IMG/VR virus record: IMGVR_UViG_3300027784_000013 | Coordinates: 1 to 33,231 of that record | Length of the DNA stretch: 33,231 nt | Source: a virus | Reading direction: 5' to 3' (one strand) | Shown here: positions 1 through 33,231 of the stretch, piece by piece | How the letters are laid out: each line of letters starts with the position of its first letter | Numbering within the stretch: position 1 is the stretch's first letter | Program-made: the position numbers and the translations under genes | Notes under the pieces: generated by a model | What the model was told of the DNA's origin: nothing | What the model saw: the letters and a program-made list of their open reading frames with translations, nothing else | Databases searched by the model: none

Positions 1-452
1 GCAGTAGCGGTAAATGCACCAACATTCCCAAGTTTAAAAGGTTCTGCCCGTATAACCCATTCGGTGTCATAGTCGTCACCAGATGCTTTAGCCAGCACTT
101 GTCCTGCCGCGCCGCCATCAGGTATCGCATCGAACAGGATTTCATCGCTATGAGCCGTATTACCGCTCAAGCAGTAAGTATCAGCCGCCCACATTTGAGC
201 CGTGCCTTCAACTCCACGCGTCAACCCGGTCAGAGTAGAACCTGATTTACCTGTATAGGTTGCGGTTTCATAGTCGGCAGGGTTTTCGCTTGATGCCCAC
301 TTGTCGTAAAGAAATGTTATATAACCGTATTCACCTTCCCCCACATCGGGAAACGCGTTAATATTGACAACCTCAACTGACGTATCAGTCTCATTAATAC
401 CACTGGCAAGCTGTGTTTTGGGCGAAAACGCTATGAATCTAGGTCGTGCCAT
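1..452 (-). CDS. Tail fibre / receptor-binding-type protein, 3' end cut by window edge
   Basis: This reading frame is open from ATG at 452 to base 1 and continues beyond the window, so only about 150 N-terminal residues are seen. The start follows AAAGGGGTG by a few bases. The N-terminal half resembles that of the next gene upstream (a VNINAFPD / TDINAFAD segment, then a TYTG / TYSG and LTGL stretch ending near a TY). After it comes GQVLAKASGDDYDTEWV, which matches the tail-fibre motif of the type GQVLxKxSxxDYDTxW found in many phage fibres. By family knowledge this is a virion surface protein, probably part of a fibre or tail appendage. Receptor binding is inference, because the C-terminal part that would show specificity is missing. 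It is the last of a run of surface-protein genes behind the giant gene. Confidence 0.8.
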   Translation of the reverse strand, partial: MARPRFIAFSPKTQLASGINETDTSVEVVNINAFPDVGEGEYGYITFLYDKWASSENPADYETATYTGKSGSTLTGLTRGVEGTAQMWAADTYCLSGNTAHSDEILFDAIPDGGAAGQVLAKASGDDYDTEWVIRAEPFKLGNVGAFTAT

Positions 453-1172
453 CTATATCACCCCTTTAAGTTGCAATAAACTGTCCTTCGATTGTAAACT
501 GAATACTGTCGCCATTTTCCAGCGGTATGCCGTCGAATGTTCCTCTGATGAACATGTCATCTGCCGAGTTAAACAGTCCCGCCTCTGTAATCGTTTGTGG
601 CTGTTTGAAGTCATCGTGCCAACCACCCTGTTGTCAGGGTTATGCCATGTTAAAATTGCCTGCTCGTCGTCAGGGTCAGCACTAAAATCGCTCACAGGAT
701 GCACAGGTATTGCAACACTACTTAGGTCAGTTTCTACTGTTACCCAGTTTTCACCATCATAATAATCTAATGATCCCTCAACAACCCTTAAACCATGCAC
801 TTCATCTTGTTCTATCTGTTGATTTTCGTGATTAAACAATGCCTGTTTCATTTGTTCAAAACTGTACCAGGTTCCATAGCTGGCAACATATGTGCCTTCA
901 GGCCAGTTTCTCGCCACACCGTCACGATGCACTAAGCCTGTAAGCTGATTGTTCCCTGCATCATATCCTGAATAAGTCATTATCTCAAAATCATCCGGGT
1001 TTTTGCTGTGAAATTCATTGACACAAAAAACAATGATTCCTTCTTCCCCCGGTTCTAAATCAGCAAAAGCATTAATATCTGTTACTTTACAGCTCTCGGC
1101 TGTTGTGGTATCGCATGCTTCGCTTAATGTAGTATGGGGGCTAAATTCTTTACCCTTCGGGATTACACTCAT
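453..1172 (-). CDS. Tail-associated protein with FN3-like segment, apparently frameshifted near its C-terminus
   Basis: The start is ATG at 1172 behind GGGAGG. The frame runs 239 codons to a TAG abutting the next ATG. Residues 30-100 resemble the N-terminal module of the following fibre gene. Residues 157-181 (PVSDFSADPDDEQAILTWHN) look like the start of a fibronectin type III-like domain. After about residue 181 the frame turns into Arg/Ser/Thr-rich sequence that resembles no domain. In the -1 frame the same DNA encodes a clear tail-protein ending (ITEAGLFN, then IPLENGDSIQFTI) that stops with TAA at 466-468, just ahead of the next gene's ribosome site. The annotated C-terminal 58 residues are therefore probably not the native ending. 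Either the sequence carries an indel, the gene is decayed, or the ribosome shifts frame. The role is presumably virion surface or tail. Confidence 0.75.
   Translation of the reverse strand: MSVIPKGKEFSPHTTLSEACDTTTAESCKVTDINAFADLEPGEEGIIVFCVNEFHSKNPDDFEIMTYSGYDAGNNQLTGLVHRDGVARNWPEGTYVASYGTWYSFEQMKQALFNHENQQIEQDEVHGLRVVEGSLDYYDGENWVTVETDLSSVAIPVHPVSDFSADPDDEQAILTWHNPDNRVVGTMTSNSHKRLQRRDCLTRQMTCSSEEHSTAYRWKMATVFSLQSKDSLLQLKGVI
466..633 (-). other. Out-of-frame C-terminal tail-domain coding segment (-1 frame relative to the 453-1172 gene)
   Basis: In the -1 frame the DNA opens after a TGA at 634-636 and reads GGWHDDFKQPQTITEAGLFN, continuing through MFIRGTFDGIPLENGDSIQF to a TAA at 466-468. 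ITEAGLFN followed by a strand and a D-S-I-Q-F-T strand is a recurrent C-terminal pattern of phage tail and baseplate proteins. There is no start codon or ribosome site of its own. It must be joined to the upstream frame by a shift between about 616 and 633. No X-XXY-YYZ slippery heptamer is visible there, so an indel or decay is as likely as programmed shifting. Confidence 0.7.
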
Positions 1173-1187
1173 ATCATTACCTCCCGG

Positions 1188-1568
1188 TTACGCTATGTAG
1201 TTATCAGATTTAACCCTGTGCTTAACATCTTCACGCTTAAAAGGCTCAGCAACATTCTCCGAAGTAACCCTGCGCCACAATTTATGTGCATTGGTATAAG
1301 CACCATCACTTGGCTCGTAAGTTTCGCTGTAGCCTCCGGCACTACCGCCAACATCGGGAGCATACTCCAAAATAACCCCTGGAGCTATTTCATCTGATAA
1401 CTTTTCAATGCTGATATTTTCATAGGTTAAATTAGGATCATCACTTTTAAGGTATATTGCTTTTTCATCTACAAAGGTTTCGTTTTCCTCTACTGCTCCC
1501 GAAGCTACATCAGGATCTCCGGAAGTAAACTCTTCAGTACACGCTTCATCACGATATAGTTTTAACAT
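1188..1568 (-). CDS. Small beta-rich virion protein (paralogue of the neighbouring 133-residue protein)
   Basis: 126 residues. ATG at 1568 follows AGGAGG with a spacer of normal length. The N-terminus MLKLYRDEACTEEF, a central IYLKSDDPNLTYENI strand, a YAPDVGG segment near residue 75 and a LWRRV strand near residue 98 align with the upstream gene product (VKLYDAETEEEM, LYLEAEEDYYVDEV, LAPDVSNNEGAY, VYFWAKA). The pair therefore looks like a tandem duplication. No catalytic motif, signal peptide or membrane segment is visible. Small proteins of this plan (LKLY start, APDV-G-x-Y middle, W-x-R strand) occur in phage tail modules. A structural role on the virion is inferred from that and from lying between the giant gene and two fibre-type genes. 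Confidence 0.75.
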   Translation of the reverse strand: MLKLYRDEACTEEFTSGDPDVASGAVEENETFVDEKAIYLKSDDPNLTYENISIEKLSDEIAPGVILEYAPDVGGSAGGYSETYEPSDGAYTNAHKLWRRVTSENVAEPFKREDVKHRVKSDNYIA

Positions 1569-1579
1569 TTTTACTCCTC

Positions 1580-1981
1580 CTATACTACTCCGGCAATGCC
1601 GGAGACTTTTAAGGTTACTGTTACATCATTTTCAGGTAGTTCTGAATCCAAAGCTTGCGCTTTAGCCCAAAAATATACCCTGTTCGAGCCATGGCCGACC
1701 ATGCCAAGCTCCAACTCTTCGCCACCTGCTTCATAAGCACCTTCGTTGTTGCTTACATCGGGAGCTAGCTGCCATCTTTCACTGTGTTCGCCAACCGGCT
1801 TTACCTTAACCTCATCAACGTAGTAATCTTCTTCAGCTTCCAAGTATAACCGCCTGGAATCATAACTACCCTGATCGGGATAAAGATCTGCCCTAAGAAT
1901 CAAAGAAACTGTATTCTCAAACTCACCTGCCTGTGACATTTCTTCTTCAGTTTCAGCATCATAAAGCTTTACGTAATCCAC
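1580..1981 (-). CDS. Small beta-rich virion protein (tandem paralogue)
   Basis: 133 residues. The frame can be extended to a GTG at 1990, but that codon lies inside the GAGGTG ribosome site. The GTG at 1979-1981, six bases after GAGGTG, is the better start. The protein shows the LKLY-type start, an Arg-Arg-Leu-Tyr-Leu strand, LAPDVSNNEGAY and VYFWAKAQ, shared with the next gene downstream. It ends in a valine-rich strand (VTVTLKVSGIAGVV). It follows the giant gene by 14 bases and is probably co-transcribed. No enzyme motif is visible. The function is unknown beyond a likely role as a small surface or tail-assembly component. Confidence 0.75.
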   Translation of the reverse strand: MDYVKLYDAETEEEMSQAGEFENTVSLILRADLYPDQGSYDSRRLYLEAEEDYYVDEVKVKPVGEHSERWQLAPDVSNNEGAYEAGGEELELGMVGHGSNRVYFWAKAQALDSELPENDVTVTLKVSGIAGVV

Positions 1982-1995
1982 TTTCTTCACCTCTT

Positions 1996-4900
1996 TTAGT
2001 TTTGCATTTTATCTATCAACTGCAGCGTTTCAAATGCCCGCTGCCTGACCGCTTTAGACTGGTTGTTTTCCAGGATTTCTTCATAGGTTCTTTTGTAGTA
2101 ATTCAAGTTACCCTGCGAGCGTTGAATCATGTTAAGCCTGCCCTTAACGTCTTTTTTCCAGTTGCCCCCGCCGGACAACACGTGTTGCCGTGCTAAGTTA
2201 GAATGGTACCGCCTGATGTTTGCATAAGCATTATCCCTTAATTCATCAGCATCAAGGCCGGCCCTTTTGATTCTTTTCATTACCGCTTGCTCTAATTCAG
2301 CAGGATTCCTCAATAAATCTGTTACCTCAGCTCCCTGCCCCCTGGCTATTTTCCACAGTAAGTCACGGTTAAGTTGGATGGACGGCTGATAATCAGAATC
2401 TATCTGCTGGTGTATGGCAATCTCTAACATGTTGTGCGTTTCTGTCATTCGAGGACTAAAACTGTACCGTTGTGCTAAATGATAGCGATCATCGGCAAAC
2501 TTGCTCATCCCCATTATGGTGGCAAAGTAATGCATGGGATCGTCTATCTTGTGCTTTTCCTCACCGGTAATTGGATCGTATGTCCGGCCTTCGTTTAATA
2601 CTGCCTGTGTTGCCGGGACTAACCTTTTGATTGGATTTCTAAAGGGGGTGAACGAGCCAACTTCATACGCTATTTTTCCTAAAGTATTAACGTCTCCCCG
2701 CATTACATTGCCGATAGTATCAGTAGCATCATCTAAAGTAGAGAAAAAGACCGGCAGCTCCCTGGTTGCATCTTCACCGGCTATCCAGCTTTGTATTGCC
2801 CTTGCACCTTTAGTGACCATATGCCCTTCGCCGGTAGAAAACGGCCCTATGTTCATCTTTAAGCCTACCTGCCTTAAAAGGCCAGCTATAATTAAATAGG
2901 TAGCCATCTGCCCGGCAAACTTACGGGCAAACTCTTCAGTAGCAACACCTCCTGCTTGATTAGACCAGTCCCTTAGCATATTAAAGTAGTTTGTCGGCCA
3001 GGAATGAAACAAGGCTGCCATCCTGCCGGGGGCACTGTGATATATCATCGGCCTGCCGGCACCATAGTCAAACTGCGTGCGGAAAGTTCCTTCGTTAGCT
3101 TCCCTGATAGCATCTCTCATTGGCATACCATCCTCTAAAGATGCCATTAACTTGATAAAGTGAGAAGCTTTAACGTTAGAAACGTCAGCATGCCTGAACA
3201 GAAACATCGATTTATCTACCAGGCCTTGGAATTTATCCACCGGCCCCTTGGGGGTATCATCGAATTTATCTTCCATGTGCTTGTGAGCACCTTCAACCTG
3301 CCTTAAAGCTTCTGTCGGTCGCCTGTCCACCAAGACTTCATTAAACTGCGCTATCTTATTTAACCTGTCCCTGCCTTCAGGAGACATCATCATCTTAAGG
3401 TGCTGGCCTTTTAACCTGAAGCCTCTTAAAGGATCTTCTTTGGTAGATACATCCCAGATCATTCCCACCTGCTGGGTGAAGTTCCTTAACATGGTTGAGG
3501 GAGAAAAGCCCATTGCCTTGCCTACCTCAGCCATTACATACAGCCTGGAATAGTGCTGCAGGGCCTTGGCTGCATCTTCTTCAGATATTTCCTCTTTGCC
3601 GACCATTGTCCTCAGCCGGTTGATAGTGTCTTTCATTAGCCTGCCTTCTTTGAGGCCAGCTTCAGGCATTTTGCCCATAGCAACATCCATCATCGTTCCC
3701 AGGAACTTTGCCTTATTCGGTGTTCGCTGTTTCATTTTCCTGTATTGAGGCATTAAGCTCTTGATGTGAGGTTTAACAAAAGCATTTTTCTGCATAGCAT
3801 TAATGTATATCTGCAGTGCTTCTTTAGCATTGTAGTTGATATTTCCCTTGCTGACCCGGTGCCTGTCTTTAGAGAAAAACTCATGCGGGATTTTATCGGC
3901 ATGCTCGCCCATTTCCCTGTTGCTTTTGTCTAATACAGATAAATGCGGTAAGTAATCATCTATCTTTTGGCCTTTCTTTAACAGGCCAAACTGAACGCCT
4001 TGATCGAATAAGTCAGCAAATATCTTCCTTACTTCTTGTGCTGCATTTTCTTCTCTTTTAGTAATCTTGCCTTCAATTTCATCACGCTTACCATCGACAA
4101 TTTTACCTACTTTAATTAAGCTTTCTTCTTTTAAGCCCTTAAGGGCATCATTGGTTCTTTGATAGAAAGGTTTTGCCCAATCTTCCCCACGCTTCTTTGC
4201 CATCTGCAGGTTACTTCTAATCTTCTGGCCGTGGGGGATTAAGGAAATTAATACATCCAACGATGTGCGGACAGCCCCGATATCGCCATGTTTGTTAATA
4301 TGATCATCTACTGCTTTTAAGTTATATCCCTTGCCGGGGAGACGATGGAAAGTATTTTCGATCATTACTCCAATTACTTCATCGGGATTCTTCTCTAACT
4401 GCCTGAGCAGCTCATCGTCTACCTTTTCACCACGAATCATTTCATGCATTGCCCTGGCAGTAATATGCTCTGTAGATTTTCTTAAGAAATCATAATTAAG
4501 ATCATATCGCTCAGAATAATCTACAATATTCAAGTTGTTTAACATCTTTATATTGCCGGGTTTAAGCAGTTTCTTTTCAACAATACTGGTGACAACATCC
4601 CTGCGGGAAGTGCCAAATATGTTTTGGAAACCTGCATTACTAGCCCTGACATATTCATTGACTAATTTTTCATTGAGCTTTCTTAGCTCTTCATAAGATA
4701 ACCCTCTTACATCTTTTAAGTCTTTTTTGTCCAAAAACTCTCTTGCTATTGTCAGCCGGTTGCTGTTGCCCTCTTCGCCCCATATGTATTCGCCAAGCTT
4801 AATGTTCTTGCTGATCTCTTCTTTCTTCGGGGTGTTGCGGTAAAGCATATGCTTAACGGCCCAATCATATACCGCAACCATGGTCTTGGCTTCACTGAAA

Positions 4901-7900
4901 GTCATCTCCTGCACTTTCTTGTTGCCAAGATTCTGGTATGCTTTAAGCAGATTAGAGGGCAGCTCCGCTTTAAATTCCGGGTTGTTAAGATAACCCTTAA
5001 CAAAACCACGCTTATCTTTAGCATTAATAAAAGCTTGCAAATGAGGACTCTCTAAGTTACTGTTGATATTTCTAAGAACCTTATCAACACCACGCTTAAT
5101 AGTGTCTCTCTGGCCTTGCGATAGATGGCTAAGCAGTGCCCCGCCATCGGTCTGGTAAAGCAACCTATTATCGGGGAAAGGAAGGCTGTCATCAAATACC
5201 TTGTCCCCCTGCAAGTGCTTCCTCATCAGGCGATACATTAATTTGTCCATCTCAGCCTGTTCTTTACCGTAAAGCAGGTGCCTTACTTTTAAAGAATCAG
5301 GTAGCTTATCAGGGTCTGTTTCAAATTGAGTTGATCTGAACTTTGTTGGCATAATGCCATGTGTTTTACCGCCGATTCCAGGTGCCTGCCAAAAACCTTT
5401 AGTGTAAGATAACTCGGCCATATAGTCAGCAAGCCATTCTTTAATCTCTGCATCAGTCTTTGGTTTAGCTCTTTTCTTTTCGTTCCAACCCGACAAGAGC
5501 TTTTCTTTCATCAAGGTATAAGGTCTCTTTTCACCTTTTTCCCCTGGATCAAGCTCCATTAAACGGTGAGTTACTTCGTGAATAATAGTATGCTGCGGTC
5601 TAGGCGTATCAAGATTTAAGTGAATATGCCTACCTAACACCGCACCAGCAAACTCAGGATTGCCGGTCAAGGTAAACTGCAACGTGCTGTCTTTGCCTTC
5701 GGGATCCATTCTCATCCCTAAAGCTTCCGCTATTCTCATAGCAGCACTTTCATTTTTTCTCTGTTCTGGAGTTAATCCTCTGTCATCCCGTGCAGGTTCC
5801 TTTCGAGGTGTGCGAGTTTCTCCTCGTCTGTCCCCTCGAACTTCATGTCCCTCCACAGCCTTGCCTTCTTGGCCACGAACTCCAGGGACTGTGCCTCCGT
5901 AGATTGCTTCGAGATAGGGTTGCAGTGTAGTCTTAACCCATTCTTCAGCTCTATTGCCATCACTATCCCTCCCGTATCTTAATACATGGTCAACCTCACG
6001 AGGTTGCACTTCATATAAATGCCTTTCGCCCTCAGGTACATTATCTTCTATGAACTTTAATCCGTCAGCTTCTGTTCGTGCAAGATATATGCCTGGTCGA
6101 TCAAAGCTGTGAATATCAAGAAACGCTGGTTTTTCAGATGTATCATCATCACGATCCATGCCCATTTGTTGTCGGGCCATAACGATTTCACGCATAGATG
6201 GTTCTTTTACTTCTTCGCCCATCCTTACCACTTCAAATGGATATTGCGCTTTGTCGTGGTTATATTTTAATGCAGCCCTGTGTAATGCATCGCCCTCTAA
6301 AGGTTCTTCGCCTTTCATCCTTCTTTCAAAATTAACTTCCTGCTTTGCTGTTTCATAATCTTTAATGTAGCTTTCAGTATTTTGCCTAAATCGCCCAACC
6401 GTTTCTTCTATATTTTCCGCAAAAGGCTTGCGAGGATATCTGCTTGTAGCATAAAAAGAATGTGTTGCCGGGTCACGAGAAAGATTTAATGCCATTATAT
6501 TATTAAGATCATCCCTGCTTTGCCCGGTATAATCCATCCGTTCATGGACAGCATTCTCCCAATTATGTAATGCCCTGGTTATTTCATGTATAGATTCTAT
6601 TTCTTTAGGATCTGTTATTTTTTTTGCTCTTATATCAGCATGACTTTTTTGAACAAACTCATCTAAGGCTTCTCTACTAATTAAAGGCTGAAAGCTTCGG
6701 CCAACCCCTCGGCCATAATGTAGATCACGCGCACTTACAGGATGATCTAATATATTGCCATCTTCATCTTTCAACCAAACTTTGTATGTGCCTTCGGTTA
6801 ATAACAGTGTTCGTTCTAATTCATTTAGCTCTTCCCAGCTCTTATTAAATCTTTGATATGGTTTTTCAGCACCTATACCCACTTCTTGGACATAATATTT
6901 TTTGGGAGTTAAACCTGTCCTAGTATCATATTCTTGGAAGTATACAGGTACCGGATCGCCTTTTTTATCAACGTCACCAGGTTTAATTAAGCCTCTGGTG
7001 TGCTGTGATATTCTTTCTAAGTCAGCACTGATAGGCTTTACATTATATTCTGGATTAATTATCGGCCGACCCTGTTCATCAATTCTACCACCAATACCAA
7101 TATCATGATATCTAACACCATCTTCACCGACATACCTGCCACTGGTGGTAAACAATATATCAGACGGTTGTTGTCTAGATTCAATTGCTTTAATTTCCCT
7201 TTCGGTTAATACTCCCTTGCGCCCCATATTGTCTAAAAAAGAACGAAATATTACCGGAGGCATATCTTTTATGTTTTTGTAGCTTGCCCACATATCAATA
7301 AGAGATTTGATGTTGCCCGATAATTTCTTGGGCATTACCTCTCTATTTGCATATATCATTTTAGTTAATAAGTCTTTACGTTCATCTACATTTAACTTAT
7401 CCCATTCTTTTTGTAATATGTCCGACTCTCTTTTTATTGTTTTTGGATTTTCTATTGTTCTTTTTGCTGATTCTTTTATTTGTTCATAAGCTTCATTAGT
7501 TCTATTACTTTTATGTAAATTTTCAATAGCTGTATCGGTAAAGCCTGCACTCTTTAATTGCTGGTAATCTTCATAGTCCATCTTTTCATCAATATACCAC
7601 TTTGCTTTTCGTCTATCCCATTCAACCTTACCCTTATCTTTACGCTTTTCAACAGCAACATTTAAGTCTTTACGCATTAAATCAGAACGATCTGTTATTG
7701 GTGAATCATACACATACTGCATTCCATCACGCTTTATTTCACCGGGCACAAGTATTTCAACTTTACCGTCATATAATTCCGGCCTGGTTTGATAGTTTTG
7801 TATTCCATATAGCCTTTCCCTTACATCTGTTAAGACTATGCCCAATGCACCATCAAAATCAAATAGTTTGTTTGTTTCTGCCATTAACTTATTAGCTAGT

Positions 7901-10900
7901 TCAGGGTTTCTTTCTTTGTTAAACTTGGCTAATGCAGCACGTTCCAGGTGGAAAAACTCGTTAAAGAAGTGTTGAGTCATCTCGTGTATTGCTTTTTCTA
8001 CTCTATCGCGATATGTTTCATCTTTTGGAAAGCGTGTTTTTAAATCATCTATTAATTTATTTGCAATAGCATCAATTTCTCTCGATATAACTCTTGCTTC
8101 ATCTCCAGATGCTTTCTGTAATTTATCAAGAAACTCTTTCTGTTTTTCCTTACCTATTCTTCTGCCAAATCCTAATATTCGTGATGCCTGAGCTGCTGCT
8201 TCAAGGTTTTTAAATGTATGCTCCTGTTGCGGGTAACGATCAGGTGTCTTTTTCTTGCTATACTTTGTTATTGATATTTGTCTTTGCCCAAGCTCTAAAC
8301 GTTTTGCCTCTTCTTTTTCGCCTTCTATTCTTGTTCCTGCACTTGAACGTAAGGTTATTGTGCCACTTTCATCATCCCTGCTCATCCACGGCTTATCAGC
8401 AGGCAGCTCATTTATTTCTTCTTTATATTCACGTTTTGGAATTTGTTTATAAGTACTATGTTCTTTTGATTCGCCCTTAATATTTTTACGGTAAGGATTA
8501 AGATATTTATTGGTTTCCTGTTGAGTCTGCTTCCTTGCAGCACCAGTATCTCTGATAGTTGCATCCATATACTGTGATGTTTTCTCGCCGGTAGTAACAT
8601 CGATTAAGTCATAAGTAATTTTCTGCCAGGTTTGCTCGTTAAACTTTTTCTTGTTCATGTCTTTATACTGGCCGGGTATATGGTAAGGCTTCTGAAGATC
8701 TTTGCCTTTAACAGTCTCAACCTTAGTTACCTTAGTGTTAAGCTGATCTCTGCCTTCATCAAGGGTTATTCTTAAAGCAGTACCTGCTTCAACCGGTGTT
8801 TTATCACCAGGTAATATTAGAGCATGAGTGCCATCATGATGTTTGCCTCTTTGTGCTTTATGATCTCCACGAACACCCCTTAAGTCTTTGCCCTTGGTTA
8901 ACAGTTCTGCAGACTTACCATCTTCTGAATATCTAACTTCACCTAATTGTTGTTTACCTTCAGGCTCTTTTTTGTCAGCTTCTTTTTTAGCTGCAGGCTT
9001 CTTGGGGGCTGCTGCAGGTTTAAAACCTTTAACCTTAATATAGGGATTATCTGCAGCAATATAATATTTACCTACCTGATAATCCGCATAATTAACCGGT
9101 CTATGTTGTTTATACAATCTTGTTTGATCTGTTTGTGGTTTATCCTTTAAATTAGCTTCATCGTAATAAGCACCTTTACCTACTTTTTTCTTCCTATCGA
9201 CCATAGGGCCGAAAGCATCTGTATTTAAATGCTTACGTTCAAATTCAATATACGACCCCCTGTCGCCATGCACAATACGATTATACCCTGTGGCTATAGT
9301 ATTACCATCATCTGTTTGTATTTCTTTGTTATCGCCCTCAGTTTTTAAGCCTTCATTCATCTTACCGGGTGTCCTGGTATCAGCTTTGGGGGCAGTTGCT
9401 TCTGGCTTGCCAGCTTCTTTTACATCTTTTGCCGGTTTCTTGTCATCAGTTTTAGGCTTTACATCATCTTTAGGGGCAGCCTCTTTTACCTCAGTAGCTT
9501 CAGGCTTAGCTGTCTTACCGGTCAATTTATTAAGTAAAGCTTCTTCTGCAGTATGGTCTCTTTTGGTGAAACTAAACTCTTCGCCATCATGCTTTTTCTT
9601 TTGTGCAGTTAATACTTCATTTATACGCTTTAAAGCTTCGGTCTTATTGCCACCCTCGGCTTCTTTAATATCCCGGTAAGTTTCTTCTATAACATTTCTG
9701 ATGCTGTCTCTGTCTGCTTTTTCCCCGATCCTTTCAAGATCCTTGACGGCACGGTCAGTAAAGCTGTCTATTTGAGTATTTTCATGTTTATCTAATTCAA
9801 CACGTGTTGTGTCTGTCCGTTCACCAAGTTCTGCTCTATCAGGAGCTTGAATGATAATGTTATTGTACTTATCACGATATTGCCCCATTGTTCTTAATGC
9901 ATCATTTATTGGCTCTACGCTCCTACCATCCCAAGTTTTTGCTATATTTTTAACGTGCGCTTCAATTCGCTTTCCTTCTTCTTTGCTTATTCCATATGTA
10001 GAGGCTGTCTCCCTAAACTTTCTTGCTTCTGAATGTAAGAAGTCGTTAATTCTTTGAACGGCTTCATCCGGCCTATTTTGTTCTATTGCTTGTTTATTTA
10101 GGTGCCTTTCTGCATTATCGAAGATACCTACATCCCTAAAGTTATCTCCAATTTCAAGTAATGTTTTGTTGTCTAATCTTTCTGCAGGCTTATCTTCAGC
10201 AGCAGGACGTTCACCCGTTCTTTGTGCTTCAGCAGTAGGAGTTCTTTCAGCTTCGGGGATTCCTTCCGTTCCTACAGGCTCTTGGCCTGCTTTTTCTGCC
10301 TTATATCTTTCATCTGCTTGAGCTTTTACATCTCGCTCATAAGCAGCCTGAGACTCATAATCATCTCTATTCAAGGTATTCCTTACTTCTTTCTTAATTC
10401 TCTGGTAATCTTTATCCCTTCTGTTAATCTGAATATCTTCAGTTCTTTGAACTCTAGGTTCTTCCCCTGTTCTTGCTGCTGTAACTTCTTGTTCTCTACT
10501 AGGCTCAACACGATCACCTTCTCGTGTCCCCGGTTCAAATATTTCCATGCCCACCCTGCGGGCATCTGCTGTTGCTTCATTCGATAAATCTTTAATTTCT
10601 TGTGGACTGGCCGGCCTTCCTTGTTCATCAAGAATGCCTTGCTTCGCAAATTCTTCTCTTAGCTCAGCAACATTCTGTGCTCTTGCCTGTGCTGCTTTTT
10701 CAGGCACACCATCATTGATTAACTGCTGTCGGTAATTTCTTATATCCCTGTCGGATTTTGTGCTAAGAGACATACCAATATCCATAGCAAGAGCTGGTAT
10801 TATTTGCATTGCTGATTCTACTGTCCAACCATGCTTTTGGATTGCCTCATAATATTCGTTTTGCGTTGAAATAATTAAGTTTAAACCTGTATCAATTAGC

Positions 10901-12417
10901 TTTGTCGGTATATTAGACTTACCAAAACTCCTTGCCATGACCGGGGTAAAGTTGTAAAGCATACCATAAGCTGCAGCTTCCGCCCGATCTTCCAGCTCAC
11001 CGGGAGTAGTTAAATAACGATGAGCAAGGGTTCTTCCAAGCTTTGCCTGCACCTGCGGATTTACTACTGCTTGCTCACCACTTCTGGCTGCAGCATTAAG
11101 CATGGTTTTAGCAAACTGCGGTATTCTTTGACTCTGATTAACCCTATTCAATGCCTGCATCATTCTATTGCCATACTGCGCAAGCTGTCCTGCTCCTCTA
11201 ACTGCAGATGCTTTTGTTCCTGTGCCTTTAGTTAATTTTGTTATAAGAGCCATCTCAGCCATTAAGTGCCCAAGACCCTCAGCCATGTATACAGTATCTA
11301 AGGCAATCCCGGCAACCGGCCCGTAGTTTTCAAATACCTTCTCCCGGTTGTGCATTCTGATAGATTCTGCATACTGCCACATTTGTGGATTTTGCGCTAT
11401 CTCTTCCATTCTATCCCAATTCTTTTCTGCTCTTTGGCCCCAGGATGTTTCGTCTATTGAGAATTCATCTGCAGTAAGAAAATCTACTGTAGTATCAACA
11501 ATCCCTTTTACCGGCTCTATAATATTATCTGTAAAACGTCTGACAAGCGAGTTTTCATCCATGCCGTACTCGATAATTGAATATATTGATTGCTGTATGC
11601 CACCAAGAGCTGATGTAACTGGATAAGCAATTTGCTCCCATAAAGATACATCTTCAGCAGGCTCTACCCCTTCAGCATAAGGGTCAACCCCGATACCGTG
11701 AGCAGGAGTAGTTGCTGCTAAATCAATTCCCTGTTCTGCAAAAGAATCCATCAGGTATTTATATTCTTCTTCAGACGGATCTTCTTTCTCCAGTATTTGC
11801 TTTGCCTGGGAATCAAGGTTTTGCACGACCTCTTGCATTTCCAGTTGACTTACATCACCCTGGAAGGGATCAAGTCCGTATCTTTGTTCTTCTGCAGCTA
11901 TAGCCTGCTCTAAGGTTTCATGGCCCTCGCCGGCAACAAGATAGCCCATTCCCGGCATCGACTCTTTATACTTCTCGTATTCGGTATGGTCATCAAAATC
12001 ATGTATGTCAACATCTTCTGGTTCTGTTTGATATTTTGCCCTTGGTTGCAGTTGGCCGTACTCCAAAACATCATCAATGATGCGCTCTTTTTCTTTTTCG
12101 TGGTCTATTGTGCCAACACCAAACACGAGTTGCGCACGTTCCGGGTTCTCCATCAGCCTGTCCCTGGTATATAGCATAGAATTAATGACAATTTCTTCAG
12201 GGTCATACTGAATACCGGTTCTTTTCATGTGATCTACAGCTTTCCTGGCTGCGGTTTGTTTCAAAGAGTCCCGGTACATTTGCCACCGGTTGGTAGGCTG
12301 TTTTTGCTCTACAGTCCGGTCTTTATGCATAAAGTCATCATACTGTGTTGTCGTTTGCTGCTCAGGTTCTCTGGTTCTATTTAACAACCTGCTTGCAAAA
12401 TTAGTGTTAAGGGCCAT
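1996..12417 (-). CDS. Giant multi-domain virion (ejection) protein with HEVTH metalloprotease motif
   Basis: 3473 residues, about 10.4 kb, one uninterrupted frame. An ATG at 12423 sits only one base from GGAG. The next ATG, at 12417, is seven bases away and is preferred. Visible regions: an N-terminal part with hydrophobic stretches near residues 370-395; Ala/Lys/Pro/Asp-rich linkers near 950-1025 and 1130-1160; a gluzincin-like HEVTH at about 2280-2284 with a possible third ligand in EWLADYMAE about 46 residues later; and a C-terminal part with TMLRNFTQQVG, RTQFDYGAGRP, FHSWPTNYFNMLRDW and a hydrophobic segment near 3170-3190 (MATYLIIAGLLRQVGL). The C-terminus resembles phage 'large polyvalent protein' regions. 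Size, position after two coiled-coil proteins and the podovirus-like order suggest a packaged protein injected with DNA, comparable to T7 gp16 or P22 gp16. Proteolytic activity is inferred from the motif only. A packaged RNA polymerase was considered and not supported. Confidence 0.9.
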   Translation of the reverse strand: MALNTNFASRLLNRTREPEQQTTTQYDDFMHKDRTVEQKQPTNRWQMYRDSLKQTAARKAVDHMKRTGIQYDPEEIVINSMLYTRDRLMENPERAQLVFGVGTIDHEKEKERIIDDVLEYGQLQPRAKYQTEPEDVDIHDFDDHTEYEKYKESMPGMGYLVAGEGHETLEQAIAAEEQRYGLDPFQGDVSQLEMQEVVQNLDSQAKQILEKEDPSEEEYKYLMDSFAEQGIDLAATTPAHGIGVDPYAEGVEPAEDVSLWEQIAYPVTSALGGIQQSIYSIIEYGMDENSLVRRFTDNIIEPVKGIVDTTVDFLTADEFSIDETSWGQRAEKNWDRMEEIAQNPQMWQYAESIRMHNREKVFENYGPVAGIALDTVYMAEGLGHLMAEMALITKLTKGTGTKASAVRGAGQLAQYGNRMMQALNRVNQSQRIPQFAKTMLNAAARSGEQAVVNPQVQAKLGRTLAHRYLTTPGELEDRAEAAAYGMLYNFTPVMARSFGKSNIPTKLIDTGLNLIISTQNEYYEAIQKHGWTVESAMQIIPALAMDIGMSLSTKSDRDIRNYRQQLINDGVPEKAAQARAQNVAELREEFAKQGILDEQGRPASPQEIKDLSNEATADARRVGMEIFEPGTREGDRVEPSREQEVTAARTGEEPRVQRTEDIQINRRDKDYQRIKKEVRNTLNRDDYESQAAYERDVKAQADERYKAEKAGQEPVGTEGIPEAERTPTAEAQRTGERPAAEDKPAERLDNKTLLEIGDNFRDVGIFDNAERHLNKQAIEQNRPDEAVQRINDFLHSEARKFRETASTYGISKEEGKRIEAHVKNIAKTWDGRSVEPINDALRTMGQYRDKYNNIIIQAPDRAELGERTDTTRVELDKHENTQIDSFTDRAVKDLERIGEKADRDSIRNVIEETYRDIKEAEGGNKTEALKRINEVLTAQKKKHDGEEFSFTKRDHTAEEALLNKLTGKTAKPEATEVKEAAPKDDVKPKTDDKKPAKDVKEAGKPEATAPKADTRTPGKMNEGLKTEGDNKEIQTDDGNTIATGYNRIVHGDRGSYIEFERKHLNTDAFGPMVDRKKKVGKGAYYDEANLKDKPQTDQTRLYKQHRPVNYADYQVGKYYIAADNPYIKVKGFKPAAAPKKPAAKKEADKKEPEGKQQLGEVRYSEDGKSAELLTKGKDLRGVRGDHKAQRGKHHDGTHALILPGDKTPVEAGTALRITLDEGRDQLNTKVTKVETVKGKDLQKPYHIPGQYKDMNKKKFNEQTWQKITYDLIDVTTGEKTSQYMDATIRDTGAARKQTQQETNKYLNPYRKNIKGESKEHSTYKQIPKREYKEEINELPADKPWMSRDDESGTITLRSSAGTRIEGEKEEAKRLELGQRQISITKYSKKKTPDRYPQQEHTFKNLEAAAQASRILGFGRRIGKEKQKEFLDKLQKASGDEARVISREIDAIANKLIDDLKTRFPKDETYRDRVEKAIHEMTQHFFNEFFHLERAALAKFNKERNPELANKLMAETNKLFDFDGALGIVLTDVRERLYGIQNYQTRPELYDGKVEILVPGEIKRDGMQYVYDSPITDRSDLMRKDLNVAVEKRKDKGKVEWDRRKAKWYIDEKMDYEDYQQLKSAGFTDTAIENLHKSNRTNEAYEQIKESAKRTIENPKTIKRESDILQKEWDKLNVDERKDLLTKMIYANREVMPKKLSGNIKSLIDMWASYKNIKDMPPVIFRSFLDNMGRKGVLTEREIKAIESRQQPSDILFTTSGRYVGEDGVRYHDIGIGGRIDEQGRPIINPEYNVKPISADLERISQHTRGLIKPGDVDKKGDPVPVYFQEYDTRTGLTPKKYYVQEVGIGAEKPYQRFNKSWEELNELERTLLLTEGTYKVWLKDEDGNILDHPVSARDLHYGRGVGRSFQPLISREALDEFVQKSHADIRAKKITDPKEIESIHEITRALHNWENAVHERMDYTGQSRDDLNNIMALNLSRDPATHSFYATSRYPRKPFAENIEETVGRFRQNTESYIKDYETAKQEVNFERRMKGEEPLEGDALHRAALKYNHDKAQYPFEVVRMGEEVKEPSMREIVMARQQMGMDRDDDTSEKPAFLDIHSFDRPGIYLARTEADGLKFIEDNVPEGERHLYEVQPREVDHVLRYGRDSDGNRAEEWVKTTLQPYLEAIYGGTVPGVRGQEGKAVEGHEVRGDRRGETRTPRKEPARDDRGLTPEQRKNESAAMRIAEALGMRMDPEGKDSTLQFTLTGNPEFAGAVLGRHIHLNLDTPRPQHTIIHEVTHRLMELDPGEKGEKRPYTLMKEKLLSGWNEKKRAKPKTDAEIKEWLADYMAELSYTKGFWQAPGIGGKTHGIMPTKFRSTQFETDPDKLPDSLKVRHLLYGKEQAEMDKLMYRLMRKHLQGDKVFDDSLPFPDNRLLYQTDGGALLSHLSQGQRDTIKRGVDKVLRNINSNLESPHLQAFINAKDKRGFVKGYLNNPEFKAELPSNLLKAYQNLGNKKVQEMTFSEAKTMVAVYDWAVKHMLYRNTPKKEEISKNIKLGEYIWGEEGNSNRLTIAREFLDKKDLKDVRGLSYEELRKLNEKLVNEYVRASNAGFQNIFGTSRRDVVTSIVEKKLLKPGNIKMLNNLNIVDYSERYDLNYDFLRKSTEHITARAMHEMIRGEKVDDELLRQLEKNPDEVIGVMIENTFHRLPGKGYNLKAVDDHINKHGDIGAVRTSLDVLISLIPHGQKIRSNLQMAKKRGEDWAKPFYQRTNDALKGLKEESLIKVGKIVDGKRDEIEGKITKREENAAQEVRKIFADLFDQGVQFGLLKKGQKIDDYLPHLSVLDKSNREMGEHADKIPHEFFSKDRHRVSKGNINYNAKEALQIYINAMQKNAFVKPHIKSLMPQYRKMKQRTPNKAKFLGTMMDVAMGKMPEAGLKEGRLMKDTINRLRTMVGKEEISEEDAAKALQHYSRLYVMAEVGKAMGFSPSTMLRNFTQQVGMIWDVSTKEDPLRGFRLKGQHLKMMMSPEGRDRLNKIAQFNEVLVDRRPTEALRQVEGAHKHMEDKFDDTPKGPVDKFQGLVDKSMFLFRHADVSNVKASHFIKLMASLEDGMPMRDAIREANEGTFRTQFDYGAGRPMIYHSAPGRMAALFHSWPTNYFNMLRDWSNQAGGVATEEFARKFAGQMATYLIIAGLLRQVGLKMNIGPFSTGEGHMVTKGARAIQSWIAGEDATRELPVFFSTLDDATDTIGNVMRGDVNTLGKIAYEVGSFTPFRNPIKRLVPATQAVLNEGRTYDPITGEEKHKIDDPMHYFATIMGMSKFADDRYHLAQRYSFSPRMTETHNMLEIAIHQQIDSDYQPSIQLNRDLLWKIARGQGAEVTDLLRNPAELEQAVMKRIKRAGLDADELRDNAYANIRRYHSNLARQHVLSGGGNWKKDVKGRLNMIQRSQGNLNYYKRTYEEILENNQSKAVRQRAFETLQLIDKMQN

Positions 12418-12441
12418 TATCATGCTCCTATATAAACATAT

Positions 12442-13020
12442 TTATCTTAACAAGCTTCTTTCGTCTCTTTGCCCCGGTTGTCTGCCCCACCCAGGATCTA
12501 TTGCCGTTGCTCTACCTTCTGCAGTTGTTGGCTGTGTTTCACTGGTGCCACCATATAAAGCTTCATCAAAACCATCGAACAAGCCACCATATAAATCTTC
12601 TTGTGCTTGTTTTTCGTGCTCAAATGCCCTTACATTAAGATCGTGTTTTGCCCAATCAAGCGCAGTTGTTTCTTCTTGAGCTGCTGCTGCTGCCTGAAAC
12701 TCCATCCAGGCCAATTCATATTGCCTCTCTTGAATTGCCCTATCAAATGCAAGCCGTTCTGATTGCATTCTTTGTTGCGTGGTTAGCTGCTCCTGGTGCT
12801 GTCTTTCCTGTGAAGCTAACTGCTCTCGCCTGAAAACTAAATCTTCAGCATGCATACGCTCTTGCGATTGCATTCGCTGATGATCCATGGTCTTTGCACC
12901 AGGCTCAAACGGGGGGCTGCCCTCGCTTTGAATCTTTTGCCTTTGCCTGGTTAAAGCATTTAGCTTATCCTGCCATGCAGGGGATCTTTTTGCGGTACGT
13001 TCTTCTTCTGCTTTAGGCAT
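12442..13020 (-). CDS. Gln/Arg-rich coiled-coil virion protein, putative internal (ejection) protein
   Basis: 192 residues. Its ATG overlaps the stop of the upstream gene (TAATG at 13018-13022), so translation is probably coupled. Residues 45-140 are a long charged helix rich in Gln, Glu, Arg and Met (HQRMQSQERMHAED, QERQHQEQLTTQQRMQSERL), a likely coiled coil. The C-terminus contains GLFDGFDEALYGG and then WGRQPGQRDER (residues 178-188). The WGRQPG segment recurs in the CHAP protein at 29434-30639. No enzyme motif is visible. Lying directly before the giant gene, it fits the place of small internal virion proteins of podoviruses. That role is inference from position and composition. Confidence 0.75.
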   Translation of the reverse strand: MPKAEEERTAKRSPAWQDKLNALTRQRQKIQSEGSPPFEPGAKTMDHQRMQSQERMHAEDLVFRREQLASQERQHQEQLTTQQRMQSERLAFDRAIQERQYELAWMEFQAAAAAQEETTALDWAKHDLNVRAFEHEKQAQEDLYGGLFDGFDEALYGGTSETQPTTAEGRATAIDPGWGRQPGQRDERSLLR

Positions 13021-13772
13021 TAATATAACCCCCTACCAAATGTCGCAGGATCAGATGCTGCTTCTTCTGTGGATGCTGTCTCTGTTCCCACCCCAAACCT
13101 GCCGAATATATCAGGCACATCACCGGGGAATTGACCCTTGGCAAGGGCAAGCTGAGTATATAGCTGCAGTTGTTCTACTGGAGTTAACTGTGTCCTGTCA
13201 AAGATACCTAACATGCGATCAAATTGATCACGACTGCCTTCCATCCTGCGCTGGTAATCTAAATCTCTCAGCCTCTGCAGTTCCTGGGCCTGAATCCTTG
13301 CTGCCTGCTCTGCTAACTGCTGTCTTTGCTCAGGCACCTGGCGTTTAATCCTGTTTAATTCCGCAGCTAAAGCATCTGCTTCTGCTGCTTCCCGGTGCCC
13401 TAATTCAGCAAACCTCTGTGAATATTCTCTACCTCTTTCCCTGTCCATATAGTCAACTACACCTGAACGCCCGGTACCCCTGGCAATAGAGCTTTCTAAA
13501 TCCTGCCTGCGCTGTCTTGCTTCCTGGTCGGCAAGCATATCGTATTGTCTTTGGTAATTAGCCTGGGTTCTGCCTAATTGACTTTTGTAGTCTGTTTTGG
13601 CGGTATCAAGCTGACGGTCTAACTCCTGCATCTGCGGCTTTTTGAAGATATCTCTGAAGGTTTCTGCTTTTTTCTTCTTTTCTTCTGCGCTTAATGGTTC
13701 ATAAGCCGGGGTGCTCCATTCAGACCCGTCACCTGAATCGAAAAAATCTCTCGCTGTTTTTTCATCGACCAT
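13020..13772 (-). CDS. Coiled-coil virion protein, putative internal (ejection) protein
   Basis: 250 residues from the ATG at 13772, which lies seven bases after AAGGAGG. A TTG at 13778 is too close to the ribosome site. Residues 30-200 are almost entirely charged helix (AEEKKKKAETFRDIF, QARQRRQDLESSIARGTGRSG, ELNRIKRQVPEQRQQLAEQA), predicted to be a coiled coil with a Gly-rich break near residue 105. The C-terminal 50 residues are less charged (LTPVEQLQLYTQLALAKGQF, then DIFGRFGVG). The architecture is typical of phage internal core or ejection proteins. It is the first of three consecutive genes (this, the 192-residue protein and the giant) that may form one ejection cassette. Confidence 0.75.
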   Translation of the reverse strand: MVDEKTARDFFDSGDGSEWSTPAYEPLSAEEKKKKAETFRDIFKKPQMQELDRQLDTAKTDYKSQLGRTQANYQRQYDMLADQEARQRRQDLESSIARGTGRSGVVDYMDRERGREYSQRFAELGHREAAEADALAAELNRIKRQVPEQRQQLAEQAARIQAQELQRLRDLDYQRRMEGSRDQFDRMLGIFDRTQLTPVEQLQLYTQLALAKGQFPGDVPDIFGRFGVGTETASTEEAASDPATFGRGLY

Positions 13773-13784
13773 GCTCAAACCTCC

Positions 13785-14096
13785 TTACATGTTAAATACA
13801 CCCATGTTATCTAACCTGTCATTTGCCTCTTTAAATCCTTGTGCTATTTCTTCGCTGATTTGCTCGAACATTTCTTCGGTATCTTTTTTAAATTCCTTTA
13901 AATCTTTTTCAAGCTGATCGAACCTTTCTTCGGTATCTTTTTTAAATTCCTTTAAATCTTTTTCTAGCTGATCCAACCTTTTTTGATTAAAGACTATATA
14001 CCTTTCTATCTCGATTAAATCATTGTCCAGTAAAAGAGCAGTATTGTTATCAATGCCGGTTATCCTGTGCGGTAAGTTAAATTTCTTGTCGCTCAT
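13785..14096 (-). CDS. Small coiled-coil protein with duplicated 18-residue helix
   Basis: 103 residues. The start overlaps the stop of the upstream gene as ATGA (14093-14096). After a 30-residue head (NLPHRITGIDNNTALLLDN) the protein is a continuous helix. DQLEKDLKEFKKDTEERF is followed immediately by a second copy ending EEMF, then FEQISEEIAQGFKEANDRLD. Each copy is 18 residues, which is five alpha-helical turns, so identical faces repeat. No catalytic residues are visible. A trimeric or dimeric rod, such as a fibre shaft, needle or connector, is inferred from the coiled coil and from lying between the tail hub and the internal proteins. In P22 the needle gene gp26 also follows the hub gene gp10, so a needle-like role is possible but unproven. 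Confidence 0.75.
   Translation of the reverse strand: MSDKKFNLPHRITGIDNNTALLLDNDLIEIERYIVFNQKRLDQLEKDLKEFKKDTEERFDQLEKDLKEFKKDTEEMFEQISEEIAQGFKEANDRLDNMGVFNM
13866..13973 (-). repeat. 54-bp tandem repeat, two copies, inside the coiled-coil gene
   Basis: Bases 13866-13919 and 13920-13973 are adjacent copies that differ at about two positions. The unit encodes an 18-residue helix. Near-identity at DNA level indicates a recent duplication or ongoing slippage/recombination. Confidence 0.9.
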
Positions 14097-15736
14097 TCAC
14101 TCACCGCCATCCTTCTTTTCGGCTTAAATGGTATCGTTATCCCCCTGATCTCGCATTTGCCTTTGCGCTTGTGCGATATTTTAGGCGATAAATACTGCCA
14201 CCTGTTTGAAACTACATCCATATTATACTCCCTGGTTAAACCCTTGCTGCGGTAGTATTGCAGGTTGTTGTAATTAAGCTCGTTAAACCGCTTGTTGTAA
14301 TCAACGCATACTGCTACTTCCGCTACCTCTTCGGTGTCCGGGGAATCTTGCATGAATAGCTTGCGTGACTTCTTCTCTATTTCAGGCATCCCCATATCGA
14401 AGAACTTGCCTTTCCAGTAAGCTTCAATCGGTTCGCCAAAATCTTCTTCCCCCTGGTCTTGCACGTTTACAAACCCTTTAGTAGTATCACCGGCGTAAAA
14501 TCCTACCCCGGCAGCCTGTCCTTCGTTGTAGAAGCAGTAACAGGAGCCTGCATTACCCGTCATCGGGAAAAAGGCATTGTTCTGGTGGTCATATACCAGC
14601 ACTAAATTATTAACCCTGCTATCTTCATACGGCAGGGAAAAATAAAGCAAATCATTATGTGCTGTTACTGCAGCCTTGTATAAGTATTCATGGTTCACCT
14701 TCGCCCAGGTATCGGGAATTATCTGATCGGATATATTTTGCACATCAGACCCGTTAGTTACGAATATCCCGTATTCAGAAACAAAGAAAACATTCAACCT
14801 GTAGGTGGTTGCTGCTAAAGGCCCCACGCAGCCAATGGTAGAAGATGCCTGGAGCATGCTAAAATCCTCCATTGCTGTACCTTTAAGCACATAAATTGCC
14901 CTGTTTTTAAAGATCATTAAATCATCCATGAACTTTTGAAGGTTAGTTATTTTATCACCATCTGCCTTGTTCACGTCCCAATAATATATAGCCGGCCACA
15001 CTTCCGGCTGAAAAGTTTCCGACCATCTTAAGGTTGAGGGTTCCCTGCTGTCCACACAGAAGATTTTTTCTTTATGCAAAACAGGGTATTTCCCTCTCAT
15101 CGGGGCACCGTGCAGAAAACTAAGCCTGTTGCCGTCCCACTTAAACGGCCTGTCTTTACCGTTCATACCAACCACAAAATGCACTGCATCATCAAAGACA
15201 ACTATTTCTGATGGATCCAAGGGAAATACATCATCGGGGTAAGCATTGAAGATGCACTGGTTAAATAAAGACTTGTTCGGCATGGCCCTGGGGTTGTCTA
15301 CTATCACAAAATGCTCTACGTTGTCTTCTGTGTCTTTTCTGTCATCGTTGAATAAAATCAGGTTGAATAAGGCTGCGTTGAATAAAGAATGTTCTTTGCC
15401 GGCCACGACTGTAATTTCTTTGTTGTAAGCATAATCTATCTCTTCAAACTTATTATCTTCCCACAAATACCCCAGGCCACCGGACATGGCAATTAAGCTG
15501 CTGTCATTAGATTCCCTTGCGTAAAAAGGATGCAGGCCCTGAATATGCGCCGGCAGCTCCCCGGTTATATTGAGCCTAACCTGCCCCTTTCTTTTCGCCA
15601 AGCTGCCAATACGTGTTGCGATAAAATTGCAGCACTCGTACGCTGCACCATCGGGGATTACATTGTTATTTGCTTTTTCCACCTGGCCCTTGCTAAAGCT
15701 TCTGATTTCCCAAGCTTGATAATTTTCTAAGGACAA
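14093..15736 (-). CDS. Beta-propeller-like tail hub / DNA stabilisation protein (P22 gp10-like)
   Basis: 547 residues. A TTG start at 15736 is preceded by GAGGAAG, and no better start lies in frame. The N-terminus (FSKGQVEKANNNVIPDG, then CCNFIATRIGSLAKRKGQ) is the 'IPxGA...C-x-N...GSLxKRxGxxRLN' opening known from podovirus tail hub and nozzle proteins. The rest is beta-rich with repeated Trp/Tyr/Asp strands (SGGLGYLWED, FKWDGNRLSFLHGAPMRG, LRWSETFQPEVWPAIYYW, SEYGIFVTNGSDVQNIS), consistent with propeller blades. The C-terminus is basic. By analogy with P22 gp10 or the T7 nozzle it would close the neck and carry fibres. That assignment is from motif and gene order and not from a database match. 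Confidence 0.75.
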   Translation of the reverse strand: MSLENYQAWEIRSFSKGQVEKANNNVIPDGAAYECCNFIATRIGSLAKRKGQVRLNITGELPAHIQGLHPFYARESNDSSLIAMSGGLGYLWEDNKFEEIDYAYNKEITVVAGKEHSLFNAALFNLILFNDDRKDTEDNVEHFVIVDNPRAMPNKSLFNQCIFNAYPDDVFPLDPSEIVVFDDAVHFVVGMNGKDRPFKWDGNRLSFLHGAPMRGKYPVLHKEKIFCVDSREPSTLRWSETFQPEVWPAIYYWDVNKADGDKITNLQKFMDDLMIFKNRAIYVLKGTAMEDFSMLQASSTIGCVGPLAATTYRLNVFFVSEYGIFVTNGSDVQNISDQIIPDTWAKVNHEYLYKAAVTAHNDLLYFSLPYEDSRVNNLVLVYDHQNNAFFPMTGNAGSCYCFYNEGQAAGVGFYAGDTTKGFVNVQDQGEEDFGEPIEAYWKGKFFDMGMPEIEKKSRKLFMQDSPDTEEVAEVAVCVDYNKRFNELNYNNLQYYRSKGLTREYNMDVVSNRWQYLSPKISHKRKGKCEIRGITIPFKPKRRMAVSE

Positions 15737-15751
15737 AAGAACACTTCCTCG

Positions 15752-16801
15752 CTATAGCGTACTATCAGCAGCTAACCTGCCTGCGCTATCAGTATGACCA
15801 AGCTTATCAACATGATCATCTTTACGCTCACCCATGACCACCCACACGATATCATCACTGCAGCTTTCTTCTGCAGTAATCGTAAACTCAGCACCGCTAA
15901 TATCGCCTGCTTTTACTCTTGTAAAGCCGTTCTTGTTCTGCAGGGAAGTAACCTCTGCATTTTGCACCAGCTCTTCAAAAGTGCCGGCAGCTAAATGCGA
16001 ACTGCTGCCGATATTAACCGTCTTTGTTTCCCCGTCCATCGTCACCTTGCCCCTGAAAACAACTTCATACCGGGGGGCACTGGTTGTGCCGAGCCTTATC
16101 ACTTCCGAGCCGTGGATTGGATGTTCTATTTCGCAAAAACTGGATTTTTTGGTTAAATGCCCTCTTGAGTCTACTTCTGCTATAAGCTTGGCTTGATTGA
16201 TTACCTTGAAAGCAACATCGTTCTGAAACAGGTATGTTTCGTTGTTAAACTTCCACCGGGCTGCCATGCTTCCGTCAGGGCCTCCACGGTTGATAATCCC
16301 ATCCCAGGGGCTGTTCTCAATCTGTTCGGGGATATAAACACCGCCGAAGTCGTCATTAACCTTATCTTCATCTTCTTCATCCACCGGGGCCTCGTCATTG
16401 TGTGCTACCAGGGTCTCGCCGGTAACATTCAATGAGCCGTTGGCACGTATTTCACCATCAACAACCATACTGCCACCGATAGTGCCGCCTGATTCACCGA
16501 TACCGGAAACGTCTTTGACAATATCGGCTAAGCGATTCAAGTAAACAGCAGTAATCCGGTTTGCTACTTCGGCCCCGGCAGAATGTGCTTCGGCAGAAGT
16601 GCCATCGTAACCACGCTCTAAATCGGTAAAGGTGTTGCTTTCTCTTTTCCCTACCAGGATAATTTCATTGTCGATAGAGACCGTAAAGGGGCCGTCTGGA
16701 GGGAACGAATCACCGTTGCTTACGATGATAGATTCCGATATCTCACTAACGCTATCAGCCAGGGTTGATATGCCCCGGTTAGATGCTCTTAATGGCTTCA
16801 T
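15752..16801 (-). CDS. Tail fibre-type protein B
   Basis: 349 residues, ATG at 16801 behind AGAGGTG. Residues 5-90 form a module (SFPPDGPFTVSIDNEIILVG, ERGYDGT, VANRITAVYLN) that also opens the upstream gene product. A Gly-rich stretch (residues 97-130) and an acidic linker (DEEDEDKVNDD) lead to FGGVYIPEQIENSPWDGIIN at 152-171. The C-terminal about 110 residues (EIEHPIHGSEV, SAPRYEVVFRGKV, GTFEELVQNAEV, VWVVMGERKDD) match a recurrent phage tail-fibre C-terminal domain ('HPL...APRYDLIYRGK...GTFdxL...W-x-V-x-x-ERkD'). It is a shorter paralogue of the upstream fibre gene and lacks the central repeats. It is probably a virion appendage protein. Confidence 0.8.
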   Translation of the reverse strand: MKPLRASNRGISTLADSVSEISESIIVSNGDSFPPDGPFTVSIDNEIILVGKRESNTFTDLERGYDGTSAEAHSAGAEVANRITAVYLNRLADIVKDVSGIGESGGTIGGSMVVDGEIRANGSLNVTGETLVAHNDEAPVDEEDEDKVNDDFGGVYIPEQIENSPWDGIINRGGPDGSMAARWKFNNETYLFQNDVAFKVINQAKLIAEVDSRGHLTKKSSFCEIEHPIHGSEVIRLGTTSAPRYEVVFRGKVTMDGETKTVNIGSSSHLAAGTFEELVQNAEVTSLQNKNGFTRVKAGDISGAEFTITAEESCSDDIVWVVMGERKDDHVDKLGHTDSAGRLAADSTL

Positions 16802-18475
16802 TTATCGCACCTCTTTCTTATGCCTGCAATAGCCTTTTTTGCCTTTTTGTTCTTGCTCTAAATTAATTTCTTTATCATAAGACAGATCGGGAGCTTCCTC
16901 TTTTTCCACTTCAGGAATTAACTGACCCTGATCATCAGTGCGCTTTGAGTCCATGATAAAGTCATCTGCCCTTTCTGCCATTACTGCCCAGGCAACTTCG
17001 TTATTGCTCTCTGAGTTCTCGCAGATTATTTTAAACTTGCCCTTTTCAATCGGTTTTGATTTAACCCTATCGAAGCTGTCTAAGTTATTTAAAAACATTA
17101 CTTCTGCGTTTTGAGTCAGCTTATCAAAGGTGCCTTTACTCATGTTGCTTGCTTCGTCTATATCTACCTCTGCTTCGCCGTTTTGCAAAGCGATCTTGCC
17201 CCTGTAAATAAGGTCGTACCGGGGAGCCTCCACGAAACCGTGGTAAAGATCCTTTTCTTCAGGCTCTAAGGGGTGATCGATAAGAAAGTTGCCGCTACTC
17301 TTGAACAGCTCGCCGTCTACCTGTAAATCATCGTAAACCCGGCAATAACCGCCATCCTCTGCAATAAATGCAGTGCCACCACTAAATGTAACACGGAAAA
17401 CACTTGAATCTTGGCGCAAATAACAATGATTATCGAATTTCCACCTTGCACCTACGCTGCCAGACGGGCCACCCCGATTAATAATCCCGTCCCATGGACT
17501 TGAGTCCATCTGATCAGGAATAAATACACCACCAAAACTGCTGTTTACCGAAGAACCGCTTCTTGGGCTGTTGAAGTTATGGCCCAGCACTGTATCGCAA
17601 GAAACATCTAAGCTGCTGGTAAATGAACAGTTGGCAATCATTAAGTCAGTATCTAGCAGGTCTGAATAAATTGAGCCTGCCTTGATTAAACCTGTCCTGA
17701 TATAACCATCGTCAATGATCGTCCCGTAACTCGTCACCTGGCTCATCATATCGCTGTAATTGTCATAACCTAATCTATTTGCTAGGTCGTTTCTTGCTTC
17801 ATTCCTGGCCGAAGTAGCCTTGCTTGAAGCACCAGCAGGGGTTTCTTTCTCGGAAGGGTCGTAACCCGAATCAAAATTAACATCACTGCCAATATGGATC
17901 ATACTGGTTTTAATAAAACCGCCGACAATGATAGTCTCATCTTTCATAGCCTGCTCTACGCTTTCATAGTAGGCCACCTGCCCGACATCATCTTGATCCA
18001 CCTTTTCTAATGGGCTAAACCCTTCGGCAAATTCAGTCATGCCGTCAATGCGGATCATGTTGGTATTGATAAAACCACCGCTAATGATCGTTTCGCCAAG
18101 CTGCGCTGCCTCAATTAAATCAGCATACGCTACATCACCTAAATCATCTTTGAGGCCATCTATTTCTTCTGTTACCTTGTATTCTAAGTAATCATTGATA
18201 TTGTTAATATAACCGGCCACTATCTTGTTGGCTACCTGGGATTCAGCTTCATGGGTTGCTGTTTCAGTATTGTCTGCTCCCCGGCCATTTGCTGCGATAT
18301 GAAACGTATTGCCATCACGACCGCTTAATAGAATTATCTCATTGTCTATCGATACAAAAAAATTCCCCTCTGCGGGGAAAGCACTACCGTCAACCACATC
18401 AAAGCTGCCCGTTTCTGAATCAGGCAATTCATGGATTAGCTTGGTAATTGCCCGGTTTGCTGCAAATATTCTCAT
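16802..18475 (-). CDS. Tail fibre-type protein A (longer paralogue)
   Basis: 557 residues, ATG at 18475 behind TAGGTGA. Its stop directly abuts the ATG of fibre B. Residues 5-95 hold the shared N-terminal module (FFVSIDNEIILLSGRDGNTF). Three copies of an ETII-x-GGFI-x-T-x-x-I pattern follow at about 128-143, 180-195 and 251-266, of a kind seen in tail-tip and fibre shafts. FGGVFIPDQMDSSPWDGIIN (314-333) and the C-terminal domain at 397-503 (DHPLEPEEKDLYHG, APRYDLIYRGKI, GTFDKLTQNAEV, VAWAVMAERADD) align with fibre B. The last about 45 residues are a charged extension ending CRHKKEVR. A and B are tandem duplicates. A gained, or B lost, the repeat-bearing middle. Confidence 0.8.
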   Translation of the reverse strand: MRIFAANRAITKLIHELPDSETGSFDVVDGSAFPAEGNFFVSIDNEIILLSGRDGNTFHIAANGRGADNTETATHEAESQVANKIVAGYINNINDYLEYKVTEEIDGLKDDLGDVAYADLIEAAQLGETIISGGFINTNMIRIDGMTEFAEGFSPLEKVDQDDVGQVAYYESVEQAMKDETIIVGGFIKTSMIHIGSDVNFDSGYDPSEKETPAGASSKATSARNEARNDLANRLGYDNYSDMMSQVTSYGTIIDDGYIRTGLIKAGSIYSDLLDTDLMIANCSFTSSLDVSCDTVLGHNFNSPRSGSSVNSSFGGVFIPDQMDSSPWDGIINRGGPSGSVGARWKFDNHCYLRQDSSVFRVTFSGGTAFIAEDGGYCRVYDDLQVDGELFKSSGNFLIDHPLEPEEKDLYHGFVEAPRYDLIYRGKIALQNGEAEVDIDEASNMSKGTFDKLTQNAEVMFLNNLDSFDRVKSKPIEKGKFKIICENSESNNEVAWAVMAERADDFIMDSKRTDDQGQLIPEVEKEEAPDLSYDKEINLEQEQKGKKGYCRHKKEVR

Positions 18476-18487
18476 GTTTTATTTCAC

Positions 18488-19069
18488 CTACCACCTTAAA
18501 TTTACTGTAAAACTGCCCTGGTAATGCTGATCCTCGTTATCCACAAACAGGTGCAACAGCCTCATTTTTTCCTGCTGCCACATTTCAAACAAGGGGCTGT
18601 TTAGCTCCATGTAAATCTGCCTTAATGCATAAGCAACCATGTATTCTGCTGCACCCTCTATGCTCGGCTCATCATCATCTTCAGTTAACTTCTCAGGATG
18701 AGGGATGTATTCGATTATCGCCGTATCTTCTACCCTCGGTATCGGCCATAGATATAATTTACCCTGCCTTACGTAATAAGAACGCGGTTCTCCGTATTCT
18801 TTTCGCTTCATTTCCCGGTTTAAATCTTTGAGTTCGATGCCCCTTTCGCCTATATAAGCATTAACCAGCTTTAATAAATCTTCGGGAAAAGGTATATTTT
18901 CCTGTTCCGGTTCTATTTCTACCTCTACTGTTTCTTTTTTGTGCGAATACCCGGTCAATTCTTTTTGCCCGTTGTTGAGAAGCTCGATAATATCATAGTC
19001 CCCGTACCGGTCGGGAGGCACATCTACCAGGGCCCTCCTGACCCTGCCGATCATATCTTTTAGCTGCAT
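18488..19069 (-). CDS. Head-tail adaptor-like (neck) protein 2
   Basis: 193 residues. ATG at 19069 overlaps the upstream stop (TAATG). The sequence YGDYDIIELLNNGQKELTGY, followed by a strand and FPEDLLKLVNAYIGERG, then YYVRQGKLYLWPIP, IIEYIPHPEKL and a C-terminal helix (AAEYMVAYALRQIYMEL), follows the pattern of phage head-to-tail adaptor or tail-tube proteins of podoviruses: helical ends around a small beta domain with 'LP-x-D-x-x-x-L' and 'L-x-x-x-P' strands. It would sit under the portal. The same general plan is seen in the upstream 350-residue protein. The exact equivalent (P22 gp4 or T7 gp11) cannot be fixed from sequence reading alone. Confidence 0.7.
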   Translation of the reverse strand: MQLKDMIGRVRRALVDVPPDRYGDYDIIELLNNGQKELTGYSHKKETVEVEIEPEQENIPFPEDLLKLVNAYIGERGIELKDLNREMKRKEYGEPRSYYVRQGKLYLWPIPRVEDTAIIEYIPHPEKLTEDDDEPSIEGAAEYMVAYALRQIYMELNSPLFEMWQQEKMRLLHLFVDNEDQHYQGSFTVNLRW

Positions 19070-20121
19070 TAATCATCACCCCCGGCAGCCTGGGCTACTG
19101 CTTCCCTCCAGGGTTCTACTGCATGGATCCTTTTCATTGCCATCTGTTCTTTGGCCTGCTCGTACTCCCGTGAAAAATCCCTTTTCCTTTGAATGTCCTC
19201 TTCTTTTTGCGCTACCAGTGTTAACAAGCCTTTCAAGATAACCTCGTGATGTTCTTCCGGTAGGTTGAACACTTTTTCGCCCTGGTGTTTCCTGATAGTT
19301 AGGTAAGCATAGTAATCAACACGTATTTTCCCGTAAGGCTCAGGCAGGTTTTTAACATGAAGCTCGTTTTTATCCTTCGACCAGCCAATCGAGTAATTGT
19401 CATGCACCGGTATTTGTCTCAAGGTTCTCTTGCTCCCCCTGGGGCCGATATAGGTAACGCTTACAATATCGTAAGCTTCTCCGGTTAAATCTAAGGTGCA
19501 ATCATTACCGTCTCTTACCGTAAGCTCTACTTCTTCTGGCACGCATGTTTTTTTAAAGACAGGCTCATGGATTACCGGTTCTTCAGGCTCTTCTTCTTCC
19601 GGCTCCTCTTCCTCTTCCTCTTCTTCTTCTTCCTCCGGTTCTTCTTCCGGTTCAAATAGTTCCGGCAGCTCTTCCATGAGTTCCAGCAGGTTTGAAGGAT
19701 GGTCAAATACAGGCTCGCCAAATACACCGGTTCCGGTCAAGGGATAAAACATGTCATAAGTTAAGCTTTCAGTGATTAATCTTCTGGTCTGAAAGCTAAC
19801 TTCAAAGGGTTCTGTTTGCTCGATAGTTAATAAATGCCTTACAGCCTGCCAGTAAGAAGTTATCGGTTTAAGATGAAACTCTACTTCTCTTTGGGCCTGA
19901 TAGCTTTGTTCTACCGCTATCCTGATATCTCGCTTTGCCTGGTGCAAGTTAACAATTTCGCCGATTCTTTCTCCGACAATATATACCTCTTTTGAATCAA
20001 GAAGCTTGGCTATAGGGTTTAAGTCCGACAATACGCTGGTGATCATGTTTTCCCAGGTCTGGTAGTCGTACGATTCCTCAGCGATTGCTTCGGCCTTCTC
20101 GATTACCTCAGATACGTACAT
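19069..20121 (-). CDS. Head-tail adaptor-like (neck) protein 1 with poly-Glu insertion
   Basis: 350 residues, ATG at 20121 behind GGGGG. An N-terminal helical part (residues 1-150, MYVSEVIEKAEAIAEES) is joined by an almost pure Glu/Pro run (about residues 155-182) to a beta-rich part (CTLDLTGEAYDIVSVTYIGP, IGWSKDKNELHVKNL, IRVDYYAYLTI). A C-terminal helix (FNLPEEHHEVILKGLLTLVA, then RDFSREYEQAKEQMAMKR) closes the protein. This ending (LPEEHH-x-x-I-x-x-x-L, then a charged helix) is typical of phage adaptor or tail-completion proteins. The place between capsid genes and tail hub fits a neck component. The acidic run is unusual and may be a flexible linker. Confidence 0.65.
   Translation of the reverse strand: MYVSEVIEKAEAIAEESYDYQTWENMITSVLSDLNPIAKLLDSKEVYIVGERIGEIVNLHQAKRDIRIAVEQSYQAQREVEFHLKPITSYWQAVRHLLTIEQTEPFEVSFQTRRLITESLTYDMFYPLTGTGVFGEPVFDHPSNLLELMEELPELFEPEEEPEEEEEEEEEEEPEEEEPEEPVIHEPVFKKTCVPEEVELTVRDGNDCTLDLTGEAYDIVSVTYIGPRGSKRTLRQIPVHDNYSIGWSKDKNELHVKNLPEPYGKIRVDYYAYLTIRKHQGEKVFNLPEEHHEVILKGLLTLVAQKEEDIQRKRDFSREYEQAKEQMAMKRIHAVEPWREAVAQAAGGDD
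19579..19650. repeat. CTT/CCT (GAA/GAG) microsatellite encoding the poly-Glu run
   Basis: About 70 bases made almost only of CTT, CCT and CCGG units on the plus strand (GAA/GAG on the coding strand). Such purine-pyrimidine triplet tracts are prone to slippage. In-frame length changes would lengthen or shorten the Glu linker of the adaptor-like protein without breaking it. Confidence 0.75.
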
Positions 20122-20132
20122 TGTTTATCCCC

Positions 20133-20471
20133 CTACGTTTCGGAGTAAAGAATCGCTATTACACTGCATTCACTTGAATCTGTTTTGCCCTGTATTTTCG
20201 CCCTAAACCAGTAAAACCCTAAAAGCGGTACCCTGAATACCCCGTCATCACTGTGCGTGGTTTCTGTTGCACCTGTTTTTAAGTTGTGTGCTCCTATTTC
20301 TTGAAAGGTATCAAGATTGCCTACCGTTCCTTCAAAGACAACTTCACCGTTGCCGATGCCCTCAACCTGGACTATCGCTGTTTTAAAGCGGCCATAAAGA
20401 TCCAGTGAAGTGCCATTGCTGTTACCTGTTTCGTCTAAATGCAAGACCCTGCTATACGGCTCTAGTCTCAC
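20133..20471 (-). CDS. Small beta-rich head/neck protein
   Basis: 112 residues from a GTG at 20471, seven bases after AAGGAGG. It is composed mainly of short predicted strands (TAIVQVEGIGNGEVVFEGTV, GVFRVPLLGFYWFRAKIQG, CSVIAILYSE) with many Gly and Thr, as in a single beta-sandwich domain. No membrane or catalytic motif is present. It lies after the 168-residue capsid-region protein and a terminator-like hairpin, and before the adaptor genes. It may be a capsid accessory or neck protein. The function is not recognised. Confidence 0.7.
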   Translation of the reverse strand: MRLEPYSRVLHLDETGNSNGTSLDLYGRFKTAIVQVEGIGNGEVVFEGTVGNLDTFQEIGAHNLKTGATETTHSDDGVFRVPLLGFYWFRAKIQGKTDSSECSVIAILYSET

Positions 20472-20487
20472 CTCGCAACCTCCTTGG

Positions 20488-20514
20488 GTTAAATAACCCC
20501 GGCATAAGCCGGGG
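20488..20514 (-). terminator. Intrinsic terminator-like hairpin
   Basis: CCCCGGC (20497-20503), loop of four, GCCGGGG (20508-20514). On the minus strand the 7-bp GC-rich stem is followed by TTATTTAA. It lies 8 bases after the stop of the 168-residue protein and just before the ribosome site of the next gene. The tail is short, so partial termination or attenuation is more likely than a full stop. Confidence 0.65.
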
Positions 20515-20521
20515 CCTTAAC

Positions 20522-21028
20522 CTATACTGATGTATAATAAATATACACATTACCCTCAAGATCGTTGGCATTTGCAGCTAGAATCTTGCCGGTAATATAA
20601 TCGTTTGTTCCGCCTCTTTGATCTACCTTGTGGACACCGCCCTGGCCGGCACCTGCTGTCCGCAGGTGATCTTCTACCTTTACTGAGTTAATATTCATGT
20701 CGTCAAAGAAACAGTCATCAGTGCCATCGTTTGCGTTGGTTACTCCCACATCCATGACCGAGCTGGCCGTTCCACCGGCTGCGGTAATATCGACAATTAC
20801 CCTGTGCACCAATATATCGGCATCTACGGGGTTCTGCCAGGCAAAGGCAATGTCATCTGAATCCCCTGCTTGCAAAGGCACCTTGGCAACGTGCATATAA
20901 CTTGGCGGGATCAGGTTAGCATTAAGCACTCCGGTTGAATTGACCACATTGATGAAGTGATCACCAACCTTAACCTCGAAACCGTTGGAAGTTGCCCAGG
21001 GGCCCAGGATATATGTTCTACCGTGCAT
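20522..21028 (-). CDS. Beta-rich capsid-region protein (168 residues)
   Basis: The frame has an ATG at 21034, only one base from AAGGAGG. The ATG at 21028, seven bases away, is preferred. The protein starts MHGRTYILGPW and has a beta-rich body (FEVKVGDHFINVVNSTG, IPPSYMHVAKVPLQ, AFAWQNPVDADILVHRVIVD, VYIYYTSV) rich in Asn, Asp, Gly and Val. No enzyme or membrane signature is seen. It is encoded right after the major capsid protein and separated from it by a 9-bp-stem hairpin. A capsid decoration, minor capsid or virion surface role is inferred from this place. The specific function is unknown. Confidence 0.7.
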   Translation of the reverse strand: MHGRTYILGPWATSNGFEVKVGDHFINVVNSTGVLNANLIPPSYMHVAKVPLQAGDSDDIAFAWQNPVDADILVHRVIVDITAAGGTASSVMDVGVTNANDGTDDCFFDDMNINSVKVEDHLRTAGAGQGGVHKVDQRGGTNDYITGKILAANANDLEGNVYIYYTSV

Positions 21029-21048
21029 CGTCATTCCTCCTTATCATA

Positions 21049-21076
21049 AGCAGGGGGCTATTAAAAACCCCCTGCT
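21049..21076 (-). terminator. 9-bp-stem hairpin after the major capsid gene
   Basis: AGCAGGGGG (21049-21057) pairs perfectly with CCCCCTGCT (21068-21076). It lies between the capsid-protein stop (21085) and the next ribosome site. On the minus strand only TTATGATAA follows, so the U-tract is weak. It could be a partial terminator, an mRNA 3'-end stabiliser or a processing site. Confidence 0.6.
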
Positions 21077-21084
21077 GTACGTAT

Positions 21085-21981
21085 TTACTGCTTGCAGGCA
21101 TAGAAGAAGGAAGTCTCAGACGGGCCGAGTGACCAGCGACCGACTACCTTGTACTTGCCAACCTCAGTATCGAAGTCCTCTTTATCCTGCGCTAAAGTAG
21201 GTTTACGCCGTTCAAACCAGTACAGGAATCGTTTCATGCGGTTCATGTCAACGAAAAACCACATATCGGAATCATCTAAGAAGTCCCACTCAATAACGTT
21301 TACAGCACCTTTCCAGATGTTGACGTTATTCATTGCGGTATCGGGTTCTTGATCGGTATCTGCTATGATTTTAGCCTGCTTGCGCAGCTTGGACGGAACA
21401 ATCAGGGTGTCCATCTGAATCAGCAGCTTATTGCCCTTATCGTCTGTCCAGGTCTTTGCTTCGTTCCTGATCTCCTCAACGTTATCAGCGTTCAAGGGGC
21501 AATTTTCTGCGAAGTTAGACCATGTTTTGTTGTTCTGCGGACTGACCGGGTGGTTGGTTGCTGCCAACGGTACCCCATCGGGGCCGATTGCAGAACGGCA
21601 CTCGTTAAACGGAGCAACTGCATGCGCCTGCCTGGTGTGATAAATACTATCAGCCAGGGTCTTAGTCCTGGCTTTAACTTCCTGATACATGGTGTCCTCA
21701 AGAAGTTCACGTTCAATAGTTAGACCGATACTCCATTTATCGTGTGTCCAGGTAGACTTATACCCTTTATAGATATCTTCATAGTAAACCTGGTTTCCCG
21801 ATTCGCCCCACTTTTTCATCTGCCCTACGCTGCCGATTTGATGCATAAACTCCTGGGCTTTATTGGAGCTCTCGACAGTGTACATCACGGGGACAAAATC
21901 TTTTAATTGCCCCACATGCTTATCTACGATTTTCCTAAGAGTTGGCAATAAAAACTCTTGCCAATTAGCACTCTTCATCAT
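21085..21981 (-). CDS. Major capsid protein (HK97 fold expected, Mu gpT-like)
   Basis: 298 residues, ATG-ATG at 21981 behind GAGGTGA. The N-terminal helix (WQEFLLPTLRKIVDKHVGQL) and the middle (SIGLTIERELLEDTMYQEVK, HAVAPFNECRSAIGPDGVPL) lead to a C-terminal part (QMDTLIVPSKLRKQAKIIAD, WKGAVNVIEWDFLDDSDMWF, MNRMKRFLYWFERRKP). The 'D-x-L-I-V-P-x-x-L...A...I...N...V-I-x-W...D...W-F' arrangement is that of phage major head subunits of the Mu gpT type. Position after scaffold and decoration genes agrees. It would be the most abundant virion protein. There is no obvious N-terminal delta domain, so the scaffold is probably supplied by the separate acidic protein upstream. Confidence 0.85.
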   Translation of the reverse strand: MMKSANWQEFLLPTLRKIVDKHVGQLKDFVPVMYTVESSNKAQEFMHQIGSVGQMKKWGESGNQVYYEDIYKGYKSTWTHDKWSIGLTIERELLEDTMYQEVKARTKTLADSIYHTRQAHAVAPFNECRSAIGPDGVPLAATNHPVSPQNNKTWSNFAENCPLNADNVEEIRNEAKTWTDDKGNKLLIQMDTLIVPSKLRKQAKIIADTDQEPDTAMNNVNIWKGAVNVIEWDFLDDSDMWFFVDMNRMKRFLYWFERRKPTLAQDKEDFDTEVGKYKVVGRWSLGPSETSFFYACKQ

Positions 21982-22006
21982 TGTTTACTTCACCTCGTTT
22001 CAGTAT

Positions 22007-22744
22007 TTAACTATTATCAGTTTGACCCATTCCATGCAGGGTTTTAGTCAAAGAAATCATTACGTTCATGGTTAAGCGATCAGGATTGATCCGCAAAACG
22101 TTCAGATAGCCGTCTTTAAAGTCTTTCTGATCCACGTCAATCTTGCCGTTATCGGTCATCCCGTTTAAACTGCCTACTTTAGAGATATCAAAGTCATTGT
22201 TGCCATCATGGTCGGCCACCAAAATAACCTTGCTGTCTCCGGTAGGTGCCTGCGAGAAGTTTTCGTTGACGGTCACTACGGTAGGATCAGCATCAGTATT
22301 GCCGGTAACTGTCCTGATGTCACCTTTGCCGGGCCCTGCATAGATATACAGGATTGCCCCTTTTAAGCTGTCATCATTGGTAGCCGAGCTCAAAGGAAGG
22401 GTGATCTGCTTCAGGTTAGCGGTATTACCATCAACGTCCTCTTTGATATCCTCATGGTTCTCAAAGGTGCATTCATAGACACTGTAAGGGCTGTCATAAA
22501 CAGCAATCCAGGTGCCATCATCTACACTTTCTTCGGTATGGGCGCATACCCCGACAATAGGTTCGTCTTCATCGGGACTGTCTGTATGAGCCATCGGTTC
22601 TAACAAACCGTCCTTTAGTTTTACCAACTGGCCCTTCTCAAAGTCTTCCCCGCCTTTAGCAAGATAGGGGACAGCATTAGTTATAAAGCCAGCTTTGTTG
22701 TAACGCATTTCTAAACCAATAGTTTCCCTAGGTTCATAACTCAT
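22007..22744 (-). CDS. Capsid decoration / head accessory protein
   Basis: 245 residues, ATG at 22744 behind GAGGTGA. The opening (GGEDFEKGQLVKLKDGLLEP, IVGVCAHTEESVDDGTWIAV) has the 'G-x-x-F-x-x-G-x-L-V...D-G...P-x-x-x-x-x-x-x-I-x-G-V' pattern of head decoration or capsid-cement proteins that lie upstream of coat genes in many phages. A central Gly/Asp-rich beta region (ILYIYAGPGKGDIRTVTGNT) and a C-terminal part (MTDNGKIDVDQKDFKDGYLN) follow. It lies between scaffold and major capsid genes, the usual place for such a protein. It is longer than lambda gpD (about 110 residues), so it probably carries an extra domain. Assignment is by pattern and context. Confidence 0.65.
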   Translation of the reverse strand: MSYEPRETIGLEMRYNKAGFITNAVPYLAKGGEDFEKGQLVKLKDGLLEPMAHTDSPDEDEPIVGVCAHTEESVDDGTWIAVYDSPYSVYECTFENHEDIKEDVDGNTANLKQITLPLSSATNDDSLKGAILYIYAGPGKGDIRTVTGNTDADPTVVTVNENFSQAPTGDSKVILVADHDGNNDFDISKVGSLNGMTDNGKIDVDQKDFKDGYLNVLRINPDRLTMNVMISLTKTLHGMGQTDNS

Positions 22745-22768
22745 CTTTTAGTGTCACCTCTTTCAATT

Positions 22769-23683
22769 TTAAGCAAATGGTTTTTGCTTTTCTTTTTGAA
22801 TCTTTTGGTATTCCTGGTATGCTTCTTTGGGATCTACGTCTAATTGATCTGCAAAAAACTGCAGCTCTTTGGGGATAGACGGTTCAGCGTACCCTGTTCC
22901 TGAGCTTGATTCAGGAGACATCTGAGGCTTCTTAGAGTGCGCCATTTTCCGTTGTGCAGTGTCCTGGATGTTTTGCATCAAATCCCCGCTAACTGCCTTT
23001 TCACCAAGGATATAGTTCATTGCTGCCGTCCAGCCTAACTGCTGGCCGTACTGCGATAACTCATCGATCTCTTTTTCGTATTTTTTAACTGTCGGATTGT
23101 TAATATACTGGTCTTTTTCCCGGTTGTATTCCATCATACGCTGTTGCTGTTGCTGCTGTGCATTAATCTCAACAATTTGGTTTGACAGCTTTTTATTGGT
23201 TTCTTCTAAATCAAAGTATTTCTGCGCCTCTTCGGCTTCGATGCCCTTTTCCTCAGCAAAATCTTCGACCATCTGTTTGCGCAGTTCTGCAGCAACGTCT
23301 TTTAAAGACATCCCGGTTTGCTGCTCGATCATCTTAGCGGTTTCCTCTAAATCCCTGCCCTTGATCCGGGCATTGCCCACGATATCGTTTACCTTGGTTT
23401 GCGGTAACAGCTTTTCACCGTTGGGGTCATACCAAACCCCTTCTTTTTCATCGAAGTATGGTGCCTGTGCTGCTGTCTCAGCTTCTTCAGTCTCTTCAGC
23501 TTCTTCTTCGGTTTCGTGGGCCTCTTCCTCTTGCTCCTGTTGTTCTTCACCTTCGTCTTCTTCGGCACCGAAAAGGGTTTCAAAGTCTAAGTTACTCAGA
23601 TCATCAATTTCCCCTTCGATCTCTTCTTCTTCAACTTCTCCCTGCTCTTCTTCAGTACCTTCTTCATAAAGCTCGTCTGTCAT
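22769..23683 (-). CDS. Capsid assembly scaffolding protein
   Basis: 304 residues, ATG at 23683 behind GGAGG. Residues 1-75 are extremely acidic (runs of Glu and Asp with Thr). A short beta segment (EGVWYDPNGEKLLPQT) follows, then a long helix with a Gln run (EINAQQQQQQRMMEYNREKD, about residues 175-195) and a C-terminal helical part ending in Lys-rich sequence (YQEYQKIQKEKQKPFA). Acidic N-terminus, coiled-coil centre and basic C-terminus are typical of phage scaffolding proteins. The gene lies between portal and coat genes, as in P22 (gp8). It would direct coat assembly and then leave the procapsid. No serine or cysteine protease motif is visible, so it does not look like a fused prohead protease. 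Confidence 0.8.
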   Translation of the reverse strand: MTDELYEEGTEEEQGEVEEEEIEGEIDDLSNLDFETLFGAEEDEGEEQQEQEEEAHETEEEAEETEEAETAAQAPYFDEKEGVWYDPNGEKLLPQTKVNDIVGNARIKGRDLEETAKMIEQQTGMSLKDVAAELRKQMVEDFAEEKGIEAEEAQKYFDLEETNKKLSNQIVEINAQQQQQQRMMEYNREKDQYINNPTVKKYEKEIDELSQYGQQLGWTAAMNYILGEKAVSGDLMQNIQDTAQRKMAHSKKPQMSPESSSGTGYAEPSIPKELQFFADQLDVDPKEAYQEYQKIQKEKQKPFA

Positions 23684-23848
23684 GTGTTTCCTCCCGGTTT
23701 ATAGCCCCGTATGGCTGTAGATTTTCCGCAGAGTTTAATGACATCGGCGTATTGGTCAAAGTTTGATTTTTACCGTCCGAGGACGTAAGAAAGCATAAAA
23801 AATACCCGGCTTTTGCCGGGCACTTAGATTAACCTTATTTAATTAAAT
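23684..23848 (-). promoter_or_regulatory. Intergenic gap between portal and scaffold genes
   Basis: This 165-bp gap is the largest in the head operon. It holds the portal-side terminator (23797-23820), a short palindrome at 23775-23786 (CGTCCGAGGACG) and a TTGACC box on the minus strand (23759-23754). No good -10 box is found 16-18 bases after TTGACC. A promoter for the capsid genes is expected after a terminator but cannot be pinned down. Confidence 0.35.
23797..23820 (-). terminator. Intrinsic terminator downstream of the portal gene
   Basis: CCCGGC (23805-23810), loop TTTT, GCCGGG (23815-23820). Read on the minus strand the stem is followed by TATTTTTTATG, a good U-tract. It lies 29 bases after the portal stop, so it would separate the terminase-portal transcript from the scaffold-capsid transcript. 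Confidence 0.8.
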
Positions 23849-26080
23849 TTAAGGTGATGGGGAGATCATATCCTGACTACCGGTCATCACCTGCATGGCT
23901 ACCCTTTCCCTTGCTTCAGGGGGCAGCCGGTTGAACTTCTCGGCCAAATCCGGCCTTTCTGCGAAGATTCTTTCTAAGTATTGACTAACGTCTATGTCGC
24001 CCTGCTCTCGTGGCGAAGCCGGCATCCCTGCCCCTGGAGCCTGTTCGACTCCTGCCGGGGGCATGCCTTCTGCCGGGGGAGGCATTTGTTCAGGTGGCAT
24101 GCCCCCTTCTGGAGCCATAGGGGGAACCTCTTGTGCTTTTGCTTCTGCTTCCATTTGTGCCATATCCTGCTCTATTTGTGCATGGCTGGCCTCTTCTTCT
24201 TTTTGCTTTTTCATCAACCCTCTAATCGGCGGGAACTTGCCGTGCTCCATCACGTAGAAGAAGGTTTCAATGTCGATCAATTCTCCCATCAACAGCTCTT
24301 TTGCGGTCTCCATGTGGAAGGCCCTGTCTGTTGGCTGTGCGGTTGAAACCCTGCTCTTGGTGTCTAGTTCAGGGCAGTAAACTTCGTATTCTACTGTCAT
24401 TTCCTGCTCGTATTCAGGGTCTTCTTTTAGCATATCGATTAAATCAATCTCTCTGGCTACATCATCATCGTAATCCCTCACTTCTGAAGTGCCGACTTTA
24501 AGATCGAATATATGGACTTTCCTGATATCTTCCGGTTGGAATATCTTATGCTCCAGCCCGGATGACCGTTTGGTTTCTAATACATACCCAGGCGGTATTT
24601 GTCCTGGGAAGGGGTGTTCTTCGCCGGTTTCCTCGTTTATTATCACGTATTCAGTGGTTTCTGCATTATCGCCTAAAATGCGGTAAGCTCTTCTTTCGGT
24701 ATAAAATCTGGTGATTAAATGATTCATATAGTTGCCGATTTCTTCGTATGCAGTTATCATGGCATTTTCTGCTGACCGCAGCCTGATGCGGGCCCTGGCA
24801 GAAAGTAAGTCCAATGCCCTAAACGCAACCACACTGCCGGGGGTTCTTCCCTGCGATATGTCGTGCCGGCCAATAATTGCTTCCATGGTCTTTTCTAATC
24901 TTTGCGTTTCCTGGCTTAAGGTTGGATCGACCCCCCGGCCATGGATTCTTTTAATTTCTTCGATATTGTTTACCGCAAAATACATGTTTGGCAGGGTGCC
25001 GTACTGCCTTAAGAATTTTTCCTGTTTTGGACTGATTGCCCCCGGCTTGTAGAAGGTTTGCCCTAGTGCAAAGTGCATGTGCCCTTCTAAGATTAATTCT
25101 GCAGTTTTGTTGAGGGCAATCTGTGGTGACTTTAAAAACCATGCTTCACCGTAACCCCATACGCTGTTTTCCCTGGGGTATCTCTGCCTGAAAATAAAGG
25201 GAAAAGTAGGGTCTTCTTCGGGTTCAAAGTAAATAAAGTTCTCGTGATGCAGGTAAGTCGGGTTTCTTTCGCCACACCACCATACCACGTGCATGCCGTA
25301 CTTATTGTTCATCTCACTGTCGTCATCACGATCAGTGATCATCGGCTTGCCCTTATACCAGGTTTCCACCAATAAAACTTCTTCATCTTCCCCGCTATAA
25401 CGATGCACTTCATCTTCTGATATTTGCATCCTGGCAGTAGGTTCATCTGCCTGCACCTCTACACCAAACTTCTCTTCAATATATTCTTTAGAACGATAAA
25501 ATGCTTTATGAATCCTTTGTCCTTCCTCGATATCTGCCCGGCACCTGGCATCGGGAAATACTGCCTGCGGGTGCAGCGACTGTAACCTGATGTCGCCTTC
25601 CCACCGGTTTGGGCCCCTGCCACCTTTCCAGCCTGGATCCCAAAATGTATGCCATATCCCTGTGCCGTATAAAAAGAAATTCCTGGTGTATCTTTCTCTT
25701 TGATGCAAAGTTTTATTCTTATACATGACATGCTTTTTTAAGTCAGTCATGATATTGGCAATATCGTCTGCTCCCGGCTCAGTAGGATAGTCTATGATTT
25801 CCATATCCTCTGAAAACTCAGCCACCATGCCTTCAATCAAAGAAAAGATATAGTTTTCTACTGTATTCGGCCTGCTTTGTTTTTGCCGGTTAGTCCTTAA
25901 GGGCATCCCCAAAGGATCTTTTAAGCTCCAGTGATCGCCGTTATACATCTTGTAGCATTCTTCAAATTCTTCCTGTATCGGCATTTTCGCCAAACGGTCG
26001 GTATCAAACCACCGGTAGAGCTTTTTCATCTCATCGGGGTGCCTGGTTTCTTCATATTCTTTGACTTCACTATCAGCCAT
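23849..26080 (-). CDS. Portal protein
   Basis: 743 residues, ATG at 26080 five bases after AGGAGG. The length is close to P22 gp1 (725). The N-terminal region (YKMYNGDHWSLKDPLGMPLR, RPNTVENYIFSLIEGMVAEF) has the 'Y-x-G-x-x-W...R-x-x-R-P...N...I...V-x-x-x-x-G' opening of podovirus-type portals. The crown/wing part (FFLYGTGIWHTFWDPGWKGG, SLHPQAVFPDARC) and the stem region (SQGRTPGSVVAFRALDLLSA, ARIRLRSAENAMITAYEEIG) follow. The C-terminus is Pro/Met/Gly-rich and low in complexity (GMPPEQMPPPAEGMPPAG). The portal forms the dodecameric ring at one capsid vertex, docking the terminase and then the neck proteins. A strong terminator follows the gene. Confidence 0.9.
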   Translation of the reverse strand: MADSEVKEYEETRHPDEMKKLYRWFDTDRLAKMPIQEEFEECYKMYNGDHWSLKDPLGMPLRTNRQKQSRPNTVENYIFSLIEGMVAEFSEDMEIIDYPTEPGADDIANIMTDLKKHVMYKNKTLHQRERYTRNFFLYGTGIWHTFWDPGWKGGRGPNRWEGDIRLQSLHPQAVFPDARCRADIEEGQRIHKAFYRSKEYIEEKFGVEVQADEPTARMQISEDEVHRYSGEDEEVLLVETWYKGKPMITDRDDDSEMNNKYGMHVVWWCGERNPTYLHHENFIYFEPEEDPTFPFIFRQRYPRENSVWGYGEAWFLKSPQIALNKTAELILEGHMHFALGQTFYKPGAISPKQEKFLRQYGTLPNMYFAVNNIEEIKRIHGRGVDPTLSQETQRLEKTMEAIIGRHDISQGRTPGSVVAFRALDLLSARARIRLRSAENAMITAYEEIGNYMNHLITRFYTERRAYRILGDNAETTEYVIINEETGEEHPFPGQIPPGYVLETKRSSGLEHKIFQPEDIRKVHIFDLKVGTSEVRDYDDDVAREIDLIDMLKEDPEYEQEMTVEYEVYCPELDTKSRVSTAQPTDRAFHMETAKELLMGELIDIETFFYVMEHGKFPPIRGLMKKQKEEEASHAQIEQDMAQMEAEAKAQEVPPMAPEGGMPPEQMPPPAEGMPPAGVEQAPGAGMPASPREQGDIDVSQYLERIFAERPDLAEKFNRLPPEARERVAMQVMTGSQDMISPSP

Positions 26081-26089
26081 AATTGCCTC

Positions 26090-26590
26090 CTATTCCCCGT
26101 AACGCAGTTGATACTCTTTCTTCATTTCCTCTAATTCTTGCCTGGCCCTTCTAAATACGGCAATCGCTTCGTCTTTCCAGTCAGAGCCCTGTTTGTTGGG
26201 GTCTTGCAAGTTCTTTTCTTCAAGCACGTGCAGCCAGTAACCCTCTATTGGAGGCATTACGAAGCTGCCTTCTTCATCGAATGCCTGATCAATCATTTCT
26301 TCTGCTGGCGGTACATTAGCCGGTCTTTTAGGCTCAGGCATTCTGCCCTTGGGCTGTTTTCTTGGCTGCTTTTTGCCACCTGTTTGTGATGCTTTTTTTG
26401 CCAACTGCCGAATAGCGGTTTTTGCTTCATCACTGACAGGGTGCCTGGTTGCTCCACCTGCAGTAAGCGGTTCGCCGGGCTGTGCTTTTTTAGCCACATT
26501 CCTTAAGTAATCGACCATATTGTCTTCCCTGGCCTTCATTTTCCTGTTAGGAACGCTCTGCTGCTTATATGACATTGGGCTTCTATTCAT
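26090..26590 (-). CDS. Unknown protein with basic N-terminal half
   Basis: 166 residues, ATG at 26590 seven bases after AGGAGG. Its stop (26090) is 9 bases from the portal start, and its last codons carry the portal's ribosome site. The first 100 residues are rich in Lys, Arg, Gln and Pro (KKASQTGGKKQPRKQPKGRM) and probably disordered or nucleic-acid binding. The rest contains a Trp-bearing segment (GSFVMPPIEGYWLHVLEEKN) and a charged helix (FRRARQELEEMKKEYQLRYG). No known family was recognised. Close coupling to the portal suggests a role in packaging or portal assembly. Confidence 0.65.
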   Translation of the reverse strand: MNRSPMSYKQQSVPNRKMKAREDNMVDYLRNVAKKAQPGEPLTAGGATRHPVSDEAKTAIRQLAKKASQTGGKKQPRKQPKGRMPEPKRPANVPPAEEMIDQAFDEEGSFVMPPIEGYWLHVLEEKNLQDPNKQGSDWKDEAIAVFRRARQELEEMKKEYQLRYGE

Positions 26591-26601
26591 TTACAGTCCT
26601 C

Positions 26602-27399
26602 CTACCTGGGGCGGACACTTTTACTTGTGGGCGGCCCGCCTTTTGCTACACGCCCCATTTCTTCTTCCCTTCGTTTCCGGTTAACTGCATCACTTTCTCT
26701 GGCAGCACTTCTTTTTTCAGCCAGCTTATCCTGGATTCTTCTGTGGGTATCTTGCCCGATATAATCCTGCTTTGCTGCCGGATCCTCTGCTAAGGGTTCT
26801 ATTGCATGCCCCGTTACCCGGTCGTGATAGCCTGATTGATAATGCGGTGACATCGTGGGATCTGAATAATAGTGCGGTTGGTGCCAGTAAGTATCGGAAT
26901 AACCTGCTTTTTCAGCTCTCCTGCGCTCCATCATCGGGCTTATGCCGTACTGCTGAAAGAAGGTTGGTGGCCCTCCGAAGGTTTGCGCTTGCTGTACCCA
27001 GCTTGGTGCCCCAGGTGATGCTTCCCTTCTACCGGCTGATCCGCCGAAGTCGAAGCCTGTCGGCCCCTCTCCCTGCTGCATTCTCTGGATCCACTCTTGC
27101 TCAGTATAGCGAGGCTCATCGTCTGTGGTGTCTGTTTCAGTTTTTGGATCTGTTTTAGCTGTTTCATCTTCAACTTCCTCACCTGCTTTTCTTAGTTGAT
27201 TCATCAATGCTATTTGCACATTGATCGGCAGATGGCTGCCGTCACCTGTCCACATATAATATTCATCGGGATTATCAATATTCCTGATTAAATAGCTGCC
27301 ATCTTCAAGCTCAATTATTTCATATTCCTTATCTTTTGCCCCGGCATCAGCTTTATCTACATCCCAGCTCTCAATGTCTGAACGTAGTCTTTCTACCAT
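26602..27399 (-). CDS. Unknown Tyr/His/Pro-rich protein
   Basis: 265 residues from the ATG at 27399, seven bases after GGAGGG. A TTG at 27414 overlaps the ribosome site and is rejected. Residues 25-50 form a small beta segment (EYEIIELEDGSYLIRNIDNP). An acidic Thr-rich linker follows (around TDPKTETDTTDDE). Then come Gly/Pro/Gln stretches and a Tyr/His/Pro-rich region (GYSDTYWHQPHYYSDPTMSP). The C-terminus is strongly basic (EKRSAARESDAVNRKRREEE). This looks like a largely disordered virion or packaging-associated protein. No family was recognised. It lies between the zinc-finger gene and the basic protein before the portal. Confidence 0.65.
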   Translation of the reverse strand: MVERLRSDIESWDVDKADAGAKDKEYEIIELEDGSYLIRNIDNPDEYYMWTGDGSHLPINVQIALMNQLRKAGEEVEDETAKTDPKTETDTTDDEPRYTEQEWIQRMQQGEGPTGFDFGGSAGRREASPGAPSWVQQAQTFGGPPTFFQQYGISPMMERRRAEKAGYSDTYWHQPHYYSDPTMSPHYQSGYHDRVTGHAIEPLAEDPAAKQDYIGQDTHRRIQDKLAEKRSAARESDAVNRKRREEEMGRVAKGGPPTSKSVRPR

Positions 27400-27422
27400 T
27401 TGCTTGCCCTCCAATCACGCTC

Positions 27423-27677
27423 TTAGCGTATATACTTGATCGTGTCTACTTCCAGGCCCTTGTCAGTCAATTCTCCATCAACCTGCAGCCGGGCATAACC
27501 GCTTGTGCCGAGATACTGAAACTCATCAACCAGCTCTTTTGGGATGACAAATCTTTTTGGCTTTTGCTTCGGCACGGTATGCTGGTAATATACATGGGTT
27601 GCCATTTCTTTTCGGGTCTCAAAAGTTGCCCCGCAGGTTTTACAGGTAAATGTTTTTTGTTTTTCAGCCGTAGTCAT
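27423..27677 (-). CDS. C2H2 zinc-finger protein
   Basis: 84 residues, ATG at 27677 behind AGGAGG. Residues 10-33 hold a classical finger: C12-x2-C15-x12-H28-x4-H33, with F19 and M25 at the positions of the hydrophobic core (TCKTCGATFETRKEMATHVY). A basic linker (KQKPKRF) and a 45-residue C-terminal part (IPKELVDEFQYLGTSGYARL) of unknown fold follow. Single C2H2 fingers are common in eukaryotes and occur only sporadically in bacteria and phages. The finger could bind DNA, RNA or protein. Its place between the large terminase and the portal suggests a role in packaging or in regulating late genes, but this is inference. Confidence 0.75.
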   Translation of the reverse strand: MTTAEKQKTFTCKTCGATFETRKEMATHVYYQHTVPKQKPKRFVIPKELVDEFQYLGTSGYARLQVDGELTDKGLEVDTIKYIR

Positions 27678-27686
27678 GTTTGCCTC

Positions 27687-27935
27687 CTAACTAAAATAAC
27701 TCTTGTAATTGGTTTCTATGTTGCTTGAATCCTTGTCTTCAGGTGCCGGTTCCTCTTCATTCAAACCGAAGCCCGCCTTCCCCGCCTTCATGATTTTTTC
27801 CAATTCTTCATCTGACTCCTGTTCACCAAGCTTTTTCATGTTCCACATAAAAACTTTTTGCTGTAAGATGTCTTTACTTACCGATACAACAAACCCAATC
27901 CCAAAAGCTACTAAATGAAAAATATCCAGCTCCAC
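27687..27935 (-). CDS. Small single-pass membrane protein
   Basis: 82 residues from a GTG at 27935, behind AAAGGGGG. The ATG within GGATG is not in frame. Residues 5-21 (IFHLVAFGIGFVVSVSK) form one hydrophobic segment at the extreme N-terminus. An amphipathic charged part (FMWNMKKLGEQESDEELEKI) and an acidic tail (EEEPAPEDKDSS) follow. One transmembrane segment with a soluble tail would fit a small membrane anchor. A holin or spanin role cannot be shown. It is 14 bases downstream of the large terminase stop and presumably co-translated. Confidence 0.65.
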   Translation of the reverse strand: MELDIFHLVAFGIGFVVSVSKDILQQKVFMWNMKKLGEQESDEELEKIMKAGKAGFGLNEEEPAPEDKDSSNIETNYKSYFS

Positions 27936-27949
27936 CTATTCATCCCCCT

Positions 27950-29434
27950 TTAGATTCCAAAAAATGATACTGCTTCACCATCTTCAAGATCATGCAACTC
28001 GTCATCTTCTTCCATATCATAACCGCCAAACTGCTCCCTTGAGCCTGCGTAAAAGCTGCCCCCTTCATTCGGAGAGGGCCTGCTCATTAACCCGTACCTG
28101 GCTGCTTCCGGGGCATGATCTTCACAGTCCCCTGAAACATCCTCCACCTTTAGCTTGTCATGAATCATTTCCGGGATAGTCCTTAATAGATTCTCGCAAC
28201 TGGTAAATATCTGCCACCAGGGTTGCTCATCCGGTGCCTCAGCCATAAACTCTCTCATTCTTTGCCAGCCGATTATCCTGCGGTTATCTGCCGGCTCCAC
28301 GTTCATTCGCAGCTTTTGAAATTCATCGGCTACTGTTTCACCGGGAGAATCTTTTGCCCCCAACCCTGATTCCCTGAAAGCATCGGGGCTGGCCTTAATG
28401 TATTCTAACTGTTCATTGCCGGTTATATCCAACACGTATTGGGCAAGCTCCCCTGCCCTCATTTGGGTTATATAGAGCTCCCTGTAGGTGTATATCCTGC
28501 CCATGGTCGGCTCAATAGCATGCCACAAAAAACAGGCCGGTGCTGCAAATCCCCAATCAAAAGAGCCAAACCTGCGCCAATGATCAGGGATATCGAAGGG
28601 TTCAACACTGTGCGTGTCTCTTCTGAATTCCCTGAAATACTGGCCGGCAAATACATCCCAATCGCCTTCTAAGAGTGCCCTGCGCATATCATCGGGCATA
28701 TTCTCCAGCGTATGCCGATACGAAGGGTCTCTTTGCTCTAATACCTGATTATCATCTAACCTGGCCGGTATATAGATATGCTTTTGGAATTTACCCGGCT
28801 GTATTTCTACATCTACCGGTTCGCTCGGTGCCCCCGCTTCTAAGAACATCTTGCGGTGATACCCGTGACTAACCCCACCAGGGTTGGTGGCAAGTACGCA
28901 TAAAGCGGTACTCGGGCCTGTGACAGTTAACCTGTTTCTGGACATCAAGTATTCCAACTGCATCTCGGTAAACTGCGTTGACTCATCAAACATCAAGTAA
29001 TCGAACTGTTGGGACTGATAATTGTGAATGTCAGCATCGGTCTTACAGTGAGCAAACTGAACAACACTGCCATTAAAGAATGTCCATCTTCTCATCCCGC
29101 CGTGCCATTTAGCAAACTTTACCTTGCCGGTGCCATCTAAATCCTGGTTAAATAGCTCCTGGCTTCTCATAATTAAACCGCCGGGGCCCTCTAATTGGGG
29201 GTACTCCCGGCGAAATATCGCTATATTGCATTTAGGATAAGTGATCGCTGCAATCATGGCCAGCATTAAGAGAGCATCAGATTTACCTCCCCCGGCTGAT
29301 CCGCCGTACATGATTCTTCTTGCCAGTGGAGGCTTCGGCTCTCCTCCGTCAAAGGGATAGCTTAAACCGCATGCCCTTAAAAACTCTACCTGTCTTGGCT
29401 GCTGCTTCCATGGAATATCAATATTTATCGCCAT
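27950..29434 (-). CDS. terL: Terminase large subunit (DNA-packaging ATPase/nuclease)
   Basis: 494 residues. ATG at 29434 overlaps the stop of the CHAP gene (TAATG). The ATPase domain has a Walker A-like GGSAGGGKS (44-52), Walker B LMFDE (147-151) and a coupling motif LATNPGG (181-187). The nuclease domain shows acidic candidates at D293 (SFDWGF), D351 (ASPDAF) and D439 (CEDHAPEAARY), as expected for the RNase H-like fold. The protein pumps DNA into the procapsid through the portal and cuts the concatemer. The family is the Terminase_6 type by motif. It is of normal length and appears intact. Confidence 0.95.
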   Translation of the reverse strand: MAINIDIPWKQQPRQVEFLRACGLSYPFDGGEPKPPLARRIMYGGSAGGGKSDALLMLAMIAAITYPKCNIAIFRREYPQLEGPGGLIMRSQELFNQDLDGTGKVKFAKWHGGMRRWTFFNGSVVQFAHCKTDADIHNYQSQQFDYLMFDESTQFTEMQLEYLMSRNRLTVTGPSTALCVLATNPGGVSHGYHRKMFLEAGAPSEPVDVEIQPGKFQKHIYIPARLDDNQVLEQRDPSYRHTLENMPDDMRRALLEGDWDVFAGQYFREFRRDTHSVEPFDIPDHWRRFGSFDWGFAAPACFLWHAIEPTMGRIYTYRELYITQMRAGELAQYVLDITGNEQLEYIKASPDAFRESGLGAKDSPGETVADEFQKLRMNVEPADNRRIIGWQRMREFMAEAPDEQPWWQIFTSCENLLRTIPEMIHDKLKVEDVSGDCEDHAPEAARYGLMSRPSPNEGGSFYAGSREQFGGYDMEEDDELHDLEDGEAVSFFGI

Positions 29435-30639
29435 TATCGCCCACTCCTGGGCACGTGGATGAATGCATCGGGGTAAAGGGGATCGCCTGGTGACAAATCT
29501 CTTAAGTTATAGCTTTGACTAGACCAGCCGGTATCTGACATTAATATAGAGCCATCATCAAAAACTTCCTCAACAACACCAACATGGCCTCTTCCTGACG
29601 GTGCCATAATAGGATGGTACCGGTCATAACTAGCGATTGCCCCTACTTCCGGAGTTCTTTCAACGTGCGCTCCCCTGCCAGCATTACCTTCCCACATCCA
29701 TGCATCTCCCTGCAATGTATTTAATGCTTCAGGATCTGCCCCTAATTCTAATGCCCTTCCGTATGCATGATGGGTGCAGTTATGCTCACGATCCCATAAA
29801 GAAAACGGGTTATATTCGTTATAGTAGGGGCTGCCTTCACGATGATGCAGGTATTCTGCATTTGTTTCAGGAATTGCTTTTGTAGGCACTGATGGATCAT
29901 AAGTCGTTTGCCCCGGAACTCTTGGTTCATATCCAGGATATATTGGATCTGTTGATGCAATATATTCTGGTAGCCCCTTTTTATCCTCTATGCCCCTATA
30001 AAAATCTCTTATTGAAGCAGCCCCCCTGTCTCTGGGTGCCTCATCTAGCCTGTACCCTTCCCTTGGAGTAAGCGTTCTTGTTTCCCTGGGGTCTATATCT
30101 AACCGATATTCTTCCCTTGGGGCTAGGGCCTCCTTATCCCGCAAACCCATAAATACCCTATGTATTATGTCTTCTCTGTCATCTACGGGAAATTGAAATA
30201 ACCTGTGCGTTTCTTCTCCCCGTTCTCCGGGTTGCCTGCCCCAGGTGCGCTCAGGTTCTTCCTTTTGTCGTTCTGCTTCTTTTTTTCTTTTCTCATTGGC
30301 TTTAGCTGCACTATCAATAATATACTGCGCCTGGTTAAAATACGACCCAACCTTATTCATCCTGTCGGCTAAAGAGCTGGCTAATGCCTGCATGTCAGCT
30401 TCAGACATAACGCTGCGATCTGTTGCAGTGCTCGCAGCTCCTGTTGTGGTTGTCCTATGATCAACGGGGGCAGCTTTTGCATCCTGTCTCTTCCTGCGCA
30501 TTGCTGAAGGCAAACCCCTGGTTGCTTTTTGCGCCCTTGCCCCCTTGCCCGGCTCAATATGGCTTGATTGCTTGCCGTGTAAAGGGCTGCGCTTGCCATG
30601 CGTAGCCACTTCCATATCTATCTGCCATTGTCTCGGCAT
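29434..30639 (-). CDS. CHAP-domain peptidoglycan hydrolase with long disordered N-terminus
   Basis: 401 residues, ATG at 30639 eight bases after AAAGGAG. The C-terminal about 120 residues form a CHAP-like amidase/endopeptidase domain. C288 (HNCTHHAYGRALELG), H352 (GRGHVGVVEEVFDDG) and possibly D369 (LMSDTGW) are the catalytic candidates. Residues 1-140 are basic and disordered and contain WGRQPGER (133-140), a motif shared with the 192-residue internal protein. Residues 168-200 contain two related units (APREEYRLDIDP and TPREGYRLDEAP). There is no signal peptide or cell-wall-binding repeat. CHAP enzymes cut peptidoglycan cross-bridges or the stem amide bond. The place directly upstream of the large terminase is unusual for a lysin. 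With the shared motif it suggests a virion-associated hydrolase that helps genome entry, though a lysis role is possible. Confidence 0.8.
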   Translation of the reverse strand: MPRQWQIDMEVATHGKRSPLHGKQSSHIEPGKGARAQKATRGLPSAMRRKRQDAKAAPVDHRTTTTGAASTATDRSVMSEADMQALASSLADRMNKVGSYFNQAQYIIDSAAKANEKRKKEAERQKEEPERTWGRQPGERGEETHRLFQFPVDDREDIIHRVFMGLRDKEALAPREEYRLDIDPRETRTLTPREGYRLDEAPRDRGAASIRDFYRGIEDKKGLPEYIASTDPIYPGYEPRVPGQTTYDPSVPTKAIPETNAEYLHHREGSPYYNEYNPFSLWDREHNCTHHAYGRALELGADPEALNTLQGDAWMWEGNAGRGAHVERTPEVGAIASYDRYHPIMAPSGRGHVGVVEEVFDDGSILMSDTGWSSQSYNLRDLSPGDPLYPDAFIHVPRSGR

Positions 30640-30660
30640 AGCGTATGCTCCTTTCCGTAC

Positions 30661-30705
30661 ATAAAAACAGCCACCAAACGGAGAAATTAATCTCCCGGCG
30701 GTGGC
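30661..30705 (-). terminator. Intrinsic terminator / possible attenuator in the leader of the CHAP-terL operon
   Basis: GCCACC (30670-30675) pairs with GGTGGC (30700-30705), and GGAGA (30680-30684) pairs with TCTCC (30691-30695), with a small internal loop. On the minus strand the stem is followed by TGTTTTTAT. It lies upstream of the CHAP gene and downstream of the minus-strand promoter at 30750-30778. A transcript from that promoter would therefore meet it after about 40-80 bases. Confidence 0.75.
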
Positions 30706-30708
30706 CTA

Positions 30709-30778
30709 TTGACATATATTGACAGTTCCCTTGCGTAATCCTTAGTGTAAATATACAGCAGATTTGTCAAATTGTCAA
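30709..30778. repeat. Four TTGACA boxes in an inverted arrangement (candidate operator)
   Basis: TTGACA occurs at 30709-30714 and 30719-30724 on the plus strand (10-bp spacing). Its complement TGTCAA occurs at 30765-30770 and 30773-30778 (8-bp spacing). The two pairs are inverted around the -10 box and predicted start site of the minus-strand promoter. One box is its -35 element. This could be a regulator-binding array, or coincidence in an AT-rich promoter. Confidence 0.5.
30750..30778 (-). promoter_or_regulatory. Sigma-A-type promoter for the leftward CHAP-terL-portal operon
   Basis: On the minus strand there is a consensus -35 TTGACA (30778-30773), a spacer of exactly 17 and a -10 TATATT (30755-30750). 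The start site is expected near 30743. The next minus-strand gene is the CHAP gene (ATG at 30639). This is the best promoter match noticed in the window. Confidence 0.75.
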
Positions 30779-30871
30779 GGTTATTGCTATTTGAAACAAC
30801 TATACCTGGTGCCAGTTATCTTGTGCAATCAATATATATTGTGGTACCCTGCCCTTAAGGAGGGCGGTGCC

Positions 30872-31267
30872 TTGCAAACTATCTTGATAGATGGGCCATT
30901 TGACGGGACTGTAGTAACCCTGGAAAGACCCTTGGTCGATGCACTGGCCATCATGCAGGCTGTCGATGACCCCTCGATCACAAAGACGTATTACTATTAT
31001 CCCTGGAATGAAAGCTTCAGCATTTACGCTGGCCTGTTCAATAACATCAAAAGACTTATCGTTGAGCAGATGGTTCCTTACACGGGTAATGGTACGGTGC
31101 AAAAATTCGATGAGGGGATATTCTTCAGTGAAGCGGAAAAAAAGTTAAGAGAAAAGAGTAAAAAGGCCAAGCTCTTAAATTACCGGGTTAAAAATTCACG
31201 GGAGCACTGCTATATATCGAATACAGTTAAAATAGTCGGGGTATTTGATTATTATATCTACCCCTGA
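30872..31267 (+). CDS. Unknown protein, only credible plus-strand gene
   Basis: 131 residues from the TTG at 30872, eight bases after AAGGAGG (30857-30863). An ATG-less extension upstream to 30764 has no ribosome site. The N-terminus (MQTILIDGPFDGTVVTLERP) has the GPxDGxxV start seen in many small phage proteins of unknown function. The middle is rich in Tyr and Phe (TKTYYYYPWNESFSIYAGLF), then comes a Lys-rich helix (EKKLREKSKKAKLLN). It ends 10 bases inside the convergent small-terminase gene. It lies alone against all neighbours, with its own ribosome site, so it may be an independently controlled accessory gene. No convincing promoter was found for it. Function not recognised. Confidence 0.6.
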   Translation: MQTILIDGPFDGTVVTLERPLVDALAIMQAVDDPSITKTYYYYPWNESFSIYAGLFNNIKRLIVEQMVPYTGNGTVQKFDEGIFFSEAEKKLREKSKKAKLLNYRVKNSREHCYISNTVKIVGVFDYYIYP

Positions 31268-31785
31268 TCTTCTGGCTCCTTAAAGGTAATGGTAATATCC
31301 TCACCGGCAATGCCGATATTGGTCTGGTGGCTGTCTTTGTAAGAGGGCTTAAGCTCTTTTAAGCGAAACATCAGCAAATTATCCGAATACTTCCTGACTT
31401 GCCCTCTTTGTTCGCCCTGGTAATATACCGGCTCAAGATAACCGTGCATGCCCCGCCTGATAACCTCTTCCTCCATCAGCTCCACCAGATCTTCTTTCGC
31501 CTTCTGGTATGCCTGGTTAAAAAGCTTATCATTATCGTTCCAGTAACGCACAGTAAACCTGCTTACATTGGCATTTTTGGCTGATTGCTGTACCATTCCC
31601 CCGCTATCCATGTAGGAATTAAGGAAAATTAGCTGTTTTTGCCTTTTTGCGTATTGTTCTAAGTCTATTTCTTCGGGCACATAGTCATCTGCTACCTCTT
31701 TGGGCATTCCAAGGCTGTAAACCTGGTAATAATTCTCATCTTCCTTTGGATTTACGTATTTTGCCGGCAAATTATCCCTGCTCAT
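31258..31785 (-). CDS. terS: Terminase small subunit
   Basis: 175 residues, ATG at 31785 behind GGGAGTG. After a 40-residue N-terminal arm, residues 50-90 (FLNSYMDSGGMVQQSAKNAN, then VSRFTVRYWNDND) form a helix-turn-helix. The rest (EEVIRRGMHGYLEPVYYQGE, VRKYSDNLLMFRLKELKPSY) is the central and C-terminal part of the small terminase family with the 'EPVxYxGexxGxVRKYSDxLLxFxLKxxxPxxY' signature. It recognises the packaging site on the phage DNA and loads the large subunit. It is separated from the large terminase by the CHAP gene and the plus-strand gene, whereas the two are adjacent in most phages. Confidence 0.9.
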   Translation of the reverse strand: MSRDNLPAKYVNPKEDENYYQVYSLGMPKEVADDYVPEEIDLEQYAKRQKQLIFLNSYMDSGGMVQQSAKNANVSRFTVRYWNDNDKLFNQAYQKAKEDLVELMEEEVIRRGMHGYLEPVYYQGEQRGQVRKYSDNLLMFRLKELKPSYKDSHQTNIGIAGEDITITFKEPEDQG

Positions 31786-31801
31786 GCGATCACTCCCTGC
31801 T

Positions 31802-32074
31802 TTAAAGCTCCCAAATCGGCAAATTTTCGTATTCTGAATACAATAAATCCCGGTAATAGCGCACTGGATCGACTAAATCCGGGCAAGTTTCCAAATGCGG
31901 GCATAGCACAGGCCGAAAATACTTAAACCTTTCTTTTTTCAGCTCTGTTTCATACTCTTTTTGCAGCTTTAAATCTTCATTCTCCCTGAAACCATCTAAG
32001 AAGCCAAGCTCCCAGGCCTCATTTTTGCTAGAATGGTAACTGAACATATTGGTTGCCCTGCCTATGTTCATCAT
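31802..32074 (-). CDS. Small unknown protein with CPHLETC motif
   Basis: 90 residues from the ATG at 32074 after GGGAAAGGGTG. A TTG at 32104 is in frame but has no ribosome site. A hydrophilic start (SKNEAWELGFLDGFRENEDL) and a charged helix (LQKEYETELKKERFKYFRPV) are followed by C58-x-H60-x3-C64, then VRYYRDLLYSEYENLPIWEL. The three possible metal ligands are not a complete zinc site by themselves. It overlaps the end of the upstream gene by 47 bases in another frame and lies 16 bases before the small terminase. Function unknown. Confidence 0.65.
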   Translation of the reverse strand: MMNIGRATNMFSYHSSKNEAWELGFLDGFRENEDLKLQKEYETELKKERFKYFRPVLCPHLETCPDLVDPVRYYRDLLYSEYENLPIWEL

Positions 32075-32255
32075 TTTCACCCTTTCCCGCCGGCATAACC
32101 GCAAATTTGCCCTCGTATAAATCTAATTTACACGGTCTATTCTCATATTTTTCTTTCACCGGGGCCGGATCATAGAGTTTGCACCTCGGACAATAAAACA
32201 AAAGCTTCCCACTCGGTGTTTTATAGTCTGATATTTTCCATTTATGCTGGTAAAT
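32028..32255 (-). CDS. Small Cys-containing protein, likely ATT start
   Basis: 75 residues if translation starts at ATT (32253-32255), eight bases after AGGAGG. That ATT overlaps the stop of the previous gene as TAATT, just as other junctions here overlap as TAATG. The only standard start in frame is TTG at 32273, which lies upstream of the AGGAGG and has no ribosome site. Residues 16-27 (GKLLFYCPRCKL) hold a CPxC knuckle, and C42 follows in ENRPCKLDLYEG. The two-Cys knuckle recalls zinc-ribbon starts, but a second pair is missing. Function unknown. It probably belongs to the same transcript as the small terminase. Confidence 0.55.
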   Translation of the reverse strand: MYQHKWKISDYKTPSGKLLFYCPRCKLYDPAPVKEKYENRPCKLDLYEGKFAVMPAGKGENDEHRQGNQYVQLPF

Positions 32256-32440
32256 TAAAAACCCCTCCTGCAAATTTCATCTAATATCGGCATCAGTTCT
32301 AATTCTAAGCCTTTGCAGTAAATATCCCTGCAAGGATGATTAACGCACTTAGCCTTTTCTTCATACATTCGGTTTGTGGTTCTCGCCCTACCATCAAGCT
32401 CCCCCAACCTGAGAACCTCTGTCGCTGCCGTAGTGATAAT
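32255..32440 (-). CDS. Small Cys-rich protein, likely ATT start (or frameshift in a G7 run)
   Basis: 61 residues if started at ATT (32438-32440), eight bases after AGGAGG (32449-32454). A stop lies just upstream in frame. The next standard starts are TTG at 32407 and ATG at 32368, which would shorten the protein to 50 or 37 residues. The product is hydrophilic with a Cys cluster: C32-x2-H35-x-C37-x4-C42, and C57 near the end (EKAKCVNHPCRDIYCKGLEL). If the run of seven G at 32444-32450 were six, an ATG at 32459 would join the frame, so a sequencing error is an alternative. Function unknown. Metal binding is possible. Confidence 0.5.
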   Translation of the reverse strand: MITTAATEVLRLGELDGRARTTNRMYEEKAKCVNHPCRDIYCKGLELELMPILDEICRRGF

Positions 32441-32499
32441 TATCCCCCCCTCCTATCATAATATACCTACCTTACCCCTAAAACGCCTTAGAATCGATC

Positions 32500-32970
32500 T
32501 CAGTAGCCTTCACGTTGATATTGTTCTTCTTCACACAAAGCTTCTGCTTCGCTTTTGGGAAGTTCTATGAGTTCACCGTTTCTTTTAATTTGTGATATTG
32601 CAATATCTTCGATTTGCTTCAATACAATACTTGCCGTGGTTTTCTGTCTATAAGGCCCGTAATATTCCCCTTCATACACAACAACCCACCTGACCTCATC
32701 AGACTCCTGGTTTTGTACAGGCATTCCTTCATAAAGGTCCTTAAACAAATAGGCTCCGCAGGGGTAAACATCCCCATTGGGAAAACGAATAATATAGTCC
32801 CCGTAATTGGCCCTTAAAGAACCTTCCCTGGTCGGTATTGTTACCGGCCCAAGATCCAGGTTGCATTTAATTGCCCCTGTAGCCACCATACCTGCAAACC
32901 AACCAGGAATATCTTCAAACCCCAGCCTGAAGGCATCTACTGTCGCTTCTTTTTTGCGGTATTGCATCAT
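32500..32970 (-). CDS. Conserved phage protein of the YRKKxxxVxAF...GDYII...YPC type
   Basis: 156 residues, ATG-ATG at 32970 behind GGAGG. Residues 3-80 follow a very common small phage protein: YRKKEATVDAFRL, W24 (IPGWFAGMVATGAIKC), I-P-T-x-E-G, GDYII (57-61) and YPC (69-71). In most phages this protein ends near residue 90-100. Here about 65 residues follow with RWVVVYEGEYYGPYRQKTTA and a charged C-terminus (ALCEEEQYQREGY), so it is longer than usual. The biochemical role of the family is not known. It is the first gene after the right-hand regulatory region. Confidence 0.75.
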   Translation of the reverse strand: MMQYRKKEATVDAFRLGFEDIPGWFAGMVATGAIKCNLDLGPVTIPTREGSLRANYGDYIIRFPNGDVYPCGAYLFKDLYEGMPVQNQESDEVRWVVVYEGEYYGPYRQKTTASIVLKQIEDIAISQIKRNGELIELPKSEAEALCEEEQYQREGY

Positions 32971-32972
32971 AT

Positions 32973-33227
32973 CTACCTCCTGCTTATTATTATATAACTT
33001 CTAATAGACTTGAAAAAGATAAATAAAAAATCAACACGTGAATTATATCCTAAAAAAATATATAACCGCAAGGGAACCTGAAACTCTTTTACCCCTACCC
33101 CCTCAAGATTTTTTAGTGAGATGTTGATGTCGGGATATGCTATATATAGCTGACGCATCGTTTCCTTGCCCCCCCACTTTGGTTTTCGCTTCGCTTTGGA
33201 TTCGCTGTCGCTCACCATTCGCTTCAC
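32973..33227 (-). CDS. Doubtful open frame at the right edge
   Basis: An 84-codon frame from GTG at 33227 with no clear ribosome site. It could be the end of a gene that begins beyond the window. The first half (MRQLYIAYPDINISLKNLEG) reads like protein. The second half (LFIFFKSIRSYIIISRR) is translated AT-rich DNA that contains promoter-like boxes. I regard it as more likely non-coding or the tail of an external gene. Confidence 0.2.
   Translation of the reverse strand: MKRMVSDSESKAKRKPKWGGKETMRQLYIAYPDINISLKNLEGVGVKEFQVPLRLYIFLGYNSRVDFLFIFFKSIRSYIIISRR
33042..33071 (-). promoter_or_regulatory. Candidate promoter upstream of the 156-residue gene
   Basis: A perfect -10 TATAAT on the minus strand (33047-33042) has a weak -35 TTGCGG (33071-33066) 18 bases upstream. 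The predicted start is near 33035, about 65 bases before the ATG at 32970. The region 32975-33060 is very AT-rich, as at phage promoters. No terminator is seen before the small terminase, so it could drive all five leftward genes. Confidence 0.4.
33185..33223 (+). repeat. Cluster of TTCGCT repeats
   Basis: TTCGCT (once GTCGCT) starts at 33185, 33190, 33201, 33207 and 33218, five copies in 39 bases, with two 11-base steps. It lies upstream of the genes leading to the small terminase, next to a C7 run (33170-33176) and a 12-bp palindrome GCTATATATAGC (33139-33150). Confidence 0.55.
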
Positions 33228-33231
33228 CTTG

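Follow-up and report, generated by a model that had tools for sequence, protein, structure and literature searches.

The DarB-like or PLxRFG proteins (PHROG 10089) include those of Klebsiella phage LASTA (4433 aa), Erwinia phage Pavtok (5007 aa), Pseudomonas phage Skulduggery (3695 aa), Microcystis phage Mwe-JY07 (4985 aa), Agrobacterium phage Atu_ph08 (4877 aa) and Sinorhizobium phage PBC5. The podoviruses LASTA, Pavtok, Skulduggery, Mwe-JY07, Atu_ph08, Y7 and those of the JC1/Bcep22 type encode proteins of 3700–5000 aa in the same genomic setting as the gene described here. An HExxH motif lies about 1050–1350 residues from the end in many PLxRFG giants, and an SPx5NxTQ motif is present in about half of them. 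Mass spectrometry of virions purified on CsCl detected JC1 gp69 (4515 aa) through 51 unique peptides (PMC9144972). Polyvalent proteins have been defined as large proteins with several unrelated domains, at least one of them catalytic, encoded next to late structural genes, and the commonest domain of the class is a zincin-like metallopeptidase (MPTase) in which HExxH is followed by a helix bearing a Glu (Iyer et al. 2017, PMC5512222). The virion RNA polymerases (vRNAPs) of N4-like phages lack cysteine, which has been explained by passage through the tail and periplasm (PMC3715699, PMC2784036), and Cys-free giant vRNAPs are present in the particles of LUZ7 and LIT1/PEV2 (PMC3715699); we found no such statement on the DarB-like giants in the papers searched.

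The window, by which we mean the whole stretch of DNA analysed, is a 33,231-bp IMG/VR virus record that its ends class as linear and possibly a fragment. All of its recognised genes are on the minus strand and follow podovirus structural order: a CHAP protein, terminase, portal, capsid, adaptor, two fibre-like proteins, nozzle, three small Cys-free proteins, and the 3473-aa product that we call the giant. The 401-aa protein encoded directly upstream of the terminase (29434–30639) has a CHAP peptidase/amidase domain (PF05257, E 7e-13) and is likely an endolysin or virion hydrolase. The head module is mosaic, in that a terminase large subunit (27950–29434) with many matches to phages known as N4-like is combined with a P22-like portal (23849–26080; PF16510, phrog_156) and a major capsid protein of another family (21085–21981; phrog_371, PF10124). 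These are followed by a head-tail adaptor (18488–19069; PF24175 SU10 adaptor, phrog_399), two adjacent and paralogous tail fibre-like genes (15752–18475; common matches phrog_17834 and phrog_7578), and a tail nozzle or 'internal virion protein' in the family of PBC5 gp17 (14093–15736; phrog_3287, 511 and 578). The three small Cys-free proteins are a 103-aa coiled-coil protein with an internal near-repeat (13785–14096), a 252-aa coiled-coil-like protein (13020–13778), and a 192-aa Q/E-rich, coiled-coil-like protein (12442–13020); all three are candidate ejection partners of the giant, the last from its position and composition. Three further small genes follow the giant at 453–1990, and one of their products (136 aa, 1580–1990) matches phrog_23562, a family with no assigned function.

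This order agrees with the initial annotation, which had placed the giant at the position of podovirus ejection proteins. JC1 gp69 and Bcep22 gp75 are in the same size class and are preceded by the same order of portal, capsid, fibres, head closure and small genes, the likeness being one of annotation. PBC5 has the same nozzle and adaptor families as the window; its phrog_511 nozzle gene is followed by genes for two Cys-free virion proteins of about 400 aa, and its giants, encoded on the other strand, adjoin the structural cluster. The giants of Pavtok and Skulduggery come directly after Cys-free proteins. T7 gp14, gp15 and gp16 likewise follow the nozzle as a run of Cys-poor proteins, a small one first and large ones after it, but the giant has no detectable sequence similarity to any of the three, no match to phrog_342 (the gp16 family) or to a lytic transglycosylase domain, and is 2.6 times longer than gp16. 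It is gp16-like by position, and by sequence is not a member of the gp16 family. Its size is indeed far above that of T7 gp16 (1318 aa), as originally remarked, but is not exceptional, since giants of 3500–5000 aa are known.

The giant gene occupies 1996–12417 on the minus strand, or 31% of the window. Of two candidate start codons, only the ATG at 12417 has a well-spaced AGGAG (7-nt spacer), giving a product of 3473 aa; counted from the upstream ATG at 12423 the open reading frame is 3475 aa, and residue numbers of parts of the giant are given from that codon. On the plus strand, translation of this interval runs into stops throughout. The virus has also been assembled a second time, as the 13.4-kb contig PWHN01000047.1 from MAG T1Sed10_126, which is 99.93% identical over 13,412 bp and contains the same 3475-aa frame with eight nucleotide and five amino acid differences and no indel. 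Because the frame is intact in both assemblies it is not an assembly artefact, and the gene is confirmed as real and intact; the initial description of an uninterrupted 3473-residue frame covering about a third of the window agrees with the open reading frame, the ribosome-binding site and the second assembly. The sample name T1Sed10 points to sediment of Tanatar-1, a Siberian soda lake saturated with salt (PMC6146748, PMC6704655). PWHN01000047.1 is a viral contig that was binned into a bacterial MAG in the GTDB genome set, which is no proof of host. It stops within the 103-aa gene, at a 59-bp near-repeat (95% identical) at 13861–13973.

Three colinear blocks in the C-terminal part of the giant are common to it and to DarB-like/PLxRFG proteins of 2500–5000 aa (LASTA, Pavtok, PBC5, Atu_ph08). 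The conserved core of the C-terminal domain (residues 3064–3200; 2824–3234, minus strand) is the region in which all seven of the reference giants found by blastp are matched, with a best E value of 2e-4. PHROG 10089, 'DarB-like antirestriction', also matches the giant (E 2e-4), at positions 4258–4359 of the 4647 in the profile and hence near its C terminus, and a family profile built from 61 dereplicated members on viral contigs together with phage giants gives it 26.2 bits, a score that none of 200 shuffles approached (5.0 bits at best). By hhalign the blocks are an HExxH segment (2267–2294), a segment containing SPSTMLRNFTQ (2970–2988), and the core (3071–3182; E 1.7e-5), and nothing comparable was seen in the reversed sequence or elsewhere in the giant. 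The SPSTMLRNFTQ block (residues 2974–2984; 3472–3504, minus strand) is the equivalent of SPAAAxVNLTQ in giant PLxRFG proteins. It lies 502 residues from the end of the giant, compared with 480–512 in the reference giants that carry it, and 142 residues separate SPx5NxTQ from FDY, compared with 142–144 in Atu_ph08 and Mwe-JY07. This motif is present in 39 of 80 family members and turns up in 0.4% of shuffled sequences by chance. The C terminus, which had struck the initial annotation as conserved-looking, is thus borne out by blastp, the HMM, phrog_10089 and hhalign.

The window giant shares its C terminus with those DarB-like/PLxRFG giants that were compared, and resembles the class in lying next to the end of the structural module, in size, in near-zero cysteine content and in the C-terminal core; it differs in its unrelated N-terminal 2200 residues, in a small domain described below, and in having no recognised methylase, helicase or transglycosylase. 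The initial annotation had raised the prospect of a match over the whole length to an already characterised giant; what we find is homology limited to the last ~1200 residues, at about 20% identity, and residues 1–2200 have no detectable relative except that small domain. The literal PLxRFG motif, which in PLxRFG giants is about 685 residues from the end, is absent; a sequence at a similar distance, IDDYLPHL (about residue 2821), is not that motif. We therefore file the giant as a distant relative and not as a strict PLxRFG protein. LPD39 has no match in it, although the same Pfam library detects LPD39 in the LASTA giant and ART-PolyVal and LPD23 in the giant of F116. The name 'LPD38' for the C-terminal core was dropped, as Pfam has no match for the C-terminal domain of the family, and in LASTA the domain that Pfam recognises upstream is LPD39. 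A search of viral contigs for closer relatives found none. On these alignments the giant is best described as a very distant new member of the known DarB-like/PLxRFG polyvalent proteins, not a new kind of protein.

The first of the three blocks corresponds to a zincin-like metallopeptidase motif region (residues 2260–2343; 5395–5646, minus strand) with HEVTH at residues 2282–2286, 1194 residues from the end as in Skulduggery. Glu 2326, 2329 or 2337 is a candidate third ligand. An HExxH arises anywhere in 17% of shuffles and within a 200-residue range at that distance from the end in 0.9%, and the block alone is weak (hhalign probability 5.8%), though colinear with the polyvalent giants. A hairpin, an active-site helix and a Glu-bearing helix are predicted around HEVTH, with pLDDT of about 69–73 for the hairpin and first helix and lower values beyond; this modelled local hairpin-helix-helix arrangement is typical of zincins. 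The putative peptidase may release effector domains. Set beside the definition of polyvalent proteins, the giant has the late position and size, one small domain and the zincin motif, and no catalytic domain at curated thresholds.

That small, uncharacterised domain, which we call YADY (residues 1046–1124, about 90 aa; 9052–9288, minus strand; tblastn 38.5%, E 7e-4), is aligned with 14 invariant columns to small proteins of the jumbo phages Vibrio pVa-21, Salmonella SPFM and SPLA, Vibrio XC31, Lak megaphages and LR756500, and is also present in short open reading frames on a few bacterial MAG contigs. The pVa-21 protein (L044:7860-8789) combines it with a YAcAr SLOG domain (E 2e-5, short of the Pfam cut-off), a hint of a nucleotide-related function. 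Scans of the whole giant and of its pieces against Pfam, PHROGs and PDB gave, besides phrog_10089, only chance-level matches to A2M_bMG2, DUF4777 and DUF7553; Pfam and PHROGs revealed no transglycosylase, methylase, helicase or ART domain, and no peptidoglycan hydrolase domain was recognised. The impression that the middle of the protein resembles nothing familiar thus holds for most of residues 600–2200 in Pfam, PHROGs and PDB; this part may, as was suggested, hold undescribed enzyme domains. What the analysis brought to light in the protein is the uncharacterised YADY domain and the zincin-like motif. AlphaFold models had mean pLDDT of 44 (residues 2236–3420, 33 sequences) and 42 (1430–2190, single sequence), too low for them to be read in a fold search. 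Residues 1–600 (10624–12423, minus strand), for which no homologue was found, are a candidate envelope-spanning part on hydropathy, with the longest hydrophobic or amphipathic helices at 260–320, 370–390 and 483–553. Hydrophobic patches had been reported before; they are present (mainly residues 260–560 and 3175–3195 on the Kyte-Doolittle scale) but modest, the best 19-residue segment averaging 1.17.

There is no cysteine among the 3475 residues of the giant, compared with a mean of 0.76% in the other proteins of the window (p about 3e-12). Across the PLxRFG family we count 24 cysteines in 204,081 residues from 80 members, which are related and mostly truncated by the locus and so do not amount to 80 independent tests; at 0.012%, compared with 1.06% in flanking open reading frames, this is about 90-fold lower in this data set. 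Exclusion of cysteine is a property of the PLxRFG giant class. It extends to other proteins, with zero cysteines in N4 gp50, gp51 and gp52, in T7 gp15 and gp16, and in the proteins of about 400 aa encoded beside the giants of PBC5, Pavtok, Skulduggery and Atu_ph08, whereas T7 gp13 and gp14 have three and one, the nozzle-position proteins of PBC5 and Atu_ph08 four and six, and both fibre-like genes of the window encode some. Cysteine is also missing from the N4 capsid protein and from several more proteins of the window, so its absence is not an exclusive mark, particularly in short proteins. F116 (L056:4688-16049) and PBC5 (L054:835-16583) have the giant divided between two adjacent open reading frames; in F116 the methyltransferase-bearing half has four cysteines and the PLxRFG half one. 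Cysteine depletion suggests itself as an inexpensive predictor, open to test, of which proteins pass through a phage tail. We tentatively propose, at somewhat less than even confidence, that residues 600–2200 comprise several undescribed injected effector domains, of which YADY, elsewhere a free-standing small protein of jumbo phages, is the first recognisable, and that near-total cysteine exclusion is a general mark of tail-passing proteins, by which injected proteins not yet described could be recognised in sequence data alone.

Taken with gene order, C-terminal homology and composition, the giant is very probably a virion-carried, ejected 'polyvalent' podovirus protein in the slot of T7 gp16, N4 gp50 and JC1/Bcep22 gp69/gp75. 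By analogy with JC1, N4, T7 and the polyvalent-protein analysis (PMC5512222), it would share the capsid with its small Cys-free neighbours, leave through the portal and tail nozzle as an unfolded chain, and refold in the envelope and cytoplasm. The conserved C-terminal third, with its zincin motif, SPx5NxTQ and PLxRFG-type core, would serve in packaging or transport and perhaps self-cleavage, while the fast-evolving N-terminal two thirds would provide envelope-crossing helices and effector domains acting on the host before phage genes are expressed. Giant injected polyvalent proteins would now extend to a deep, uncultivated podovirus lineage. A rather unlikely alternative is that the giant is mainly a trans-envelope conduit like T7 gp15/gp16, its extra length being structural and no effector activity present. 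A predicted structure that is mostly helical, strongly charged stretches and amphipathic helices near the N terminus would suit a conduit, as would the one or two Cys-free proteins of about 600–1950 aa, unrelated in sequence, at the site in relatives of the phage; YADY, however, is a small domain that moves independently and also occurs in unrelated jumbo phages, and both such a domain and a zincin motif region that is colinear with those of polyvalent proteins are typical of effector-carrying giants.

The other readings fare less well against the same evidence. A narrow DarB reading, in which the giant is an anti-restriction protein whose methylase and helicase domains protect phage DNA from type I restriction, seems improbable: the C-terminal core is common to it and to proteins annotated as DarB-like, but neither Pfam nor PHROGs gives a methylase or helicase match, domains that do appear in the annotation of relatives, and in most of these phages the DarB name is itself an annotation transfer. 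An external tail or adhesion protein might be expected from the location downstream of two fibre-like genes, a reading made highly improbable by the lack of any fibre-type match, by the contrast between a Cys-free giant and two Cys-containing fibre-like products, and by C-terminal homology to podovirus giants, one type of which (JC1) has been found in virions. An N4-type vRNAP that transcribes early genes after ejection is closely resembled in outline, with a similar size (3473 and 3500 aa), position at the end of the cluster, zero cysteine, a terminase with many N4-like matches, and, within the C-terminal third, an HExxH (1194 residues from the end, compared with 1273 in N4 gp50), but N4 gp50 has a single-subunit RNA polymerase domain (motifs T/DxxGR, A, B and C) and the giant has none. 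A 10-member vRNAP profile gave it a negative score in every run (−1.9 bits for the full profile), whereas distant vRNAPs left out in turn scored 331–771 bits, and hhalign found nothing in any part of it; the polymerase reading was rejected at the sequence level, and we give it almost no weight.

The site itself is variable. The capsid protein has a 43%-identical relative on contig G009, the closest capsid relative, and the G009 capsid led to 68 further loci. Near the end of the structural cluster, G009 and G016 have large Cys-free open reading frames (1546 and 1949 aa), and G011 and G013 have pairs of about 1000 and 600–700 aa, none with similarity to the window giant; the 1546-aa protein of G009 weakly matches phrog_10089 and the T7 gp16 family phrog_342. 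The Cys-free open reading frames of capsid relatives (L063, L140, L142, L143, L147) fall into several unrelated families, most of them without a Pfam or PHROG match. The same site in related phages is thus filled by unrelated Cys-free proteins and, since these are non-homologous, it seems to hold ejection proteins that are replaced wholesale. The nozzle protein of the window is kept in G009 at 36% identity.
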